Part shown: piece by piece, positions 1-64,000 of the stretch | Numbering within the stretch: position 1 is the first letter of the stretch | Layout: every line of letters begins with the position of its first letter | From: Elusimicrobiota bacterium | GTDB lineage: Bacteria; Elusimicrobiota; Elusimicrobia; UBA1565; UBA9628 | Assembly: GCA_016209035.1 (NCBI GenBank) | Contig: JACQWX010000058.1 | Span: 1 to 64,000 of the forward strand | DNA length: 64,000 nucleotides | Direction of reading: 5' to 3' | Translations under genes and position numbers: made by a program | Notes under the pieces: model-generated | The model's database searches: none | What the model was told of the DNA's origin: nothing | The model's input: only the letters and a program-made list of their open reading frames with translations

Positions 1-185
1 AGCCCACATGATGCTATTGCCCCGCATGACGAGTACGCCCCAGTACGCCGTCAACCCCACCCAGCCACCAGTCTGATAGTCGTCCCACCACGCCGCTGAC
101 CAGATTGCGGAAAACCCACCGCCACGAGGGGAATGCACCCCGAGAACCCGACTTCGTTGACGGCCCGGGAGCTAACTGCTAAAAT
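1..185. other. left edge, no confident gene
   Basis: I see no gene I can support here. On the minus strand an open frame runs from a GTG at 138 off the left edge of the window and reads as a Trp- and Gly-rich peptide, which could be the beginning of a small membrane protein. It is too short to judge. The last bases (180-185) are the -10 box of the next gene. Confidence 0.3.
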
Positions 186-200
186 GTTCAATTAATGAAC
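180..200 (+). promoter_or_regulatory. promoter -10 box plus GTTCA-N5-TGAAC operator
   Basis: TAAAAT at 180-185 is a good -10 box and is followed directly by the inverted repeat GTTCAATTAATGAAC (186-200), which covers the ATG at 195. The same arrangement, -10 box then GTTCA-N5-TGAAC, occurs at 32715-32735 in front of the MarR-type regulator gene. Seen: the two sites match except at the second base of the -10 box and in the N5 spacer. Inferred: the regulator represses this promoter, and the mRNA is leaderless or nearly so. Confidence 0.6.
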
Positions 201-3023
201 AAATCCCGCCAGAAATCCTCCGGCCGCTCGACCGCCGCGCGCCCTTCCACCGCCGGACCCTCCCGCCCCGACGCCGTGGGGCGGTTCCTGGCCGTCTTCC
301 AGGACCGGGCGGACGAAACGTTCCTCCTCGACGCCCGGACCGGCCGGACCGGGACGTACGCCGAGACCGGGGCCGCGGCCCGCGCCGCGGCGCTCGAGCT
401 GCGTGCGCTCGGCGTGCGCAGGGGCGACCGCGTCGCGCTGTCTCTGGACAACTCCTTCTCGTTCGTCGAGCTCTTCCTCGGCGTCCTCTACGCCGGCGCG
501 GTCGCCGTGCCCCTTCACCCCACCTTCAGCCGCTTCAAGGCGGGCGACATCCTCAGGGCGTGCCGCGCCAAGGCGATTCTGGTCTCCCCGGACCTGATGT
601 GTCCCGCCATCGCCGAGTCCGGCACTCGGGTCGTCACCGTGCGTCCGGACGACAAGGGGACGGACTGGCCGACGAGAGCGGCGGGACCCCGCGGGGAAGC
701 CGGGCTCGTCCCGTGCGAAGGGGTGGGCGAGGACGACGAGCTGGCCATCGTCTTCACCTCCGGGACGACCTCCGAGCCGAAGGGCATCGGCCACACCTAC
801 CGGGATTTCGTCACCAACGCGGCGCTCCTCTCGGAGCGAGCGGGGCTCGGCCCCGACAGCCGTTTCCTGGGCCTCTTGCCGATGACCTACCTCGGGGGGC
901 ATTACAACCTGCTCCTCATCCCGTTCCTGTGCGGGAGCAGCCTCGTCGTGACCGACGTCTTCGACGCCAAGGGCGCGATCCGCTTCTGGCGGCCTGTCAT
1001 GGAGCACGGCGTCAACACCCTGTGGCTGGTGCCGACCATCATCTCCATCCTCTTGGAGTTCGACCGGGGGCCCGAGGGCCCGCGCTATTGCCGCAAGGTC
1101 CGGCCCACGGTCCTCTGCGGGACCGCCCCCCTGCCGGCCAAGCACAAATCCGCCTTCGAGGAGCGCTACGGGATCCCGATCCTCGAGAACTACGGCCTTT
1201 CCGAGACGCTCTTCCTGACCAGCGACGGCCCGGCCGAGCCCGGCCAGCGCACCGGCGTGGGGCCACTGCTCCCAGGCATCGCGGCAAGGATCGTCGACCG
1301 TCATGACGCGGACCTGTCCCCGGGGGCCGAGGGGGAGATACTCGCGCGCACCCCCTGCCTCGCCCGGGGCTACTACGACATCCGGAAAGGGGACCTTTCC
1401 CCTCTCTCGAAGGAGGATTGGTTCGCGACCGGCGACCTGGGGATCATGGACTGCCGGGGGACGCTGTCCATCACGGGCAGGAAGAAGGACCTCATCATCC
1501 GAGGGGGCATCAACATCAGCCCCTCCGCGATCGAGGAGGCTCTCTCCGCGCATCCGGCGGTGCTGCGCTGCGCGGTCGTCGGGATCCCCCATCGGCTCCT
1601 CGGAGAGGACGTGGCGGCCGTCCTGCGCCTACCACCGGACACGACCCTCGAGGAGGTCAAGCCGAAACTGCGCGAGGTCTGCGAGAAAGCCCTCCCGGCC
1701 ATCTACCGGCCCGCGGCCTACTTCGAGCTTCCGGAGCTCCCCCAGACGACGACGGGCAAGATTCAGAAGAACAAGATCCGGGCCTGGCTCGCGGAGAAGC
1801 TCCAGGAGGACGCGGCGGCCCGGGGGCGCCCAGGGGCGCCCCACCTCGACGCCCGCATCAACGCCGCCCGGTTCTTCGCCCCTTCCAAGGTCGTGGCGGA
1901 AAGCGTCCAAGCGATGTCCATCAAGTACAACAACCGGGTTTACGAGATGCAGCGCCGGGGCGCGGACATCACGGTGCTCTCCTTGGGCGAGGCTTTCTTC
2001 GACATCCCGCTCTACCCCTTCGACGATCTGCCGTTCCCCGCCGGCTACCACTACAGCCACTCGCGGGGCATCCCGGATCTCCGGGAGAAGCTGGCCGAGT
2101 ACTTCCGGGAGCAGTATGACGTCTCGTTCGACCCGGAACTGCAGATCATCATCACGGCGGGATCCAAGGCCGCCATCCACATGTCCCTGATGTCCCTCCT
2201 CAATCCCGGGGACGAGGTCCTCATCCACGAGCCGGCCTGGGTCAGCTACCCGGAGCAGGTCAAGCTCTGCTACGGCGTGCCGGTCATGATCCCGCACGAC
2301 AAGAACGTCTTCCACTTCGAGGAATACGTCACGAACCGCACCAAGGCCGTCATCATCAACAACCCCAACAACCCGTCCGGCAAGGTGTTCAACGTCGAGG
2401 AGATCTCGCACCTGTGCATGCTGGCGGAGAAGTACAAGCTCTTCATCCTCTCCGACGAGGCGTACAGCGACTTCCTGCTTGATGGCGAGCGCTTCGTTTC
2501 CGCCGGCAACATCGACAAGGGGCTGCAGCACACGGTCATCTGCAACTCCATGTCCAAGAACTACGGGATGTCCGGCTGGCGGGTCGGCTACTGCATCACC
2601 AATCCGGCGCTCACCGACCAGATCCTGAAGGTCAACCAGCACCTCCTGACCTGCCCGGCCACGATCCTCGAGCATTACCTCGCCAAACACTTCCACGACA
2701 TCATCCGCATCACCAAGCCCCAGATCGCCAAGGTCGTCCGGCAGAGGGCCGAGATCGCCAAGCGCCTCGACGCCATCGGGCTGCGCAGCCTCCCGGGTAC
2801 CGCCACCTTCTACTTCTTCGTCTCCATCGCCCCGTCCTCCCTGTCTTCCGAGGAGTTCTGCACCCGGCTCCTCGATCACGACCACGTCTGCGTCGTGCCC
2901 GGGCTGGGCTACGGCCGGTCCTGCGACAAGTTCGTGCGCGTCTCGGTCGGAACGGAGAGCCTCGAGCGCATCTACCGCGGCCTCGACAAGATCAAGGCGC
3001 TCATCGATGCGACCAAAGCCTGA
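195..3023 (+). CDS. adenylate-forming ligase fused to class I aminotransferase
   Basis: A 942-residue bifunctional protein. Residues about 20-530 are a class I adenylate-forming (acyl-AMP ligase) domain: P-loop TSGTTSEPKG at 188-197, ENYGLSET, the FATGDLG motif, TGRKKDLIIRGG near 427 and the C-terminal catalytic Lys at 522 (TTTGKIQKNK). Residues about 553-940 are a fold-type I PLP aminotransferase of the aspartate aminotransferase kind, with NNPNNPSG, SDEAYSDF and the PLP Lys at 788 (SMSKNYGMSGWR). Both halves keep their key residues. The substrate is unknown. The acyl carrier protein gene two genes downstream suggests that the ligase loads an acid onto a phosphopantetheine arm and that the aminotransferase makes or aminates it. 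ATG at 195 lies within the operator. The gene heads an operon whose next gene overlaps it by 17 bases. Confidence 0.88.
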   Translation: MNKSRQKSSGRSTAARPSTAGPSRPDAVGRFLAVFQDRADETFLLDARTGRTGTYAETGAAARAAALELRALGVRRGDRVALSLDNSFSFVELFLGVLYAGAVAVPLHPTFSRFKAGDILRACRAKAILVSPDLMCPAIAESGTRVVTVRPDDKGTDWPTRAAGPRGEAGLVPCEGVGEDDELAIVFTSGTTSEPKGIGHTYRDFVTNAALLSERAGLGPDSRFLGLLPMTYLGGHYNLLLIPFLCGSSLVVTDVFDAKGAIRFWRPVMEHGVNTLWLVPTIISILLEFDRGPEGPRYCRKVRPTVLCGTAPLPAKHKSAFEERYGIPILENYGLSETLFLTSDGPAEPGQRTGVGPLLPGIAARIVDRHDADLSPGAEGEILARTPCLARGYYDIRKGDLSPLSKEDWFATGDLGIMDCRGTLSITGRKKDLIIRGGINISPSAIEEALSAHPAVLRCAVVGIPHRLLGEDVAAVLRLPPDTTLEEVKPKLREVCEKALPAIYRPAAYFELPELPQTTTGKIQKNKIRAWLAEKLQEDAAARGRPGAPHLDARINAARFFAPSKVVAESVQAMSIKYNNRVYEMQRRGADITVLSLGEAFFDIPLYPFDDLPFPAGYHYSHSRGIPDLREKLAEYFREQYDVSFDPELQIIITAGSKAAIHMSLMSLLNPGDEVLIHEPAWVSYPEQVKLCYGVPVMIPHDKNVFHFEEYVTNRTKAVIINNPNNPSGKVFNVEEISHLCMLAEKYKLFILSDEAYSDFLLDGERFVSAGNIDKGLQHTVICNSMSKNYGMSGWRVGYCITNPALTDQILKVNQHLLTCPATILEHYLAKHFHDIIRITKPQIAKVVRQRAEIAKRLDAIGLRSLPGTATFYFFVSIAPSSLSSEEFCTRLLDHDHVCVVPGLGYGRSCDKFVRVSVGTESLERIYRGLDKIKALIDATKA

Positions 3024-4026
3024 TCCCCGGCCGGCGAACGCCCTTCCCAAGGGCCGCCCGACGGCCGCGGGCGTACGCCGCGGATGCCGCACCATCGTGC
3101 GCGTCTGCGCCGGGCTCCTCCGCGGGGAGCGCGCCCTCGTCCTGAGCGACCCGGCGACCCGGAGCCTCGGCGAGGCCCTCGCCTCAGCCGCGGCCGAGGT
3201 CGCGCGGGAAGCGGAGCATCTCGTCATCCCGTCCCCCTCCGCGCACGGGACCGAGCCGCCCGCCTCGGCCGCCCGGCGGATGATCGAGGCGGACGCCGTC
3301 TTCTGCCTGACCAAGATGTCCCTCGCGCACTCCCGGGCCTGCCGCGAGGCCCTGGGCCGGGGCGCCCGGTGGCTGAGCCTCCCCGACTACTCGGCAGAGA
3401 CGCTTTCCGGACGCGCCCTCCGGGCCGATTTCCGGCGGCTCTCTAAAGCCGCGGACCGGCTGGCTGAGGCGCTCAGCGAAGGAAAGCGCCTCGAAATCTC
3501 CACCGAGGCCGGAACAAAGTTCTCCTGCTCCATCCGGGACAGGAAGGCCAACGCCGCTCCGGGATGGTGCGCGGGCCCCGGGTCCTTGGCCTCGCCTCCG
3601 GACGCCGAGGTCAACATCGCGCCCATCGAGGACTCGGGCGAGGGCGTCGTCGTGGTCGACGGCAGCATCCCTCACCCTCGGCTGGGCCTGCGCAAGAAAC
3701 CCTTGGCCCTCACCGTGCGCCGGGGACGAGTCGTCAAGGTCACCGGGCCCGACTCGAAGATCCTGGAGGCGCTCTTCGCCGAGGTCGGCGACCCGCGCTC
3801 CCGCATCGTCGGAGAGGTGGGGTTCGGACTCAACCCGCTCGCCAGGCTGCGGGGGTCCATGCTGGAGGACGAGGGGACCGCCGGCACGGCGCATTTCGGC
3901 ATCGGCGCCAACGCTACCCTGGGAGGGGCCAACGCCGTCCCCTTCCACCTGGACCACATCGTACGACGCCCGTCGGTCCGGATCGACGGCCGCCCCGTCG
4001 TTGTAGCCAGAGGCTCTCCCCCATGA
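3007..4026 (+). CDS. M29 (AmpS/NicX-like) metallopeptidase-family protein
   Basis: A 339-residue cytoplasmic protein with the C-terminal signature of the M29 aminopeptidase / 2,5-dihydroxypyridine dioxygenase family: GEVGFGLNP (Glu270), EDEGTAGTAHFGIG (His296) and FHLDHIV (His314, Asp316) would be metal ligands. The Tyr that follows the first His in thermophilic M29 peptidases is not seen; the stretch is HFGIGANATLGG. Peptidase activity is therefore uncertain, and the protein could be a metal-dependent enzyme acting on the product of the neighbouring ligase-aminotransferase. It overlaps the preceding gene by 17 bases and shares ATGA with the following carrier protein gene, so translation is coupled. 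The first 25 residues are weakly conserved-looking and the true start could be slightly downstream. Confidence 0.75.
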   Translation: MRPKPDPRPANALPKGRPTAAGVRRGCRTIVRVCAGLLRGERALVLSDPATRSLGEALASAAAEVAREAEHLVIPSPSAHGTEPPASAARRMIEADAVFCLTKMSLAHSRACREALGRGARWLSLPDYSAETLSGRALRADFRRLSKAADRLAEALSEGKRLEISTEAGTKFSCSIRDRKANAAPGWCAGPGSLASPPDAEVNIAPIEDSGEGVVVVDGSIPHPRLGLRKKPLALTVRRGRVVKVTGPDSKILEALFAEVGDPRSRIVGEVGFGLNPLARLRGSMLEDEGTAGTAHFGIGANATLGGANAVPFHLDHIVRRPSVRIDGRPVVVARGSPP

Positions 4027-4283
4027 ACGGCCCGGACGACGTCAAGCGCAAGGTGTTCGCGTACCTGGAGACCCAGCGGCCCCTTCCCGGCGCGGACGAA
4101 ACCGAGAAACTGCGCTACGACTACCTGGACACGGGCTTCGTGGATTCGGTCCAGGTCGTAGAGCTCGTCATGCAGCTCGAGGACGACCTCGGCGTCCGCC
4201 TCGAGCCGGAGCACCTGCAGTCCGAGGAGTTCCGCACCGTGGGGGGCCTCATCCAGATCATCCAGCGTCTCGCGCGCAGATGA
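4023..4283 (+). CDS. acyl carrier protein
   Basis: A small 86-residue acidic four-helix protein with the carrier-protein motif DTGFVDSVQVVELVMQLE. The Ser in DSV is the expected phosphopantetheine attachment site. The start at 4023 overlaps the stop of the M29-like gene (ATGA). Position between an adenylating ligase upstream and an acetyltransferase-like gene downstream argues that it carries an activated acid for transfer to a sugar, rather than serving general fatty acid synthesis. No phosphopantetheinyl transferase is encoded in the window, so a housekeeping one would be needed. Confidence 0.85.
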   Translation: MNGPDDVKRKVFAYLETQRPLPGADETEKLRYDYLDTGFVDSVQVVELVMQLEDDLGVRLEPEHLQSEEFRTVGGLIQIIQRLARR

Positions 4284-4299
4284 GGCCCGGGACCTCCTG

Positions 4300-6228
4300 A
4301 TGCCGGCGCCAAACCCCAAGCCGCCGCCGTCCCACTACGACTCCGCTCAGCTGGAGGCGGCCCTGCGGTCCGTGGGGGTGCAGGAAGGCGACATCGTGTT
4401 CACTCATGTCGGGCTGGGGTTGTTGGGCTACCCCAACGAGGGCGCCACGGAGGAGGCCATGTACCGCGTCGCGCGCGACGCCTTCATGAGGGTGCTGGGC
4501 CCGCGGGGAACGCTGCTGGCCCCGGCCTACTCCTACAGCTTCTGCCGCGGGGAAGACTTCGACCCGGATGCGACGCCCTCGACCGCCGGTCCCTTCGCCG
4601 AGCGCTTTCGCAAGGAGAGCGGGGGCCTGCGCAGCCTCGATCCCATCTTCTCCGTCGGGGGCCTCGGCCCTGCCGCGGCGGAGCTCCTGCGCGACCTTCC
4701 CCGGGAATGCTTCGGTCCCGACAGCTTCTTCGACCGGCTCCTGCGGGCCGGCGGCAAGCTCTGCAACATCGGCGTGGGCTTCCGTTTCGCGACCTACGTC
4801 CACTTCGTCGAGCATCGGGAGGCCGTGCCGTACCGTTTCCGCAAGAGGTTCCCTGGCTGGGTCTGCGTGCGCGGCCGTCGCGATTACCAGGAATGGCTCT
4901 CCTTCGTGCGCGTCCAGGTGGACAACACCCTGCCGGACCTGCGCAGGCTCCAGACCGCCGCAGCCGCCTGCGGCGGCTTCGCGCGCGCGAGAGTCGGCAG
5001 GGGGGAGGTCACCTGCGTTCGCTGCGTCGACATGGACCGATTCTGCGCCGAGGGGATCCGCCGCGACCCCTGGTTCCTGGCCAGAGGCCCCGCCCTCGAC
5101 CTCGCGGCCGGCGATTGCGCGCGTTGCGGCCCGCAGGCTCCGGCGACCGCGATCCCGGTCACGACATCCGACTCGCGGCCCGAGCCGCTCCTGCGGTCGC
5201 TGGCCCCCCTGCCCGCGTATCCATTGTCTTCGGCCTGCGAGACGGCGGTTGCGCGCCTGGCCGCCGACCTGCCCGTCCGGACGCTGTCGTGCTTCACGGG
5301 AGCGAGGGCCGGGCGCACCGTCGTGCCTGAACGCTGGCTCTGCCGCGACGCATCTCTGGAAGAAGCCGGCGGAAGGACGATCCTGTCCCTGCGGGACCAT
5401 CCGCTCCTGGCGTCCTACTACAGCGCCCCATGCGACACGGAGCTGGAGTTGGCTGAGATCAGGCCCCGCCTGCGCACCCACGCGCTGTCGGAAGCCGTGC
5501 CCCTGGGCGCCGAGCCCGACCACCTCCATTGGTCTCTCTGCGTCAGCGCGGAGTTCCGCGAGGCCTTGAAGCCCGGCCGCTACCGGGCCCGCATCGACGC
5601 CTTCCACCTCTACGGGAGCATGACCGTGGCCGAGGTCCTGGCGGAAGGCGTCACCGAAGAGATCGTGGTCATCGCGGCCCACGCAGACCACCGCGGCATG
5701 GCCAATGATTCCCTCTCCGGCGCCGTCGCGGCAAGCTGCGCGATGCGCCGCCGGATCAAGGAAAGAGGCCGCCAGAGCGTGCTGTTGCTGCTGGCGCCGA
5801 AAACCTTCGGGCTGCCCTGGTATTTCCGGTCGCGCCCAGAGGTCGCGACGCGCGCGCGCGCCCTCATCCTGGTCGAGAGCATGGGCCTCGCCGAAGAGCC
5901 GGTCCTGCAGTTTCCCCGTCAGTCGGAAGGGCCCTGCCACCGGGCCGTCGTCACCGCCCTGAAGGAAGCGGCGCCGGCCTTGACTGAGGCGCGGGGAGAC
6001 AGCGCCTGGCTCTCCGCGGCCGACCTGGCCGACCTTCCGCATGGTCTGCCCGTCTACTGCCTCAACCGCTCTGCGCATCCTCTCGACAAGGAGGCGCCTT
6101 ACCCGGGATTCAGGACCAGTCTCGAAACCCCCGACTTCGTCTCGTTCCGCCATCTGGAAGACTCGGTGGACCTGCTCTCCCGGTTCCTGAGCCGCCTCGA
6201 CTCGTCGGTCGAGCGCCGGAGGAGCTGA
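4300..6228 (+). CDS. AAC(3)-family acyltransferase fused to DUF4910/M28-like domain
   Basis: A 642-residue protein. Residues about 20-270 match the aminoglycoside 3-N-acetyltransferase family (THVGLGLLGYP, LAPAYSYSFC, RSLDPIFSVGGLG, HFVEHREAVPYRF). In polysaccharide loci such proteins acylate amino sugars rather than antibiotics. Residues about 300-640 resemble the DUF4910 / M28-type aminopeptidase-like proteins found in glycan loci: AHADHRGMANDSLSG matches the H-x-x-H...NDNLSG metal-binding pattern. The fusion suggests that acyl transfer and a metal-dependent hydrolase-like step act on one substrate, plausibly the group carried by the carrier protein 17 bases upstream. The downstream gene begins at the last base of this stop codon (TGATG). 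Confidence 0.78.
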   Translation: MPAPNPKPPPSHYDSAQLEAALRSVGVQEGDIVFTHVGLGLLGYPNEGATEEAMYRVARDAFMRVLGPRGTLLAPAYSYSFCRGEDFDPDATPSTAGPFAERFRKESGGLRSLDPIFSVGGLGPAAAELLRDLPRECFGPDSFFDRLLRAGGKLCNIGVGFRFATYVHFVEHREAVPYRFRKRFPGWVCVRGRRDYQEWLSFVRVQVDNTLPDLRRLQTAAAACGGFARARVGRGEVTCVRCVDMDRFCAEGIRRDPWFLARGPALDLAAGDCARCGPQAPATAIPVTTSDSRPEPLLRSLAPLPAYPLSSACETAVARLAADLPVRTLSCFTGARAGRTVVPERWLCRDASLEEAGGRTILSLRDHPLLASYYSAPCDTELELAEIRPRLRTHALSEAVPLGAEPDHLHWSLCVSAEFREALKPGRYRARIDAFHLYGSMTVAEVLAEGVTEEIVVIAAHADHRGMANDSLSGAVAASCAMRRRIKERGRQSVLLLLAPKTFGLPWYFRSRPEVATRARALILVESMGLAEEPVLQFPRQSEGPCHRAVVTALKEAAPALTEARGDSAWLSAADLADLPHGLPVYCLNRSAHPLDKEAPYPGFRTSLETPDFVSFRHLEDSVDLLSRFLSRLDSSVERRRS

Positions 6229-8084
6229 TGGACCTCTACTTCGCCCGAGGCGAGCGCAGCGAGCCCCACGAGCCCAAGACGGCCGGGGGGCGCAAGAGGT
6301 CCCCAGGCGCGGCCGGCGCCCTGCACCTTTGCTTCGACTGGGAATCGTGCGCCGCCTTGCGAAGGCTTGGCCTGGATGCGTCCGCCTGGGAAGATCACAT
6401 CCCCGAAGACCAAGCATCGAGCGCTGCTCGGGAGACCGAAGCTCTCTGCGACGCCTGGTACCGTCTGGAGGACAGGGATTTCACCGTGTTCGAAGGCGTC
6501 TCGCTTGGCAAGGCCTACCGATTCATCATGCTCGGTTTGACGGTCCGGCCGGCGGCCAAGTTCCTGCTGGCCGCTGGAGCCGCCGTCGAGAGGCACGGAC
6601 CCCGGACGATCTGGTGCGAGACCTCGGTCCCCAAGCTCCATCAAGGCCTGCTCCGCTCTCTGGCCGCCCGCCGGCCCGGCTGCCGGATCGAGCTGGTCTC
6701 CCGTCGAGCCGCAAGCCGGGAGGTCTTGGCCTGGAAGCTCCCTGACATGAGGCTTAGCCGGCCCAAGAGGGCGGCCCTGCAGGCGCTCAACGTTCTGGCC
6801 CGCGCCCGATCCGTGACCCTCGGCCCGCGGCCGGTTCTCGTCGCGTCCTACTACTTCTCCTTGGATAACTTCATCCGCCTCCTCGCGGAGGACCCGGGCG
6901 CCTTCCGATGCCTTCTTGTTGACACCCCGAACAAGGAGAAGCTCGACCTTGTCGTTCGAGCCGGCGCCGAGCTCGCGCTGGACCATCGCCGCGAGCCGGC
7001 CTTCTCCCAGAGCCAGCGCGAATCCCTCGCCCGGATGCGGGAGGATTGGCGTCTGGCTCGGGAGGACCGTTCCTACCGGGACAAGCTGTCATTCCGGGGT
7101 ACGCCCTTGTGGCCATCGATCGAGGGGGTCCTAGAGGACTTCTTCCGGACCCAGGCCGAGCCGCTCGCCTGGGCCGCCGCGAGCCTCGACGAGCTCTGGC
7201 GGCGCGAGCGCCCTTCCGCAGCGCTCCTGCCCTACGATGAGATCCCCCTCCAGCACCTGGTCTCGGACATCGCCCGCAAACACGGCACGCCATCGGTCGT
7301 CGCCCTCCACGGCCTGCCGGACTACCTGCCGCCCCCGTTCGCTGGGGGGACGTCGCCGGTCTTCTCGGCATGGGGTCCGACCCTGGCCTCCCTGTGCGCC
7401 GCACCCGGCGCGTGGGGGGACAGGACCTGCCTCGCGATCGGGAACCCGCACTTCGATGGGCACTTGCGTCTCAGACGCCCCGCCCCGCCCAAGGAGGTCC
7501 GGACCATCCTCGTCCTGAGCTGCCCGCCCAGGAACTGGATCATGCTGGCCTCTGAGTCAGAACCGCAGACCTACGCAACCACCGTCTGCGAAGCTCTGAG
7601 AGCCGCGAACGCCCGGGTCGTCTTCAAGCTCCACCCCTGCGAATCGCTGTCCTACTATCTGCGCCTGCTCAAGGACTTCGACCGGATCGAGATCATCAAG
7701 GACAAACCCATCATGGAATGCATGCTGGAGGCGGATATGGTGATCGGGCCGTTCTCGACAGCGCTCATCGAGGCCATCATTCTCAATAAGCCCATCCTGC
7801 TCGCAAAACTCACCCGCACGCCGCTCTCCCCTCCCTTCGACGGTTCCTGGGGGATCAAGCCCCTGAGCTCCGGAGACGAGATTCACGCCGCGGTCACTCG
7901 GCTCCTCAGACATCCGGAGGAAGCCATCGCCGACGCATGCCGCCCCTATGCCCGCATCCTCGAGGAATTCGTGGGGCCCGCCGACGGTCGGGCATCAAGG
8001 AGACTGCTGACGGCGCTCCGGCGCCTGGCCTTGGACGGCTCAGCAGCCGTAGAGCCTGGCGATGCGGCTGCGGTTGATGCCTAG
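6228..8084 (+). CDS. GT-B-like surface carbohydrate transferase (paralogue A)
   Basis: A 618-residue protein resembling surface carbohydrate biosynthesis proteins with a GT-B / CDP-glycerol-transferase-like C-terminal half: VFKLHPCESLSYY near 465 and GPFSTALIEAIILNKPI near 507 form the donor-binding region. It shares the layout and several stretches (MDLYFA, RDFTVFEGVSLG, KLHP, PSTA-IEA) with the protein at 12839-14641, so the two are paralogues and may add related sugars. Residues about 7-15 (RGERSEPHE) match the translation of a common dispersed palindromic repeat and are absent from the paralogue. The 3' end overlaps the convergent methyltransferase gene by 45 bases. Confidence 0.7.
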   Translation: MDLYFARGERSEPHEPKTAGGRKRSPGAAGALHLCFDWESCAALRRLGLDASAWEDHIPEDQASSAARETEALCDAWYRLEDRDFTVFEGVSLGKAYRFIMLGLTVRPAAKFLLAAGAAVERHGPRTIWCETSVPKLHQGLLRSLAARRPGCRIELVSRRAASREVLAWKLPDMRLSRPKRAALQALNVLARARSVTLGPRPVLVASYYFSLDNFIRLLAEDPGAFRCLLVDTPNKEKLDLVVRAGAELALDHRREPAFSQSQRESLARMREDWRLAREDRSYRDKLSFRGTPLWPSIEGVLEDFFRTQAEPLAWAAASLDELWRRERPSAALLPYDEIPLQHLVSDIARKHGTPSVVALHGLPDYLPPPFAGGTSPVFSAWGPTLASLCAAPGAWGDRTCLAIGNPHFDGHLRLRRPAPPKEVRTILVLSCPPRNWIMLASESEPQTYATTVCEALRAANARVVFKLHPCESLSYYLRLLKDFDRIEIIKDKPIMECMLEADMVIGPFSTALIEAIILNKPILLAKLTRTPLSPPFDGSWGIKPLSSGDEIHAAVTRLLRHPEEAIADACRPYARILEEFVGPADGRASRRLLTALRRLALDGSAAVEPGDAAAVDA

Positions 8085-9260
8085 CCCCAGCAGCTGGCGC
8101 ACGATGTCGTCCTCATAGTCGCTCGAAGCGGCGATGACAAGGCTGGGTTTGAGCCCCGGCACCCCGTCGGGAGAGAACACCGGCACTCCATCCACGCTCG
8201 TCCCCTGAAGGTCGCGGCCGTTGTCGCAGAAGAAGACATCCCGCCCCGTCTTGGCGAGACCCGCTGCCAGGAGGATCCGGCCGTTCTCGCCTGCGCCGAA
8301 GATCACAACGGGGCCTGGCCGGCGACGAACCCGCGGCAGCCAGGCGCGCACGCGCCCAGCTACGGCCTCCAAGGCATCCTCCCTCCGCGCGAAGTAGGCG
8401 TTGAGCAGCCTGACGCTCCGGGCGCGAGCGCTCTCCTCTCGGCCGTCTTCAGTCCGGCCCGACCGTGAAGCGCCCGAAGGCCGGGCCGCCACCCTCATGC
8501 CGTAGGGTCTTGAGGACCAGGCTGACCTCCCCGCCAGCCGGATGGGCCCGAACCGGCACTTCCCGAGGAAGTCGTTGATGGAGCTTCGGGAGAAATGCCA
8601 GAGGTGTTGGTAGGTGAAATAGCTGTTGGCGAAGGGAAGACGCGCGTAGCTCTCCACATCCGGGAGCTCGAAGAGCGCCGCCCCTCCGGCCCGCAGCAGG
8701 CCCCGGGTCCGCGTCAGGAACCCCTTCGGATCATAGACATGCTCCAGGACGAAGAAATGGCACACGACATCGAATCCAGCCTCGTCCTTGAAGTCGTCAA
8801 AGAATCCGCAACGGACGTCGAGGCCCGGGTGAAGACTCCGGGCCTTGGCGCAGCTGGCTCTGGAAGGCTCGACCCCGACCACCCGGTAGCCCGCGTCCTC
8901 CGCCAGCCTCAGGAAGGCGCCGTCGGAGCAGCCCGCCTCCAGCAGCCGGGCAGGCGGAGGATGGAGCCTGAGCACGGCCTCCAGCCGGCCGAGGCCCTCG
9001 GCTTCCGTCACGCTCTCGGACCGCCCTGCGGTGACCTTGTCCTCGAGCCTCGCGTAGAGCCGCTCCATGCGGGCCCGCGGCACGCAGGGGTTCTGGCAGA
9101 TGAGCCCGCAGCCCCGGCACACGGACACGGCGATCTCGGGGACCTCGGCGTCGACGTTCGGGTCCAGGTTGGGCAGGGTCCGGCAGGGCTCGAAGCCCCG
9201 GCCCGCGCACACCGGGCACGGGAGCCAGACCTTCCCTGTCGACGGCAATCTACCAGTCAT
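8040..9260 (-). CDS. zinc-finger SAM methyltransferase with C-terminal Rossmann domain
   Basis: About 406 residues. The N-terminus has two Cys pairs (PCPVCAGRG and CRGCG), as in the zinc-binding region of sugar C-methyltransferases. A class I SAM domain follows (LLEAGCSDGAFL, CHFFVLEHVYDPKGF), then a C-terminal Rossmann-like domain with GAGENGRI. This order is typical of deoxysugar C-methyltransferases. I chose the ATG at 9260 because GGAGAG lies about nine bases upstream and TATAAT at 9286-9291 would then be its promoter. An in-frame ATG at 9287 lies inside that box and is less likely. The gene stands alone and converges on the transferase gene at 6228-8084. Confidence 0.75.
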   Translation of the reverse strand: MTGRLPSTGKVWLPCPVCAGRGFEPCRTLPNLDPNVDAEVPEIAVSVCRGCGLICQNPCVPRARMERLYARLEDKVTAGRSESVTEAEGLGRLEAVLRLHPPPARLLEAGCSDGAFLRLAEDAGYRVVGVEPSRASCAKARSLHPGLDVRCGFFDDFKDEAGFDVVCHFFVLEHVYDPKGFLTRTRGLLRAGGAALFELPDVESYARLPFANSYFTYQHLWHFSRSSINDFLGKCRFGPIRLAGRSAWSSRPYGMRVAARPSGASRSGRTEDGREESARARSVRLLNAYFARREDALEAVAGRVRAWLPRVRRRPGPVVIFGAGENGRILLAAGLAKTGRDVFFCDNGRDLQGTSVDGVPVFSPDGVPGLKPSLVIAASSDYEDDIVRQLLGLGINRSRIARLYGC

Positions 9261-9285
9261 GGCCTGCGCTCTCCGGAGCGCGGCC

Positions 9286-9291
9286 ATTATA
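9286..9291 (-). promoter_or_regulatory. -10 box of the methyltransferase gene
   Basis: On the minus strand TATAAT lies 25 bases in front of the ATG at 9260. No convincing -35 hexamer is present at 16-18 bases. The 59-base gap between the divergent starts at 9260 and 9320 must carry both promoters. Confidence 0.4.
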
Positions 9292-9319
9292 GCAAAGGGG
9301 GGATTTGATAGAATCTGCC

Positions 9320-10963
9320 ATGGCGGTCGACCTCTGCCTGGTCCTCCTGCCCTGCTGGGGCATCACCGACATCCCCTTGACCCTGTCCGCCCTCTCGAGC
9401 CGCCTCCGCGGCCATGGGGTCCCTCTGAAGGTGTTCGACTTCAATGTGGAGCTCTATCACCTCCTGTCCCAGGAGAGGCCTTGGTGGGACATCAGCCGGG
9501 GGCTGGACCTTTGGGAGCAGGAATCCTTCATCGACCGCTTCTGGAAAGAGAACCTCCCCGTCATCGAGACTCTCATCGACGACGCTTTGGAGCCCGAACC
9601 GCGGTGGGTCGGATTCTCCCTGTTCGTCTCGAACCGCCTGCTCACGGAGCGCTTCGCCCGTCGGCTCAAAGAGAAGGCCCCCTCGGCCAAGATCGTATTC
9701 GGCGGCCCCGAGGTGGGCGCCATCGAGGACCTCCAGGGGTACGCGGACCGGCATCCTTTCATCGACCATCTCGTGGTCGGGGAAGGTGAGGAGACGCTCC
9801 CGGCTCTTCTGCGCGGCCAGGAGACCCGGCGGATCGTGGCCAACATGGACGGGGTGCGCGATCTGGACAGCCTCCCGCTCCAGGACTTCTCGGACTACGA
9901 TTTCGCCCTCTACAAGGACGTGTACGCCTTCCCCACCTATTCCAGCCGGGGCTGCCCCAACGCGTGCATCTATTGCACCGAGCGGAACTTCGCCGGCCGC
10001 TTCCGCATCCGCTCGGCCGAGAGGCTCTTCGAGGACGTCCAGCGGCAGAAGACCCTCCGGCCCGACCTCAACATGTTCCGGCTCCACGAATCCACGAGCA
10101 ACGGAAGCGTCCCCCAGCTCGAGCGGTTCTGCGACCTCATGGCCGGCGCCTCCCTAGGCCTGCGCTGGGCCATCAACGGCGCGATCATGCGCAGGGAGAT
10201 GAACGACCGGATCTGCGCCAAGCTGGCCAGGGCCGGCTGCCGTTTCATCAACTACGGGCTGGAGACGCCGTCGCACAAGGTGCTTGCGGCTGTGGGCAAG
10301 CGACTGTCGGCAGGAACGAACTTCGACCGCGTCGTTCGCTCCACTCACGACGCGGGAATTGAGGTCGCGCTCAACGTCATGTTCGGCCTGCCGGGCGAGA
10401 CTGAAGCCGACTTCCAGGAACAGCTCGACTTCCTCCGGCGCAACCATCGGCACATCTCGACGATCGCGCCGAGCCTCTGGTTCTGCTATTTCCCCAAGGG
10501 GTCCGAGGGCGCTCGCCATCCGGGAAAGCACGGCATCGACCTGGAGATGGGCCCGTTGTATTGGCGGAGCCCCCATGGGACGAACGACTACCTGGTCCGG
10601 ATGGAGCGGTTCGTGCGCTACACCGACCTGATGCAGGAACTCGGGGTCAAAAGCCTCTTCGGCTTCCCGGCCCTGCCCAACCGCCGTGAATTGGCCGCGG
10701 CCTACTGCCATGAGCTGGTCCGCCGCGGCCATCTGTCCGCCGAAGAGGCGCGAGGGCGCCTTGGTGAGATGCGTCTCCTGGACATGAAGCCCGCTCGAGG
10801 TGAGAACATGCTGAGATCACTGTTGCGGAAGATCATCTACGCGGTGGCTCCGGCCGCCGTCCACAACGCCGTCTCGGAGATCGCCCGGGCCAGGCTCCTC
10901 GAAAGGAGGCTCAACAAGCTCCTCAAGGAGCGCGGGGCGCGGCAGCGATACAGCGATGGCTGA
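9320..10963 (+). CDS. B12-binding-domain radical SAM protein
   Basis: About 547 residues. The N-terminal part (FSLFVSNRLLTERF, FGGPEVGAI, DHLVVGEGEETL) is a cobalamin-binding Rossmann domain. The radical SAM core follows, with its 4Fe-4S cysteines in CPNACIYC (C212, C216, C219). Members of this family carry out methylations and ring rearrangements at unactivated carbons. Here a sugar or lipid methylation is plausible, but the substrate cannot be read from the sequence. I prefer the ATG at 9320 because the protein then starts MAVDLCLVLLPCWG, as the family does; a TTG at 9305 is also in frame. The last eight bases overlap the next gene (ATGGCTGA). Confidence 0.82.
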   Translation: MAVDLCLVLLPCWGITDIPLTLSALSSRLRGHGVPLKVFDFNVELYHLLSQERPWWDISRGLDLWEQESFIDRFWKENLPVIETLIDDALEPEPRWVGFSLFVSNRLLTERFARRLKEKAPSAKIVFGGPEVGAIEDLQGYADRHPFIDHLVVGEGEETLPALLRGQETRRIVANMDGVRDLDSLPLQDFSDYDFALYKDVYAFPTYSSRGCPNACIYCTERNFAGRFRIRSAERLFEDVQRQKTLRPDLNMFRLHESTSNGSVPQLERFCDLMAGASLGLRWAINGAIMRREMNDRICAKLARAGCRFINYGLETPSHKVLAAVGKRLSAGTNFDRVVRSTHDAGIEVALNVMFGLPGETEADFQEQLDFLRRNHRHISTIAPSLWFCYFPKGSEGARHPGKHGIDLEMGPLYWRSPHGTNDYLVRMERFVRYTDLMQELGVKSLFGFPALPNRRELAAAYCHELVRRGHLSAEEARGRLGEMRLLDMKPARGENMLRSLLRKIIYAVAPAAVHNAVSEIARARLLERRLNKLLKERGARQRYSDG

Positions 10964-12836
10964 ACGCGCGGTCGTCGCCTATTCCCATCAGGCCGACCCT
11001 CGATGTCTTCCAGTGTTCCCGTCGGAGGCCTGCCCCGGCGTCACCTTCAGCTTCGAAGAGACCGTCGCGTTCGGCCAGCGCTACAACGCTCTTTACGAAC
11101 GCCTCCATGACGCGGTCTGCCCGCGCTGGGCGCGGCGCCTCGGCCTGCCGCCCGACATCGCCCGGATCTTCGTCCGGCCGACCATCGTCGTCTTGACCCA
11201 TCTCTTCTGCGACCGATTCATCAGGCTGGGCCGTCTTTTGCGCCGGCGCAACGGGGAGGATCTTTTCGTCGGCGACGCCGCTCCCCTGAAAATGCCGGAC
11301 GGTCTCCATCAGGTGCTGTCCCGGGCCGCCTACTCAGCCGAGACCAATCAATCCGTTCTGTGCTGGCTGGCCCCCCTCTGGGGCCTTCCCGTCCGGCCTT
11401 GGCCCTTGGACGATCCGTTTCTCAAAGCCCATGTCACTCCTCCCGGCTTCATCAATTACAATTACTCCCTCTTGGACGCGCTGCAGAAAGCGCGCAAAGG
11501 AGTCCGCCGGCTGGCGTTGAAAGCGGCCAGGATGGCCCGACCTTCGACGCACGACCTCATTCCGGCGCTCTCCATGGCCTATGACTCCTCCCCTCTCGAG
11601 GCGGCCGGGCTGATCGGCCGCAAAGGGCTCGTCGTGCTCGACCTCAAGCCTTTCCGCGGCGGAGACCCGAGGGCCGACTCTTCGCTCAGGGAGGACATTA
11701 TTGACGGAGCCGCAGGCCTCTTCGCGCCGGCACTGCGGAACTTCCTGGCGGACATTGGCGCCAAATCCGCCGGCGCGGTCCGCGGGGCGCCCGAGTCGTT
11801 CGCCCGGTTCCTGAACCTCATGACTCCATCCAACATGCTCGAAGGAGCGCCTGCCAGGCTCGCCCAGGTGAAGGAACTCCTCGCGCCGTTCCAGGGCCGC
11901 CCCGTCGTGATGCAGGAACTCGGGCACCCGGACTCCTGCTACATGGCCGCGGCCGCGCGCTCCCTGGGGATGGAAGTCGTCGGCTGCCAGCACGGCGGTG
12001 GGCCGGGCAACCTCGACCACATGCGCAGCGTCGCCGAACTCGAATACCCCCTCTGCGACCGCTTCATCACCAGGGGCTGGCGGCGGTTCCTCACCCCTAA
12101 CCCGAACCCGGAGATGCGGGCGATCCCGATGCCGAGCCCCTGGTTGAGCGAGCGGGCCAAGATGTGGCGCCGCCGACTGCGGTGGGCCCGATGGCTCAGG
12201 CGCAAGCCCGCCTTCGACCTCCTGTTGATGTCGGACAAAGTACTGCCCTTCCCGCGGCCCGGCATGGGGATGGACGCCCTGTCGTCCGACCAGCTGCTCG
12301 GCCAGGCCGCGCTGCTCCGATCCCTGGTCGAGGAGGCGTCGCGCCGCGGCATCAGCATCCTGCACAAGCCCTACAACAGGGAGATCGCGCTCCTGCTTGG
12401 CCGAACGTTCGCCGCGCTCGAGGAGCTGGGCGGAAGCCGCTACAGGTTCGACGATGGCGTGAACAAGGGCCTCTCGCCCCAGCTCGTGTCTTCGTGCGGT
12501 GTGGTGGTATGGGACAAGCCGTCCAGCGGGTTCTCGGAATGCGTGATTGCCGGCATCCCGACCATGGTGCTGTGGCCGCGCTTCTCAAGCAGCGAACCCC
12601 CCTGGGCGGAGGGGGTCTTCCGAGAGCTCGAAGCTCGGGGGGTCGTGCATCGTCGGGCGGAAAGCCTCTGCGAGGAATGCCTCAGATTCCGGGAGGCGCC
12701 GCGGTCCTGGATGAAGGACCCCGGCCGCGTCCGGGCGATCAAGCGCTTCTCTCGCCGCTACGCCTGGGCACGACCCGACTGGCCGCGGTACTGGAGGAGG
12801 CTGCTGGATTCCTTCCGCGCACCGCCAGACGGATAA
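10956..12836 (+). CDS. LIC12162-like surface antigen transferase
   Basis: A 626-residue protein resembling the LIC12162 family of putative transferases from Leptospira O-antigen loci. The diagnostic stretch is GCQHGGGPGNLDH near residue 343, followed by a C-terminal GT-B-like half (ILHKPYNRE, CGVVVWDKPSSGFSECVIAGIPTMVLWP). It is predicted to be cytoplasmic and to add a sugar or other group during repeat-unit assembly. It overlaps the radical SAM gene by eight bases and ends three bases before the next start, so the three genes form one unit. Confidence 0.68.
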   Translation: MAERAVVAYSHQADPRCLPVFPSEACPGVTFSFEETVAFGQRYNALYERLHDAVCPRWARRLGLPPDIARIFVRPTIVVLTHLFCDRFIRLGRLLRRRNGEDLFVGDAAPLKMPDGLHQVLSRAAYSAETNQSVLCWLAPLWGLPVRPWPLDDPFLKAHVTPPGFINYNYSLLDALQKARKGVRRLALKAARMARPSTHDLIPALSMAYDSSPLEAAGLIGRKGLVVLDLKPFRGGDPRADSSLREDIIDGAAGLFAPALRNFLADIGAKSAGAVRGAPESFARFLNLMTPSNMLEGAPARLAQVKELLAPFQGRPVVMQELGHPDSCYMAAAARSLGMEVVGCQHGGGPGNLDHMRSVAELEYPLCDRFITRGWRRFLTPNPNPEMRAIPMPSPWLSERAKMWRRRLRWARWLRRKPAFDLLLMSDKVLPFPRPGMGMDALSSDQLLGQAALLRSLVEEASRRGISILHKPYNREIALLLGRTFAALEELGGSRYRFDDGVNKGLSPQLVSSCGVVVWDKPSSGFSECVIAGIPTMVLWPRFSSSEPPWAEGVFRELEARGVVHRRAESLCEECLRFREAPRSWMKDPGRVRAIKRFSRRYAWARPDWPRYWRRLLDSFRAPPDG

Positions 12837-12838
12837 CG

Positions 12839-14641
12839 ATGGATCTTTTCTTCGCCGATGCCCGCGACTTGCCGGCCGCGCTACCCTGGAAGAGCGCCCG
12901 CGCCGAGGTCTTCGCCGTGTGTCCGGATGACCTCTCCCACTGGCTCTGCGGCCGACGGGGTCTGCCCGGCGAGATCATCAATGCGGAGTCCACAATCGTC
13001 CCGAGGGAATCCTGGGACGAGGTCGTAGGCCTCTCGACACGGCTGGCGGCCTCCTGGTACAACGACCCCGACGGGAGGGACTTCACGTCCTACCAAGGGA
13101 TCTCGCTCGGATGGCTCCTCGCGGGGCTCTCCTGGAGCGAGACCTTCGGCGGTACCTACAGGTTCGCGGAGTCGGTCCTGCGCCTGTTCCAGGAGCACTC
13201 CCCCAAGACGGTATGGGCCGCCGGAGGCCTCGCTCCGTACAAGAAGGCCTTGGTCGAATCCGCCTGCCGCCGGTTCAAGACGCCGCTGCGCTGGCAGTGG
13301 CTCGAACGGCGCCCCCCGCCGGACCACAGCTTGACGAAGGATTTCTGCAACTGGCCCCTGCGGAACGGAACGTGGCTCAGGTCGCTCCTCAACATGGCCC
13401 CTCGTTCGCCGTTCCGCTCTTCTCCCGAGGGCAAGAAGAGGATCCTCGCATCCTATTACTTCACGATCCACCGGCTCATCGGGGCGCTGGGAATGGAACA
13501 GGACATCGAGCCCGTCTTCTACGATTGGCCCGGCCGCCGCCTTCCCAAGCTCCCCGCATGGAGGAAGTGGCGCTTCTTGACCGCTCCACGCCGCGCCGGA
13601 CTCTCGGAAGACGGCCGGAAAGCGCTCGCTGGGATGTCGCGTCGGTTCGAAGACCTCTCGCGTTCCCGGCGCTACCAGCAGGCCTTCTCCTTCCGAGGGC
13701 TGGACTGCTGGGAAGCGGCCCGCCTGCGGCTCTCCCGCATCGTCGCCGAGGACCTCCCGCTCCTGGCCGACGCCGTGGAGGCGGTCGGCGAGGCGCTTGA
13801 CCGGGAGCCTCCGGACCTCGTCCTGGTCCCCTACGACAGCAGCCCCTCCGAAAGGCTGCTCCTCGAAGCCGCCCGACGACGCGGCATCCCTTCGGCGCTG
13901 ATGGCGCATGGCATCGCCTCCGTCCCCAGGAACCCCATCGAGGATGTCTGCGCCGACCGCCTGCTCGTCTGGGGCCCCGCCATGGCCGACTGCTACGCCG
14001 ACATCGGGTTTCCCAGGGAGCGCATCATCGTCACGGGGCACCCTCTGCTCGACTCCTACCCCGGCCTGACTCGTCGCCCCGGCCCACGTGGCGGTCCCGT
14101 GAGAATCCTCTTCGCCTCGAGCTACCTGCCCATCGAGCGCAACGTCGGTAAGGTGTTGGACATCCTTCGGCGATTCAGCGGCGTCAGCGTGACCTTCAAG
14201 CTCCATCCTGGAGAGCCCCTCGTGCCTTACCAGCGGATCCTCGCCGGCAGGCTCGACGACGGATGCCGTCTGGAATGGCGGCGGCCCATGGAGGAACTGC
14301 TGCTCGAGGCGGACCTCGTCCTTTCGGGGCCCTCCACCGCGGTCATCGAGGCCGCGACGCTCGGCATCCCCATCATGCTCCTGAACCTGGAGCGCATGAA
14401 GCTGGGCCCTCCCTATTACGGCGGCTGGGGGCTCGACCCCATCGAGTCGTTGGAGGAACTGGAGGAGCGTCTCCGGGGGCTCCTGCCGGACCGAGTGCCG
14501 GCGAGCGCCGACTACTCCGGGCTCCTCGAAGCGTTCGCCGGCAGACCCGACGGCCTGAGCACGCGCCGGGCGGTCGACGCCCTCAAGGGCCTGCTGAAGG
14601 TCCGGCCGGCGACAGGGACCTCAGCCACAGCTCCAGGTTGA
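12839..14641 (+). CDS. GT-B-like surface carbohydrate transferase (paralogue B)
   Basis: A 600-residue paralogue of the protein at 6228-8084. It has the same opening (MDLFFA), the same RDFTSYQGISLG block, TFKLHPGEPLVPY near 451 and SGPSTAVIEAATLGIPI near 496. It also has the AHGIASVPRNP and WGPAMADCY blocks seen in CDP-glycerol-transferase-like and surface-carbohydrate proteins. The start at 12839 is two bases after the previous stop. The final 59 bases overlap the convergent gene at 14583-16442. The acceptor and donor are unknown. Confidence 0.7.
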   Translation: MDLFFADARDLPAALPWKSARAEVFAVCPDDLSHWLCGRRGLPGEIINAESTIVPRESWDEVVGLSTRLAASWYNDPDGRDFTSYQGISLGWLLAGLSWSETFGGTYRFAESVLRLFQEHSPKTVWAAGGLAPYKKALVESACRRFKTPLRWQWLERRPPPDHSLTKDFCNWPLRNGTWLRSLLNMAPRSPFRSSPEGKKRILASYYFTIHRLIGALGMEQDIEPVFYDWPGRRLPKLPAWRKWRFLTAPRRAGLSEDGRKALAGMSRRFEDLSRSRRYQQAFSFRGLDCWEAARLRLSRIVAEDLPLLADAVEAVGEALDREPPDLVLVPYDSSPSERLLLEAARRRGIPSALMAHGIASVPRNPIEDVCADRLLVWGPAMADCYADIGFPRERIIVTGHPLLDSYPGLTRRPGPRGGPVRILFASSYLPIERNVGKVLDILRRFSGVSVTFKLHPGEPLVPYQRILAGRLDDGCRLEWRRPMEELLLEADLVLSGPSTAVIEAATLGIPIMLLNLERMKLGPPYYGGWGLDPIESLEELEERLRGLLPDRVPASADYSGLLEAFAGRPDGLSTRRAVDALKGLLKVRPATGTSATAPG

Positions 14642-16442
14642 GGACCTGCCAGAGGAACATCATGTGGTTGTCCGCGGGCCTGCCGGACAGGACGATCTCC
14701 TCGTGCTCCTGGGCCAGGCGCTCCACCTCGACCGCGTCGTAGATCCCGCGCTCCCGGGACTCCCGTGAGCGGACCAAGTCCAAGACCAGCTCCTTGCCCT
14801 TCCCCGTGAACCAACGGTGGGCCGGAGCGTTCCACCCGGTCTTCTTCACCCGGGTACGAGTCGCCTCCGGCAGGATGCCCCTCATGGCCTCGCGCAGGAG
14901 GCGCTTGGTCACGCCATCGCGGATCTTCAGGGCTGCGGGCACCCGGAAGGTGAACTCGACCAGACGGTGGTCGAGGAAAGGCATCACATGGGCGACGCCC
15001 AGAGCGGAGCCGTTGCGGTCGGCAGCCCGCAGGCAGCAGGGCAAGGTCTCCCTGAAGATGTCGTGGTAGGCCCTGTTCTTGAGGTAGCTGGTGAAGACCC
15101 TTTCCATCACGGGCTCGAAGCCCTGGAGCCGGAAGAAATCAGGCTTGAGCGCCGCGGCGTAACGCTCGATGCGCCCGCGGTCGGCCAGGCAGCGCCCGGG
15201 CGTCGAGAGATCCACCAAGCGCTTCAACCCCTCCCTCATCACCGAAACGCTCTTCCGGAACACGGGATGGTCATGCTGGACGATCCAGGCCTCGGTTTCC
15301 TTCTTGAGCAGGGCTTCCAGCCCTGCTGACTGGAGGTCCGCGAAGAAGAAGAAGAAGTATTCGTACTCGCCGGCGTTGAGCTCGTCCCCTCCGAGCCCCC
15401 CGAAGAGAGTCCCGATCCTGGATTGACGCGCCACACCGCACAGGAGGAAGTGCGACAGCCAGGTCGCGGTGGCCACCGGCTCGTCGTGCGCTACGACCAT
15501 CATCCGGACCAGGGCGGCCAGGTCAGGCTCGCCGACCCGCACAGGGATCCACTCCGATGCCGCGGCTTCGAGCATGTCCTTGATGTCGGTCGACTCGTCG
15601 TAGGTCTTGTCGTCGTACACGGTCGACACGGCCCGTTGACGGCCTCCGGCGAGCCTCGCCGCGCAGGCCAGGACGGTCGAGGAGTCCATCCCCCCGGACA
15701 GGGTGAAGGCCGCCGAAGGCGCGACCTTGAGCCTCCTGGCCACGGCGTCGAGGATAAGCTCCCGGTAGCGGCCGGCGAGCTCCTCCTCGGGCTCCTCCCA
15801 CTCCGGCAGGTCTTCCAGCCGCCAATAGCGCTTGAGCGAAACGGTCCCCGCTTGGAGGCTCAGGACGTGCCCGGCCGGCACCTGCCGGACGTCCTCGTAG
15901 GGTGACATCTCCGGGTCGTTGTCGAAGGTGCGGTAGTGGGAGGCGGCGAACAGCGCGAGGAATTCCCGCCGCGTCTCCCGCGACACCCCCGGCAGGGCCA
16001 GCAGGGGCCTCGGCCGAGAGGCGAACGCGAAGAGACCCTCCTTCGCCGCGAAATAGAGCGGCCTGATGCCCAGCCGGTCCCTGCCCAGCCACAGGACGCC
16101 GCGGTCCTGATCGAGGAGCGCGGCCGCGAAGTCGCCGTTGATCCTCGAAAGCGCGCCTTCGAAGCCGTACTGAAGATAGAGGGAGACCAGGAGCTCGGCG
16201 TCCGTGTCCCCGCCGCCCAGCTCGTCGCGGTTGTAGATGAAGCCGTCCATGACGGCCAGCACCTTACCGCAGTCCGCCACGTTGGGGCTCCGAGCGCCGA
16301 GCCAGCCCAGCGCCGTGTCACCCGCGGCCTCCCACCATTCGCAGGCCGGCGGGAAATGGGCGCCCGCGCCCAGAGGCTCGAAGAGGCGCGGTATCATTTC
16401 GCCCGCGCCGGGATGGCTCAACCCGACGATTCTAGAGATCAT
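14583..16442 (-). CDS. asparagine-synthase homologue lacking the Cys nucleophile
   Basis: A 619-residue protein with both AsnB domains. The C-terminal PP-loop synthetase is intact (LSGGMDSSTVL near 248; FGGLGGDELNAGEYEY). The N-terminal glutaminase-like domain keeps its later fold blocks (NGDFAAALLDQ, WLGRDRLGIRPLYF) but begins MISRIVGLSHPG, with no Met-Cys-Gly, so it cannot use glutamine in the usual way. It may take ammonia from another source or use a different amine. In sugar loci such proteins amidate uronic acids. It is the last gene of the minus-strand run, seven bases after the methyltransferase, and its end overlaps the gene at 12839-14641. Confidence 0.78.
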   Translation of the reverse strand: MISRIVGLSHPGAGEMIPRLFEPLGAGAHFPPACEWWEAAGDTALGWLGARSPNVADCGKVLAVMDGFIYNRDELGGGDTDAELLVSLYLQYGFEGALSRINGDFAAALLDQDRGVLWLGRDRLGIRPLYFAAKEGLFAFASRPRPLLALPGVSRETRREFLALFAASHYRTFDNDPEMSPYEDVRQVPAGHVLSLQAGTVSLKRYWRLEDLPEWEEPEEELAGRYRELILDAVARRLKVAPSAAFTLSGGMDSSTVLACAARLAGGRQRAVSTVYDDKTYDESTDIKDMLEAAASEWIPVRVGEPDLAALVRMMVVAHDEPVATATWLSHFLLCGVARQSRIGTLFGGLGGDELNAGEYEYFFFFFADLQSAGLEALLKKETEAWIVQHDHPVFRKSVSVMREGLKRLVDLSTPGRCLADRGRIERYAAALKPDFFRLQGFEPVMERVFTSYLKNRAYHDIFRETLPCCLRAADRNGSALGVAHVMPFLDHRLVEFTFRVPAALKIRDGVTKRLLREAMRGILPEATRTRVKKTGWNAPAHRWFTGKGKELVLDLVRSRESRERGIYDAVEVERLAQEHEEIVLSGRPADNHMMFLWQVLNLELWLRSLSPAGPSAGP

Positions 16443-16449
16443 CCAGCCG

Positions 16450-17196
16450 TCATTTCACGGCGTAGACGATCCACATGCTTTGCCGGTACTCGGGGTACCC
16501 GCGCCGGAGGGCCTCGTCTTTCGGGATGAAGTAGGTCGCCAGGCAGGGATCGACGACCTTGAAGCCGGGCAGGAGCCTGGAGAACTCGCTCTTGGCGAAG
16601 AAATGGCTCAGGCCGATGTTCGTGAGGTAGAACCTCGACTTCCCTTCTTTGAGGACCAGGGTCCCGGGGTCGTCGGAGAGCTCCTCCGCTTTGCGCTTAT
16701 TGTACACGGTGTGGCCGCGGTCGAGCAGGTACCCCACGAACAGCCCGCCGGGCCGCAGCAGGCGGCCCACCTCCTTGAAGGCCGCGACGCGGTCCTCCTT
16801 GGTCAGGTGCTGGAACACGCAGGACTCGATGACCCCGTCGAAGCCTCCGTCCGCCAGAGGGACGCTCGTCACCGAGCCCTCGACCAGGGTGCCCACCCTG
16901 GAGGAGAGCCCCGCGGACCTGAGGTTCCTGCGGCAGAGTTCCAAGGCGGTCGGGGAGATGTCGATGCCGCTCGCCTCGATGCCTTTCTGCGCCAGCCAGA
17001 CCAGGTTGGGCCCGGCGCCGCAGCCCATCTCCAGGAACCGCATCCTCCGCAGTTCCTCGGGCTTCATCCCGCGAACGTAGTAGGCGACGCTGCGGACCAC
17101 GGACTCCACCGCGGAGGTGTTGTACGCCTTCTCCGCCACCTGGGCGGCGAAGGAATCCTCCCAGACCTTCCTCATCTTGGACACGGTCCCTGTCAT
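16450..17196 (-). CDS. class I SAM-dependent methyltransferase
   Basis: A 248-residue methyltransferase with motif I MRFLEMGCGAGPNL, the acidic ribose-binding end of strand 2 (SGIDISP) and motif IV-like CVFQHLTKEDR. The closing half (GYPEYRQSMWIVYAVK) is not diagnostic of a substrate. It shares ATGA with the upstream methyltransferase gene and lies seven bases from the asparagine-synthase homologue, so it belongs to that operon and probably methylates a sugar of the same glycan. Confidence 0.72.
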   Translation of the reverse strand: MTGTVSKMRKVWEDSFAAQVAEKAYNTSAVESVVRSVAYYVRGMKPEELRRMRFLEMGCGAGPNLVWLAQKGIEASGIDISPTALELCRRNLRSAGLSSRVGTLVEGSVTSVPLADGGFDGVIESCVFQHLTKEDRVAAFKEVGRLLRPGGLFVGYLLDRGHTVYNKRKAEELSDDPGTLVLKEGKSRFYLTNIGLSHFFAKSEFSRLLPGFKVVDPCLATYFIPKDEALRRGYPEYRQSMWIVYAVK

Positions 17197-18374
17197 GGCA
17201 GCGCCAAGAATCCTCTCAGCGTGTATTTCGTGCTCGGCTCCCGGAGCCTCTCGAGCTCTTTGAGCGCGAAGCCGGCCCGGGCGGCCAATATACCAAACGA
17301 GGCGGCGCTGAAGATATGATGATGCTCGATGAAGAACTCCTCGCGGCCGGGCCCCCCGGCCGCGGCAGCCTCGGCATCTGGAAGCTCCACATAGACGAAG
17401 CCGTCTTTATTGAGGAAGCTCCTCGCCCGCGCCAGCATGGCCACCGGATCCTCCACGTGCTCCAGGACCTTGTTGAAGCTCACCGCATCGTAGCGGCCGA
17501 AAGGCTTCACCTTCATGAAATCCGCGGCCACGGCTTTAACGCCGACCACGTCCCGGGCGTGCTTCGCAGCCCGGGGATCGGGATCCAGCGCCGCGCAGAC
17601 CCAGCCCGCCTTCTTCATGCCGCGCAGGAAGACGCACAAGCCCGACCCCACGTCCAGGATGCACCGATGTCTTCGCGGACCGCCCCGGCGGTCCGCGAAA
17701 GCGCGGACCGCGCGCACTCTGCCCGCGTTGTCAGACTTCGTCCGACGAAGTCGGACGATCTTCCTGAAGGCGCTGCGCATGCCGTCGGAGCCGTAGGTGG
17801 CATCCACATAGCCTCCGCCGTAGATTCCTTCCATTCTCATCGCGTGGACTGAAATGCAATGCCCGCAGACCGAGCAGCGCAGGACGTCCCGGAGATACTT
17901 GCCGCCCGAGAACCGGAACCCGGTCTCCCCCGCGGGGGGAGAGGAATAGTGGAACAGCGGGTCGAACGACCTCGATCCGCACAGACATGCGGGCAGATCC
18001 CGTTGATCGGCCCGTCCGGCGAGTCTCTCCAATGTCTCCTTCCCGTCCAGCCAGGCCGCCAGGCCCTGTCCCGTCTCCCTGAGGTACCTTCTGAATTCCT
18101 TCACCTTGTCTTTCATCACCAGCATCACGTAGAAGGTGGCGTCATAGCTCTTGACCAATGCGGCCTTGAGGCCGTACCGGCCGAGCCTGCGGTTGAGCGA
18201 AGGCATGGCGTAGTAGCCGAAGTCCTTGCGGGTCACGTCGTACTGCGTGCCTTCCGCCCTGAAGGTCACGATCTCGTCCGGCGCGAGCTCGATCTTGGCG
18301 CATTCCTTGAGCTTGATCGCGCCGTCCGCGCCCACGCCGAAGACCCGGGGCGGCCGGGTGGGGATGAATCTCAT
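17193..18374 (-). CDS. methyltransferase with N-terminal extension and zinc-binding Cys pairs
   Basis: A 393-residue protein. Residues about 1-125 have no clear family. Next come two Cys pairs (CLCGSRSF and CSVCGHCIS), then a class I SAM domain (CILDVGSGLCVFLRG, NKVLEHVEDPVAML, VYVELPDAE). The closing HHHIFSAASF resembles sugar O- or C-methyltransferases of polysaccharide loci. The stretch between the zinc region and the SAM domain is encoded by two perfect DNA hairpins (17672-17699 and 17734-17752), which look like inserted palindromic elements that keep the frame. ATGA overlap links it to the next methyltransferase. Confidence 0.68.
   Translation of the reverse strand: MRFIPTRPPRVFGVGADGAIKLKECAKIELAPDEIVTFRAEGTQYDVTRKDFGYYAMPSLNRRLGRYGLKAALVKSYDATFYVMLVMKDKVKEFRRYLRETGQGLAAWLDGKETLERLAGRADQRDLPACLCGSRSFDPLFHYSSPPAGETGFRFSGGKYLRDVLRCSVCGHCISVHAMRMEGIYGGGYVDATYGSDGMRSAFRKIVRLRRTKSDNAGRVRAVRAFADRRGGPRRHRCILDVGSGLCVFLRGMKKAGWVCAALDPDPRAAKHARDVVGVKAVAADFMKVKPFGRYDAVSFNKVLEHVEDPVAMLARARSFLNKDGFVYVELPDAEAAAAGGPGREEFFIEHHHIFSAASFGILAARAGFALKELERLREPSTKYTLRGFLALP
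17672..17699. repeat. perfect 13-bp stem hairpin inside a CDS
   Basis: TTCGCGGACCGCC (17672-17684) and its reverse complement (17687-17699) are separated by two bases. A second hairpin with 8-bp stems lies at 17734-17752. Both are inside the methyltransferase gene and read through in frame. Confidence 0.6.
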
Positions 18375-18376
18375 GT

Positions 18377-18405
18377 CACTTCCCTCCCCCGCGGGGAGGG
18401 AAGTG
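18377..18405. repeat. 13-bp stem palindrome between genes
   Basis: CACTTCCCTCCCC, loop CGC, then the exact reverse complement. It fills most of the 52-base gap between the methyltransferase start and the amidotransferase stop. It has the same stem length and C-rich/NGC/G-rich plan as the palindrome at 24323-24351. No T-run follows, so it is more likely a dispersed repeat than a terminator. Confidence 0.55.
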
Positions 18406-18426
18406 GAAGTGGGGGCCGATGCCGCC

Positions 18427-19554
18427 TCATACAGTCTTCCTCCATGTCCAATCCGGAATCAAGAACCCGGGAATCGTCCATCTTCCCTTCACCCTCTTCC
18501 AGATCTCCCTGTTGCGGAATCTCTCGCACGCTCCCGAGAACTCCCTCTCCGAGATGCCGGTGAAGGAGCAGAACCTGCGGATGTCTCCGTGCGGGGTCTC
18601 GTCGCCCTTCTTGCGCAGAGCCGCGATCGCTTCATCGCGGGTCATGCGGCCGTTGCGGATCTCGAGGGAGAGGTTGTCGAAGCTGCGCGTGAACCCGAAT
18701 TTGTGCCACTTGAGATGATGGTGCACGGAGATGAAGTCGTCGTCGATGTCGGCGAAGTCGTAGACGCCGGTCTTGGGTCCTGTTCCCGCCCTGAAGCCGT
18801 GCCTGCGGGCGACCTGGCAGGTCTTCAACGGGTCCCAGGGGAAGTAGTAGCCCAGGAAGACCGCCCGGACCCCCGCCCTTGAGAGCTGCGCCGGCGTCGG
18901 GCCGAAGTAGGGCGCGAGGTCCTTGGCCGTCAGGCCTCCCTTGCCGACCCAGTCCCGCGCCTTCGTGCCGTGCGTGACGCCGTACTTCCGGATCCACCGC
19001 TCATCGAGGGCGAAGCCCCGGGATTCCTCGCGGGTCCCCCCGTACTCGAAGGCCGAGTTCTCGCCCCAGACCACGAGCGGGACGCGGAGCGCGGCCGCGA
19101 TCCGCAAGGGGACGTTGAAGATCGCCATGTGCATGGGGATGGCGGAGCTTCCGCACCTCAAGAAGACCTCACGGGCGAACCGGCGCTCCACCTCCAGGCT
19201 GATCGAGTAGTCGACGTGGTCCACCCCGAGCCGGACCAGATTCTCCAGGTTGGCCCTGCCGATCTCGGTGCGAGCCGGCGGCTTCCAGGTCACGGCCAGG
19301 ACCCTTAAGTCCTGCTCAAGGCAGGCAACCACCTGCCAATGGCTGTCCTTGCCTCCGCTCACCGGCACGAGGCAGTCATATCCCCGGGAGCGCGTCTTGG
19401 CTCGGGCGACGACTTTCCGGAAAGCCCGCTTGCGGGCTTCCCAATCGATGGTCGCGCGGGAGGCGTGCATCGCGCAAGCATTGCATATTCCACCGGGACC
19501 AATCGTGAGATTGGGCCTGGTGTCAGGCAAGACGCATCGAGCGCAGTATCTCAC
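18427..19554 (-). CDS. N-acetyl sugar amidotransferase (WbpG family), copy 1
   Basis: A 375-residue protein with Cys pairs at the N-terminus (YCARCVLPDTRP; CNACAMH) and the ATP-pyrophosphatase loop PVSGGKDSHW near residue 66, followed by family blocks VVWGENSAFEYGG and FLGYYFPWDP. WbpG-type enzymes use ammonia from a HisH-HisF pair to turn an N-acetyl group into an acetamidino group. No hisH or hisF lies beside this copy, so it may share the pair at 33316-34747 or use the neighbouring glutaminase-containing AsnB. GTG at 19554 was chosen because GGAGGA lies just upstream and the family begins RYCxxCVLP. It shares GTGA with the asparagine synthase stop. Confidence 0.82.
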   Translation of the reverse strand: MRYCARCVLPDTRPNLTIGPGGICNACAMHASRATIDWEARKRAFRKVVARAKTRSRGYDCLVPVSGGKDSHWQVVACLEQDLRVLAVTWKPPARTEIGRANLENLVRLGVDHVDYSISLEVERRFAREVFLRCGSSAIPMHMAIFNVPLRIAAALRVPLVVWGENSAFEYGGTREESRGFALDERWIRKYGVTHGTKARDWVGKGGLTAKDLAPYFGPTPAQLSRAGVRAVFLGYYFPWDPLKTCQVARRHGFRAGTGPKTGVYDFADIDDDFISVHHHLKWHKFGFTRSFDNLSLEIRNGRMTRDEAIAALRKKGDETPHGDIRRFCSFTGISEREFSGACERFRNREIWKRVKGRWTIPGFLIPDWTWRKTV

Positions 19555-21380
19555 GAGAATTCCTCCAGGAACATCTTGGCGCACAGAAAATTGAAAAGGA
19601 ATTTGCTTTCGGAATTCGGCAAATCCGGCCGATCCAACAACGCCGCGATTCTCTCGCGCTTGACGTGCTCGAATATTGGGCTCTCCTTGAGGACCTCGGC
19701 GCGCACCGCCGGGTCCTTGACATCCAGGAAGGAGAAGATGGGGGCGTTGAACCCCACCTTTCGCCTGCTCTCCAGGACCGCCGCGGGCACGATGCCCTTC
19801 ATGGCGTCTCGCAGGACCGCCTTGGCCCTGCCGTCCTGGATGAGATGCCTCGACGGGATCGTGTTGCAGAAGTCGAACAGCGGCCGGTCCAGGAACGGGG
19901 AGCGGTTCTCGATCGAGTAATACATGGAGTTCAGGTCGTCCTCGTGCAGGATGACCGGGACCGCCTCGTGGAAGAGCTCGTTGAGCATGCGGTTTCGCAG
20001 GAGGCTGTCCGTAAACCGGGTCTCGGAGAAAGGCTCCGACCACGGAGAACGCAGATAGGACGCGAATCCCGCGGCGTCGAGGTAGATATGTTCTCTCATC
20101 CCTGGATTCTTGATGAAGGCCGCGGGATCGCGGAGATAGGGGTTGCGCACCAACGGCTTGATATGACGCTCCCACGCCGCCCGGGAGGCGGCGTGGAGAG
20201 TCGGCTCGCCGCGGACCTCGTAGAGATAGGCCAGGTGATGGTCGTAGTACCCGGTGAAGAGCTCGTCCGCCGCCGAGCCCGAGACCGAGATGCGGTAGCC
20301 GTGGGACGCCACCGCCTCCATCAGGAGCCAATGCGCGTAGTAGGTGATGGTGAAGACCGGGGCGTCGTGGCAGCGGACCAGCTCCCTCAATCTGGGGAGG
20401 AACTCCTTGGTCTGGACCGGGATCGGCGTGTGCCTGATGCCGAGCTCCCGGACGGAGGCCTCCACCAGGTCGCTCTCCTCGTAGCGGGCGTCGGTGTTGA
20501 CGATGGTGAACCCGTGCACGTCGTACTTGAAGACCCTCTTGGCGGTCGCGATGAGCGAGTTGGAGTCCACCCCCCCGCTCATGCAGAAAGCGAGCGGCAA
20601 GTCCGCGCGCAGGCGCAGCTCCACGGCCTTGATGATCCTCTCCCGGGCGCCCGCCACCGCGGCCTCGCAGGTCATGCTGTCCTCCGGCCGATAGGCCGGA
20701 GTCCAATACCGCCATCGCGTCTCCGAGCCCTCCGGCCCGATCCGCAGACAGGTGGCCGCCGGCAGTTCCTCCAATCCCTCGTAGAAGGTATGTCTCTCCT
20801 TGTAGAGGGCCTTGTAGCCGTTGACCAGGTATCGGCAGAGCTGGTCGATGTTCGGCTTGAGCTTCTGGCCCAAAAGCGCCCCAAGGAACTTCACCTCGGA
20901 CGCGAAGTAGAGGCCGGTCTCGTCACGATGGAGATAGAGGGGCTTCTCGCCGAACCGGTCGCGGCAGAGGTGGAGACTCCCGTCCGCCTCGTCATAGACC
21001 GCGAAGGCCCACATGCCCTCGCACCGGTCGAGGACCCCAGGTCCTTCCAGGCCCCAGGCCTTCAAGAAGACCTCCGTGTCGGATGTCGAGGTGAAGGACC
21101 CCGCCCGCTCCCTGATGGACTCCTTCACCTCGACATAATTGTAGAGCTCGCCGTTCAGGATCATCCAGCGCGAGCCCTCCCGGAACGGCTGGTTGGCGCG
21201 CTCGGCGAGGTCGATGATCTTGAGCCGGCTGTGCAGAAAGTAGACGTGCCTGCCCGAGGGACCGGCCCAATGCCGGGACGCGCGGTGGTCCGGCCCCCGT
21301 CTGTTCATCAGGGAAAGGGCCGCGTCGAGCCTTTCGGGCTCGATGACGCGAGAGCCGAAATACCCCGCTATGCCGCACAC
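19551..21380 (-). CDS. asnB: asparagine synthase (glutamine-hydrolysing), complete
   Basis: A 609-residue class II amidotransferase. The GTG start at 21380 gives (M)CGIAGYFG, so the catalytic Cys follows the initiator as required. NRRGPDHR, NGELYNYVEVK and CRDRFGEKPLY are the glutaminase blocks. SGGVDSNSL near 267 is the PP-loop, and SGSAADELFTGYYDHH belongs to the synthetase domain. In glycan loci AsnB-type proteins often amidate a sugar carboxylate or supply ammonia. It differs from the Cys-less homologue at 14583-16442 in the same operon. It overlaps the acetyltransferase gene by 13 bases and shares GTGA with wbpG copy 1. Confidence 0.88.
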   Translation of the reverse strand: MCGIAGYFGSRVIEPERLDAALSLMNRRGPDHRASRHWAGPSGRHVYFLHSRLKIIDLAERANQPFREGSRWMILNGELYNYVEVKESIRERAGSFTSTSDTEVFLKAWGLEGPGVLDRCEGMWAFAVYDEADGSLHLCRDRFGEKPLYLHRDETGLYFASEVKFLGALLGQKLKPNIDQLCRYLVNGYKALYKERHTFYEGLEELPAATCLRIGPEGSETRWRYWTPAYRPEDSMTCEAAVAGARERIIKAVELRLRADLPLAFCMSGGVDSNSLIATAKRVFKYDVHGFTIVNTDARYEESDLVEASVRELGIRHTPIPVQTKEFLPRLRELVRCHDAPVFTITYYAHWLLMEAVASHGYRISVSGSAADELFTGYYDHHLAYLYEVRGEPTLHAASRAAWERHIKPLVRNPYLRDPAAFIKNPGMREHIYLDAAGFASYLRSPWSEPFSETRFTDSLLRNRMLNELFHEAVPVILHEDDLNSMYYSIENRSPFLDRPLFDFCNTIPSRHLIQDGRAKAVLRDAMKGIVPAAVLESRRKVGFNAPIFSFLDVKDPAVRAEVLKESPIFEHVKRERIAALLDRPDLPNSESKFLFNFLCAKMFLEEFS

Positions 21381-22111
21381 AGGTGCTTGTGAAGGACGTA
21401 CGCCGTCTTGCAGACCTGGAACCCGCAGCTCTCGTAGAGCCTCATGGAGGGGACGTTCGCGGCCTGCGTGCCGACTAGGAGGTCGTCGCACTTCCCGCGG
21501 AACTCGTTGACAAAGAAGCGCGTCAGCGACTTTCCGATGCCCTTGCCCTGCGCGGATGACGCCACCCCGATGAGGTCGATGACGCCGACCTTCCTCCCTG
21601 CCTCCTCCGCCGCGATGACCGCGAGGAACCCCGCCGGCTTGCCGTCGGCCTTGGCGACGTAGAGGCCGTTCCCCCGCTTGCCGCGGACGTAGTTTTCGAT
21701 CCACTCCGCCTTGATGCGATGGGCGAGTTCGGGGGAAACCAGGGGGTCGAGGTGGAACCGCGAGTACTTGAAGCATGAGCCCGCGATGGCGACCGCCCCC
21801 CTAGCTAGGTCGCCGTCGCACTCGACTTTCGCCACCTCGCAACCCGAAGGCGGCAGGGCCGGGAGCTTGACCGACCGGTTGAAGGTGACATTGACATCCA
21901 CGGTGAAGAAACCCGCCTCGTTGAGGCGGCACACCGCGCCCACGGCCTGCGTCGGGACCTTGGCATAGTAGAAAGCCTTCTTGAGCCCGCCCCGGTGCTC
22001 CACCAGGGCCTTCAGATCCCCTGCGGAGAAAGCCTCCCACGGCGCTGACAGCCGAAACGCGCCGTGTCCGAAGAAGCCCGAGAGCCAGCTGTCTTCCGCG
22101 ATCTCGAGCAC
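21368..22111 (-). CDS. GNAT-family N-acetyltransferase (WecD-like)
   Basis: A 247-residue protein whose C-terminal GNAT fold is clear: VIDLIGVASSAQGKGIGKSL binds acetyl-CoA and NVPSMRLYESCGF is the last motif. The long N-terminal half with SRFHLDPLVSPELAHRIKAEW resembles WecD, which acetylates the 4-amino group of dTDP-4-amino-4,6-dideoxygalactose. Placement directly after an aminotransferase and an epimerase gene supports N-acetylation of an amino sugar nucleotide. It could also provide the missing LegH-type step, though that enzyme is usually of another family. Confidence 0.72.
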   Translation of the reverse strand: MLEIAEDSWLSGFFGHGAFRLSAPWEAFSAGDLKALVEHRGGLKKAFYYAKVPTQAVGAVCRLNEAGFFTVDVNVTFNRSVKLPALPPSGCEVAKVECDGDLARGAVAIAGSCFKYSRFHLDPLVSPELAHRIKAEWIENYVRGKRGNGLYVAKADGKPAGFLAVIAAEEAGRKVGVIDLIGVASSAQGKGIGKSLTRFFVNEFRGKCDDLLVGTQAANVPSMRLYESCGFQVCKTAYVLHKHLCAA

Positions 22112-22114
22112 CGC

Positions 22115-23170
22115 CTAATTCCCCCCTTTCCCCGGCATTGCGCCTGGAACGGCGCCGCCGCTAGCGAAACCCCGGTACCACTCGATGTACCGGGCGAAGC
22201 CCTTTTCGATGGGGAACTGGGGGTTGTAGCCGAGGAGCCTGCGCGCCTTCTCCACGGAGAGCGTTCCGCGCAACGGCATCAGCTCGTCGCGCTTCACGAA
22301 TTCGACGCCGATGCCGGGGAAGCTCCGGCGGACGATGTCCGCCAGCTCCTTGATGGGCCTTGAGTCGCCGTAGGTCATGTTGAATATCTGGTTGTGGGCC
22401 GCCGGGTTCTCCATGGCCAGGCACACGCCCTCCACCAGGTCGTCGATGTAGGTGAAGTCGAGCTTCTCCGAGCCGTCGCCGTCGATGCGGAGTTTTCCCC
22501 CCTTCAGGGCGGTCTCGATGTACACCTGTCCGACGCGGCGGCTCACGCACCGCGGGCCGTAGAGCGCAGATGGCCTGAGGATGGTGTAGGTCAGGCCGAA
22601 GACCTGCTGGTAGGCGATGACGATCCTTTCCCCCGCCACCTTGAGCGCCCCGTAGATGCCCATGGGATTGAGCGGGTGCTCCTCGGCCACCTCGGGCGTC
22701 AGGAAGTTGCCGTAGGCCATGCTGGAGGAGAAGAAGATGAACTGCTCGACGCCCGTGCCCCGGGCGTAGTCCAGCGCGTTCTCGAGGGTCCTGAGGCTGT
22801 GGTCGAAGGTGCTGAAGGGGTCTTTGTTGGACTTGCCCGCGTGCGAGACCGCGGCCAGGTGCACGATCACCTGCGGCTTGATCTGACCCAGGATCCGGGA
22901 GATGGCGTGGTAATCCCTTGCGTCCACGGGATGGAGCGGGACCCCGGACTTGCGGATCAGGTCGAGCCGTTCGTTGAGCATGCGCAGATAGAGGTCGCGG
23001 TCGACCGAGCCCTGGAACTCGGAGGCGAAGGAGAGCAGGTTGTTGACCTGGAGGCTGTCGATGACGTCCACGACCGCGCCCCGGGCGATGAGCGCCAGGG
23101 CCAGGTGGTGGCCGATGAAGCCCGCCCCTCCGATCAAGGCGACCTTGCAGCCCTTGAGATCCCTGTTCAT
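22115..23170 (-). CDS. NAD-dependent nucleotide-sugar epimerase/dehydratase
   Basis: A 351-residue extended short-chain dehydrogenase. KVALIGGAGFIGHHLALAL is the NAD-binding start, HLAAVSHAG the active-site loop, SSSMAYG the Ser region, and YGALKVAGE the catalytic Tyr-x-x-x-Lys. It probably epimerises or dehydrates an NDP-hexose. ATGA overlap with the aminotransferase gene and a three-base gap to the acetyltransferase gene suggest a three-step route to an N-acetylated amino sugar. Confidence 0.82.
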   Translation of the reverse strand: MNRDLKGCKVALIGGAGFIGHHLALALIARGAVVDVIDSLQVNNLLSFASEFQGSVDRDLYLRMLNERLDLIRKSGVPLHPVDARDYHAISRILGQIKPQVIVHLAAVSHAGKSNKDPFSTFDHSLRTLENALDYARGTGVEQFIFFSSSMAYGNFLTPEVAEEHPLNPMGIYGALKVAGERIVIAYQQVFGLTYTILRPSALYGPRCVSRRVGQVYIETALKGGKLRIDGDGSEKLDFTYIDDLVEGVCLAMENPAAHNQIFNMTYGDSRPIKELADIVRRSFPGIGVEFVKRDELMPLRGTLSVEKARRLLGYNPQFPIEKGFARYIEWYRGFASGGAVPGAMPGKGGN

Positions 23171-24375
23171 GAAGCCTCCTTGACCGCGGCCTTGAATTCG
23201 TCCACGATGCGCGGCATGTCGCCCGTCTCGATGTGAGGGCCGACCGGCAGCGCGATGCCGCAGTCGCTGATCTTCTCGGCATGCTGGAACGACCCCGGTG
23301 AATAGCCGTACTTCTTCCGGTAGTACGCCATGCGCGGGACGGGCTGGGGATAGTAGATGCTGGTGCCCACGCCGCGGGCGTTCAAGGCGGCCACGATCTC
23401 CCCCCGCCGCTTGGACAGGGGGCCTTCGAGCACGACTTCCAGGCAGTAGTGGCTGTTCTTGGCCCGGGCGTCGTGGCTGTCGAGCACCCGCACGTCCTTG
23501 ACCTTGGAGAGGCCCGCCTTCAAGACCGCGAAGTTCTTGCGCCGGCGGTCGAGGTTCTCAGTCACTCGGCCCAACTGGGCCCGGCCCAGCGCGGCCTGGA
23601 GCTCGCTCAGCCGATAGTTCAATCCCAGGCCCGGCACGTCGTACATGCCGGGGACCGACCTCTCCGCGTGGGTGCGGTCCACCCCGAACGCCCGCAGCCT
23701 GGAGACGGCCTGCGCGACGCCCTCGTGGCGGCTGACGAACATGCCGCCCTCGCCGGTGGTGATGTGCTTGACCGGGTAGAAGGAGAAGCACCCGGCGTCG
23801 CCGAAGAGGCCGGCGTGGACGCCGTCGAACCTCGAGCCCACGGCCAGGGCGCAGTCCTCCACGACCCAGAGCCGTCTCCTCCGGGCCACCTCCATGATCG
23901 CGGGCATGTCGCACGGGATGCCCAGGAAATGCACGACCGAGATCGCCTTGGTCTTGGAGGTGAGAGCGGCCTCGACCCTCTTCGCCGTCAGGTTGCCGGT
24001 CTTGGGGTCGCAGTCCGCGAACACGGGCCGAGCTCGTACCCACTCGACCGCGTGGGCGGTGGCCGTGTGGGTCTGGGCCGGGACGATCACCTCGTCGCCG
24101 GGCCCCAGGCCGAAGTGGAGGTAAGCCAGGTGCAGGGCGGCCATGCAGGAGCTGGTGGAGACGCAGTGGGCCGCCCCTCCAGACGCGGGGACGCCCAGGA
24201 AGGCCGCGAACTCGGCCTCGAAGGCCTTGCACTGCGGGCCGTGGGTCAGGATGTGGCCTTTCAGGACCCCGAGCACGGCATCGCGCTCAACATCGGTGAT
24301 CCAGGGCCGGGCGAATGGGATTTGCTCGCCCCCCCTGCGGGGGGGCGAGCAGCGGGGGGGCACTTGCTGTTTCAT
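23167..24375 (-). CDS. DegT/DnrJ/EryC1 sugar aminotransferase
   Basis: A 402-residue PLP enzyme of the nucleotide-sugar aminotransferase family. QTHTATAHAVEWVRARPVF is followed by VEDCALAVGSRFDG and the PLP Lys203 in FYPVKHITTGEGG; YRLSELQAALGRAQL follows. It converts a keto-sugar nucleotide to an amino sugar, probably on the product of the epimerase encoded next to it. Residues about 9-17 come from a perfect palindrome (24323-24351) and look like an insertion; the conserved protein begins around IPFARPWIT. The start overlaps the oxidoreductase stop (ATGA). Confidence 0.85.
   Translation of the reverse strand: MKQQVPPRCSPPRRGGEQIPFARPWITDVERDAVLGVLKGHILTHGPQCKAFEAEFAAFLGVPASGGAAHCVSTSSCMAALHLAYLHFGLGPGDEVIVPAQTHTATAHAVEWVRARPVFADCDPKTGNLTAKRVEAALTSKTKAISVVHFLGIPCDMPAIMEVARRRRLWVVEDCALAVGSRFDGVHAGLFGDAGCFSFYPVKHITTGEGGMFVSRHEGVAQAVSRLRAFGVDRTHAERSVPGMYDVPGLGLNYRLSELQAALGRAQLGRVTENLDRRRKNFAVLKAGLSKVKDVRVLDSHDARAKNSHYCLEVVLEGPLSKRRGEIVAALNARGVGTSIYYPQPVPRMAYYRKKYGYSPGSFQHAEKISDCGIALPVGPHIETGDMPRIVDEFKAAVKEAS
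24323..24351. repeat. 13-bp stem palindrome inside the DegT gene
   Basis: TGCTCGCCCCCCC, loop TGC, then the exact reverse complement, read in frame as the N-terminal leader of the aminotransferase. It has the same design as 18377-18405. Confidence 0.6.
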
Positions 24376-25370
24376 GGATACCTGATCCTCAACCCTTTTT
24401 CTTCCATCGCCTCATCCGCCGCCGAGCAGGCGCAGACCACGTCCAACTCGCGTCTTAGGTCCGGCTCAGGGTCGCGCCTCTCAAGGATCCCCTTCACGAA
24501 ATCGGCGATCAGGTCCCCCTTGGTGGCGGGCAGAGGAGATGCTTCGAGTCTCCGGACCCGAGACCCCGGGTCGCGGGACGTGTGCAGGCGCGCTCCAGCA
24601 TCGTCGTAGAGGAAGGTCGCCTTGGTCCCGAAGACGGCCAGCCGGTGCTGGTGCCGGTGCACGCAACCGAAATTCGCGGTGATGCGGCCGACCATGCCGT
24701 CGTCAAAGGAGAAGACGGCGGCCGCGTAATCCTTGTAGCGGAAGGCCGTGCCCCGGGAGGCGATGCGGTTGCCGGCCGCGGTCACCGAGATGGGTCTCCT
24801 ACCGGTCAGCCACATCATGAGGTCGACCATATGGATGCCGCCGCCCTGCATCACGGAATAGTCCTTCACGCTCAACCGCCAGCCATCGGTGATCTTATGG
24901 AGCCGGCCGTAGAGGTAGTCGCCGTCCACGGCGTAGACCTCGCCGAGCAGGCCTTCGGCCACGGCCACCTTGAGCCATCGGTAGAGCGGGGCGGCCCGGA
25001 GCACGAGGTTGGACGCCAGATGGGACTTGCCGCCCAGCTCCCACGCCCTCAAGAGCGCCCTTGCCTCGGCCAGGGACCGGCACAGGGGTTTCTCCACGAA
25101 CACGTGCTTGCCGGCCTTGAGCGCCGCCTCGGCTTGGCCGAAATGCGCGTCGTCGTAGGAGGCGATGGAGACGACGCGGACCTGCGGGTCGCGGAGGATT
25201 TCGTCGTAGGACGCCGCGACCCGCGGCCGTCCAAGGGAGCGGGCGGCCTTCTCGGCCTTGGCCCGGTCAAGATCATAGAGACTCGCAAGACGGCAGCCTG
25301 GAGCGTGCGCGTACGCGCGAGCATGGGCTTCCCCTACGCCAAGACCGACGATGGCTATTCCCAATGGCAA
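24372..25370 (-). CDS. Gfo/Idh/MocA-family oxidoreductase
   Basis: About 332 residues. GIAIVGLGVGEAHARAYAH is the NAD(P)-binding motif, VFVEKPLCRSLAEAR carries the family's EKP signature, and GGGIHMVDLMMWLTGRRP is the C-terminal substrate region. Such proteins oxidise or reduce sugar hydroxyls in nucleotide-sugar pathways (for example the 3-position of UDP-GlcNAcA), which then serve a DegT aminotransferase, exactly as here. Start codon is uncertain: only TTG codons (25370, 25364) fit the family start, and they lie in the right arm of a large inverted repeat. Confidence 0.78.
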   Translation of the reverse strand: MPLGIAIVGLGVGEAHARAYAHAPGCRLASLYDLDRAKAEKAARSLGRPRVAASYDEILRDPQVRVVSIASYDDAHFGQAEAALKAGKHVFVEKPLCRSLAEARALLRAWELGGKSHLASNLVLRAAPLYRWLKVAVAEGLLGEVYAVDGDYLYGRLHKITDGWRLSVKDYSVMQGGGIHMVDLMMWLTGRRPISVTAAGNRIASRGTAFRYKDYAAAVFSFDDGMVGRITANFGCVHRHQHRLAVFGTKATFLYDDAGARLHTSRDPGSRVRRLEASPLPATKGDLIADFVKGILERRDPEPDLRRELDVVCACSAADEAMEEKGLRIRYP

Positions 25371-25420
25371 GGAATCCGCACGGGCCCGACGAGCGGATGA
25401 TGCGCGCGGATTCCTTGCCA
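25365..25420. repeat. 15-bp inverted repeat with 26-base loop between two genes
   Basis: TGGCAAGGAATCCGC (25365-25379) and its exact reverse complement (25406-25420) enclose 26 bases. It begins directly at the stop of the cytidylyltransferase gene and ends at the start of the oxidoreductase gene, so it fills the gap. It could attenuate transcription or hide the start codon of the downstream gene. Confidence 0.55.
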
Positions 25421-26140
25421 CTAGCGTTCGATGTCCGCTCCAGCCGCTCGGCTGCCGGAGCCCTCCTGGAAACTCCATTCCGGAAGGTCTTTCAGACCTC
25501 CCGGATAGGCCTTCTCCAGCCTCGCAAGGTCCTCCGGCCGGGAAACATCCATATGCACGCGGCTCCAGGAAGGCCGCCCGGACTCGACGTTGACGATCCT
25601 GAAGGACCCGGGGTCCTCGTAGTACGCAGGCGTCACGTGCTCGCGCTGACAGGCCGGGAGCTTCCTCCGGTCGATGCCGCAGAAGGCCTCGGCGCGGATC
25701 AACTCCGCGCTCTGCCCCTTTGGGAAGGTCCTGGGGAAGACGTTCGTCGCCAAGTCCACGTCGGGACGACGAGCTAAGGCAGCCACGGCCGCGAGGATCA
25801 TCGGGTCGAGCAGAGGGCTGTCCGCGCATATCCTCAAGAAGAAATCGCATGGATGCCGGCCCAGGCACGCCCGGAAGCGTCCAAACACGTCGTCCAACGA
25901 CCCGCGGAATACCCCGACCCCCAGCGTCCGCGCATAGGACGCGAGGGGATCGTCCGAAGGCTCGGTGCTCGTGAGCACCACGATTCGGTCCCGGGGCACG
26001 ACCCTGGAAACGCTGGAGATGACGTGGGCCGCAATCGGCCGGCCCAAGAAGGGGGCCAAGACCTTCCCGGGGAACCTTCGGGAACTCATCCGGGCCTGGA
26101 TGAACGCCCGGACGAGAACGCGACGAGGCGCCGGTTTCAA
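25421..26140 (-). CDS. SpsF-type cytidylyltransferase (CMP-sugar synthetase-like)
   Basis: About 239 residues. The NTP-transferase start FIQARMSSRRFPGKVL, the DRIVVLTSTEPSDDPLASYA block and the metal-binding FFLRICADSPLLDP match spore-coat SpsF-like / CMP-sugar transferases (PtmB/LegF-like role). With neuB and neuC homologues a few genes away, it is the best candidate for activating a nonulosonic acid with CMP. The start is uncertain: no ATG or GTG fits. I chose the TTG at 26140, seven bases after a -10-like TAGAAT, so the message may be leaderless. This gene opens the next minus-strand operon. Confidence 0.72.
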   Translation of the reverse strand: MKPAPRRVLVRAFIQARMSSRRFPGKVLAPFLGRPIAAHVISSVSRVVPRDRIVVLTSTEPSDDPLASYARTLGVGVFRGSLDDVFGRFRACLGRHPCDFFLRICADSPLLDPMILAAVAALARRPDVDLATNVFPRTFPKGQSAELIRAEAFCGIDRRKLPACQREHVTPAYYEDPGSFRIVNVESGRPSWSRVHMDVSRPEDLARLEKAYPGGLKDLPEWSFQEGSGSRAAGADIER

Positions 26141-26147
26141 CCCGCAT

Positions 26148-26176
26148 ATTCTAATAAACCCGCCGCGGGTCCGCAA
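26148..26176 (-). promoter_or_regulatory. promoter of the 26140-14583 operon
   Basis: On the minus strand TTGCGG (26171-26176), a 17-base spacer and TAGAAT (26148-26153). The -10 is five of six to consensus; the -35 is weak. It lies in the only sizeable gap between two minus-strand gene runs. Confidence 0.4.
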
Positions 26177-26189
26177 TTGAAAGGGCCCC

Positions 26190-26927
26190 TCAGCGGACCT
26201 GCCGCTGGCTGAACCTGGCGGTCAGGAGCGCCAGATCGATGATCATCCCCGCGCCATTGACCAGCTGAAAGGGCTCCCGGCCAAGCGGCACCGTCCAGGT
26301 ACGCATGGGATTCTTCTGCGCCGCAAGCGAGAAAGACATCCGGAAGTCATCCCACCGCAGCCGTGCCCGCCGGCCGGCGGCCCGGATGGCTTCCTCAAAG
26401 GCCTCGCGGGAGAAGATGTTCCAGCCCTTCTGCCAGACCCCCGGCCGATGCCGCCGATCGCGGTAGCGCGTAATCAGGTCGACGGATCCCCAGTTGACGA
26501 TGGTGAAAATGTAGAGCCTGCCGCCCGGGCGCACGACGCGCGCCAGCCGCGCCATCGGCCTGGCAAGGTCGTCGAAGATCTGGAGCGTGCCGGCGCAAAT
26601 CACGACATCGAAGCGGCGCGTGCCGAGGCCCCGCGCCGCCGTCAGCGAGCCGACCTCGAACCGACAGTCCGGCAGGCGGGCCCGGGCCTGCTTAATCATC
26701 CGAGCGGACACGTCCACGCCCGTGTAAGCCAGGCCGGGCCAGCGTCCCTTGAGGTAGTGGATCAACTCGCCGGTCGCGCAGCCCACGTCGAGGACATCGC
26801 GGTCCCCGGGCCTGAGGTCCTCCGCCATCCGGCGTCCGATGAGCTTGAAATACTCCTTGGGCCGGTCGTAGCGGTCCTCCTTGAGGTAGATTCCCTCGTC
26901 AGCGATCCGTCTCCCTGTGATGGCCAT
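26190..26927 (-). CDS. class I SAM-dependent methyltransferase
   Basis: A 245-residue UbiE-like methyltransferase: DVLDVGCATGELIHYL is motif I, YTGVDVSARMIKQA the strand-2 acidic site, and VVRPGGRLYIFTIVNWGS the post-motif region. ATG at 26927 follows GGGGTG and sits one base from the stop of the upstream gene. It ends the six-gene minus-strand operon that starts at wbpG copy 2. It is likely to methylate a sugar or the lipid carrier end; the substrate is not known. Confidence 0.72.
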   Translation of the reverse strand: MAITGRRIADEGIYLKEDRYDRPKEYFKLIGRRMAEDLRPGDRDVLDVGCATGELIHYLKGRWPGLAYTGVDVSARMIKQARARLPDCRFEVGSLTAARGLGTRRFDVVICAGTLQIFDDLARPMARLARVVRPGGRLYIFTIVNWGSVDLITRYRDRRHRPGVWQKGWNIFSREAFEEAIRAAGRRARLRWDDFRMSFSLAAQKNPMRTWTVPLGREPFQLVNGAGMIIDLALLTARFSQRQVR

Positions 26928-26928
26928 G

Positions 26929-28332
26929 TCACCCCAACTCCTTGAGGACCTGCGAGATGCGCTCCTCCACTCGGCCGTCGAAGAACGCATGCCTCCGGCG
27001 GGCAGGGGTGGGCGGCTCGGGCAGATCCAGGGCTAGAAGACGCTCGACCGCTTCCTCGAAAGCCCGCGGGTCTCCCGTCTCGTCGTAGAGTTGGAACCTG
27101 GGATCCTCGCAGCAGACCTCGAAGGGATTCCCCGCGTAGTTGACGAAGAGGACCTTGCGGCCAGGCCCCACGAACCATGCCTCATTGCCCAAGGAAGAGT
27201 CGAACGCCATGACCAGCCGCGAGCGGACGATGTTGGAGTAGCTCTCTCCTCGGCCGGTGTTCTCCAAGATTTCGATGGGCTCCGTGAAGATGCCCCGGAG
27301 CCACCGCAGCAGGTCCGCCCTGACGGCGGGCGTATCCGCGTAGTTGCGCATCTGATACGCGATCCGGTAGCGGGGCCTGCGCCGCTTGAGCTCGTTCACG
27401 TTGGCGTAGAGCCGGTCGAGGGACCTGGCCGTCTTGAGGTCGTACATGTTGTAAGGCCAGCAGCTCTGGTCGATGACAAGAATGTCGTAGCGGATGGGCT
27501 CCCCGCTCTGGACTGTCGCCTCGATCAACCCGTGCCAGCGGTTCAAGGAGATGCTGCCGGCCGGCACCACCTTAGCCGCGCACCGCAGATCGCGGAAAAG
27601 GTCGCTCGCGAACGAACCGTGCGAAAGATAGAGGTCCATCATCCCGAAGGCGTAGGACGGGTGGTAGGTCCGGTCGCCGTTCTGGATGACCGCCAGGGAG
27701 CCGGAGCAGTTCTGTCGAAAGGCTAGGTAGCGGCTCGGATGGTTGTGCATGTCCTCGTAGGTGACGAAGTGACGGCACGGGTAGCGCCGGAAGTGCCCCT
27801 CGAAGACGGCGTAGACGCTCAGGGCCTTCCGGAAGGCGGTGATCAGGTTGAGTTCGTACTTCCGGGAGAGGATCCAGAGGCCCGGCAGGGTCAGCGGCGC
27901 GAGCAGCAGAGCCGCGAGAGTCCGGGGCGTCACCGAGCGAGCCACCGGCCCCGCGGCGTCGCGCCCTTGGAAGTCGTCAGGCGTCCGCGGCGAAAGGCGG
28001 TTGGGACCAGGAAGCCCGTCGAAGAAGAGCCTCTGATGGGCGTCGAAGTAGTCCCATGAGATCGTTTCGAGGCCGTAACGAACGGCAGGTTGGCGCCGCC
28101 ACCACACCTCCTTGGTGGCCAGGTAGTAGAAGGCCTGCGCCAAGACCTTCAGGCATGCCAGCCCAAGGGTCTCGGGGAGGCCGTAGTTCTCGGGCAGCGC
28201 GTCGCAGTAAACCTTCGCCACCAGGCGCAGGCCATCCTCCGGAGGACACCGGGTGAACCATCGCAGGAACCGGAAAGGGAATGCGTCGCCCTGACGCTGT
28301 GCGAACCGCTCCGCGTCCTCGACGAAGCCCAA
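26929..28332 (-). CDS. GT-B-like surface polysaccharide transferase
   Basis: About 467 residues, with a C-terminal half resembling CDP-glycerol-transferase-like and other GT-B proteins of surface glycan loci: DILVIDQSCWPYN, ILENTGRGESYSNIVRS, MAFDSSLGNEAWFVGPGRK. The region around AALLLAPLTLPGLWIL is hydrophobic and could be a membrane-associated helix. Start is uncertain: TTG at 28332 is the first standard codon after the neuC stop, while a CTG at 28389, 11 bases after AAGGAG, would add 19 residues. It lies between neuC and a methyltransferase gene and probably transfers a sugar made in this operon. Confidence 0.6.
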   Translation of the reverse strand: MGFVEDAERFAQRQGDAFPFRFLRWFTRCPPEDGLRLVAKVYCDALPENYGLPETLGLACLKVLAQAFYYLATKEVWWRRQPAVRYGLETISWDYFDAHQRLFFDGLPGPNRLSPRTPDDFQGRDAAGPVARSVTPRTLAALLLAPLTLPGLWILSRKYELNLITAFRKALSVYAVFEGHFRRYPCRHFVTYEDMHNHPSRYLAFRQNCSGSLAVIQNGDRTYHPSYAFGMMDLYLSHGSFASDLFRDLRCAAKVVPAGSISLNRWHGLIEATVQSGEPIRYDILVIDQSCWPYNMYDLKTARSLDRLYANVNELKRRRPRYRIAYQMRNYADTPAVRADLLRWLRGIFTEPIEILENTGRGESYSNIVRSRLVMAFDSSLGNEAWFVGPGRKVLFVNYAGNPFEVCCEDPRFQLYDETGDPRAFEEAVERLLALDLPEPPTPARRRHAFFDGRVEERISQVLKELG

Positions 28333-28385
28333 TCGGACGTCATCGAGCGGGGGGCGCGCGGAGGATGTCCGTGACGCCTCGGTCG

Positions 28386-29582
28386 TCAGCGTATTGTCAT
28401 CTCCTTGGTCAGGATTCGGCGGTCGAGACGCACCCGCGCCAGGACCTCCGCGATCCTGCGGCCCGCGTTGCCGCGGCCGTAGGGGTTGGGCGAGGTCCGG
28501 CACCGACGCAGGAAGGTCCTGTCGGCCAAGCACCGCTCGAAAGCGGCCACGATGCCGCTCCGAGTGTAGCCCGTGTCGATCACGTTGGCGGCGCGCAGCC
28601 GGCCGTCTTGGCGGCTGCCGATGTTGACCGCGGGACACTGGAAAGCCGGGGTCTCCTTGATCCCGCTCGATGAATTCCCGATGCAGGCTCCGCCGCTCAC
28701 GCGTCCGATGAAGTTCAGGACCCCGTGGTAGTCGTAGCGGCCCAGGTTCTTGTGGACCTGAAGGTTCGGGACGCCTTTTGACCGCAGGGCTTCGATCTCC
28801 GAGATGATGGCCCGGCCGCCCGCGTCATTGTTCGGGTAGGTCACGAACACCTGAACGCCGCGGCGCGCCAGGTCCTCCATGGCCAGCAGGCAGGGCCGCG
28901 CCTGCCGGGCGGCCTGTTCGAACTGCGTGGTGACCGAGTGTTGCGTGAAGAGGACGACAGGCCGCTCCCGCACGAGTTCATACCGGCGCTCCAACTCGGC
29001 GGGAGAGGCGTAGGAGCCCTGGGAGATGAGGTCGATCGCGGGGAACCCCACGTTGAACACGCGCCAGGGCGCCTCGCCCATGCGCAGGATGCGACGCCTT
29101 GCCTCGCCGTTGGTGGTAAAATGCAGGTGCGCCAGCTTCGTCATGGCGTGCCGGACCGAGTCGTCAAGCGCGCCGCCGGCCGTCACGTCGCCTCCCTCCA
29201 CATGGGCGGTGGGGATGTTCATCTGCGTGCCGGCCACGACGGCCGCGAATCCCTCGAACCGGTCGGCATAGACCACGAGGATGTCGGGCCGGATCCGGCC
29301 GAGGGCGCGGCTCATGGCGACGATGCCGGTCCCAATGGCATTGGCGGTCGACGATCGGGTGTCCGCGATCATCTCGATCTTCACTTCGGCGTGGATTTTG
29401 AACCCGTCGCGCCGTATCTCGGCCCGGGTCCTGCCGAAATGCGGGTCCAGATGGGCGCCCGAGACGATCAGCCGGTAGGACAGCACGGGATGGGTCTCGA
29501 TGGCCTTGAGGATCGGGTACTGCAGGCCGTACTCCGCTCTGTTGCCGGTGAAGACGGCGACGACGCGCTTGCGCCGAGTCAT
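28386..29582 (-). CDS. neuC: hydrolysing UDP-GlcNAc 2-epimerase (NeuC/LegG-like)
   Basis: A 398-residue GT-B-fold epimerase. VVAVFTGNRAEYGLQYPIL is the family opening, YADRFEGFAAV carries the catalytic-site Asp-Arg, AHVEGGDVTAGGALDDSVRH the catalytic Glu and Asp, and IGNSSSGIKETPAF the UDP-binding block. NeuC and LegG remove the nucleotide and invert C2 to give ManNAc or the 2,4-diamino-mannose precursor for the next enzyme. The neuB homologue is two genes upstream in the same operon. ATGA overlap with the reductase gene. The nucleotide preference (UDP or GDP) cannot be decided here. Confidence 0.88.
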   Translation of the reverse strand: MTRRKRVVAVFTGNRAEYGLQYPILKAIETHPVLSYRLIVSGAHLDPHFGRTRAEIRRDGFKIHAEVKIEMIADTRSSTANAIGTGIVAMSRALGRIRPDILVVYADRFEGFAAVVAGTQMNIPTAHVEGGDVTAGGALDDSVRHAMTKLAHLHFTTNGEARRRILRMGEAPWRVFNVGFPAIDLISQGSYASPAELERRYELVRERPVVLFTQHSVTTQFEQAARQARPCLLAMEDLARRGVQVFVTYPNNDAGGRAIISEIEALRSKGVPNLQVHKNLGRYDYHGVLNFIGRVSGGACIGNSSSGIKETPAFQCPAVNIGSRQDGRLRAANVIDTGYTRSGIVAAFERCLADRTFLRRCRTSPNPYGRGNAGRRIAEVLARVRLDRRILTKEMTIR

Positions 29583-30415
29583 CGCATCGCCTCCACCAGC
29601 AGCTTGAGCCCCATTTCGAGCCGGACCCGGTGGCGCCAGCCGGTCGCGCGTTCGAGACGCGACGGGTCGAGCACGAGCGAGGAAGGCGGAGGGTAGGGAT
29701 GCAGGACCCGGGCCGAGCACCGCGCACGGCCCATGAGGCGCGCCAGCATGTCCAGCAGCTCCGACACCCGCGTCGCGCGGCCCGTCGACACGTTGAAGAC
29801 GCCGGTCTCCTGGCTCAGGGCCAGCGCGGCCAGAGCCTCAACAGCGTCTCCCACGAAAAGATAGTCCCGCGCAGACGTGAGGTTGCGGACGACCACCTCA
29901 TCCGCAACCCGCAGCTGCCCCATGATGTGGGAGAAGACGTTGGCCGGGGACATCCCAGGGCCGTACAAGTTGGAGATCCGGGCGACCGCGTGGCGGGGCA
30001 GGAACAGCGACTCGAGATCCAGCTTCAGCCTGCCGTATGCGGAAGCGGGCTTCGGTACGGAGAGCTCGGTGTGCGGGCCGGGGAAGGCCTCGTCGTAGAC
30101 GGCCGCGCTGGAAGCGAAGATGATGCGTGCGAAGCCCGCCTCCCGGACCCCGGCGGCGAGCCGCAACGCGTCCTCGCGCTCGCGTCGGGCCGCAGCGTCA
30201 TCGGCCAACGCGTTGGCCCCCGCCAAGTGGACGCAGACCGCGCCGGCGAACCGGGACAGCTCCTCGATGTTGACGCCCCGAACCGGCGGGCAGCCGGCGC
30301 CGCGAGCCGCGGCGGAGCGGCCGGCGGCGACGACCTCGCAGCCCCGCGTCTGAAGGGCGCGCACGAGCTCCCTGCCAAGGAAGCCCGAGGCCCCGGTCAC
30401 CACTACTGGGGGCAT
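29579..30415 (-). CDS. NAD-dependent epimerase/reductase (SDR)
   Basis: A 278-residue extended SDR: VVVTGASGFLGRELVRAL binds NAD(P), FASSAAVYDEAF is the Ser region, ASAYGRLKLDLE the catalytic Tyr-x-x-x-Lys, and ARISNLYGPGMSP the substrate region. It is shorter than typical 4,6-dehydratases, as in reductases of the RmlD/Rmd type. It sits between neuB and neuC, so it may reduce a 4-keto intermediate of the same or a parallel sugar. It overlaps neuB by 13 bases. Confidence 0.78.
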   Translation of the reverse strand: MPPVVVTGASGFLGRELVRALQTRGCEVVAAGRSAAARGAGCPPVRGVNIEELSRFAGAVCVHLAGANALADDAAARREREDALRLAAGVREAGFARIIFASSAAVYDEAFPGPHTELSVPKPASAYGRLKLDLESLFLPRHAVARISNLYGPGMSPANVFSHIMGQLRVADEVVVRNLTSARDYLFVGDAVEALAALALSQETGVFNVSTGRATRVSELLDMLARLMGRARCSARVLHPYPPPSSLVLDPSRLERATGWRHRVRLEMGLKLLVEAMR

Positions 30416-31458
30416 CGGAGGCCCGCGACGTCCCGCGGGCGGATATGGACGTCGGCGGGGATGTCGGCGGTCGAGCGCTTCCCGAAGACCCGCCCAAGAT
30501 GCTCCGCCCGGATGGGTCCGACCCCAGGCCGCTTGACCCACACATTGGACCTGCTGAAGGCCTCGCCCCTGCGGATCGCAGCGATGGAGACGACCGTGGC
30601 GTACGCAAAGTCGATCACAGGCTGTTCGTCCCGGAGGATCGTCTTGCGCCCGCCCCGCGCCTGCCAGACGGCCCGGGAGCCCCGGACGAGGTCGGCCAAC
30701 TCCCCGGGCTCGATGGATATCCCTGTGTCCGGGCCGGGCCACGAGCGCAGGACCGTGAAATGTTTCTCGAGCACGCAGGCTCCCAGCGCCACGGCGCCCA
30801 GGCAGGTCCAGATCCCTTCCGAATGGTCGGAAAGCCCGACAGGGAGCCCGGGGAAGGCCCTGCGGAGGTCCGTGATCGCGCCCAAACGGACCTTGTCATG
30901 CGGGGTCGGGTACATGCTGGTGCAGTGCATCAGGGCCAGAGGCACGCCGTGCCGGCGAATCGTCCCCACCGCCTTCCGGATGGACCGCAGGTCGTTCATG
31001 CCCGTCGACAAGATGATCGGCTTTCCCTTGCGCGCCACGTGGTCCAGCAGGGGGTAGTTGTTGCACTCGCCCGATCCGATCTTGAACGCGGGCACCCCCA
31101 TGGCCTCCAGACGGTCGGCGGCCTCCCGGGAGAAGGGCGTGCATAGGTAGACGAGGCCCCTCCGCCTGCAGTAGGCCTGCACCCGGCGTTCCTCATCCTC
31201 GGCGAGCTCGCAGCGCTTGATGATGTCCCAGAGACGCTCGTCGGAGATCTTCCCCGGCTTCATGTCGGTCGGGATCATCTCCTTCTCCGTGATGTGGCAC
31301 TGGAACTTCACCACCTCGGCACCCACGTCCTTGGCCGCATCCACCAGCCGGAGGGCCTTCTTGAAGTCCCCGTCGTGGTTGATCCCGACCTCGGCGATCA
31401 CGAGCGGCGGGTCGTCCGGCCCGACCCGCCGCCTTCCGATCCAGAACGGTCTGTTCAT
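30403..31458 (-). CDS. neuB: N-acetylneuraminate/legionaminate synthase (NeuB/LegI)
   Basis: A 351-residue TIM-barrel sialic acid synthase with a C-terminal SAF (antifreeze-like) domain. VIAEVGINHDGDFKKAL, KFQCHITEKEMIP, FKIGSGECNNYPLL, LSTGMNDLRSI, LMHCTSMYPTP and LSDHSEGIWTCLGA cover the PEP- and metal-binding sites; VWVKRPGVGP starts the SAF part. It condenses PEP with a mannosamine-type sugar. Given legB- and legC-like genes nearby, legionaminic acid is more likely than sialic acid. ATG at 31458 is set by GGGGGAGG six bases upstream. A small hairpin (31474-31496) separates it from wbpG copy 2. Confidence 0.92.
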   Translation of the reverse strand: MNRPFWIGRRRVGPDDPPLVIAEVGINHDGDFKKALRLVDAAKDVGAEVVKFQCHITEKEMIPTDMKPGKISDERLWDIIKRCELAEDEERRVQAYCRRRGLVYLCTPFSREAADRLEAMGVPAFKIGSGECNNYPLLDHVARKGKPIILSTGMNDLRSIRKAVGTIRRHGVPLALMHCTSMYPTPHDKVRLGAITDLRRAFPGLPVGLSDHSEGIWTCLGAVALGACVLEKHFTVLRSWPGPDTGISIEPGELADLVRGSRAVWQARGGRKTILRDEQPVIDFAYATVVSIAAIRRGEAFSRSNVWVKRPGVGPIRAEHLGRVFGKRSTADIPADVHIRPRDVAGLRCPQ

Positions 31459-31478
31459 GCGGTCCTCCCCCTGAACCA

Positions 31479-32681
31479 TCAAGCCGCCTGATGGTTGAGC
31501 CTCCATCCAGCCTTCGTCTTCTCCCAGAGATGGGGCGAGCGGGCCTTGTCGATGACTTCCCAGAAACGCTTCTCCGTGATCCCCATGTACTCGAGGATCT
31601 CCGGCAGGTACTTCGCCGGGAACTCGCTGTCGAAACGCCGCACCAGGGCGACGCCTTCCTCGCGGGTGATCTTCCCGTTGCGGATCTCCTGGGCGGCGTC
31701 ATAGGTCGCACGCCCGATGCCGAACTTGATGTAAGTCGTGAAGTAGTGGAGCGGATCGATCCGGTCGTCGATCGAGCTGTACTTCGAGTAGGAACCTTCG
31801 GTCCGCTCGGTGTTCGGCTGGAAGCCCGTGTGCTGGGCCGCGTAGTAGAAGCACTCCTGCGGGTCCCACCTGAGGTAGTAGCCCAGGTAATGCACTTCGA
31901 CTCCCAACGCGCGCAGCCACGCACCGTCCGCCGGCAGGTACGGGTTGAGGTCGCGCGGATCCACCATCCCCTTCCCAATCAGGTCGCGGGCCGAAACCCC
32001 TCCCAGGAACAGCCGGTCCAGATCGGGCTCGGCCTCATAGAAGTCCGGCTTCATCGTCGGCCTGAAGTTCTCCGAGATGTCGTTGCCGTACTCGGCCTGG
32101 TTCTCGCCGTAGAAGACCAGCGGGATGCCAGATTGGGCCGCGAACCGCGGCGCGATCTGCCGCTGGCCAATGATGAAGGGCTGGAAGGGATGGACCAGGT
32201 TCTCGAACGCCAAGCGGGTAAGAAGACGATGCGTCTTGCCATTGGGCGTCACCAGGACGTTGTCGAACCCGGCGTGGACCCATCGCTGGAAGTTCTGCCA
32301 CCCGATCTCCGTGTAGACGTGCGGGGCCCAGGTCACGGTCAGCGGATTCATCCCATATTTGTACTTTAGGATGTGCGCCGTGAAGCCGCTGTCCTTTCCC
32401 CCGCTTCCCGGCACGACGCAGTCGTAGGCGCCCGTCTTCGAGCGATGCCGGCCGCAAAGGGCCTCGAGCTCCTTCTCGCGCTCCCGCCAGTCGATCTTCG
32501 TCGCCTTGATCTCGGCGTAGCGGCAGGCGCCGCAGACGCCGTCCTCATCGAAGCCGATGCCGGGCTTGGGGTCGCCGGGCCTGCTCTTGAACTCCACGAC
32601 CGAGCTCGGCCGCTGGTTCGAGATGACGCAGCGGGAACAGAACCTCACCTCCGCGGGCAGTCCGTAGAGCGTCTTCCTCAT
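31479..32681 (-). CDS. wbpG: N-acetyl sugar amidotransferase (WbpG family), copy 2
   Basis: A 400-residue PP-loop amidotransferase: RFCSRCVISNQRP and CGACRYAEIK are the Cys pairs, PGSGGKDSGFTAHIL near 91 the ATP site, and FYGENQAEYGND and YLGYYLRWDP family blocks. In Pseudomonas O-antigen (WbpG-HisH2-HisF2) and in Campylobacter (PseA, PtmG) this family makes acetamidino sugars. The hisF and hisH partners are encoded just across the divergent promoter at 33316-34747. The gene is first in the minus-strand operon, and its promoter lies within the 43-bp operator palindrome, so the EPS regulator probably controls it. Confidence 0.9.
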   Translation of the reverse strand: MRKTLYGLPAEVRFCSRCVISNQRPSSVVEFKSRPGDPKPGIGFDEDGVCGACRYAEIKATKIDWREREKELEALCGRHRSKTGAYDCVVPGSGGKDSGFTAHILKYKYGMNPLTVTWAPHVYTEIGWQNFQRWVHAGFDNVLVTPNGKTHRLLTRLAFENLVHPFQPFIIGQRQIAPRFAAQSGIPLVFYGENQAEYGNDISENFRPTMKPDFYEAEPDLDRLFLGGVSARDLIGKGMVDPRDLNPYLPADGAWLRALGVEVHYLGYYLRWDPQECFYYAAQHTGFQPNTERTEGSYSKYSSIDDRIDPLHYFTTYIKFGIGRATYDAAQEIRNGKITREEGVALVRRFDSEFPAKYLPEILEYMGITEKRFWEVIDKARSPHLWEKTKAGWRLNHQAA

Positions 32682-32692
32682 GGCGCCATGGC

Positions 32693-32735
32693 GTTCAGCG
32701 ATTGAACATTATAGTATAATGTTCAATCGCTGAAC
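32693..32735. promoter_or_regulatory. 43-bp perfect palindrome: bidirectional promoter with two GTTCA-N5-TGAAC operators
   Basis: Two 21-base arms are exact reverse complements around a central G at 32714. Each arm holds GTTCA-N5-TGAAC (32693-32707 and 32721-32735) and, inside it, TATAAT: 32715-32720 reading right toward the regulator gene and 32708-32713 reading left toward wbpG. No -35 consensus is seen on either strand, so initiation may need an activator or an extended -10. Inferred: the MarR-type regulator binds both sites and controls itself and the divergent operon. Confidence 0.75.
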
Positions 32736-32755
32736 ATACTCGTCCTCCGATCTCC

Positions 32756-33289
32756 ATGGACCTTGTTGAGAAGGAATTCTGCCTCATCCGGGAGATCTCC
32801 AGGAACCCGGCCCTGACCCAGCGTGAGCTCTCGAGCGAGGTCGGCCTCTCGCTGGGCATGACGAACCTGCTCATCCGGCGGCTGGCCCGCAAGGGCTACG
32901 TGAAGACCACGCAGCTCACCTGGAACAAGGTCCAATACATCCTCACGCCCAAGGGGATGATGGAGAAGGCCCGCAAGTCGTTCGACTACTCGGCGTGGGC
33001 CCTCCGCCACCTTAAGGCCGTGGTCGGCAGGATCCGCGGCATCCTCCAGGCCGAGTACCGGGCCGGGCGGCGCGAATTCCACATCGTCGGCAAGGAGGAG
33101 GGGGCCGAGATGGTCCAGATGGCCTTGGACGGGCTCGATCTCGTCGGGGCCCGCATCCACCGGTACTCGACCCTCGCCGACATCCCGCGCCAGGCGGACG
33201 CCGTCTTCCTGGCGACCTCCGAGCGTCCCTCCCCCTCGTCAAGGATCCGCGTCGTCTCTCTCTTTGACGAGGCCCCCCCCGCCCGATGA
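32756..33289 (+). CDS. EPS-associated MarR-type regulator with C-terminal domain
   Basis: A 177-residue DNA-binding protein. Residues about 1-75 are a winged helix like the MarR regulators found in exopolysaccharide loci: CLIREISRNPALTQRELS, VGLSLGMTNLLIRRLARKG (recognition helix) and YILTPKGMMEKA (wing end). Family members are usually about 110 residues. Here about 75 more residues follow (REFHIVGKEEGAEMVQMAL, DIPRQADAVFLATSE) that read like a small Rossmann-type half-domain and could sense a nucleotide sugar or cofactor. It probably binds the GTTCA-N5-TGAAC sites in front of itself, wbpG and the gene at 195. HisF2 follows at once. Confidence 0.78.
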   Translation: MDLVEKEFCLIREISRNPALTQRELSSEVGLSLGMTNLLIRRLARKGYVKTTQLTWNKVQYILTPKGMMEKARKSFDYSAWALRHLKAVVGRIRGILQAEYRAGRREFHIVGKEEGAEMVQMALDGLDLVGARIHRYSTLADIPRQADAVFLATSERPSPSSRIRVVSLFDEAPPAR

Positions 33290-33315
33290 GGTCTGCGGCG
33301 GCGACGGGCTGCGCC

Positions 33316-34098
33316 ATGCGCATCATCCCGCGGCTCGACATCAAGGGCCCCAACGTCGTCAAGGGCGTGCACCTCGAGGGACTGCGCGTCGTCGGCGACC
33401 CGGCCGAGATGGCCCTGCGCTATTATGAGGAAGGAGCCGACGAGCTCCTCTACGTCGACATCGTGGCGACCCTCTACGGCCGCAACAGCCTCCTAGCAAT
33501 CGTCGAGCGCACCGCCCGGGGGATCTTCGTGCCTCTGACCGTCGGCGGAGGAATCCGGTCCATGGAGGACATCTACAAGCTCCTGCGCGCCGGCGCCGAC
33601 AAGGTGGCGATCAACACCGCGGCCGTTCGCAACCCCCCCTTCGTCCGCCAGGCGGCCAGGACCTTCGGCTCCCAGTGCATCGTGGTCTCGATCGAAGCCA
33701 AGCGCCGCGAGCCCGGCCGCTGGGAGGCCCTCACCGACAACGGCCGGGAGAAAACCGGGGTCGACGCCTGCGAGTGGGCCTTGCGCGCGGCGGAGCTCGG
33801 GGCCGGAGAGGCGCTGGTCACCTCCGTCGACCGCGAGGGCACGGGCACGGGCTACGACCTGGAGCTGGTCCGCCGGCTGGCCCAAGCCCTGCCGATCCCG
33901 GTCATCGCCTGCGGCGGAGCCGGCAGCATCGGCCACGTCGAGGCCGCCGTCCGCGAGGGTAAGGCGGATGCGGTCAGCCTGGCCAGCCTCATCCATTATC
34001 GCCGTTCCTCCCTGCCGGAGATCAAGGAGGCTCTGCGCGCCGGAGGAATCCACATCCGCGCCTGCGATGACAAGAAAGACATCAGTCGTCGTCATTGA
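33316..34098 (+). CDS. hisF: HisF-like cyclase/lyase subunit for sugar amidination
   Basis: A 260-residue TIM barrel: MRIIPRLDIKGPNVVKGV begins strand 1 with the first catalytic Asp, VPLTVGGGIRSMEDI is a phosphate-binding loop, SVDREGTGTGYD holds the second Asp, and ACGGAGSIGHVEAA the C-terminal phosphate site. It is the HisF2 type that works with HisH and WbpG in acetamidino sugar synthesis, not histidine synthesis: no other his gene is present and wbpG lies divergently. An in-frame ATG at 33286 overlapping the regulator stop (ATGA) would add ten residues; the family start is at 33316. Confidence 0.88.
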   Translation: MRIIPRLDIKGPNVVKGVHLEGLRVVGDPAEMALRYYEEGADELLYVDIVATLYGRNSLLAIVERTARGIFVPLTVGGGIRSMEDIYKLLRAGADKVAINTAAVRNPPFVRQAARTFGSQCIVVSIEAKRREPGRWEALTDNGREKTGVDACEWALRAAELGAGEALVTSVDREGTGTGYDLELVRRLAQALPIPVIACGGAGSIGHVEAAVREGKADAVSLASLIHYRRSSLPEIKEALRAGGIHIRACDDKKDISRRH

Positions 34099-34747
34099 CT
34101 ACGGGCTGGGCAACCTCTTCAGCATCCTGAGGGCGCTCCAGCGTCTCGGGGCCCAAGCCCTCCTGTCGAGGGACCCCAAGACCGTCTTTTCCGCCGGGAG
34201 GATCATCCTCCCGGGCGTCGGGGCTTTTGGGGACGGCATGAAGGGGCTCTCCGAGAACAGCCTGATCGAGCCCATCAAGGCCTTCGCCCAGAGCGGCCGC
34301 CCCATCCTGGGCATCTGCCTGGGCATGCAGCTCCTCATGGAGGAGGGCACCGAATTCGGGCTGCACCAGGGGCTGGGGATCGTCCGTGGCGGCACGGCTT
34401 CCCTATCCCGCTCCATCGCCACTCGCTCCAAAGTCCCCCATGTCGGATGGAACCTGGTCCGGCCGCCGAAACAGAGGAACCCCGGTCCTCGTCCTTGGGA
34501 AGGGACCATCCTGGCGGGACTGCCCGTCTCTTCGTACTTTTACTTCGTGCACTCCTTTGTCGTCGTTCCCGCCGACCCCGCGGAACGGATCGCCGAGACG
34601 GCCCACGCTGGGAGCGCTTTCTGCTCCGCGCTCCACTCCGGGAGCGTCTCGGGCTGCCAGTTCCACCCCGAAAAATCCGGTCCGGCCGGGCTCAAGGTGC
34701 TGCGCAACTTCCTGGCGCTGCGCCCCTCATCGAGGCGCCCCGCATGA
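34067..34747 (+). CDS. hisH: HisH-like glutaminase subunit for sugar amidination
   Basis: A 226-residue class I glutamine amidotransferase. The nucleophile Cys84 is in GICLGMQLLMEEG, and the His200-x-Glu202 pair is in CQFHPEKSG. It hydrolyses glutamine and passes ammonia to HisF and on to WbpG. It overlaps hisF by 32 bases and shares ATGA with the nucleotidyltransferase gene. The three-gene set regulator-hisF-hisH divergent from wbpG supports an acetamidino modification. Confidence 0.9.
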   Translation: MTRKTSVVVIDYGLGNLFSILRALQRLGAQALLSRDPKTVFSAGRIILPGVGAFGDGMKGLSENSLIEPIKAFAQSGRPILGICLGMQLLMEEGTEFGLHQGLGIVRGGTASLSRSIATRSKVPHVGWNLVRPPKQRNPGPRPWEGTILAGLPVSSYFYFVHSFVVVPADPAERIAETAHAGSAFCSALHSGSVSGCQFHPEKSGPAGLKVLRNFLALRPSSRRPA

Positions 34748-35859
34748 AACCTAGCTTCCTCAGGCAGTTCCCCGAGATCGTCCTGTCCCCGCAGGCCACC
34801 TTGCGCCAGGCCATGGAGGTGTTCACGAACCGCCAGGTCGGCATCGTGATCGTGGCTTCCAAGGACCGGCGGCTCAAGGGCATCGTCGTCGACTTCGACT
34901 TGAGGCGAGCGCTTCTTCGCGGAGAGACGATGCTATCCCCCGTCTCCAGGGCCATGAACCCGAAGCCCGAGACCATCCTCGCCGGGACGCCGGCCGAGGA
35001 GATCGCCGAGCGCTTCCGCAAGAAGCCCAAGGCCTACATCCCGGTCGTCGACCGCGCGGGGCGGATCGTGGACGTGGCCGCCTGGTCGGACTACCTCTCG
35101 CTGCCGGAATCGCACCCGAACTGGGTCGTGATCATGGCGGGCGGCCGCGGGAGGCGCCTGCGGCCCTATACGGAGACGACGCCCAAGCCCATGATGCTCA
35201 TCGGCGACAAGCCCCTGCTCGAGCTCGTGCTCGAGCGGCTGGTCGCCTCGGGGTTCCGGCGCTTCATCTTCGCGGTCAATTACCTCGCGGACCGCATCCG
35301 GGACCATTTCGGCGACGGCTCCAAGTGGAAGGTCGAGATCGAGTACGTGGCCGAGCCCAGGGAGCTGGGGACGGCGGGCGCCTTGAGCCTCATCAAGCGC
35401 GACCTCGGAGAGCCGTTCATCGTCATGAACGGCGACCTCCTCACCAAGGTCAATTTCCGCGCCCTGCTCGACTTCCATCACGCGGATGGCAACCTCGCCA
35501 CCCTGTGCGTGCGCGAATACGACCTCCAGGTCCCTTTCGGCGTGGTCCAGCTCCAAGAGCACAAGCTCCGCTCCATTTCGGAGAAGCCCATCCAGAGGTT
35601 CTTCGTCAACGCCGGCATCTGCGTGCTCGAGCCGAAGGCCCTCGCATCGCTCAAACGGGGGGAGCCCTGCGACATGCCGGATTTCCTCGAGACCCTGCAG
35701 AAGAAGCATCCCGGCCAGATCGGATGCTTCCCGGTCCAGGAATACTGGCTCGACATCGGGCGCCTTGAAGACTACCAGCGGGCGGTCGAGGACTACGACC
35801 ACCACTTCCGCCGCCCCGCTTCGGCGACCCGCCGGCCGCCGGCAGGCGGCAAGAGATGA
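34744..35859 (+). CDS. ptmE: CBS-domain sugar-1-phosphate nucleotidyltransferase (PtmE-like)
   Basis: A 371-residue protein. Residues about 1-125 are a CBS pair (RQAMEVFTNRQVGIVIV, VSRAMNPKPETILAG). Residues about 128-350 are an NTP-transferase domain with MAGGRGRRLRPYTETTPKP, VMNGDLLTKVNF and YWLDIGRLEDY. The same domain order is seen in Campylobacter PtmE, a glucosamine-1-phosphate guanylyltransferase that starts the GDP-linked legionaminic route. LegC follows immediately and LegB lies at 45439, which supports that role. The CBS pair may bind a nucleotide as a regulator. It starts within the hisH stop (ATGA). Confidence 0.83.
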   Translation: MKPSFLRQFPEIVLSPQATLRQAMEVFTNRQVGIVIVASKDRRLKGIVVDFDLRRALLRGETMLSPVSRAMNPKPETILAGTPAEEIAERFRKKPKAYIPVVDRAGRIVDVAAWSDYLSLPESHPNWVVIMAGGRGRRLRPYTETTPKPMMLIGDKPLLELVLERLVASGFRRFIFAVNYLADRIRDHFGDGSKWKVEIEYVAEPRELGTAGALSLIKRDLGEPFIVMNGDLLTKVNFRALLDFHHADGNLATLCVREYDLQVPFGVVQLQEHKLRSISEKPIQRFFVNAGICVLEPKALASLKRGEPCDMPDFLETLQKKHPGQIGCFPVQEYWLDIGRLEDYQRAVEDYDHHFRRPASATRRPPAGGKR

Positions 35860-35863
35860 TCTC

Positions 35864-37024
35864 GTGATCGCGCTTCACGAACCCGTCTTTTCCGGCCGGG
35901 AATGGCGCTACCTCAAGGAGTGCCTGGACAGCGGCTGGGTCTCCTCCTCGGGCGGGTTCGTCGACCGGTTCGAGGAGACGGCGCGCGGCGCGCTTGGAGC
36001 CCGCCATGCCGTGGCCGTGGTCAACGGCACGGCGGCTCTGCACCTGGCCTTGCGGGCCGCGGGCGTCTCCAGAGACTGCGAGGTCCTCGTGCCCTCGCTC
36101 ACCTTCATCGCGACCGCCAATGCCGCCGCCTATCTGGGCGCGGTCCCGCGGTTCGTGGACTGCGAAGGGACCACGCTGGGCATGGACCCCGACTCCGTGG
36201 CCGACTACCTGAGGCTCAAAGCCAGGCTCTCGGCCGGGGCCTGCGTCGACAAAGACAGCGGCCGGCGCATCGCGGCCTGCGTCCCGGTCCACGCGTTCGG
36301 GCATCCCGCCCGGCTCGACCGCATCATCGAGGTCTGCGGCCGCTGGCGCATCCCGGTGGTCGAGGACGCGGCCGAGAGCCTCGGCTCGACGTTCCAGGGC
36401 AAGGCCGCCGGCACCTTCGGACTGCTCGGGTGCTTGAGCTTCAACGGCAACAAGATCATCACCACCGGCGGAGGCGGCATGGTCGTGACCAGCGACCGGC
36501 GCCTGGCCGCCCTGGTCCGGCACCTCTCGACCCAAGCCAAGGCCGACCCGGCGACCTACCGGCACGACATGGTGGGCTACAACTACAGGCTTCCGGGCAT
36601 CAACGCGGCCCTGGGGTGCGCCCAGCTCGAAGCCTTGGATGCTTTCGTCCAGAAGAAGCGCCGCATCGCCGGCTGGTACCGCGAAGCCTTGTCCGGGGCG
36701 AAGGGCCTGAGCCTGCTCTGGGAGCCGCCGCAGAGCCGGAGCAACTTCTGGCTCAACACCGTGCTCGCCGATTCCCCCGCCCGGGCCCGGGCCCTGATGA
36801 AGCGCCTGGCGAGCCGCGCCGTAGAGTGCCGGGCCCCGTGGAAGCCCTGCCACCTGCAGGGCATCCATGAGCCGCTCTCGGCCGGCACTCTTGGCGTCTG
36901 CGAGCGGGTCTGGCGCACCGCGTTCAACGTGCCGTCGAGCGCGAGCCTCTCGCGGGACGATGTCCGCCGCGTCGGCCGCCTCCTCTCGCCGAAGAGGGAC
37001 GCCGGGCGAGGAAGCCGCCCATGA
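35864..37024 (+). CDS. legC: LegC-like sugar aminotransferase (DegT family)
   Basis: A 386-residue PLP aminotransferase. The opening IALHEPVFSGREWRYLKE and CLDSGWVSSSGGFVDRFE are characteristic of the LegC group; VEDAAESLGSTFQGK is the cofactor block and Lys197 in FNGNKIITTGGG the Schiff-base Lys. LegC aminates C4 of the keto sugar made by LegB. GTG at 35864, after AAGAGATGA, gives the family start. An ATG at 35857 is out of frame. It ends by sharing ATGA with the ABC transporter gene. Confidence 0.88.
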   Translation: MIALHEPVFSGREWRYLKECLDSGWVSSSGGFVDRFEETARGALGARHAVAVVNGTAALHLALRAAGVSRDCEVLVPSLTFIATANAAAYLGAVPRFVDCEGTTLGMDPDSVADYLRLKARLSAGACVDKDSGRRIAACVPVHAFGHPARLDRIIEVCGRWRIPVVEDAAESLGSTFQGKAAGTFGLLGCLSFNGNKIITTGGGGMVVTSDRRLAALVRHLSTQAKADPATYRHDMVGYNYRLPGINAALGCAQLEALDAFVQKKRRIAGWYREALSGAKGLSLLWEPPQSRSNFWLNTVLADSPARARALMKRLASRAVECRAPWKPCHLQGIHEPLSAGTLGVCERVWRTAFNVPSSASLSRDDVRRVGRLLSPKRDAGRGSRP

Positions 37025-38823
37025 AAGCCTCCTCCTGGCGCCTCGGGGAGACCCTGCGGGTCGTGCGGTCCTGCCGCATACTCGACGGCGGGGCCTATCT
37101 CCTGCTCGGCATCTACTACCTCCTCATCCCGGTGAACACCGTCATCGACGGCGCGAGCTGGCTCATGCTGGTGAGGGTCTTCATGTCGGCGGATCCCGCC
37201 CAGTCCCCGGGTACGCCCATAGGCTCCATCGACCCCTGGCTCACGCGGCTGGGCCTGCCGGTCGAGCCGGTCTTCCTCCTCAAGGCCACCATCGCCCTCT
37301 TCGCGGTCAAGGCGGCGCTCACGGTCGGCATGGCGGGCCTCGAGGGCGTGCTGCAGGCCGGGATCCGGCGGCGGATCCAGGAGCGCTGCTTCGCGAACCT
37401 CATGCAGGGGCGCTGGGAGGCCATGCGCCTCGACAACGTCGGGCGCTGGGTGGGCTCCCTGACCGAGGAGACCGCCGCCTTCTCCAAGTACCTGGTCTCC
37501 CTCCTGCACGCGGGCTATGCCTTGGCGGCGTTCCTGATCCTCGCGGCCATGGCCTTCGCGGTCGAGCCGCGCGTGTGCCTCCTGATGGGCGGCATCGGCG
37601 CGATGGCATGGGGGGTCCTCAGTTACGTCTACGGAGCCCAAGCCGCGCTCTCTAAGAGCCAGGTCCAGGCCCGGCAAGGGTTCGCCTCCGACATCACGGA
37701 GCGGCTCGAGGGGCTCTTCCAGATCAAGGCCGCGGGCGAGACGACCCCCTATCTGCGCACGGGCCTGCGAAGGCAGGAAGAGATGACCTCCGCGGAGGTC
37801 TCCATCGGCTGGCTGGCGGGCTTGCTGACCGCCTTCAACGCCGTGCTGCTGTGCCTCGTGCTGGCGGCCTACTACCTCTTCGAGGCCGTCCGCGGCCGCT
37901 CGGCGCTCGGAGGATTGGACGCCCTAGGGAGCGTGGGCGTCCTGGGATTCCGCGCCATCACCCAGCTGAACTATCTCATCGGCTCCCTGGGGAACCTCAC
38001 CAGGCTCGCCGGCTCCATCGACCCCGTGCTCCGGATGACCACGGTCTTGCCCGAGATCGAGAAACGCCCGCTCCCCGAGGCGCTCGGCGAGATCCGGCTG
38101 GAGGGCGTCGGCTACGATTTTGACGGACGCTGCGGGCGGGCGCCCTACGGCAAGAGCGTCCTCAAGGGCCAGGACCTCGTCATCCGCCCGGGCCGGATCT
38201 TCCTCATCACCGGACCCTCGGGCTCGGGCAAGACCACCCTGGCCAACCTCATCGCCGGCCTCTACGAGCCCACCGCCGGCCGCATCGTCTATGTCGGCGC
38301 CTCCGGCGCCGCCTACGATTCCCGGGAGCACCATCCCCGGATCGGGTACGTGACCCAGGACGTGCGGCTGTTCACGGGAAGCGTCCGGGACAACCTCGAC
38401 CCCTGGAGGAAGGTCTCGGACGAGGACCTCGGGCAATGCCTCCGCGAGACCGACGCCGCCGGCTTCGTCGAGAGGCTGGGCGGCCTCGACGGGGCCGTCG
38501 CCGAGGGGGGGCGCTCCCTCTCCGGCGGAGAGAAGAGGCGCCTCGCCATCGCCCGGGCGATCGCGCAGAAGTGCGACTGCCTGGTGCTCGACGAGGTCAC
38601 CAGCGGCCTCGACGCGCGCAACAAGGCCGAGCTGCTCGATACCATCGGCCGGCTGGGCTCCCGCGTCCTCATCATCGCCATCGCCCACGACACGGCGACC
38701 TACGACGCCGTGGACAGGACGCTCTTCGAGCTGACCCCGCTCCTGGCCCAAGGAGGCCAGGTCCCCGGAGGGCAGACGTTCTCCTCTCCCGGAGGGGGGG
38801 CGGTGGAAGGGAGGGCCCCATGA
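37021..38823 (+). CDS. ABC exporter, fused membrane and ATPase domains
   Basis: A 600-residue half-transporter of the MsbA type. Residues about 25-345 form the membrane domain with hydrophobic stretches near 25-55, 85-110, 155-210 and 255-280. The ATPase follows, with Walker A GPSGSGKTT near 398, Q-loop IGYVTQDVRLF, signature LSGGEKRR near 500, Walker B CLVLDEVTSGLD and an H-loop IAHDTATY. It probably exports a lipid-linked sugar or precursor as a dimer. It is co-translated with legC upstream and the reductase gene downstream (ATGA at both ends). Confidence 0.85.
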   Translation: MKASSWRLGETLRVVRSCRILDGGAYLLLGIYYLLIPVNTVIDGASWLMLVRVFMSADPAQSPGTPIGSIDPWLTRLGLPVEPVFLLKATIALFAVKAALTVGMAGLEGVLQAGIRRRIQERCFANLMQGRWEAMRLDNVGRWVGSLTEETAAFSKYLVSLLHAGYALAAFLILAAMAFAVEPRVCLLMGGIGAMAWGVLSYVYGAQAALSKSQVQARQGFASDITERLEGLFQIKAAGETTPYLRTGLRRQEEMTSAEVSIGWLAGLLTAFNAVLLCLVLAAYYLFEAVRGRSALGGLDALGSVGVLGFRAITQLNYLIGSLGNLTRLAGSIDPVLRMTTVLPEIEKRPLPEALGEIRLEGVGYDFDGRCGRAPYGKSVLKGQDLVIRPGRIFLITGPSGSGKTTLANLIAGLYEPTAGRIVYVGASGAAYDSREHHPRIGYVTQDVRLFTGSVRDNLDPWRKVSDEDLGQCLRETDAAGFVERLGGLDGAVAEGGRSLSGGEKRRLAIARAIAQKCDCLVLDEVTSGLDARNKAELLDTIGRLGSRVLIIAIAHDTATYDAVDRTLFELTPLLAQGGQVPGGQTFSSPGGGAVEGRAP

Positions 38824-39728
38824 CGACCCGAGAGACGATTTTGCTCACCGGCTCGACGGGCCTTCTCGGCAAGGGCATGGAGGAGACCGCGCCGGCGGGC
38901 TGGCGCATCCTCGGCGTCCACCAGCGGGACTACAAGGTCGATGATTCCCGGGTCCGGCATCTCGCGCTGGACATCCGCGACAAGCGCGCCGTGGACCGGC
39001 TCTTCGCCCGCCACCGGTTCGCCGCGGTGGTCCACGCGGGCGGGATCGCCAGCGTGGACTATGTCGAGCAGCACTACGCCGAGAGCCTGGAATCCAACGT
39101 CGTGGGGACCCTCAACATCAGCTCCGCCTGCAGGCGCGCCGGCGCGCACCTCGTCTACGTCTCGACCAACGCGGTCTTCGACGGCGCGAACGCCCCCTAC
39201 CGGGAGACCGACGCGGCGCGGCCAGTCAACAAGTACGGTCGGATCAAGGTGGAATGCGAGCGCCTCGTGGCCGAGACCCTCCCCCACAGCACCATCGTGC
39301 GGCCCATCCTCATGTACGGCTGGAACCACGTGGTCGGCAGGCCCAACACCGCGACCTGGATCTACGACAAGCTCCTGCGCGGCGAGCGCATCCACATGGT
39401 GACCGACGTCTACGAGAATCCGCTCTTCAACCTGCAGTGCGGCCGGGCCCTCTGGGCCGTAGTCCGCAGGAGGCCCCGAGGCATCATCCACCTGGCGGGC
39501 AGGGACCGAGTCAACCGCCACCGGTTCGCGCTCAAGGTGGCGAAGGTCTTCCGGCTCGACTTCAAGCTGGTGACCCCCGTGCGCAGCTCCTTCTTCCCGG
39601 ACATCGCCCCGCGCCCCAAGAACACCACGCTCGCGACGGAACGTATGCGGCGCGAGCTCGGCGTCGCCCCGATGTCCCTCGAAGAGGGGCTCCTCCGCAT
39701 GAAGCGGACGATGCGGGTGAAGGCGTAG
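38820..39728 (+). CDS. RmlD-like sugar nucleotide reductase (SDR)
   Basis: A 302-residue extended SDR of the dTDP-4-dehydrorhamnose reductase kind: TILLTGSTGLLGKGMEET binds NADPH, VVHAGGIASVDYVEQH and STNAVFDGANAPYRETD are the RmlD-type blocks, and VNKYGRIKVECE holds Tyr-x-x-x-Lys. The usual rhamnose partners (rmlA, rmlB, rmlC) are absent from the window, so its substrate may be another 4-keto-6-deoxy sugar. It is linked to the ABC gene by ATGA. Confidence 0.8.
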   Translation: MTTRETILLTGSTGLLGKGMEETAPAGWRILGVHQRDYKVDDSRVRHLALDIRDKRAVDRLFARHRFAAVVHAGGIASVDYVEQHYAESLESNVVGTLNISSACRRAGAHLVYVSTNAVFDGANAPYRETDAARPVNKYGRIKVECERLVAETLPHSTIVRPILMYGWNHVVGRPNTATWIYDKLLRGERIHMVTDVYENPLFNLQCGRALWAVVRRRPRGIIHLAGRDRVNRHRFALKVAKVFRLDFKLVTPVRSSFFPDIAPRPKNTTLATERMRRELGVAPMSLEEGLLRMKRTMRVKA

Positions 39729-39733
39729 CGAGG

Positions 39734-40639
39734 ATGAGACCTCCTACAGGAGGGACTGGCGGCAAGGGACCGCCGTCCCCGAAGGGGACTTCATGGGCCT
39801 TCGCCCTCGGGAGGGCCGCATGCGTCGCCGCAATCCTCCTTCTGCCGGCCGGACCGGCGGCGGAGCCTGAAGCCAGTCCCCAGTCTGAGATCAGCGGGAT
39901 TTGCTGGAGCCCGGATTCCCTGAAAACACTGGCGGTCGGCGTGACCACGAAGAGCGGGGCGCTCGCCGTGCTGGGCCTGCCCCATGAACGCATGGCCCTC
40001 AACGCCATCGACGAACGCTGGGTCTACAGGCCGCAGTCGAGGTTTCTCCACCGGGGCAAGACCGCTTTCCTGGATTTCGCCGGGAACACCCTGGCCGGCG
40101 CGAGACTGCTTCCCGATTCGGTGGAGGACCGGAAAGGCTTCGTCGTGGACTTCTCCTACGGATGGGGCGGAAAGCACGGGAGGGGCTATCAGCACTACAA
40201 CGGGTCGGGTCCCAACGTGTCATTCAACCTGGGCTACGCGCCGCACGAGAGAGCGGCCCTCCTCCTCGGCCTCACGGGGAGCCGCCATCCAGGAGCAACC
40301 ACCGACATCCTCTCCATTGGCCTCCGGGTTTTTCCGGTCTTTCCCTGGTATGTCCAGGGCAGCTACGGCGCGGCGCACGACACGATCTCATTCAACGTCA
40401 TGAGCGACGACCCCGGATACCCGTGCTCCTCAGGAGGGTCCCTGTCTACCGGGGGCGGCGCCTTCATGTTCAAGGCCGGATACGAATTCGGATTCCGGCG
40501 GACCTGGGCCTGGGCCCCGGAACTGTTCTTCGGGCACGCGCGCATGTCGGCGAACGAAGTCCGCTGCCGGAAGGAAATCTCCGTGAGCCAGAGGGCAACC
40601 TTCTACGGCCTGGCGGCCCGCATCGCGTGGTATCCGTGA
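39734..40639 (+). CDS. secreted beta-rich protein, possible outer-membrane barrel
   Basis: A 301-residue protein of unknown family. A signal peptide-like stretch (CVAAILLLPAGPAAEPEA) follows a basic, Pro/Gly-rich leader. The mature part has alternating hydrophobic segments rich in Gly and aromatic residues (FVVDFSYGWGG, VSFNLGYAPHE, FPWYVQGSYGAA, FKAGYEFGFRR, LAARIAWYP), as in small outer-membrane beta-barrels. Lying between sugar genes, it may be an accessory surface protein. ATG at 39734 lies five bases after the reductase stop. It shares GTGA with the next glycosyltransferase gene. Confidence 0.6.
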   Translation: MRPPTGGTGGKGPPSPKGTSWAFALGRAACVAAILLLPAGPAAEPEASPQSEISGICWSPDSLKTLAVGVTTKSGALAVLGLPHERMALNAIDERWVYRPQSRFLHRGKTAFLDFAGNTLAGARLLPDSVEDRKGFVVDFSYGWGGKHGRGYQHYNGSGPNVSFNLGYAPHERAALLLGLTGSRHPGATTDILSIGLRVFPVFPWYVQGSYGAAHDTISFNVMSDDPGYPCSSGGSLSTGGGAFMFKAGYEFGFRRTWAWAPELFFGHARMSANEVRCRKEISVSQRATFYGLAARIAWYP

Positions 40640-41550
40640 GCCTGCCTAGAGTCTCCGTCGTCATCCCGGCCTACAACGCGGCCTCCTTCATCGAGACGAC
40701 CCTGGACTCCATCCGGGCCCAGACCTTCACGGACTACGAGGTCGTCGTAGTGGACGACGGCTCCCAGGACGGCACCCACCGGGTGGCCGAGGCCTACCTC
40801 TCCGGGCACCGCCTCGAGGGCCGCGTCATCCGGCAGGAGAACAAGAAGATCGCCGGAGCCCGCAACACCGGCATGCGCGCGGCCGCGGGGGAGTTCATCG
40901 CCCTCCTCGACCACGACGACCTTTGGCGCCCGGACAAGCTCGCCCTCGTGATGCGGGAGTTCGAGCTCCACCCGGAGACCGGCCTCGTCGGGCACCACAT
41001 CGCGGTCACAAAGGACGGCGCGGTCGTGCGCGTCATCCGCAAGGGGCCGGCCGCCGCCCGCATGTACGAGCGGCTCCTCCTCGAGGGCAACGCGGTCTCT
41101 CCCTCGGCCGCGGTCTTCCGAAAGGACCGGGCGCTCGCGATCGGAGGCTTCCGCGAGGAGCTTGAATACGTCACCGTGGAGGACTACGACTTCTGGATGA
41201 GGCTGAGCAAGGTCGCCCCCTTCCGCTTCATCGACCGGATCCTCTCAGAGTACCCCCTGCGGGAGACCTCGGCCTCCGCCCGCATCGGCTTCCACCACCG
41301 CAACCTCGAGACCCTGTTGCGCAGGCACTTCCTGGAGCATTTCGGCCCAACCCCGGGCCTCCTGGACCGCCTGCGCATGCGCAGGCGCATGGCCGCGGCC
41401 TTCCGCTCGGCCCTGGGCCGGCTCCTGGAGACGGACGGCCCGGCCGAGGAGGCGCGGGACTACGCCCTCAGGATGCTCTCCGAGTATCCCCTCGACCCCA
41501 AGAACCTGGCCCGGGCCTGCCAGTGGGCCCTGCGAAGGCTGGAATCGTAG
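40636..41550 (+). CDS. family 2 glycosyltransferase
   Basis: A 304-residue GT-A enzyme: VSVVIPAYNAASFIETTL, VVVVDDGSQDGTH (nucleotide-binding Asp pair), ALLDHDDLWRPDKL (the DxD-type metal site) and TVEDYDFWMRL (catalytic ED motif). It adds a sugar to the growing repeat unit on the cytoplasmic face. GTG at 40636 overlaps the preceding stop (GTGA) and gives the family start. Confidence 0.88.
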   Translation: MSLPRVSVVIPAYNAASFIETTLDSIRAQTFTDYEVVVVDDGSQDGTHRVAEAYLSGHRLEGRVIRQENKKIAGARNTGMRAAAGEFIALLDHDDLWRPDKLALVMREFELHPETGLVGHHIAVTKDGAVVRVIRKGPAAARMYERLLLEGNAVSPSAAVFRKDRALAIGGFREELEYVTVEDYDFWMRLSKVAPFRFIDRILSEYPLRETSASARIGFHHRNLETLLRRHFLEHFGPTPGLLDRLRMRRRMAAAFRSALGRLLETDGPAEEARDYALRMLSEYPLDPKNLARACQWALRRLES

Positions 41551-41562
41551 TCCAGGACGACA

Positions 41563-43098
41563 ATGAAGAATTTCACCTTCCCCGCCATCGCCGTCGCCGC
41601 CGCGGTCTGCCTGCCGGTCTTCGCGCGTCCCGACTCCGGTCAGGAATCCATCCTCGACCGCGTCTCCCGCGTCGAGAAGGACCTGCGTCTTGAAATCCCA
41701 CCGGTCCCGTGCCTCTGCGACGGGCCGGGACTCAAGCAGAGCACGATCAGCGTCGGGGACTGCGATCTCTATGCGGAGGAGGAGGGCGGCGGCATGCCCA
41801 TGGTCCTGCTTCACGGCGGACCCGGCGCGACGCACCACTATTTCCACCCCCACTTCTCCCGGGCCAAAGGCTTCGCTCGCGTCATTTACTACGACCAGAG
41901 AGGATGCGGCGAGTCGGGCTATTGCCCCGGCAAAGGCTACAGCCTGGACCAAGCCGTCGCCGACCTTGAGAAGCTTCGGCTCGCCCTCAAAATCGAACGC
42001 TGGGTGGTTCTGGGGCATTCCTACGGCGGACTCCTGGCCCAATATTACGCGCTGAAGCACCCGGACGCCTTTGCAGGCCTGGTCCTTGTCGGCGCCGGCC
42101 ACGGCATGCACATCGCCATGAAGCCCACGCGCCAGGGCGACTACATTTCAAACGCGGAAAGCGCCAGGCTGCTCGCCATCAGGGACGAGATCAAAGGACT
42201 GGTGAAAAGCGATCGTATCCGGACGGAGAGATTGGAACAACTCGGTGTTTACAACAGATTCCTCAACGGCGACTGGAAGCGGCAAAGCTTCTACAGGCCC
42301 TCCCCTGAGCGCGTTGCACAGACCGCCCTGTACGAATGGAAGCATGACCGGAATTTCAACTCGATCATGAGCCGGGAGTCGGACAAGATCGATCTCCAGG
42401 GCGCCTTCGCGGGCTTCCCGGTCCCGACCCTGATCATGGAGGGCCGATGGGACCTCACTTGGAACACCGACAAGCCGCGAATCCTTCTGAACAACCACCC
42501 GGGCGCCCGCCTCGTGATGTTCAAGAAGTCCTCGCATGAGCCCTTCGCGGACGAGCCCGGGAAGTTCTTCTCCGAGCTCAAGGCCTTCTTAGAAAAGCTT
42601 CCGAGCCCCGGTCCCGTCGGACTTTCCGCCTGGAAGGATTCCTTAACCGGCTGGGAGAATTCCCCGGTCCATCTTGCCTGGTTGCGTTCCCCGGAATATG
42701 TCCTCAACACCACCGGCTGGGGACGCAGGTCCAACGAGGAGGTCGCCGCCGCCTATTCCCCCAAGTGGCTCGGCAAGCTCGGGTCCGCGGACCTCCTGAA
42801 GGTCGGCCTGGCCTTGTACGATGTCGCCCGGTATGAGGAGGCCTTGGCGGCCTTTCGCAGGCTTCAAACCAAGGAGTCCGGCGAGGGCGCGGCCCGGGCC
42901 TTGATCTGGCAGGGCTTTCTGCTCGACCTCCAGGGACGGCGCGAGCAAGCGATCGCGGTGTATAAGAAGGTGTCCGCCATGAAGGCCTCTCGCCGGTGGA
43001 GCCACGATCAATTCGGCCTCAGATTCTCGCCCAGCGAATACGCCCTGGAGAAGATCGGGGAGCCCTTCAAGCGCGTCGAGAACTCTCTCGGCGAGTAG
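41563..43098 (+). CDS. secreted S33 prolyl aminopeptidase-like hydrolase with C-terminal repeat region
   Basis: A 511-residue alpha/beta hydrolase with a signal peptide (AIAVAAAVCLPVFARP). HGGPG at 84 is the S33 oxyanion motif, YYDQRGCGESGY follows, Ser153 is the nucleophile in GHSYGG, and the Asp in MEGRWDLTW and the His in KKSSHEPFAD complete the triad. Residues about 400-511 look like TPR-type helices (ADLLKVGLALYDVARYEEAL, RREQAIAVYKKVSAM). It is probably periplasmic and may trim peptides rather than act in glycan synthesis. It starts 12 bases after the glycosyltransferase stop and could be read through from that operon. Confidence 0.82.
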   Translation: MKNFTFPAIAVAAAVCLPVFARPDSGQESILDRVSRVEKDLRLEIPPVPCLCDGPGLKQSTISVGDCDLYAEEEGGGMPMVLLHGGPGATHHYFHPHFSRAKGFARVIYYDQRGCGESGYCPGKGYSLDQAVADLEKLRLALKIERWVVLGHSYGGLLAQYYALKHPDAFAGLVLVGAGHGMHIAMKPTRQGDYISNAESARLLAIRDEIKGLVKSDRIRTERLEQLGVYNRFLNGDWKRQSFYRPSPERVAQTALYEWKHDRNFNSIMSRESDKIDLQGAFAGFPVPTLIMEGRWDLTWNTDKPRILLNNHPGARLVMFKKSSHEPFADEPGKFFSELKAFLEKLPSPGPVGLSAWKDSLTGWENSPVHLAWLRSPEYVLNTTGWGRRSNEEVAAAYSPKWLGKLGSADLLKVGLALYDVARYEEALAAFRRLQTKESGEGAARALIWQGFLLDLQGRREQAIAVYKKVSAMKASRRWSHDQFGLRFSPSEYALEKIGEPFKRVENSLGE

Positions 43099-43139
43099 CA
43101 GGAGTCAGCGGGGAAAGACCCGCCGTGTCCGTTCCAGGA

Positions 43140-43162
43140 GCGGGCCCCGGAGCCGGGCCCGC
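43140..43162. terminator. GC-rich hairpin between convergent genes
   Basis: GCGGGCCC, a seven-base loop and GGGCCCGC lie between the stop at 43098 and the convergent stop at 43167. It has no T-run on either strand, so any termination would be weak or factor-dependent. Confidence 0.3.
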
Positions 43163-43166
43163 CAGT

Positions 43167-44042
43167 TCATGCCCGGAGAAGAGAGTCGTCGATGATCTCA
43201 AACCGGCGGACGGGCCACCGGCGCGAAGCCTCGGTCCGCTGCCACCGCGTCCGCACATCGTCCGAGAGCCTTGATCGTTCGGGCTCGGCCAAGGAACGGA
43301 ACTTCACCTCGCTGACGATCACTCCCCGGCCGGGCGTCGTCCCTTCCTTGGCGGGGCGGACCATATCGAATTCCCCGACCTTCTCCCAATAGCGTCTGCC
43401 GTCCGGATGGCGCGACCGGAAGTAATCCTCGAATACCGTCGATGCATGCTGAGCCAGGAGACGCTGTTTCGCGGACGCCGGATAAGAGGGCCAACGGCTC
43501 TTGTGCGGGGAGTAGATTTGATACCAAAAGCGCAGGCTGGGATCCACGATGGAGTAGAGCACGTTCTTGGGGTTGCGCTCGGATTGCCCAAGAGGGATGT
43601 CCCGATGTAGGAATCCGCAGTCCATGAGGGCGTAAAGCACCTTGGCCAGCTGGGTTTGCGGAACTCCGAATCTGGCGGCGATCTCGGAAGGCTTATGGGC
43701 TCCTCGCCCGACGGCCTCCAGGACGCTGATAGGGTTCGTCCCGTTGATCTGCTCGTCAGCCAAGAGCCGGCGGGGTTCGTTCTCCATAGTAGGAAGCGAA
43801 GCCGAAATAGAGGCTGTCCGCCGCATGAAGAGGCGTCTGCGGCCGGCCGATCAGCTCCCAGTATTTCGGGATCCCGCCTACCAGGGAGAACAGACGAAAA
43901 GAGGCCGCGCGAGCCATTGCGACAGAAGCCGCGTTTTCCCGATCCGCCGCCGGCCGTAGACGACCGCGAGGCCGCCGGAGGCGCGAACCCTCTCCAGGGC
44001 AGAGAGCTCCTTGCGTCGATTGACGAATCCTCCTCCCGTCAT
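43167..44042 (-). pseudogene. broken archaeal-type AAA ATPase (DUF234 class)
   Basis: Two pieces of one ATPase lie in different frames. The frame starting at ATG 44042 reads FVNRRKELSALERVRASG and VVYGRRRIGKTRLLSQWLA, which is the N-terminal Walker A region. It then runs into a different frame that resumes far downstream in the family (LVGGIPKYWELI, then DEQINGTNPISVLEAV). The last frame, 43167-43826, is the intact C-terminal winged-helix and DUF234 region (VGEFDMVRPAKE, EVKFRSLAEPERS). The Walker B middle of the ATPase is missing. This is a deletion plus frameshift; a C-terminal fragment could still be made. The promoter at 44051-44086 still looks good. Confidence 0.72.
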
Positions 44043-44050
44043 GGGAAGAC

Positions 44051-44086
44051 AGCATAGCCCATAACATTATCCTTGTCAAGGATAAT
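44051..44086 (-). promoter_or_regulatory. sigma-70 promoter with overlapping 21-bp palindromic operator
   Basis: On the minus strand TTGACA (44074-44079), exactly 17 bases, then TATGCT (44051-44056), eight bases before the ATG at 44042. The -35 box lies inside the perfect palindrome ATTATCCTTG-T-CAAGGATAAT (44066-44086), a likely repressor site. It feeds the broken ATPase gene. Confidence 0.65.
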
Positions 44087-44106
44087 CCTCTCCACGGATA
44101 ACAAAG

Positions 44107-45411
44107 CTAGTGCGGGATGCGCTTGGAGAGGAACTCCGCGATGGCCTCCGCGGCCGCGGCGTAGCCCTCTGGAGTGTAGTGGTCGTCGTCGAACCAATAC
44201 AGCGGCTCAGGCGACTCCTCGGCCGCTTCCCGCATACGTTCCGCAAGATCCAGGACGGGAATGCCTTCCTCCAGGCCTTGCTTCAGCAAAGCCTTCGGCC
44301 GTTCGAAGTCGGCGTCCAGGAACCTCTTTTCCTGGTCCGATAGGTAGATTTCCCATATGGCCGGGTGGATGACGAGCAGGAGGCGCACGCCCCCGCGTTC
44401 GAGTTCGGCGCGGAAGGCGTTGATGAGGCCGGCGGAATGGCGCGCGAGCGCCGCGGCCTGCTCCGGGTCGCCGTGGAAGGGGAAGACCTCGGCGTAGACC
44501 TTGCGGCCTTCCGCCTTCGGCACGAGCCTCAACCCCGCCCGGTTGGCTTCGGCGAGAAGGCGCACGCTCTCAGGGACCCGCGGGTCCCGGGCGTCGCGCT
44601 GCATGCGCTCGAAGCGGGCCCTCAAGCCCCGGACCCCGGGAGGGAGAGCCCTTTCGCCGAGCAGCCTCTGGGCCAAGATGAGCCCGGCCCAGACCGCGCG
44701 GGACTTCACCGGCGAGCGCAGCAGGAAATCATAGGCCGGCTCGTATTTGAAGACCTCCTGGATGCTTGTGAACAATACGGTGGGATCCTCCCCGGCGTGG
44801 AGGCCGGCCAGGGCGCGGTTCCAATCGAAGGGTTCGGCATTCTCCAGGAAATCGTTGCCGGAGTAGAAATTGAGAACGACCACCCGATGCTGGATGAAAG
44901 GCGCGATCTTCCCATAGAACTGGATCTGTTGGAGGTTCCCGGTCCCGGCATTGCCCAGGTTCACCAGGTCGAGCCAGCCAAGCCTGCCCTCGACCAGCGC
45001 CACCCAGCCCTGCTTCAGATTGTCGAGCGAGCCGATCCCGCGGGTGAAGGAGTCTCCCAGGGCCACGGCCCGCACGGGCCTTTGATCGAGCCCTTGGTCG
45101 AACAGGCCGAACCCCTTGCCGAGCACATCGCGGGTCCTGAACCGATCCACGTACCCAGGCCTGCGGTCCACGATCTCCGCGCCGGCCAACGGCAGGGCGA
45201 GCCCGGGCGGATCGAAGAACCGGTAGGAGCGGGCGGTCCTGATCTGCTCCGCGTAAAGCTTGAACTTCACGGACCCGCCCTTCATCTTCCAGGCCACCCG
45301 GCTCATGGCCTCGATGCCGCCCAGGAGGATGCCCAGCGTCAGGGCCGGGAAGACCAGCCTTTCGAGCCACCGGCGCGCCTCGGGCCTCTCGTAGTGGAGC
45401 GTCAGCCCCAT
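44107..45411 (-). CDS. membrane-anchored SGNH/GDSL-type hydrolase-like protein
   Basis: A 434-residue protein. One membrane helix near residues 18-36 (LVFPALTLGILLGGIEAM) is followed by a periplasmic SGNH domain: the nucleophile motif VALGDSFTRGIG, then NLGNAGTGNL, NFYSGNDFLEN and the C-terminal DDDHYTPEGY with the Asp and His. This resembles AlgX/AlgJ-like proteins that O-acetylate polysaccharides, or related esterases. No MBOAT acyl donor is encoded nearby. It is divergent from legB, 27 bases apart, with a shared AT-rich promoter region. Confidence 0.72.
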   Translation of the reverse strand: MGLTLHYERPEARRWLERLVFPALTLGILLGGIEAMSRVAWKMKGGSVKFKLYAEQIRTARSYRFFDPPGLALPLAGAEIVDRRPGYVDRFRTRDVLGKGFGLFDQGLDQRPVRAVALGDSFTRGIGSLDNLKQGWVALVEGRLGWLDLVNLGNAGTGNLQQIQFYGKIAPFIQHRVVVLNFYSGNDFLENAEPFDWNRALAGLHAGEDPTVLFTSIQEVFKYEPAYDFLLRSPVKSRAVWAGLILAQRLLGERALPPGVRGLRARFERMQRDARDPRVPESVRLLAEANRAGLRLVPKAEGRKVYAEVFPFHGDPEQAAALARHSAGLINAFRAELERGGVRLLLVIHPAIWEIYLSDQEKRFLDADFERPKALLKQGLEEGIPVLDLAERMREAAEESPEPLYWFDDDHYTPEGYAAAAEAIAEFLSKRIPH

Positions 45412-45423
45412 GAGGCCAAATGG

Positions 45424-45430
45424 TAGAATA
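45424..45430. promoter_or_regulatory. overlapping divergent -10 boxes
   Basis: TAGAAT (45424-45429) reads toward legB, nine bases before its ATG. On the other strand TATTCT (45425-45430) reads toward the SGNH gene. The whole gap between the two starts is 27 bases, so both messages would be leaderless or nearly so. Confidence 0.4.
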
Positions 45431-45438
45431 ACGCCCTT

Positions 45439-46431
45439 ATGAATTGGAAGGACGTCCGCGTGCTGGTGACCGGGGCCGGCGGGTTCATCGGCAGCCACCT
45501 CACCGAGGAGCTCGCCCGCCGGGGGGCCAAGGTGCGCGCCCTGGTGCGCTACAACTCCAGGAACCACTGGGGCTTCCTGGAGGAGCTCGACGAGGGCCTC
45601 GCCCGCCGCGTGGAGGTCCGGCCCGGCGACGTGACGGACTCGGGCCTCGTCCGCGAGTTGGTCCGCGGCCAGGAGGTGGTGTTCCACCTCGCGGCCCTCA
45701 TCTCCATCCCTTATTCCTACGCCGCGCCCGAGAGCTTCGTGGCGGTCAACGTGCGCGGCACGCTCAACATCCTCGAGGCCTGCCGCCGCCACCGGACGGC
45801 CAAGCTCGTCCACACCTCCACCTCCGAGGTCTACGGCACGGCCCTCTATACCCCCATCGACGAAGGCCACCCCCTGCAGGGGCAGTCCCCCTACTCGGCC
45901 TCCAAGATCGGCGCCGACCACATGTGCGAGAGCTACCACCGCAGCTTCGACCTGCCCGTCGCCATCGCCCGGCCTTTCAACACCTACGGCCCGAGGCAGT
46001 CGGCGCGGGCCGTCATCCCCGCCATCCTCACCCAGCTCCTGGCCGGAGCCAAGGCCCTGCGCCTGGGCTCGCTGGGTCCCGCCCGCGACTTCAACTTCGT
46101 GGAGGACACGGTCGAGGGGTTCCTGGCCGTCGCGGCCGAGCGCTCCACGGTCGGGCAGGCGGTCAACCTGGGCTCAGGTACCGCCGTGCGCATCGAGCAG
46201 GTCGTCAGGCTCTCCCAGCGGCTCCTGGGCGCCAAGGTGCCGGTCGTGCTCGAGCGCGCCCGGGTGAGGCCGGCCCGGAGCGAGGTCCGCCTCCTGCTCT
46301 GCGACAACCGCAAGGCCCGCCGGATGCTGCGCTGGAAGCCCGGGTTCTCCCTGGAAGAAGGCTTGGTGCGCACAGCGGACTACCTGCGGCTCCACCTGAA
46401 GAGATACAAGACGCACCTCTACAACATTTGA
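45439..46431 (+). CDS. legB: LegB-like nucleotide-sugar 4,6-dehydratase
   Basis: A 330-residue extended SDR. RVLVTGAGGFIGSHLTEEL binds NAD, ALVRYNSRNHWGFLEEL is typical of LegB, and HLAALISIPYSYAAPESF and TSTSEVYGTAL with SPYSASKIGADHM (Tyr-x-x-x-Lys) form the active site. ARPFNTYGPRQSARAVIP matches dehydratases of legionaminic acid loci. It makes the 4-keto-6-deoxy sugar that LegC aminates. It sits 8.4 kb from legC but on the same strand. The next gene starts within its stop (TTGA). Confidence 0.87.
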   Translation: MNWKDVRVLVTGAGGFIGSHLTEELARRGAKVRALVRYNSRNHWGFLEELDEGLARRVEVRPGDVTDSGLVRELVRGQEVVFHLAALISIPYSYAAPESFVAVNVRGTLNILEACRRHRTAKLVHTSTSEVYGTALYTPIDEGHPLQGQSPYSASKIGADHMCESYHRSFDLPVAIARPFNTYGPRQSARAVIPAILTQLLAGAKALRLGSLGPARDFNFVEDTVEGFLAVAAERSTVGQAVNLGSGTAVRIEQVVRLSQRLLGAKVPVVLERARVRPARSEVRLLLCDNRKARRMLRWKPGFSLEEGLVRTADYLRLHLKRYKTHLYNI

Positions 46432-47399
46432 ACATCCTCATCACGGGCGCGGCGGGGTTCCTGGCGGGCCCCCTCTACCGGGAGGCGCGGCGGCTCTGGC
46501 AGGCCTGCCGCCTCGTCAGGACCGACCTGGCCGCCGGGCCCGGGATCGCGGCCTGCGACCTGCTCGACGCCGGGGAGGCCCGCGCGCTGGTCCGCCGGGC
46601 CAGGCCCGACCTCGTCTTCCATCTCGCGGGTACGGCCCGCCCGCTCCCCCCGGCCCAGCTCTGGACCGCCCATGTCACCGCCACGCTCAACCTGCTCGAG
46701 GCCCTGCGCCGGACCCCGGGCTGCGGCGCCGCCCGCGTGGTGGTCTCCGGCTCCTCGGCCGAGTACGGCCAGGCCCGCGGCACGGCGACCGAGAGGACGC
46801 CCGCCGACCCGGTGACGGACTACGGCCGGAGCAAGCATGCCCAGACCCTCGCCGCTCTCTCAGGCCGGCACTTCGGGCTGGGCATCATGGTGGCGCGCAT
46901 CTTCAACGTCTCCGGACCCGGCATCCCCGAGCACCTGGCGCCCGGGGCCTTCGCCCGGCAGATCGCGGCCATCGCCAGGGCGGCCGGGAGCGCCGGCACG
47001 GTTTTGACCGGCAACCTTGCCGCCCAGCGGGACTACCTGGACGTCCGGGACGTCGCCCGCGCCCTCGCCGCCGTCGCCCGGCGCGGCCGCACCGGCGAGG
47101 TCTACAACGTCTGCTCCGGCCGGACCGTCGCCATGAAGGAGCTCCTCGACGTGCTCATCGCGGCGTCGCGGTGCAGGATCAAGATCGTCCGGGACCCCTC
47201 CCGCTGGAGACCCGTGGACGTCCCCCATCTGGCCGGCTCCCACGCCAAGCTGACCGCTTCCAGCGGCTGGCTTCCCAGAGTCCCCCTGAAGAAGAGCTTG
47301 GCCGACACCCTAGCCTACCACCTGGCGCAAGGGCGCCAGGTCCCCGAAGGCGCGGACGTTCTCCGCTCGCCGAAGCGGGGCCTGGCGAAGATGGACTGA
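46428..47399 (+). CDS. Rmd-like GDP-6-deoxy sugar reductase/epimerase (SDR)
   Basis: A 323-residue extended SDR: NILITGAAGFLAGPLYREA, VFHLAGTARPLPPAQLW, VVSGSSAEYGQARG and DYGRSKHAQTLAALSG (Tyr-x-x-x-Lys) match GDP-4-keto-6-deoxymannose reductase relatives. The TTG at 46428 overlaps the legB stop and is the only codon that gives the NAD-binding strand at the N-terminus. It may reduce a 4-keto product for a 6-deoxy sugar of the repeat. It shares its stop region (TGATG) with the next gene. Confidence 0.78.
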   Translation: MNILITGAAGFLAGPLYREARRLWQACRLVRTDLAAGPGIAACDLLDAGEARALVRRARPDLVFHLAGTARPLPPAQLWTAHVTATLNLLEALRRTPGCGAARVVVSGSSAEYGQARGTATERTPADPVTDYGRSKHAQTLAALSGRHFGLGIMVARIFNVSGPGIPEHLAPGAFARQIAAIARAAGSAGTVLTGNLAAQRDYLDVRDVARALAAVARRGRTGEVYNVCSGRTVAMKELLDVLIAASRCRIKIVRDPSRWRPVDVPHLAGSHAKLTASSGWLPRVPLKKSLADTLAYHLAQGRQVPEGADVLRSPKRGLAKMD

Positions 47400-49804
47400 T
47401 GGCGCCCTTGCCTCAGATCGTCGTCATCAGCTCCATCGATTGGGGCGCCGCGTGGCAGAGGCACCAGATCTTCGCGTCCCGGTTCGCGGCCGCGGGCCAC
47501 GAGGTCTTCTTCATCGAGAACTCGGGGTTCCGCAACCCGCGCTGGTCCGACCTCGGGCGCCTCCGCAAGAAGGCGCTGGACTGGCTCGCCCCGAGGCCCT
47601 CCGCGGAGGAGCCAACGCCGGGCGTGCGCGTCTTCCCCCCGAAGGTCCTGCCTCCGACCGGGCGCCTGCCCCGCCTTCTCAACAGGTACCTCCGCCTGCC
47701 GGCCCTGGTCGAACGGCTCCGGAAGGCCGGCCTCCAGGCCGGCCCCGTCGTCATCGTCTACTTCCCGACCGCGACCAGCCTCGACCTCATCAGCCTGCTC
47801 GAGCCCTCGGCCGTGGTCTACGACTGCGCCTCGAATTTCCGGGCGCATCCCGATGCGCCCGGAGATTTCTCCGCCATGGAGAGCGCTTTGATTTCAATCG
47901 CAGATGTGGTCATCTGCGATTCAGATTTTCTTTACAACCAGAAGAAGGCGGAACATCCTCATGTCGCGCAGATCCACCAGGGCGTGTCGGAGGACTTCTT
48001 GAACGCCAAACCAGGCCGGTCCCAAGTCCGTTCCTTCTGTTACTACGGCACTTGGGGACCGGATTTGGACCCGGAATATCTCGCCGCGCTCGTCGACGCC
48101 GGCTTCTCGGTAGCCATGTCCGGCTTCTTCAAGGGAGACCATGCGCCCCTGCCCGCGGGAGTCGAGCGCCTTGAGCCGACATCTCCGGAACTCCTCCGGG
48201 GACGCCTGGAGGGATTCGACGCTTTCCTCATGCCCTACCGGATCACGCCCTTCCACCTGGGCGTCGTGCCGGCGAAGATCTACGAATGCCTCGCCATGGG
48301 CAGGCCCGTGCTGGCCACGCCCTTGCCGAGCCTCGCCCCTTACAAGGACCTCATCTACATCGCGGCGAAGCCGGAGGAGTGGGTCAAGATCGCCAAGGAA
48401 CTCCCGAAGACGGAGAACGACGGCCTCCGGCGAGCGCGGATCGCGCTCGCCGGAGAGCACACCCATGCCAAGGAGTTCGACCGGTTCCGGGAGCGCCTCC
48501 GGGACGCGCGCGGCCGACGCGGCGCCTGCGCCTTCGGCGCAGGCCGCGGTCCGGCGCAGCCGCCCCGCAGCCCAAGGCAGGTGGCCGCGTTCGTGAGGGG
48601 CTTCTCGTGGATCGGGCTCTTCTACGGCGCCGCCAAGGTCTCCATCCTCGCCACGCAGGTGATCGCCGGCCGGATGCTCGGCCCAGCCGAGTTCGGCAAG
48701 GCCAACATCGTGCTCGCGGTCTCCGCCTTCCTGCAGATCCTGCCGACCCTGGGCTTCCCGGTCGCGTTGAGCAAGCTGCTCTCGCCGCAGCGCTCGGAAA
48801 GCGAGCGCCAAGACATCGTCTCCACGGCCCTCTGGGCCTTCCTGGCCTGGGGCGCGCTCCTCCTGGCCGCGTGCATCCTCCTCAAGCGCGAACTCTCCGG
48901 CGCCCTCTCGGTCCCCGAGACGCTCTTTGGGCTCGCGCTCCTCTACTCCTTCTGCAACGCCTTCTACGTCGTCGTCTCGAGCCCTCTCTTGGGCCTGCAG
49001 TCCTTCCGCGACCGAGGCATCTCCGAGGCGATCTACGGCTTCTGCACCCCCCTGATCCTGCTCGCGCTCGCCGCCCGCGGCGAGGTCTCCCACCGGGACC
49101 TGATCCTGGCCCTGGCCGCGAGCTTCGCGCTCGCCTCATTCCACTCCGCCTGGAAGCTGCGGGACTATCTTAGGCCCGCCTTCGTCCTGCGGGCGTTTAG
49201 GCCGGTCGCGCAGTACGCCTTCGTGGCCGCCTTGAACCTCCTGACCCTGGCCTGCGTGCTCGCGCCGGCGAGGCTCATCCTCAACCGCCACTTCACGCCC
49301 CACGAGGTCGGGGTCTTCAGCGCGTATTTCACGGCCACGGCCCAGATCAGCCTCTCGCTCCTCTACATGGTGACCGCCGTGCTCATACCGGTTTCGAGCG
49401 ACCCCGAGGGGCAGGCCCAGGCGTGGAGCGTGTTCCGCCGCATCCGCCTGCCGCTGGCGGCCGCGGCCTGGGTCGGGCTGACCCTGGCGGCCTGCGCGGC
49501 GCTCTTCCTCTTCGGCAAGAAGTACGAGTTCCGGCTGGACTGGGCCGTGATGCTGGCCGCCGCGGCCTCGCTCATCATGACGCACGGCCTCGCCGCGAAC
49601 ATCCTCTCCGCGCGCGACTTCGCGGGCCTGCGCGTCTCCGTGGCCGGGAGCGTCGTCGCCGGGGCCGGCAACCTCCTGCTGTGCGCGGCCCTCATCCCGC
49701 GGTGGGGCATCACCGGAGCGGCCCTGGCGCTCCTCGGCGCCTACCTACTGGGGCTGGCCTACTACGCCTTCTTCGGCGTCAAGGGGACTTTCAGAGCGGC
49801 ATGA
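47399..49804 (+). CDS. glycosyltransferase fused to Wzx-type flippase
   Basis: An 801-residue fusion. Residues about 1-375 are a GT-B glycosyltransferase (IDWGAAWQRHQIFASRFA; VVYDCASNFRAH; FDAFLMPYRITPFHLGVVPAKIYECLAMG). After a linker rich in Arg, Gly and Ala, residues about 395-801 are a polytopic MOP-superfamily flippase (FVRGFSWIGLFYGAAKV, GRMLGPAEFGKANIVLAVSA, about 12 hydrophobic stretches, LIPRWGITGAALALLGAYL). It would add a sugar and then flip the lipid-linked unit. The linker DNA has a 9-bp stem hairpin (48524-48544), and a GTG at 48581 could restart the flippase, so the fusion may be recent or partly separate. Confidence 0.78.
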   Translation: MAPLPQIVVISSIDWGAAWQRHQIFASRFAAAGHEVFFIENSGFRNPRWSDLGRLRKKALDWLAPRPSAEEPTPGVRVFPPKVLPPTGRLPRLLNRYLRLPALVERLRKAGLQAGPVVIVYFPTATSLDLISLLEPSAVVYDCASNFRAHPDAPGDFSAMESALISIADVVICDSDFLYNQKKAEHPHVAQIHQGVSEDFLNAKPGRSQVRSFCYYGTWGPDLDPEYLAALVDAGFSVAMSGFFKGDHAPLPAGVERLEPTSPELLRGRLEGFDAFLMPYRITPFHLGVVPAKIYECLAMGRPVLATPLPSLAPYKDLIYIAAKPEEWVKIAKELPKTENDGLRRARIALAGEHTHAKEFDRFRERLRDARGRRGACAFGAGRGPAQPPRSPRQVAAFVRGFSWIGLFYGAAKVSILATQVIAGRMLGPAEFGKANIVLAVSAFLQILPTLGFPVALSKLLSPQRSESERQDIVSTALWAFLAWGALLLAACILLKRELSGALSVPETLFGLALLYSFCNAFYVVVSSPLLGLQSFRDRGISEAIYGFCTPLILLALAARGEVSHRDLILALAASFALASFHSAWKLRDYLRPAFVLRAFRPVAQYAFVAALNLLTLACVLAPARLILNRHFTPHEVGVFSAYFTATAQISLSLLYMVTAVLIPVSSDPEGQAQAWSVFRRIRLPLAAAAWVGLTLAACAALFLFGKKYEFRLDWAVMLAAAASLIMTHGLAANILSARDFAGLRVSVAGSVVAGAGNLLLCAALIPRWGITGAALALLGAYLLGLAYYAFFGVKGTFRAA

Positions 49805-51882
49805 GACCGTCCTTGCGCTCGGAGGCGCCGCCCCTCTCGATGCTCGTCATCATCGGGATCCTCATCCTCGCGCCCCACGTCCCCCACGCGGGACTCCATC
49901 TCGACGACCACGGGTTCCACTGGCACCTCTCCCGGGCCGACTTCGCGGCTGCCTGGCGGAACGCCCTCGCGTACATCCCCGGCAGGAACCTCTACATCCT
50001 CTACTATTGGGCCTTCTACAAGGCGCTGGGCCCCTTCCCCGAAAGGCTCCACCTGCTCGGCATGGCCCTCGACATCCTCAACGGCTGCCTAGCCTATGTC
50101 CTCCTGCGGCGGGCCGCGGCGGGACGCGCGGCCGCCCTTCTGTGTGCCGGGCTCTTCCTGGTCTGGCCCAACCATGCCGAGACCCATTTCTGGACCGCCT
50201 CGGTCGGCATGAACCTGCTTTCCACGACCTTCATCCTCCTCACCTTCTTGACCGCCGGAGACGCCAGGATCGCCCCGGGGCTGCGGTTCGCCTTGGCCGT
50301 GACCTTGTTCGGTCTGGCGCTGTTCGATTACGACCAGGCGTTCTTCATGTGGATCCCGCTCGCCTTCTACCTCGGCTCGCTGGCTGAGAAGCCCCCGGCC
50401 GGCTGGAGGCTCGGCCTCGCAGGGGCCTGCGCCCTCCTTTCCTGCGGCCACTTCCTCATCAGGACTTTCTCCCCCCACGTCTCAGGCAGCCCTGTCGTGC
50501 GTCCGGGCGCGGTCGCGCTGCGCGCGGCGCAGTCCCTGGCCGTTTCGGCCGTGCCCATGACCAAGCTGCCGGTCTGGGAGGCGCTCCAGAGCTTCTCCGG
50601 CGGCCCGGTCCCCACCGTGGCTTTGACGCTGGCGCTGACGGGCGGCTGGCTGTTCCTGATCCACGGTCTCTGGAGCGCCGAGGACGCGGAGCCTTCCCCT
50701 CGGTTGGCGGTACTGGGCGGCCTATGGTTCGCGGCCGCCTACCTCCCGAACTATTTTTGGTACATTTCCCCCAGGCACAACTACCTTCCCAGCCTCGGGT
50801 TCATCATGGCCTCCTTCTATCTCGCGTCCCGGCTCGTTTCGCGCATCCCGTTTCTCAGGCCGGCGTTAGCCGGTCTGGCATTCCTGATATTTGGCCTCTC
50901 CTCGGCCGCGACGCTGGCCGAAGGCTACGGCTGGGCGTCCGCCGCCGCTCTCCACTCGCAGTTCGCCGGGGAAGCTCCACGCCTCCTCCCGGACCCGCCT
51001 GACAACATCTTCCTCGTCGGAGCGCCGCGGACCTTCCTGCGCGCCCCGGCCTTCAGCCTGACGGACGAGCACCTCTTCCTCTATGCCTATGCCACCGGGC
51101 ATCTCCCCGCGGCCGGAGACATCATGCTGACCCCGACCCGCACCGGCGCCTTCTACCGCAACCAACCCGAGGTCTACGGACCCGACAGCCTCCATTGGCG
51201 GTCCTACAGGGGGATGCGGGTGCTGACCCGCTCCGTCGCGGAAGGCGGCTTCCTCCGGCTGAAGGGGCTGCGCGTCGAGCCTCCCGGCCTTCCCCAGGCG
51301 CGCATCGGACTCTGCGAAGAGCCTGCCTGCCGCGACGGCGAACTCGATTCCCGGCAGGGCGCCGTCCCGGACGGCCTTGGGACTGGCGTTGCCGGACGGG
51401 ACAGCGTCGGCCTCGATGCGCGGGTCTGGCTCGTCAAGGCCTTGGCCTTGCCGCCCGCCAACAAGCCGGCCGTCTTCCAAGCCTCCAACGGCGTTTCGCT
51501 CATCGCCGCGTCGGGACGACGCGGCGATGGTTGGTTCGACCTCGATCTGCATTGGCTCGCGGACCGGCGGCCCGCCGCGGACTTCGCGTCCGTCGTCCGG
51601 CTCTACGACGGAGCGGGAAGACCCGCCTTCGAGCCGGTCCATCCGGTCCTTCCCGGCCTCGTCCGGCGGCTCGGCCGCTTCCCCGCGGCCCTCTGGCCCG
51701 CCTACAACGACCTCAAGCCCGCGTCGGGATGGAAGGCCGGGTCGGTCGTGGCCGAGCGCTATCGGCTGGCAACCACCAAGCCGCTTCCAGCCGGACCGTT
51801 GGAGCTCAGGCTCACCCTGTTCGAGAAGACCCAGACCGGCCCCTGGAAGAGGCTCGGCGAGTTCAAGGCGGGCAAGCTGTGA
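49801..51882 (+). CDS. polytopic membrane protein, GT-C-like
   Basis: A 693-residue protein. It has about ten hydrophobic segments in residues 14-380 (LVIIGILILAPHV, ALLCAGLFLVWP, LLSTTFILLTFLT, AGLAFLIFGLSSAATLAEGY). LHLDDHGFHWHLSRADF lies in the first outside loop, where GT-C enzymes keep an acidic catalytic motif. A periplasmic C-terminal domain (about 400-693) has beta-rich stretches (WFDLDLHWLAD, LELRLTLFEKTQTGPW). It probably uses a lipid-linked sugar at the periplasmic face. It sits between the flippase and ligase genes, joined by ATGA and GTGA overlaps. Confidence 0.65.
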   Translation: MRPSLRSEAPPLSMLVIIGILILAPHVPHAGLHLDDHGFHWHLSRADFAAAWRNALAYIPGRNLYILYYWAFYKALGPFPERLHLLGMALDILNGCLAYVLLRRAAAGRAAALLCAGLFLVWPNHAETHFWTASVGMNLLSTTFILLTFLTAGDARIAPGLRFALAVTLFGLALFDYDQAFFMWIPLAFYLGSLAEKPPAGWRLGLAGACALLSCGHFLIRTFSPHVSGSPVVRPGAVALRAAQSLAVSAVPMTKLPVWEALQSFSGGPVPTVALTLALTGGWLFLIHGLWSAEDAEPSPRLAVLGGLWFAAAYLPNYFWYISPRHNYLPSLGFIMASFYLASRLVSRIPFLRPALAGLAFLIFGLSSAATLAEGYGWASAAALHSQFAGEAPRLLPDPPDNIFLVGAPRTFLRAPAFSLTDEHLFLYAYATGHLPAAGDIMLTPTRTGAFYRNQPEVYGPDSLHWRSYRGMRVLTRSVAEGGFLRLKGLRVEPPGLPQARIGLCEEPACRDGELDSRQGAVPDGLGTGVAGRDSVGLDARVWLVKALALPPANKPAVFQASNGVSLIAASGRRGDGWFDLDLHWLADRRPAADFASVVRLYDGAGRPAFEPVHPVLPGLVRRLGRFPAALWPAYNDLKPASGWKAGSVVAERYRLATTKPLPAGPLELRLTLFEKTQTGPWKRLGEFKAGKL

Positions 51883-53168
51883 TCAGCCAGGAAGCCCTCC
51901 TGCGGGCCTGCTTCGCCGTCGGCTTCGCCGTGTGGGTCGGGGGCTTCGTCGTGGCGGCGAGCCGCAGGAAGCTGTCCTACGCCCTCATCTCCTTGTGCCT
52001 GACCCTGCCGCTCACCATCGCGGGCATGAACATCTCGGCCGCGCTGTTGACGGCGACCCTGCTGTGGCTTCTCGTCCGCGGCGAGAAGCTCCCCTGGAGA
52101 GCCGCGCTCATCCCGGCGAACTACGCGCTGTGGGTCTATTTCGCCGTCGCGCTCCTCGTCTCCGCCATGGCGGTCGACACGAGCCGGTGCTGGCCCGACA
52201 TCCAGCGGGACCTCCACCGGCTCTGGGTCTTCCCCCTGTTCCTGGTGGCCTTCGCCGCCGCCCCCTCCCCCCGCGGCCACCTGGCGATGGCGGCGTCCTT
52301 CCTCTTCGCCGCCGGCGTGGGGGTCTTCCAGGCCCTGACCCAGCGCGTGGGCGAGAACGTCCCGGCGGAGCTGATGACCCGGATGCGCGCCCACGCCTTC
52401 GTGCACCCCGTCACCTACGGCCAGCAGATGACGCTGGCCATCCTCGGGGGGCTCTGCTTCATGCGCCGGCCGCTTTCGGAGAAGTCCTGGAGATGGAACC
52501 TCGCGGCCTCCCTGGCCTTCCTGGCCGCAGCCCTCTCAGCCCTCATCCTGAGCCAAGGCCGCGGCGCCTTCGTATCCTTGGCCGCGGGCTTCGCCGCCAT
52601 CTGCGTCGTGGACAGAAGGTTCCGCAAGTACGGCTACCTGGCCCTGGCCGCGGGCGCGGCCGGCATCGCGCTCCTGGAGGTCATCCCCGAATCGAGCCGG
52701 TCTCTCAGCGGCACCCTGCTCAAGGAAGGCTTCTTCAAGGGCGACAACAACCTCAACCCGCAGTTCCACCGGCTCATCCTCTGGCGGGTGGCCGTCGACA
52801 TGTTTAAGGACTATCCCTTGCTCGGCATCGGCCTGGGCAACTACAAGACCGCGTTCGTCTCCTATTTCCAGGGCAAGGTGGACGGCCAATGGGTCTGGCA
52901 CTCGGCTCACAACCTCTACATCCACCAGCTGGCCGAGCGGGGGCTCGTCGGCTTCGGGGTCCTCATCGCCCTCCTGGGCCTCCTGACCGCGCGCGCCTAC
53001 CGGCGGGTCAAGGAGGACCCGAGCGCCCCGAACCTCTGGGCTTGGGCCTCCATGGTCGCCTTCCTGTTCATGAACCTCACCGAATCGACCTTCCAGGTGG
53101 AGATGATGTCGACCACGATGTTCTTCATCTGGGCCTGGGCCGAGGCCAACCATCCGCGTCCGAAATAG
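51879..53168 (+). CDS. O-antigen ligase / polymerase (WaaL/Wzy family)
   Basis: A 429-residue membrane protein with about ten helices. The large periplasmic loop contains NPQFHRLILWRVAVDMFKDY followed by PLLGIGLGNYKTAFVSY and WHSAHNLYIHQLAERGLVG, the conserved HN-type motif of the O-antigen ligase superfamily. It would polymerise repeat units or link the glycan to its acceptor. GTG at 51879 overlaps the previous stop. It is the last gene of the plus-strand run before the mobile island. Confidence 0.85.
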   Translation: MISQEALLRACFAVGFAVWVGGFVVAASRRKLSYALISLCLTLPLTIAGMNISAALLTATLLWLLVRGEKLPWRAALIPANYALWVYFAVALLVSAMAVDTSRCWPDIQRDLHRLWVFPLFLVAFAAAPSPRGHLAMAASFLFAAGVGVFQALTQRVGENVPAELMTRMRAHAFVHPVTYGQQMTLAILGGLCFMRRPLSEKSWRWNLAASLAFLAAALSALILSQGRGAFVSLAAGFAAICVVDRRFRKYGYLALAAGAAGIALLEVIPESSRSLSGTLLKEGFFKGDNNLNPQFHRLILWRVAVDMFKDYPLLGIGLGNYKTAFVSYFQGKVDGQWVWHSAHNLYIHQLAERGLVGFGVLIALLGLLTARAYRRVKEDPSAPNLWAWASMVAFLFMNLTESTFQVEMMSTTMFFIWAWAEANHPRPK

Positions 53169-53220
53169 CTCCCCGGATCGACGGGAGCCGCAGCGTCTTG
53201 TCATAGGCGCGGAAGAGCTG

Positions 53221-53315
53221 GCGCCATTCGGCAAGTTCAGCTTTTCCAATCAAAATCCAGCAATTCGCCGGCCCTATCGATGATTGGATAAACCGCACAA
53301 TCGCGGTATAATACC
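53221..53315. repeat. 95-bp direct repeat, copy 1
   Basis: An exact 95-base unit beginning GCGCCATTCGGCAAGTTCAG and ending in GGTATAATACC, which is a small palindrome holding TATAAT. TTGGAT lies 17 bases in front of TATAAT on the plus strand, so each copy carries a candidate promoter. Confidence 0.9.
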
Positions 53316-53410
53316 GCGCCATTCGGCAAGTTCAGCTTTTCCAATCAAAATCCAGCAATTCGCCGGCCCTATCGATGATTGGATAAACCGCACAATCGCG
53401 GTATAATACC
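53316..53410. repeat. 95-bp direct repeat, copy 2
   Basis: An exact copy directly adjoining copy 1, with no mismatch seen. Identity implies a recent duplication or strong homogenisation. An assembly error across the repeat is also possible. Confidence 0.9.
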
Positions 53411-53469
53411 TGTTAGGCGCATCCTGATGGCATTCTTGGGCTCCGATGCGGCACACCCGAAACTAGCCA

Positions 53470-53498
53470 TTGACAATATGTCATTTCTGACATATACT
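53470..53498 (+). promoter_or_regulatory. strong sigma-70 promoter with palindromic operator in the spacer
   Basis: TTGACA (53470-53475), 17 bases, TATACT (53493-53498). The spacer and -10 hold ATATGTCA-TTTC-TGACATAT (53476-53495), a typical autoregulatory operator. The next plus-strand genes are the toxin and antitoxin at 54099 and 54424, from which it is now separated by the IS200-type insertion. Confidence 0.75.
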
Positions 53499-53514
53499 CT
53501 TATTGAGTAAAGAA

Positions 53515-53534
53515 CCCCGGGCCAAGGCCCGGGG
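53515..53534 (-). terminator. hairpin downstream of tnpA
   Basis: A 9-bp GC stem with a two-base loop, followed on the minus strand by TTCTTTA. It can terminate tnpA transcription and is also an IS-end hairpin; read on the plus strand it could block transcription from the promoter at 53470. Confidence 0.5.
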
Positions 53535-53548
53535 CTTTGAAGAGGAAA

Positions 53549-53568
53549 CGGATGGTCAGAAGAGTTCG
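53549..53568. repeat. 20-bp inverted repeat, left arm
   Basis: CGGATGGTCAGAAGAGTTCG covers the last codons and stop of tnpA. Its exact reverse complement is at 54008-54027. Confidence 0.85.
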
Positions 53569-53984
53569 AGTTGAGAGGAAGAGTCTTCGTGCTTCTGGTA
53601 TTCGAGGTATCGCCTGATGACATCCGCCGTCACCTTGTCCCCCACGGTGCGGACAAAATACCCGTCCCCCCACAGCTCCCCGCCCCACAGTTTGCGCTCC
53701 AGCCACTTGAATTCCTCGAACATCCTGCGGGCCGACCAATTCTTCAGTATCTTCACCGCCTCCGATATCGAATACTTCGGTGGAAACGAAAGGAAGAGGT
53801 GCACATGATCCGGCATCACTTCCATCGTGTCGATCTCCATCCCATACTGCTCGGCGATTTCGACGAAAATCTCCTTCAGCCTCTCCCCTGGTCGGCCCGC
53901 AAAGATTTCCTTCCGATATTTCGGAATCCACACGATGTGGTATTTCGTGTCGTAGACTGCGTGGCTGGAACGCCGATATCCCAT
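53556..53984 (-). CDS. tnpA: IS200/IS605-type transposase TnpA (HUH Y1)
   Basis: A 142-residue HUH endonuclease. It opens MGYRRSSHAVYDTKYHIVW, carries the metal-binding HVH in MPDHVHLFLSFPPK and the nucleophile Tyr in VIRRYLEYQKHE, with SARRMFEEFKWLERKLWGGE and GDGYFVRTVGDKVTADV between. Length and motifs are complete, so it is probably active. It moves the element as single-stranded DNA. It is transcribed toward the O-antigen ligase gene. Confidence 0.93.
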   Translation of the reverse strand: MGYRRSSHAVYDTKYHIVWIPKYRKEIFAGRPGERLKEIFVEIAEQYGMEIDTMEVMPDHVHLFLSFPPKYSISEAVKILKNWSARRMFEEFKWLERKLWGGELWGDGYFVRTVGDKVTADVIRRYLEYQKHEDSSSQLELF

Positions 53985-54007
53985 GCGCCATCTATCTTAT
54001 CCTAATA

Positions 54008-54027
54008 CGAACTCTTCTGACCATCCG
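54008..54027. repeat. 20-bp inverted repeat, right arm
   Basis: The exact reverse complement of 53549-53568, located 24 bases upstream of the tnpA start. Confidence 0.85.
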
Positions 54028-54098
54028 CGTATCCCGCCTGATGGCGGGTGGAGCCTATCCCTCCCCGCCCCAAGGGGCGGGGTATCTCGGCTGATTAC

Positions 54099-54431
54099 AT
54101 GAATGCGCCGGATAAGCCGCTGGTCTGGTTGCATGGGGAGATCAAGACACCACCGTTCTCCAAGGAAGCGCGGCCTGAAGCAGGTTTTTTGCTTCGGCGC
54201 CTACAGAAAGGAGAGAACCTGAGCATGCCGCATTCAAGACCGCTGCCTTCGGTAGGCATGCATTGCCATGAGCTTCGAATTACTGATTCTCTGGCGAAGT
54301 GGCGCATTATCTACCGAGTCGACCCGGATGCAATTGTGATCGCAGCCGTTTTCAAGAAGAAGACTCAGAGAACACCCAGGGGCGTAGTAGCTGTCAGCAA
54401 GGAACGCCTTAGGAGATACGACAATGCGTGA
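54099..54431 (+). CDS. higB: RelE/HigB-type toxin (Gp49-like)
   Basis: A 110-residue basic protein of the phage-derived Gp49-like toxin family. HCHELRITDSLAKWRIIYRV and AAVFKKKTQRTPRG are the conserved core, ending in SKERLRRYDNA. Toxins of this type cleave mRNA on the ribosome. It overlaps the antitoxin gene by eight bases, in toxin-first order as for higBA. Its presumed promoter, 600 bases upstream, is cut off by the IS element, so expression may now depend on other transcription. Confidence 0.85.
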   Translation: MNAPDKPLVWLHGEIKTPPFSKEARPEAGFLLRRLQKGENLSMPHSRPLPSVGMHCHELRITDSLAKWRIIYRVDPDAIVIAAVFKKKTQRTPRGVVAVSKERLRRYDNA

Positions 54432-54759
54432 GGCAAAACGGCAGAGATTGGAAGCTAAGGGCTGGAAAGTTGGCAACGCCAAGGACTTCTTGGCGCTGTC
54501 CGATCAAGAAGCAGAATATATCGAACTGAAACTCAAATTGGCCGAAGGCCTGCGAAGCAAGCGTCGCCAACGCCGACTGGGGCAGACTGATCTTGCGAAA
54601 CTGGTAAGATCAAGCCAGAGCCGCGTGGCAAAAATGGAGGCCGCCGACAATTCCGTCTCGATTGACTTGCTAATCCGCTCTCTCCTCGCACTCGGCATCT
54701 CCAATCCAGAGCTTGGCCGAATGATCGCACGCTCGCACGTGCCACCGCCACCGCGCTAG
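54424..54759 (+). CDS. higA: XRE-family antitoxin
   Basis: A 111-residue protein with a helix-turn-helix in the C-terminal two thirds: EGLRSKRRQRRLGQTDLAKL, RSSQSRVAKMEAADNSVSID, LLIRSLLALGISNPEL. The N-terminal part (RLEAKGWKVGNAKDFLALS) is the usual toxin-binding extension. It neutralises the toxin encoded just upstream and probably binds the palindrome at 53476-53495. Confidence 0.87.
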   Translation: MREAKRQRLEAKGWKVGNAKDFLALSDQEAEYIELKLKLAEGLRSKRRQRRLGQTDLAKLVRSSQSRVAKMEAADNSVSIDLLIRSLLALGISNPELGRMIARSHVPPPPR

Positions 54760-55074
54760 GCGAACGAGGCTGCAAACGAGCTCGCGCAGGTGGCGTATCT
54801 CGCGGTGCCGTCGCGCGAGCCTGCGCAGTGTCCGCTCCTCAGATGCGTTGAGCCCATGCTGAACCAACAAATGCCGATGCTCAAACAGCTCGCTGATCTG
54901 CCCCTGCAGGCGCTGTGCCAAGCGGGCCTGGGCCTTGTGCTCCGGCGTGCTCGGCCGGCCTCGGGGGAGCTTGGGGAAGCTGCGGGTGAGGCGGGGCAAT
55001 CGCGTGAAGCTGGCGGTGTATCTGAAGGCGGCAGGGTGCAACCTGAGGCGGGCGCTGAGGTACTGGACGCAGAT
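54760..55074 (-). pseudogene. possible transposase remnant
   Basis: An open minus-strand frame reads CVQYLSARLRLHPAAFRYTA, then PKLPRGRPSTPEHKAQARL, HLLVQHGLNASEERTLRR and HREIRHLRELVCSLV. The helical, Arg- and Leu-rich pattern resembles accessory regions of some transposases, but no catalytic motif is present, and the frame has no start and runs into the antitoxin gene. I take it as a decayed fragment; the family is not certain. Confidence 0.35.
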
Positions 55075-55299
55075 ACCCGGGATGGCCGTGGAGGTTGCGG
55101 CCTTGCCTGCGTGAGGCGCCCCCGCGCCAAAGGCGCGGTGCGGCGCCGGCGAGTCGGGCCTACAATTGGAGACGGGAGGAGTTATCCACGCTGTCCACAG
55201 CGTGATGGGGAGAAGGCATGAGGAAATCGCAGCGCGAGACGGGGTTCTTACGAGGGAATCAAAGTTGATGGCTGACAGTTCGACGGGCCGAGAGTCCTC
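55075..55299. other. intergenic, hairpin only
   Basis: No gene is seen. An 8-bp stem palindrome CACGCTGT-CC-ACAGCGTG lies at 55187-55204, next to TTATCCACG (55182-55190). It lies downstream of the 55300-57468 gene and may be a weak terminator for it. Confidence 0.35.
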
Positions 55300-57468
55300 C
55301 TACGGAACCGTGATGCGTCCCCGCCGGACCGTGACGCCGGGCACATCCAAGGCGAAAGGCAGGACCTTGGCCCCGCCCGGCCGCAGGGCCGTTGAGACGA
55401 CCGTTTCGTGTGGACGGCAGTCCAACTCGAGGGCCGGGCCGTTGAGGAGATAGCGGAAGACCCGCTCAGCGGGCAGGGGCAGCCCGGCGACGCGCAGGCG
55501 GCTCAACTCGACGCGAAAGGATGCGTCGCCCCCGGAGGAGCGGGCCCTGCTCCCTGCAAGCGCGGCCTCCAGCTCGACCGGGACGCCGCGGTACTTCCCG
55601 CGCAATCGCACCGTGCCGTCCAACTCGAGGCTCTGGACCCTCATCCCCCGGCTCTCGAAGAAAGCCGTCAGGTTCTCGGCCGTGACCGCGGCGGAAACGA
55701 CCTTCGCCTTGCCGAGCCGCACCAGCTTCGCAGGCATGCCGCAGGCATGCGCCGGCAAGGAAGAGGCGCTCACGATCCCCGCGTCAAGAAGCTCCACGCG
55801 CGCTCTAGCGGCGCACACGCCCCGCCAGCAGAGGCGCTCCGGCTCGACCGCGACGCGCTTGTAGACCGCCTCCTTGGCCTTCCAGCCCTCGAGCTTGAGA
55901 AGCAGCCGTCCGGCGCCGACCTTTCCCGAGGCGAATCCTACGTCCATGACCAAGGACCCGGCGTCGCACCAGCGCAGGGGCTTGGCCCTCTCGAAGAGCA
56001 CGGCGATCGAGCCGTCCGGGAGCTGCCACCGGCGCGCCTCGGAGAACGCCTGGGCGGCCCATCCCGCGCCTGCGGAGAAGTCGGCGGCCGCCTCATGATA
56101 GCCCGCGGTCACGCTGGCCGGACCCAGGAAGCCTTTCTTGAGCAGGACGAAGGGCGAGAGCTCCCAGAAGCCGGCGCCGGGGCCGGTCATGCGGATGCCT
56201 GACCAGCCGAGCCGGTGGAGCGTCCAGGTGAAGTTGAGCTCGTTGAAGCGGGAATCGTTGGCCAGCAGAGCCACCGCCGCGGTCCCCGGGCCTTTCCAGC
56301 GCTTCTTGACTTCGGCGAGGATGTCCTCGATGCGCCATTGCTCCGAGCGGGCCGGCCCGCTCGGAAAGAATGAGATGCTCGTCACCCTGGCTGGTATCGT
56401 GAATGACGGCAACCAGCCGGTCGTGTAGTTCACCGCTCCGAGCAGTTGGACCCCGGCCACGACCCAGACCAGGCGCCGGTCCCAGGCCGCCGCGCAGAGC
56501 ACCGCGAGCCCGGGGAGCCCCGGCAGGAGGTACCTCATCTGCCGGTTGGGGACCACGGCCCAGAACACGTAGGAAGTCACGAGCCCGGCGAGGACCAGAC
56601 GGCTCGCGGGGACATCCCTCAACAGCTTGGGCCGCGCCGCGCCGATCAGGCCCAGGACGACGAACAAAGGCCCCAGGCTGCTGGGCAGCTCCAGGAGATA
56701 CTGGAAGAACGCGCCTCCCCTCCAGAAAGGCACGCAGAAATCCGTGCTCGCGGCGACCAGGCGCGAAAGCACCAGGGGGAATCGCACGGCATACCAGGGG
56801 ACGGACAGCCCGAGGGCAAGGCCTGCGGCCCACAGCACGTTGCGCCGGGCCTCCGGGCGCTTAAGCGCCTTGAAGGCCAGATAGAGAGCCGGCCAGAAGT
56901 AGCTGAAGTAGCTCCATTTATGGAGCATCCCCACCCCAAAGACCGCGCCGAACACGAGCGACCACTTGAGGTCCGCGAACCCATCGGCCTTGAGCAGGGC
57001 CCAGAACCCGGCCGCCGCCCACGCGGTCAGCGCCAGGTCCGGGAGCTGGGCGTGGAGCAGGCTCTGCACGGCCGGAGCGCCCGCGATGAGCAGCGGCGCG
57101 GCCAGGGCCGCGGCGTCCTTCCTCAATTCCCAGGCCATGCCGAAGACCGATACGCTCAAGAGCGCGAGGTAGAACCAGTTGGCCCACAGCGCGCTCCAGG
57201 CAGGGTCCTTCCCGCCCAGGAAAGCGGCCAGCGCCAGATGATGGAGCGGCGGGAACGGCGGGATGTCAGGCTTGGGCACGAAGCCCCAGATGTCTCCCCA
57301 ACGGCCCTGCCCGGCGGCCTTCCGGTAGGCCAGGGCCACGTCCAGGTGATTGGCCTCATCCCAGGAAGGGGGCCGGGTCTCGGCGGAGACGAACCCGGCC
57401 AGGGACCATGCCTCCCAAGCCAGGAAGAGCCCGAGGCAGGCGGAGGCGACGACCAGTGTCCGTTTCAC
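55300..57468 (-). CDS. ArnT/PMT-type glycosyltransferase fused to DUF2993 (LmeA)-like domain
   Basis: About 722 residues. The N-terminal half is a GT-C membrane enzyme. Its first periplasmic loop has the acidic motif PPSWDEANHLDVALAY, and ten or more hydrophobic segments follow (FWALLKADGFADLKWSLVF, LFVVLGLIGAARPKLL, YLLPGLPGLAVLCAAAW). From about residue 530 a soluble periplasmic domain reads LLLKLEGWKAKEAVYKRVAV, SAAVTAENLTAFFESRG and VRVQ/LELDGTVRLRGKYRG-type repeats, as in DUF2993/LmeA lipid-binding proteins. It would take a sugar from a polyprenyl donor, with the extra domain binding lipid. GTG at 57468 puts the first helix at the N-terminus; 57510 (GTG) is possible. Confidence 0.75.
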   Translation of the reverse strand: MKRTLVVASACLGLFLAWEAWSLAGFVSAETRPPSWDEANHLDVALAYRKAAGQGRWGDIWGFVPKPDIPPFPPLHHLALAAFLGGKDPAWSALWANWFYLALLSVSVFGMAWELRKDAAALAAPLLIAGAPAVQSLLHAQLPDLALTAWAAAGFWALLKADGFADLKWSLVFGAVFGVGMLHKWSYFSYFWPALYLAFKALKRPEARRNVLWAAGLALGLSVPWYAVRFPLVLSRLVAASTDFCVPFWRGGAFFQYLLELPSSLGPLFVVLGLIGAARPKLLRDVPASRLVLAGLVTSYVFWAVVPNRQMRYLLPGLPGLAVLCAAAWDRRLVWVVAGVQLLGAVNYTTGWLPSFTIPARVTSISFFPSGPARSEQWRIEDILAEVKKRWKGPGTAAVALLANDSRFNELNFTWTLHRLGWSGIRMTGPGAGFWELSPFVLLKKGFLGPASVTAGYHEAAADFSAGAGWAAQAFSEARRWQLPDGSIAVLFERAKPLRWCDAGSLVMDVGFASGKVGAGRLLLKLEGWKAKEAVYKRVAVEPERLCWRGVCAARARVELLDAGIVSASSLPAHACGMPAKLVRLGKAKVVSAAVTAENLTAFFESRGMRVQSLELDGTVRLRGKYRGVPVELEAALAGSRARSSGGDASFRVELSRLRVAGLPLPAERVFRYLLNGPALELDCRPHETVVSTALRPGGAKVLPFALDVPGVTVRRGRITVP

Positions 57469-57524
57469 CTGATACCCATGATACCAATTTGATAAAATTG
57501 CGCTTTCCACCAGGAGACCGCTTC

Positions 57525-57548
57525 ATGACGAAGACGACCAAGGGCTGA
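57525..57548 (+). CDS. seven-codon leader ORF
   Basis: ATG at 57525, seven codons (MTKTTKG), TGA at 57546-57548 overlapping the ATG of the next gene. GGAG lies about ten bases upstream of the first ATG and none directly precedes the second, so the glycosyltransferase gene may be translated only by coupling. Confidence 0.35.
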   Translation: MTKTTKG

Positions 57549-58237
57549 TGCGCAAGCTGAGCGTCCTCGTCCCCGTCTACAACGAACACTCGACCGTCCT
57601 GGAGCTCCTCAGCCGGGTGCAGAAGGTCTCCCTGCCGCTGGAGAAGGAGCTCCTGGTCGTAGACGACGGCTCGACGGACGGGACCGCGGAGATCCTCAAA
57701 GGCCCCCTGGAGCCCAATGTCCGCGTCTTCTTCCACGAGCGCAACCTCGGCAAGGGCGCGGCCCTGAGGACCGCGCTCAAGCACGCGACCGGCGACTTCG
57801 TCCTCATCCAGGACGCGGACCTCGAGTACGACCCCGAAGACTACGCCGCGCTCCTCCAGCCCCTGCTCGACAACAAGGCGGACGTCTCCTACGGCTCGCG
57901 GTTCCTCGGCGGGCCGCACCGGGTGCTCCTGTTCTGGCACTACGTGGCCAACCGCTCGCTGACCCTCGTCGCCGACATCCTCTACGACGTGAACCTCACC
58001 GACATGGGCACCTGCTACAAGGCCTTCGTCGCCGACAAGATCCGGGGCATCCCCCTGCGCTGCGACCGCTTCGGCATCGAGGCCGAGATCACGGCCAAGG
58101 TCTGCAAGCGGAGGCTGCGCATCTTCGAGGTCCCGATCTCCTACAGCGGCCGGACCTACGCCGAGGGGAAGAAGATCACTTGGACGGCGGCGCTGGCCTA
58201 CCTCTGGTGCCTCCTGAAGTACCGTGTCCTGGATTAG
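57548..58237 (+). CDS. polyprenyl-phosphate glycosyltransferase (DPM1-like GT2)
   Basis: A 229-residue GT2: LSVLVPVYNEHSTVLELL, LLVVDDGSTDGTAEIL, GKGAALRTALKHATGD, IQDADLEYDPEDY (DxD metal site) and GSRFLGGPHR match dolichyl/polyprenyl-phosphate mannose synthases without the C-terminal membrane helices. It makes the lipid-linked sugar donor that the flanking GT-C enzymes use. This links it functionally with 55300-57468 (divergent) and 58224-60632 (downstream, 14-base overlap). Confidence 0.9.
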   Translation: MRKLSVLVPVYNEHSTVLELLSRVQKVSLPLEKELLVVDDGSTDGTAEILKGPLEPNVRVFFHERNLGKGAALRTALKHATGDFVLIQDADLEYDPEDYAALLQPLLDNKADVSYGSRFLGGPHRVLLFWHYVANRSLTLVADILYDVNLTDMGTCYKAFVADKIRGIPLRCDRFGIEAEITAKVCKRRLRIFEVPISYSGRTYAEGKKITWTAALAYLWCLLKYRVLD

Positions 58238-60632
58238 GCGCCGTCCCGTCCTCGCGGTCTTCCTCGCGGCCCTGTTTCTGCGCGCGGGGCTCGCCGTCGT
58301 CACCGAGCATGCCCCGCTCATGCCGGAGTACTACTTCACCGACGCCCGCTACGCCGACGAGATGGCCGCCGAGGTGTTGGCAGCGCAGGCCGAAGGCAAG
58401 GACTTCGTGCCTCCTGTCTCGCCCCCGAAACGCCTGCACGCGGTCCTCTTGGCATCCCTCTATTCCGCGGTAGGCTTCCAGCCGCTGGCGGCGAAACTCG
58501 TCATGGCCTTCCTGGGCTCGGCCGCGGTCCTGGTCCTCTATTCGGTCGCGGCTTGCGCCTTCGGGGCCAGGAGCGCGCTCCTGGCCGCGGCTGCGGTGGC
58601 GTTGTGGCCGTCGCACGTCTTCATGACCTCCCAGAACTTCAAGGACGGCCCCGCCATGCTGACCGCTTTCCTGGTCCTCCGGGCCTTCCTGACGGCGCTG
58701 GCTGCCGAGAGCCGCCTGCGCTCGACCCTGGCGGCCGCCGCCGCCTCGGCGCTTCTCGTGCTGACGGGGTTCCAGCGCCCCTATCTCCTGGCGGTGCTCT
58801 GCGCGTCGGCGGCGCTAGCCGCCGCCTACGCCCTCGCGCTCAGCCTCCGGCGCAGGCAGACCGTCTTCGCGCCGGCGCTCTGCCTGCTCGCGGCCTCGGC
58901 CGCCCCACTGCTCTATCGCCAGCTGTCCACGCCCCTCTTCGCGGGCCCGCTCCAGATGACGGTCTACGCAGGGAAGCCCGCCTCCGGCGCGGCGGCGCCG
59001 GAGACCGGGACCCTGCTCCAGGACGAGTCTCGCGCCGGGGTCTCGACCGCGCCGCGCTTGAGCCCCCGATGGTTCTCCGACCTGCGCCGTTCCCAGCAGA
59101 TTTCGGACCAGGCCTGGGCGCAGATCTACAAGGGCCGCAGGATCGGCACCCAGCTCTTCTACGGCCTGGAGCTGAACACCTGGCGGGACGTGGCCGTGTT
59201 CCTGCCCAAAGGCGCCTTCTACGCGCTCTTCATGCCCCTGCCGGGGCTCTACCCGCTGGAAGGCAATCCGGGCAGGGTCCTGGCGTCGGTCGAGAACCTG
59301 GCGGTCCTCCTGCTGGCCCTGACGGGCTTCATCGCGGCGGCGCGCGGCCCGAAGACCCCGGAACGGCTCCTCCTCCTAGGGTTCTTCTGCCTCATGGCCG
59401 GGGGCTCTGCTTTGCTCGAGTTCGACCTGGGCTCCGCTGCCAGGCACAAGCTGGTCTATCTGCCCATGCTCTTCCCCTTCGCATCCTCCCTGGTATCGGA
59501 ACGCCTCCCTCCAAGGCAAGGCAGGCGCAGGGCCTTCGAGGTCCTCGAGTGCGGCGGGCCAGGCGGCACCGGCAACCAGGTGGCCGCCATCTGCAACGGC
59601 CTCGATCCCTCCCGGTTCGAGGTGTGCCTGGTCTACGCGGTCAGAGACGGCCGTCCGCAGGACTACCGCGACAAGGCCAAGGCCGCCCAAGCCGCCTTCT
59701 TCATCCCCGAGATGGTGCGCGAGATCTCCCCCTGGCGGGACCTCAAGGCCTTCCTGTGCCTGCGCCGGCTCTTCATGCTCGAGGCCCCGGACATCGTGCA
59801 CACCCATTCCTCCAAGGCCGGGGTCCTGGGCCGGCTGGCAGCCTGGACCACGGGCGTGCCTCTCGTCTTCCATTCTCCCAGGGGCTACGGCTTCCTCCAG
59901 TCCGACCGGCCAGGGTCATCCCGTTTCCTTTATTGGTTGCTGGAATGGTCGGTTTCCTGGATCGGGGAGATTGTCGCGGTCAGCCCCAGCGAAGCCCGAC
60001 TCGGTCGAAGCCTCTCATGGGGCGGCCCGGTCCATGTGGTCCCTGACCCGTATCTCGGGCAAGCCTCGCCATCCAGGGGGCCTCGCGGCGACGGAATCCT
60101 CGTGGCCGCCTGCGGCAGGCTCACCTACGCCCGGCACCCGGAGGCATACCTCCGCCTGGCTCAAGGCCTGGCCCGGTCCAGGCCGGACATCCGGTGCGTG
60201 TGGGTCGGAGGCGGAGAATGGGAAGCCGAGATGCGCTCCAGCATCAAGGACCTGGGCCTCGACGGCAAGGTGGAGCTGACCGGCTGGATCGAGCCTCCGC
60301 AAGCGCTCGAGCGGCTCGCGGCCGCGGACGTCTTCGTCCACTATTCCCGCTGGGAAGGGCTGCCCAACGCGGTGCTCGAGGCCATGGCTCTAGGCCTGCC
60401 CGTGGTGGCCTCGGATGTACCCGGCAACCGCGACGCCGTGGTCCACGGCGAGACCGGGTTCATCGTCCGCGACGAACCCGCCCTGCTGGAGCACGCCCTC
60501 AAGCTGGCTCAGGACCCTGCGCTGCGCCGACGGCTCGGACAGGCCGGCAGGGAGCGAGTGCTCAAGCAATACTGCCCTTCGGCTGCCTTCGCCGCCTTGG
60601 CTCGACTCTACTCCGGAGCGCCTCAAGCCTAG
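58224..60632 (+). CDS. GT-C membrane glycosyltransferase fused to family 4 glycosyltransferase
   Basis: An 802-residue fusion. Residues about 1-430 are a polytopic GT-C domain (VLAVFLAALFLRAGLAVV; YYFTDARYADEMAAEVLAA with acidic residues in the first loop; AAAVALWPSHVFMTSQNFKD). Residues about 432-802 are a complete GT-B family 4 enzyme (VLECGGPGGTGNQV, DIVHTHSSKAGVLGRLAAW, AACGRLTYARHPEAYL, VHYSRWEGLPNAVLEAMALG). The two usually act on opposite sides of the membrane, so the fusion is unusual. GTG at 58224 overlaps the GT2 stop. The end overlaps the convergent 60629 gene by four bases. Confidence 0.82.
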   Translation: MSWIRRRPVLAVFLAALFLRAGLAVVTEHAPLMPEYYFTDARYADEMAAEVLAAQAEGKDFVPPVSPPKRLHAVLLASLYSAVGFQPLAAKLVMAFLGSAAVLVLYSVAACAFGARSALLAAAAVALWPSHVFMTSQNFKDGPAMLTAFLVLRAFLTALAAESRLRSTLAAAAASALLVLTGFQRPYLLAVLCASAALAAAYALALSLRRRQTVFAPALCLLAASAAPLLYRQLSTPLFAGPLQMTVYAGKPASGAAAPETGTLLQDESRAGVSTAPRLSPRWFSDLRRSQQISDQAWAQIYKGRRIGTQLFYGLELNTWRDVAVFLPKGAFYALFMPLPGLYPLEGNPGRVLASVENLAVLLLALTGFIAAARGPKTPERLLLLGFFCLMAGGSALLEFDLGSAARHKLVYLPMLFPFASSLVSERLPPRQGRRRAFEVLECGGPGGTGNQVAAICNGLDPSRFEVCLVYAVRDGRPQDYRDKAKAAQAAFFIPEMVREISPWRDLKAFLCLRRLFMLEAPDIVHTHSSKAGVLGRLAAWTTGVPLVFHSPRGYGFLQSDRPGSSRFLYWLLEWSVSWIGEIVAVSPSEARLGRSLSWGGPVHVVPDPYLGQASPSRGPRGDGILVAACGRLTYARHPEAYLRLAQGLARSRPDIRCVWVGGGEWEAEMRSSIKDLGLDGKVELTGWIEPPQALERLAAADVFVHYSRWEGLPNAVLEAMALGLPVVASDVPGNRDAVVHGETGFIVRDEPALLEHALKLAQDPALRRRLGQAGRERVLKQYCPSAAFAALARLYSGAPQA

Positions 60633-61141
60633 CGCTCCCGGAACCCCTCGGCCCCGTCCTCCACGAACACGAACCGCCACCCCCGGGGAGGGAAGACCCT
60701 CCAGGAGAGCCGGTGCCGGGAGCCCACCGTGTCGTAGCGGAAATCCGAGTAGAGCGCCACGGGCTTGGCCCGCGGCACGGAGGGCAGGAACTCCGGGACC
60801 AATTCCTCCAATCTCTCCGGGAAGCAGCCCTTCGCCTGCCGGTGGCGGCCTGCGGCCGCCACGATGCGCTCGGCCCGGCCCCGGGCGACGTTGTTGTTGA
60901 CCCGGACGGCCACGACCGAGAGCCCTGCCGCGACGACGAAGAAGGCGACCCTCATGCCCCGGCGCCATGCCAGGTCGAGCTCGCCCCGTCGAGCGGCCAG
61001 GACCGCGGCAGGGCCCTGCGCCACGCAGACCAGGACTCCGACGAGGAGGGGAAGGACCCCCTGGCCGAGGACGAAGGCATCGAGGAGCAGCAGGCCGGCT
61101 GCGGCCGCTGCGGCGACGAGGGGGATATTGCGCGGTTCCAT
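60629..61141 (-). CDS. small membrane protein with pilin-like C-terminal region
   Basis: A 170-residue protein. Three hydrophobic segments lie within residues 7-90 (PLVAAAAAAGLLLLDAFVLG; LPLLVGVLVCVAQGPAAVLA; VAFFVVAAGLSVVAV). The C-terminal 75 residues (RHRQAKGCFPERLEELVPEF) have a pattern seen in pseudopilin-like proteins. No prepilin cleavage site is present and I do not recognise the family. GGGAG 9-13 bases upstream and TATAAT at 61162-61167 support the ATG at 61141. Confidence 0.6.
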   Translation of the reverse strand: MEPRNIPLVAAAAAAGLLLLDAFVLGQGVLPLLVGVLVCVAQGPAAVLAARRGELDLAWRRGMRVAFFVVAAGLSVVAVRVNNNVARGRAERIVAAAGRHRQAKGCFPERLEELVPEFLPSVPRAKPVALYSDFRYDTVGSRHRLSWRVFPPRGWRFVFVEDGAEGFRER

Positions 61142-61161
61142 GGTCGGTGTTCTCCCGGTTC

Positions 61162-61167
61162 ATTATA
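61162..61167 (-). promoter_or_regulatory. -10 box for the 60629-61141 gene
   Basis: TATAAT on the minus strand, 20 bases before the ATG, with GGGAG between them. No good -35 is seen. Confidence 0.4.
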
Positions 61168-61251
61168 TAAGAAATGCGGGCCTTCCAGGGAAGCCATTGA
61201 CAAATCGGGGTTTTGGCGCAACACTACTTAGTGAAGAAGACGGAGGCTCCC

Positions 61252-62355
61252 ATGAAACCCCTGACGACCGTCTTGTCGTTCCTGCTCGCCGTCGGCCAGG
61301 TCGCCGGACAACAGCTGCCGCCGCCGGCGCCGGAGGGATGCCCGGACGAGCGGGCCTGGAGCCATGTCAAGAGCACCTACCCTGACCCCGCCAAGCCGGA
61401 CCCTGCGGCGTTCATCAAGCTCGAGGTCCAGGAACGCAAGAAAATCTGCGACGCCGCTGCCGCGGCCCTGATCCAGCAGGACGCTCAGGGCATCATCTCT
61501 GAGATCGGCGTCAAGACCCAGCTCGACGGCGCGGGCAACAAGGTCGGCAAGATCAAGGACCCCTTCGGACCTGCGGCCAAGTCCGAGAACACGGCCACGC
61601 ACCCCAAGCAGACGGCCCAGCCCAAGCAGACCGTTTCCGACCCCAAGGAGCCGAGCCGCCCGCAGTCCGCGATGAAGGCGAGCGAATTCAAGCCTCAGCT
61701 CACCTTCAAGCCCGGGGTCGTGCCCAAGCCGGCGCAGAAGGAGCCCGAGCCTCGCGTGCTCTCGATCCAGGACGGGTCGCGCGAGCTCATCGACCGCTTT
61801 GGCGACCCGCGGGAGGCGCTTTGGAAGGTCATCACCGCGCGCGGAGGGGACGACGGCGAGTCCGTCTCTCCCGAGGACCAGCGCAAGGCCTGGAAGGACA
61901 TCAACGCCATCGTCGGAGGCCTCAAGGACCCCGCGCTCCTCAAGAAAGGCGAGGTCGACGACCGCTTGCGGGACTTCGACCATTTCCTCAACGCCTGGGG
62001 GGGCGCGGTCGGCGACGGCATCCTGAGACCCAACGAGGACGACGGCTTCTTCAAAGGCAGGGGCAAGGTCCTCGGCCGCACCACCATGGGCGTGGGAGCC
62101 ACGGTGGTCACGGCGGGCTACACCGGGGTCAAGTGGATCGATCAGACCCTCGGCACGCCCTTCGGCAAGTGGATCGGCGGGTACGATTTCAACTCCGAGA
62201 AATGCTCCAAGGCCAGCTTCAACGAGGCCTGGCAGGGGGTCAAGGGCGTCTGGTACGGCGTCTACACGATGGACTACGGCGCCCGGCCGCAGACCGGCCG
62301 TGCCGTATTGACCGGCGTGGCGGGCAAGGCCGCAAAAAGCTGGACTAAGAAGTAG
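61252..62355 (+). CDS. secreted protein of unknown function
   Basis: A 367-residue exported protein. A signal peptide (MKPLTTVLSFLLAVGQVAG) is followed by a conserved-looking N-terminal part (PDERAWSHVKSTYPDPAKPD), a Pro/Lys/Gln-rich low-complexity linker (near 115-170) and a C-terminal part (DFDHFLNAWGGAVGDGIL; GVKWIDQTLGTPFGKWIGG). No enzyme motif is seen. GGAGG six bases before ATG 61252 sets the start. TTGACA at 61197-61202 could be a -35 box, but no matching -10 is clear. It may be lineage-specific. Confidence 0.7.
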   Translation: MKPLTTVLSFLLAVGQVAGQQLPPPAPEGCPDERAWSHVKSTYPDPAKPDPAAFIKLEVQERKKICDAAAAALIQQDAQGIISEIGVKTQLDGAGNKVGKIKDPFGPAAKSENTATHPKQTAQPKQTVSDPKEPSRPQSAMKASEFKPQLTFKPGVVPKPAQKEPEPRVLSIQDGSRELIDRFGDPREALWKVITARGGDDGESVSPEDQRKAWKDINAIVGGLKDPALLKKGEVDDRLRDFDHFLNAWGGAVGDGILRPNEDDGFFKGRGKVLGRTTMGVGATVVTAGYTGVKWIDQTLGTPFGKWIGGYDFNSEKCSKASFNEAWQGVKGVWYGVYTMDYGARPQTGRAVLTGVAGKAAKSWTKK

Positions 62356-62388
62356 TTGTGCTGCACTGCCGGACGCGTTGGGCCGGCG

Positions 62389-62868
62389 ATGGCTTCACCT
62401 CACGGCAAGTACTCCAGGAGCGTCTCCGACCGGGAGCTCTTGGAGACCATGTCCCGATACGCCGAATTCGTCGGAGAGATCGTCGAAGGCTCCGGCGGCA
62501 GGGTCGTGAAGTTCATCGGCGACGCCGCGCTCATCGTCTACCCGGAGAGCCTCGCGGACGCGGGCGTGCGGGCCCTGCGCGAGCTCAAGGAACGCGGCGA
62601 CGCCTGGCTCGTGGAGCGCCGCATCCCCTGCGGCCACGTCATCAAGGCCCACTTCGGGCCGGTCGTCTCGACGCGGCTCGGGACCCGGGCGGACAAGCGC
62701 TTCGACGTCTACGGCCAGACCGTCATGGTCGCGGCCGTGACCAAGTCGAACGGGCTCGCCATCACGCCGCAGGCATTCAGGAAGCTCGCCCCCCAGACCA
62801 GAAGGCTCTTCAAGAAGCACACGCCGCCGGTGACTTACATATCGGCTGAGGAGCGTCACCGGGGCTAG
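62389..62868 (+). pseudogene. class III adenylate/guanylate cyclase domain, N-terminally damaged
   Basis: The frame from 62389 gives the middle and end of a class III cyclase domain: ELLETMSRYAEFVGEIVEGS, GGRVVKFIGDAALIVYPE (second metal Asp), RFDVYGQTVMVAAVTKSN and AITPQAFRKLAP. The first metal-binding strand (the usual FADIRGFT block) is absent from this frame. In another frame the DNA just upstream (62388-62425) reads DGFTSRQVLQERL, which looks like the remains of that block, so a frameshift near 62425 is likely. A shortened protein starting at 62389 would lack a catalytic Asp. Confidence 0.55.
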
Positions 62869-62956
62869 CCTGAGCAATTAGTCGGCGCGTACCGCAATGC
62901 GCGTTTTATCGCGGAAGGGCTGGGTCTTCTGGCCTTCCGGCTGGGACCTTTGTCAC

Positions 62957-62985
62957 TTGGCGGACAGTCTCCCGGCCGTTATCAT
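62957..62985 (+). promoter_or_regulatory. promoter of the last gene
   Basis: TTGGCG (62957-62962), 17 bases, TATCAT (62980-62985), six bases before the GTG at 62992. The message would be leaderless. Confidence 0.45.
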
Positions 62986-62991
62986 AGCGGT

Positions 62992-64000
62992 GTGAGGGGA
63001 TTCCTCTCTGGTCTGCTGGCTTTATTGCTGGCCTGCGTGCATCAGGCGGCCTGGGCCAACCGCGTAGTTGCGCCGCGGGTCAAGCCCGTGCCCCAGGGCA
63101 TCGGCCTTCCCGCCGGGGGCCTGAACTGGTCCCCGCAAGCCACGCCGGTCCTTCTGCCCGGCCTAGCTCTGCCCGCGCCCGGCGTTTCTGGCGCGGGCGT
63201 ACCGCTTCGATTCGAACGGGAAGGCGGCCTGCCCGCTCCGGCCGTCGAGCCCGTCGTCGACGACATCGGGCCGGCCGTGCCTGGGACGTCCTCTCCCCTT
63301 GAGGTACTCAAGCAGGCGGAGAACGTGTCGGTCGAGGCCGTCAAAGCGGCGGACCAGCCGGAGCTGGGGTATCATGCGAACACCGCCGTCTTCGACCATC
63401 GCGCTTTCGCCCCCTGCCCGCCAACACCTTTCCCGATGGCGGCAGGGGACGGCGCCCTGCCGGGAACCGAACTCGCCGCCCCGGACGTCGCCGCCCCGGA
63501 CGTCGACGCGTCGGGCGCACGGCCGGAGGCTGGCGTCCCAACGGCACTGGAGTGGCTGGGGCGGCTGTCGAGGTCCCTGGACCTCTCGGCCATCAAGGCC
63601 GACCCCCTGCATTTCAGGAAGCTCCTGGTCCAAGCGTTCGATTCCATGACCAAGGGCCCGGTGTCCGAGCCGCTCCTCAAGGCGAAGGCGGCCTACTCCC
63701 GCGGCGACGCCGCGACCATCGCGCGGTCGCAGAACCTCGTCCGCGACCGACTCCTCTCGGCGGCGCGGCGCCACGTCGCCTCGAAAGGCCTCGACCCGGC
63801 GTCGGTCATCTCCAACGGCACGACGCTGGACAAGCTCCTGGGCATGGCCTTCACCGGCGGCCTGGAGGCGACCTCGTCTTATCAAGGGATGAGCGGAGAG
63901 AGCGCCCACTTCTGGGGCGTCCGGGGGGTGGAGGGCGGCGCCGGCTACGGCACCTCGCGCTCGACGGCCAGGCGCAGGCCGGGCGTCCTCATCCTCATCC
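62992..64000 (+). CDS. secreted protein, partial at the right edge
   Basis: An open frame of at least 336 codons runs off the window. The GTG at 62992 gives a signal peptide (FLSGLLALLLACVHQAAWA), then a Pro-rich region with repeated AAPDV-type units near residue 160, then a helical region (LEWLGRLSRSLDLSAIKADP; ARSQNLVRDRLLSAARRHV) and SSYQGMSGESAHFWGVRG near the end. No family is recognised. Like the protein at 61252 it is exported and low in known motifs. Confidence 0.65.
   Translation, partial: MRGFLSGLLALLLACVHQAAWANRVVAPRVKPVPQGIGLPAGGLNWSPQATPVLLPGLALPAPGVSGAGVPLRFEREGGLPAPAVEPVVDDIGPAVPGTSSPLEVLKQAENVSVEAVKAADQPELGYHANTAVFDHRAFAPCPPTPFPMAAGDGALPGTELAAPDVAAPDVDASGARPEAGVPTALEWLGRLSRSLDLSAIKADPLHFRKLLVQAFDSMTKGPVSEPLLKAKAAYSRGDAATIARSQNLVRDRLLSAARRHVASKGLDPASVISNGTTLDKLLGMAFTGGLEATSSYQGMSGESAHFWGVRGVEGGAGYGTSRSTARRRPGVLILI

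Follow-up and report, generated by a model that had tools for sequence, protein, structure and literature searches.

A four-gene cassette at positions 195-6228 of the 64-kb stretch of DNA analyzed here (hereafter the window) is real, conserved and partly new, and probably represents a variant of known carrier-linked acylation of surface sugars. On the evidence of its domains and surroundings, we favor, with moderate confidence, the reading that the cassette uses an acyl carrier to decorate a surface-glycan amino sugar; this sugar would most likely be a nonulosonic acid of the legionaminic type, or its precursor. The new part is a fusion of an AMP-forming ligase to an aminotransferase, together with an M29-like partner enzyme; the setting is known in outline from Das et al. 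2014 and from Cj1295. All genes of the cassette lie on the plus strand. The first (195-3023; 942 aa) encodes the AMP-ligase and class I/II aminotransferase fusion, the second (3007-4026; 339 aa) an M29-like/NicX-like metal enzyme assigned by Pfam, a structure model and alignments, and the third (4023-4283; 86 aa) an acyl carrier protein with a Pfam PP-binding match. The fourth (ORF 4300-6228; 642 aa) joins an AAC(3)-type (Antibiotic_NAT) N-acyltransferase domain (4300-5175; residues 1 to ~292) to a degenerate DUF2172/DUF4910 (CA_C2195-like) domain that occupies the rest of the protein (5176-6228). The fusion and M29-like genes overlap by 17 nt, the M29-like and carrier genes overlap at ATGA, and a gap of 16 nt separates the carrier gene from that of AAC(3); these junctions and the Pfam matches confirm the four tightly packed genes that the earlier note had described. 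The fourth gene in turn overlaps by TGATG a gene at 6228-8084 (+) whose product resembles a surface-carbohydrate transferase (a weak match to TIGR04396), and the operon thus comprises at least five genes. Third-position GC was 0.87-0.92 for the three long cassette ORFs. The window runs from base 1 of contig C27 (81 kb), and any genes 5' of position 195 fall outside the contig; the source genome consists of 4.2 Mb in 136 contigs and is 93% complete.

The cassette is not a chance arrangement, since its gene set is seen again in other phyla. In 84,980 species genomes, a scan with two short peptide patterns, which passes over more distant copies, found the fusion beyond the window in a genome from another Elusimicrobia family (G224, locus L048), a gammaproteobacterial MAG (L044) and a proteobacterial MAG (L045). 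All fusion loci also carry an M29-like gene and a carrier gene, and the neighborhood search that the earlier note had called for thus revealed that the orthologs do co-occur. These three genes are direct neighbors in L044 and L045 and keep the order that they have in the window. In G224, the ligase half is 47%, the aminotransferase half 62% and the M29-like protein 44% identical to the window proteins, and AAC(3), carrier and DUF4910 genes accompany them within 7 kb. Among 341 genomes of the phylum, a close M29-like homolog was found only in the window genome and G224. In Planctomycetota, the M29-like gene of locus L046 adjoins an unfused ligase of the same family and is accompanied by genes for a carrier, an HMGL-type aldolase, an RraA-like protein, an MBOAT and a GDSL protein. 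Locus L090 contains the M29-like gene with a separate class I aminotransferase, HMGL aldolase, RraA-like, carrier, MBOAT and GDSL genes; its contig holds no ligase, and the ligase of that genome is encoded on another contig (L047). The acyltransferase slot varies with lineage, being filled by AAC(3) in the window and G224, by LpxD-type proteins in L044 and L045, and by MBOAT with GDSL in L046 and L090. The LpxD-type gene is directly upstream of the fusion in L044 (200.6 bits against an LpxD cut-off of 207), and a protein with a hexapeptide/LpxD N-terminus is encoded in the same position in L045. Judged by gene content, this is one putative loading core with exchangeable transferases. Two large proteins with no Pfam match, of 1290 and 1471 aa, are encoded beside ligase/carrier genes in Planctomycetota (L046 7194-11066 and L047 5109-9524).

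Both halves of the fusion protein retain the residues of active enzymes. The AMP-forming acyl ligase spans residues ~38-530 (AMP-binding, 227 bits; AMP-binding_C, 52 bits), and its P-loop TSGTTSEPKG and catalytic residues E337, D414, R429 and K522 are intact and invariant in eight relatives. The PLP-dependent class I/II aminotransferase spans residues ~566-937 (Aminotran_1_2, 200 bits) and keeps N725, D754, Y757, the PLP lysine K788 and R915, all invariant with the ortholog P0005. In ligases of the NRPS/DltA type, an aspartate in the A4 motif grips the alpha-amino group of the substrate. The window ligase reads LPMTYLGG where amino-acid-activating domains carry this aspartate, and LPM[TS]Y is present in 8/8 ligases compared, the A4 comparison being made with known NRPS/DltA motifs and an alignment that holds no DltA. 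Because the ligase has no A4 aspartate, a plain alpha-amino acid would not be its obvious substrate, which sits poorly with the earlier idea of an aminoacyl decoration. The nearest solved relatives of the ligase are acyl-CoA synthetases, namely malonyl- and oxalyl-CoA synthetases; together with the missing aspartate, this kinship points to a hydroxy, oxo or dicarboxylic acid as the possible substrate for loading. R915, for its part, implies a putative aminotransferase substrate with a free alpha-carboxylate, and the aminotransferase may therefore act ahead of the loading step, or accept a substrate that is already loaded via a distal carboxylate.

Given its acyl-CoA synthetase relatives, the ligase could possibly use CoA as its acceptor. 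The 86-residue protein scored 28.3 bits against PP-binding (cut-off 20.8), the phosphopantetheine serine S42 lies in TGFVDSVQ and is invariant in six carriers, and the source genome yielded five phosphopantetheinyl transferase matches. The AAC(3) domain scored 109 bits against PF02522 (Antibiotic_NAT; cut-off 25) and keeps H168 and E171. An aminoglycoside-resistance AAC(3) was ruled out, the score against the NCBIfam aminoglycoside 3-N-acetyltransferase equivalog being 68 bits under a cut-off of 270. Characterized AAC(3) proteins use acetyl-CoA, and it is conceivable, if rather unlikely, that the ligase makes an acyl-CoA for AAC(3), as its best structural relatives would do, while the carrier serves a separate step such as methylation or reduction of the bound acid. 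However, a carrier gene adjoins the M29-like gene and/or the ligase gene in every module locus; it lies directly 3' of the M29-like gene in three of them (window, L044, L045) and near that gene in L037 and L046. Moreover, known LpxD enzymes take acyl-ACP, and the fact that LpxD-type transferases replace AAC(3) beside the L044 and L045 fusions is the best, albeit indirect, argument for the carrier as acyl donor.

The M29-like enzyme combines features of two known groups. Against PF02073 (Peptidase_M29) it scored 23.4 bits, under the 27-bit cut-off, and a genuine M29 peptidase was ruled out on that score; its module homologs in L045 and G224 scored 19.9 and 18.1 bits, and the one in L044 gave no match. 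Nevertheless, E201, E270, E289, H296, H314 and D316, which are putative metal and catalytic residues, are invariant in five module proteins and four true Elusimicrobial M29 proteins. An AlphaFold model (mean pLDDT 87) is closest in fold to the 2,5-dihydroxypyridine dioxygenase NicX (TM 0.78, E 5.7e-24), followed by the M29 peptidases PepS, AmpS and AmpT (TM ~0.6), and NicX was also the sole PDB sequence match (E 4.7e-13). This closeness to NicX raises the alternative that the enzyme is a NicX-type oxygenase and not a hydrolase, in which case oxidative cleavage would yield the acid. We regard this as distinctly unlikely, since all six M29-type positions are intact, whereas NicX has a histidine at the position of E270 and no counterparts of E289 and H296; conversely, the NicX-type Fe(II) His-His-Asp site is incomplete in every module protein, in which one histidine is a glutamate (E270). 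The model is best read as a putative M29-type metal site on a NicX-like shell, and a hydrolase is the most likely activity. The earlier assignment as M29-like thus holds for the metal residues but not for family membership by Pfam score or for the nearest solved relative. Unlike NicX and the M29 aminopeptidases, the six module proteins form their own cassette-linked clade (support 93/91), within which the tree does not settle the branching order. Distant M29-like domains were also observed fused to PAS-like/GGDEF-motif sequence in Planctomycetota (L093 7178-9646, L096 5627-8779 and similar loci), as if the fold were used there as a sensor; distant Planctomycetota relatives in such fusions or in unrelated settings are kept apart from the cassette evidence.

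The DUF4910 half of the fourth protein is recognizable (DUF4910, 62 bits, cut-off 26.6; DUF2172, 45 bits, cut-off 27) but appears degenerate. The zinc ligands of CA_C2195 (PDB 3k9t) are His189, Asp195 and His324 (PMC4000134). In the window protein, the first two are kept as H464 and D470, and the position of His324 is occupied by R605; furthermore, a conserved PE is changed to PK, a conserved D-E motif is lost, and the protein ends before the C-terminal HTH_47, for which no Pfam match was found. The histidine, the D-E motif and the C-terminal region are all present in five relatives, one of which is encoded on contig C115 of the source genome. The Asp195 position is itself variable, being D in the window protein, L021 and L111 and N in L022, L037 and L113. 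A search of 336 genomes of the phylum yielded no AAC(3)-DUF4910 fusion other than that of the window, and DUF4910 is absent from the proteobacterial loci L044 and L045, that is, from 2/4 fusion loci. The earlier note had assigned editing or trimming to this domain; the replaced zinc-ligand histidine and the lost D-E, PE and HTH elements make such a function unlikely, and this claim was not upheld. An active domain that trims or transacylates would be in keeping with the retained H464 and D470, with the preservation of the domain overall and with the transacylation proposed for the family (PMC4000134), yet it is improbable in view of the substitutions that set the window protein apart from its five relatives and of the two loci that lack the domain.

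The surroundings of the cassette point to an amino sugar. In the same sugar cluster of the window are encoded a LegB-like dehydratase and a LegC/PseC-like aminotransferase (22115-24375, minus strand), a NeuC-type 2-epimerase, an NAD-dependent epimerase, a NeuB-type synthase and a WbuX N-acetyl sugar amidotransferase (28386-32681, minus strand), and a HisF/WbuZ-like protein with a CBS-NTP transferase (33286-35859, plus strand); the NeuC-type and WbuX matches exceed their cut-offs. These nonulosonic genes are 16-30 kb from the cassette and partly on the opposite strand, which counts against the link to the sugar. In L044, LegC-like, LegB-like, NeuD-like, HisH and AglZ/HisF2 acetamidino genes lie directly upstream of the module, and L045 has a WbuX-like gene. 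From this company of sugar genes at the three loci, an acylated amino sugar is the probable product, and a nonulosonic acid that bears an acetamidino group is a plausible form of it. It is also possible to fit a ligase, carrier, aminotransferase and M29-like enzyme into natural-product logic, with a small aminoacyl metabolite or amide as the product and the sugar genes as incidental neighbors, and the top NCBIfam match of the carrier is AmcB of cispentacin biosynthesis, although far under the cut-off. Such a product is nonetheless very unlikely, as the loci of the window, L044 and L045 are in amino- or acetamidino-sugar clusters, those of L046 and L090 contain MBOAT/GDSL acylation genes, and previously described surface-sugar clusters contain AAC(3) and DUF4910 (PMC4000134). 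Flagellin glycosylation was rejected, no flagellin gene having been found in the 93% complete source genome, and a capsule, O-antigen or other glycan is therefore a more likely acceptor than flagellin for the proposed acylation. The sugar cluster of the window also contains two asparagine-synthase-like amidotransferase genes (14583-16442 and 19551-21776), and L044 has two genes of this kind around its cassette. Long minus-strand frames without Pfam matches are present in the window at 26929-28638, 12881-14206 and 18427-20715; the third of these may be spurious, as it overlaps one of the asparagine-synthase-like genes.

Several known systems resemble the cassette in part. Das et al. 2014 (PMC4000134) showed that operons for modified carbohydrates encode DUF4910 proteins alongside aminosugar acyltransferases, NeuB and a carrier, reported fusions from some genomes, and presented arguments that DUF4910 is not a peptidase. 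Operons of the CA_C2195 type, such as CA_C2186-2199, contain DUF2172+DUF4910, an AAC(3)-like transferase, a carrier, NeuB and sugar genes, as is the case here; in contrast, the window protein joins AAC(3) to a degenerate DUF4910 that is devoid of HTH_47, and neither the ligase-aminotransferase fusion nor the M29-like enzyme is present in the published CA_C2195 operon table (PMC4000134). In Campylobacter jejuni, the DUF2172 protein Cj1295 (PMC6321876) is encoded beside an N-acetyltransferase gene (Cj1296/7), and the mutant phenotype indicates that Cj1295 is needed for the di-O-methylglyceric acid, an acyl group, on pseudaminic acid, a nonulosonic acid (Hitchen et al. 2010, PMC3068675). That glycan, however, is carried on flagellin, for which no gene was found in the window genome, and the available portion of the same report does not mention a ligase-aminotransferase fusion or an M29-like enzyme (PMC3068675). 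The Dlt D-alanylation system likewise pairs an AMP-ligase (DltA) with a small carrier (DltC) and an acyltransferase (the MBOAT DltB), and the Planctomycetota versions of the cassette resemble it further in holding MBOAT and GDSL genes. Dissimilar from Dlt, the cassette ligases lack the amino-acid-type A4 aspartate, the cassettes contain the extra M29-like enzyme and an aminotransferase or aldolase, and the window transferase is of the soluble AAC(3) type; no MBOAT is encoded in the initial 12.8 kb of the window, whereas L046 and L090 each have one. The view that no named pathway has this gene set therefore stands for the fusion and its M29-like partner, for which no description was found in the open-access literature, but not for the DUF4910/AAC(3)/carrier clusters (PMC4000134) or for Cj1295 (PMC3068675). 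Carrier-dependent nonulosonic acyl transfer had no direct match in that open-access literature, and the core of fusion, M29-like enzyme and carrier seems not to have been described before as a unit.

In the scheme that we favor, the aminotransferase half would catalyze the interconversion between a 2-oxo acid and an amino acid whose alpha-carboxylate is free (R915), and the ligase half would adenylate the acid and pass it to the phosphopantetheine on S42 of the 86-residue carrier. The AAC(3)-type domain would then transfer the acyl group from the carrier to the sugar amine, while the M29-like enzyme, as a metal hydrolase, would make, unmask or proof-read the acyl unit or its precursor, and the DUF4910 half would be a non-catalytic relic or a docking domain. 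Co-location, the adjacency of the carrier, the amino-sugar setting and the exchangeable acyltransferases support the activation, loading and acylation steps proposed earlier, and the editing step is discarded. More tentatively, and at somewhat less than even odds in our estimation, several phyla have in common a hitherto undescribed loading core (ligase with its aminotransferase fused or not, a new M29/NicX-like enzyme class, carrier) that plugs into AAC(3), LpxD-type or MBOAT transferases; a single unusual acyl group would thereby reach surface sugars of various kinds, and the M29-like enzyme would contribute new chemistry on the acyl unit. Many bacterial surface sugars bear odd acyl groups whose installation is unexplained, and a compact core common to at least three phyla, with swappable transferases, opens the synthesis of these groups to prediction and testing. 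The cassette also gives the M29/NicX-like enzyme class a functional setting and bears on what DUF4910, AAC(3) and carrier genes do within nonulosonic acid clusters.

The window genome contains a second, unfused acylation set on contig C115 (L021, G000:C115, 273-7226). This set consists of genes for an HMGL-type aldolase, an unfused ligase, an AAC(3), a methyltransferase, a carrier, a cyclase-family hydrolase (identified by eye, without a family search) and an intact DUF4910 in which all zinc ligands are present; its ligase and AAC(3) are 42% and 40% identical to those of the window, respectively. In G007, DUF4910, ligase and cyclase-like genes occur together and the AAC(3) gene is on a separate contig. 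The M29-like protein is absent from C115-type sets, and the cyclase-like hydrolase may fill a slot comparable to that of the M29-like enzyme. Lastly, the gene cluster of the window also encodes, at 9305-10963, a B12-binding radical SAM protein that is distantly similar to RiPP and phosphonate methyltransferases and may add a C-methyl group.

Follow-up and report, generated by a model that had tools for sequence, protein, structure and literature searches.

The window, the whole stretch of 64,000 nucleotides analyzed here, forms the start of contig C27 of an Elusimicrobiota draft genome (4.23 Mb, 136 contigs, 93% complete). Close to its first base lies a gene in which a predicted acyl-AMP ligase is joined to a PLP aminotransferase, the first gene of a tightly packed operon whose members overlap or nearly touch from 195 to 8084 (Table 1). 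An in-frame stop is found just 5' of the ATG and the frame is open only back to 183. Since the window begins at the contig start, genes upstream of the fusion are missing.

The ligase half matches the Pfam models AMP-binding (residues 38–394, 227 bits) and AMP-binding_C (446–522, 52 bits), both above cut-off, and the C-terminal half matches Aminotran_1_2 (620–921, 200 bits), with homology to standalone aminotransferases extending over about residues 560–942. The initial annotation had described a single-chain fusion in which both halves keep their catalytic lysine, and this description holds: two apparently intact catalytic halves share one frame, K522 lies within TTTGKIQK, the context of an A10 lysine, and K788 within NSMSKNYGMS, the context of a PLP lysine. 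The further statement that no carrier domain intervenes is borne out by a Pfam scan of the entire chain, linker included, which detected no PP-binding (phosphopantetheine) domain; the carrier is a separate acyl carrier protein (ACP) gene 1 kb, or two genes, downstream of the fusion. An AlphaFold model of the fusion, built from a 5-row alignment, has a mean pLDDT of 47 and a pTM of 0.32.

Among the downstream genes, the M29-like protein scores 23.4 of the 27 bits set as gathering score for PF02073 and thus falls short of M29 membership. It shares with its counterpart at a second fusion locus (see below) the residues E208, E270, H296, H314, and D316, which we take to be metal ligands. The ACP is matched by the DltC model below cut-off. 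A B12-binding radical SAM protein (9305–10963), which stays below the cut-off of every NCBIfam model it matches, is encoded amid the glycan genes. Genes of amino-sugar or nonulosonic acid (NulO) type follow at a distance of at least 15 kb, on the strand opposite to the operon, and the NulO pathway they would form is incomplete at strict cut-offs. One of the WbuX amidotransferases has an asparagine-synthase-like protein on either side, both recognized by eye from translations (14583–21776, minus strand), a grouping that suggests amidated or amidino sugars.

Table 1. Features of the fusion gene, its operon, and the sugar genes of the window.
Feature	Position	Strand	Remarks
Fusion ORF, acyl-AMP ligase and PLP class I/II aminotransferase	195..3023	+	942 aa, ATG start
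Acyl-AMP ligase half, residues 38–522	306..1760	+	PF00501 and PF13193; K522 at nt 1758–1760
Linker, ~30 residues, about 535–562	1797..1880	+	A/R/P/G-rich; limits approximate
Aminotransferase half, residues 620–921	2052..2957	+	PF00155; K788 at nt 2556–2558
M29-like metalloenzyme, 339 aa	3007..4026	+	PF02073 below cut-off; overlaps fusion end
Free-standing acyl carrier protein, 86 aa	4023..4283	+	DSV phosphopantetheine site
AAC(3)-type N-acyltransferase (PF02522) fused to DUF4910/DUF2172 metallopeptidase-like domain	4300..6228	+	
Surface-carbohydrate transferase-like protein	6228..8084	+	TIGR04396, below cut-off
LIC12162-family transferase-like protein	10956..12836	+	Below cut-off
Amino-sugar/nonulosonic-acid type genes, same locus	18427..32681	-	
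WbuX, first copy	18430–19599	-	Above cut-off
WecD-like acyltransferase	21371–22111	-	Below cut-off
PseC-like aminotransferase	23170–24375	-	Below cut-off
NeuC	28389–29720	-	Above cut-off
NeuB-like	30406–31506	-	Just below cut-off (361.4 of 399.65 bits)
WbuX, second copy	31482–32681	-	Above cut-off

Recurrence of the fusion and relatives of its ligase half

The 942-aa reading frame and its fusion are real. A second fusion with the same domain order was identified in a genome of another family within the same taxonomic order (G052, contig C95, JACQPK010000012.1), where an open frame of 913 aa without stops is 54% identical to the window's protein over residues 33–940. Both catalytic lysines are identical in the two proteins, and the linker is the part least conserved between them, as expected of a tether. 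The initial annotation had named a sequencing error joining two genes, visible as a stop or start near residue 545, as the finding that would undo the fusion. The gene does lie 195 bases from a contig end of a draft genome, a position where such an artefact could be suspected; however, no stop occurs near residue 545, a coding pattern in G+C by codon position (300-nt windows) runs unbroken through the joint, and the same fusion was assembled separately in a genome of another family, which in practice rules out an error of sequencing or assembly and makes an artefact extremely improbable.

The architecture is rare, as first supposed. A search for relatives in 97 genomes returned a single full-length match besides the query, in G052, and among 340 genomes of the phylum (E<=1e-80) four had matches, the fusion being present in 2/340 (the window's own genome, G000, and G052), while G034 and G048 carry ligases only. 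The ligase half had no match among plasmids at E<=1e-60, and the aminotransferase half, compared with a phage collection, matched 36 records, the ten listed being ordinary aminotransferases at 28–34% identity. Word searches of the open-access literature retrieved no direct account of the fusion or the module, which may have been published elsewhere. Within the data searched, the architecture appears to be new, and the kind of module it belongs to appears to be that of known surface-glycan acylation.

The second fusion locus contains an upstream methyltransferase, an M29-like protein on the opposite strand (43% identical to that of the window), an AAC(3), an ACP, and a full DUF4910-DUF2172-HTH_47 protein, which matches the structure of CA_C2195 (3k9t) over its length with 390 bits. 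A probable two-domain VOC protein is also seen there by eye. The set of fusion, M29-like protein, ACP, AAC(3), and DUF4910 is thus common to both loci in differing order and strand, with AAC(3) and DUF4910 forming one gene in the window and two genes on opposite strands at the second locus (L039/L069). This recurrence of the same functions in rearranged form, the loci differing by one gene fusion, strongly suggests that these genes work together.

Within the phylum, the ligase half is most closely related to four standalone ligases, 38–43% identical in tblastn (contig C115 of the window's own genome, G034, G048, and contig C53 of G052, the last cut by a contig end). When a tree is rooted on five further ligases of the phylum, these and the two fused ligases form one clade (100/100), within which the fused ones pair (87/89). 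The modules around the sister ligases hold some of ACP, AAC(3), DUF4910, methyltransferase, and cyclase. The C115 module (L065:273-7226) comprises a ligase, AAC(3), an ACP-like stretch, a methyltransferase, a cyclase, DUF4910, and an HMGL-like aldolase, and was found to contain neither an aminotransferase of the fusion's clade nor an M29-like gene. This paralogous module presumably handles another acyl group, and the C115 module and the fusion operon may represent one delivery system fed by different acids.

The aminotransferase clade and its gene neighborhoods

Standalone aminotransferases with 52–62% identity to the fused one occur in a MAG, an Obscuribacterales MAG, Gemmatimonadota, and on two Streptomyces megaplasmids, a tally that is incomplete because the contigs were scanned with two peptide patterns only. 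A seven-member profile (E<=1e-120) detected the clade in 5/346 genomes of Gemmatimonadota, 1/339 of the Obscuribacterales phylum, and 1/9 of a third phylum, each count including the genome that seeded it. Both halves of the fusion have their own separate relatives. The initial annotation had asked whether the halves occur as separate neighbors in related genomes: they do occur separately, but they were not found adjacent; no ligase of the fusion's clade was found at standalone aminotransferase loci (0/12) and no aminotransferase of the clade at standalone ligase loci (0/4, one of them ending at a contig edge). In aminotransferase trees with and without outgroup, the window's half joins the standalone protein of locus L040 (83/95), and a tree constrained to unite the two fused halves also passes the AU test (p 0.209). 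A single fusion event likely accounts for both loci, with loss of the ligase part in the L040 lineage being possible.

Across the clade, the aminotransferase is commonly accompanied by an enzyme that activates acids. Such an enzyme lies within 8 kb at 12 of 14 loci, both fusions included. These loci do not all count as independent samples, since three Gemmatimonadota genomes contribute two apiece, and their flanks vary (11–31 kb, the window apart). An AMP-binding protein is found within 8 kb at 8/14 loci. At 3/14, one of which also has the AMP-binding protein, an ATP-grasp protein of L-amino-acid-ligase type (PF18603) is no more than 4.6 kb away, and the two fusions make up the remainder of the 12; L041 and L058 show no activating enzyme nearby. 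Chance proximity should be uncommon, since the fusion has 13 matches in its own genome, 8 of them to the ligase half, equivalent to eight AMP-binding places in 4.23 Mb, a rough yardstick that applies to this genome only.

Further neighbors hint at an ornithine-like diamino acid as the product, a hint drawn from relatives and not from the window itself. On both Streptomyces plasmids, the aminotransferase is preceded by genes for glutamate 5-kinase and glutamate-5-semialdehyde dehydrogenase, each scoring above cut-off, and may make an ornithine-like building block. An OTC-like gene (237.6 of 306 bits) adjoins the aminotransferase at one Gemmatimonadota locus, and a YgeY-like hydrolase, below cut-off, is present at two. 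The proB-proA, OTC-like, and L-amino-acid ligase neighbors thereby suggest a diamino-acid product for what is so far an unnamed clade. The proB-proA-aminotransferase arrangement of the megaplasmids (L043:12420-16146 and L044:12593-16925, one with an additional proC-like gene) lies near NRPS genes. In two distant phyla (L040:8562-12327 and L042:5402-11914), the aminotransferase is found with an L-amino-acid-ligase-type ATP-grasp protein, an amidohydrolase, and a related methyltransferase. At L057:9241-10794 and L059:5285-6853, from two Gemmatimonadota, the gene beside the aminotransferase encodes a protein of 517–522 aa that has no Pfam match and is 61% identical between the two.

Predicted activities and a proposed route to surface glycans

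The C-terminal half shows the features of class I/II aminotransferases (PLP lysine, NPxNP(T/S)G, SDEAY, GWR..Y, and a carboxylate arginine). R915 is invariant in seven aligned sequences, standalone ones among them, and by analogy with aspartate aminotransferases would be the arginine that binds the α-carboxylate. Like the archaeal-type aspartate/aromatic aminotransferases 1dju and 1gd9, the half belongs by sequence to this fold family and has the PLP lysine and the α-carboxylate arginine; unlike them, it falls in a distinct clade and under every NCBIfam cut-off shown. The best of the 24 families listed is an archaeal aspartate aminotransferase (255.9 of 550 bits). Among the best NCBIfam matches is also GntC, a PLP cyclodehydratase (222 bits, cut-off 415); no listed model reaches its cut-off, and either assignment is tentative. 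Together with the proB-proA, OTC-like, and YgeY-like neighbors of the relatives, the GntC match would fit a PLP half whose chemistry is not transamination but, for example, a cyclodehydration or an elimination acting on a diamino or guanidino acid. This is unlikely, however, as the aspartate aminotransferase model scores higher and the best sequence matches to structures are aminotransferases.

The N-terminal half carries the features of ANL ligases in alignment (P-loop TSGTT..PKG, motifs A5, A7, and A8, and the A10 lysine), its closest matches being malonyl-CoA and fatty-acyl ligases. In NRPS adenylation domains, Asp235 (GrsA numbering) binds the α-amino group of the substrate. This position is Asp in all seven NRPS A domains aligned, Met or Ser in the four sister ligases, and Leu in both fusions, so that activation of α-amino acids in the NRPS manner is not supported. 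The ligase may use another carboxylate, such as that of a side chain, it may see the amino acid differently, or the amine may come later. The combination of an ANL-type ligase and a small carrier protein encoded apart from it resembles the loading pairs of NRPS A domains with their carriers and of DltA with DltC; the present ligase differs from the aligned NRPS domains in lacking Asp235, and is further set apart by its proximity to acyl-CoA ligases and by its fused aminotransferase.

The gene content of the operon suggests that an acyl group is added to a surface glycan. A role of DUF4910 proteins in modified surface carbohydrates has been proposed from gene neighborhoods, and the domain occurs in many bacterial clades with its chemistry unknown, according to the parts of the source used here (PMC4000134). 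These place CA_C2195 of Clostridium acetobutylicum within a locus (CA_C2186-2199) that encodes a NeuB-like synthase, an ATP-grasp aminoacyl ligase, N-acetyltransferases, and an ACP (PMC4000134). In Campylobacter jejuni, the DUF4910 family member Cj1295 is described as necessary for flagellin to bear pseudaminic acid in its di-O-methylglyceroyl form, in the passages drawn upon (PMC3068675). Both the window and the second fusion locus likewise combine DUF4910, an ACP, an N-acyltransferase, and sugar genes, the NulO part of the window's module consisting of model hits, some below cut-off. As far as the sources were covered, DUF4910, ACP, N-acyltransferase, methyltransferase, and NulO-type genes are shared with the C. 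acetobutylicum and C. jejuni loci (PMC4000134; PMC3068675), whereas C. acetobutylicum has an ATP-grasp ligase (PMC4000134) and the present loci have an AMP ligase fused to an aminotransferase and, in addition, an M29-like enzyme. The window further differs from both modules in joining AAC(3) and DUF4910 within a single gene. Group II flagellar glycosylation islands of Aeromonas hold an ACP, an AMP-dependent synthetase, and acyl-handling genes together with pseudaminic acid genes, and are thus similar in placing an AMP-type synthetase and an ACP near NulO genes; no fused aminotransferase is reported in the sections of that source used here (PMC7874193).

On this basis, we propose with a probability of about 0.5 that the fusion is a bifunctional enzyme which produces an acyl group of the amino-acid type and activates it for the ACP and, from there, for an amino sugar of a surface glycan. 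The C-terminal aminotransferase would convert an oxo acid or semialdehyde into an amino acid with glutamate or a similar donor, whereupon the N-terminal ligase would adenylate a carboxylate of this amino acid and load it onto the ACP. An amino sugar, plausibly a nonulosonic acid or a precursor, would then receive the ACP-bound acyl group on its free amino group through the AAC(3)-type domain. The DUF4910 domain, perhaps with the M29-like enzyme, could trim or swap an amide on the sugar or on the acyl donor, and transferases of the LIC12162 and TIGR04396 types would assemble the glycan. Counting against this reading are the lack of Asp235 in the ligase and the gaps in the NulO pathway, whose genes are moreover remote from the operon. 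We infer every catalytic step, the order of the steps, the acceptor, and any benefit of the fusion from gene context; the channeling of a keto or amino acid that the initial annotation suggested is a conjecture of the same kind.

The order in which the amino acid is made first and then activated is favored because the standalone relatives of the aminotransferase pair with amino-acid-activating enzymes, and its odds against all alternatives together are about even. Aminotransferase domains of mycosubtilin-type synthases, which are of class III type, aminate a carrier-bound group. A comparable reversed order, in which the ligase would load an oxo or other acid onto the ACP for amination in place, is in keeping with the missing Asp235, the nearness of the ligase to malonyl-CoA and fatty-acyl ligases, and the free ACP of the operon. 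It is nevertheless rather unlikely given that the present aminotransferase is of the class I/II aspartate type and that the invariant R915 fits small free amino acids, a fit that the amino donor alone could explain. That the module instead makes a small NRPS-like secondary metabolite and not a component of a glycan could be argued from Streptomyces and Gemmatimonadota, where standalone members have NRPS-type adenylation domains close by; yet the scan of eight window proteins turned up no NRPS gene, and DUF4910, AAC(3), and surface-carbohydrate transferases adjoin both fusions, which leaves little likelihood for such a product.

If the amino-acid-first reading is correct, the synthesis and the activation of an amino acid are joined in one chain for surface-glycan decoration, and the fusion provides a handle on the cargo of ACP/AAC(3)/DUF4910 modules. 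A more specific version is offered tentatively, as a possibility with a limited chance of being right in full. In this version, the protein would act as a single-chain "aminoacyl primer" whose aminotransferase makes a non-proteinogenic, perhaps diamino, acid that passes via its own ligase and the ACP to the decoration of a nonulosonic-acid-type sugar, the unnamed aminotransferase clade being one that repeatedly pairs with AMP ligases, L-amino-acid ligases, and NRPS.
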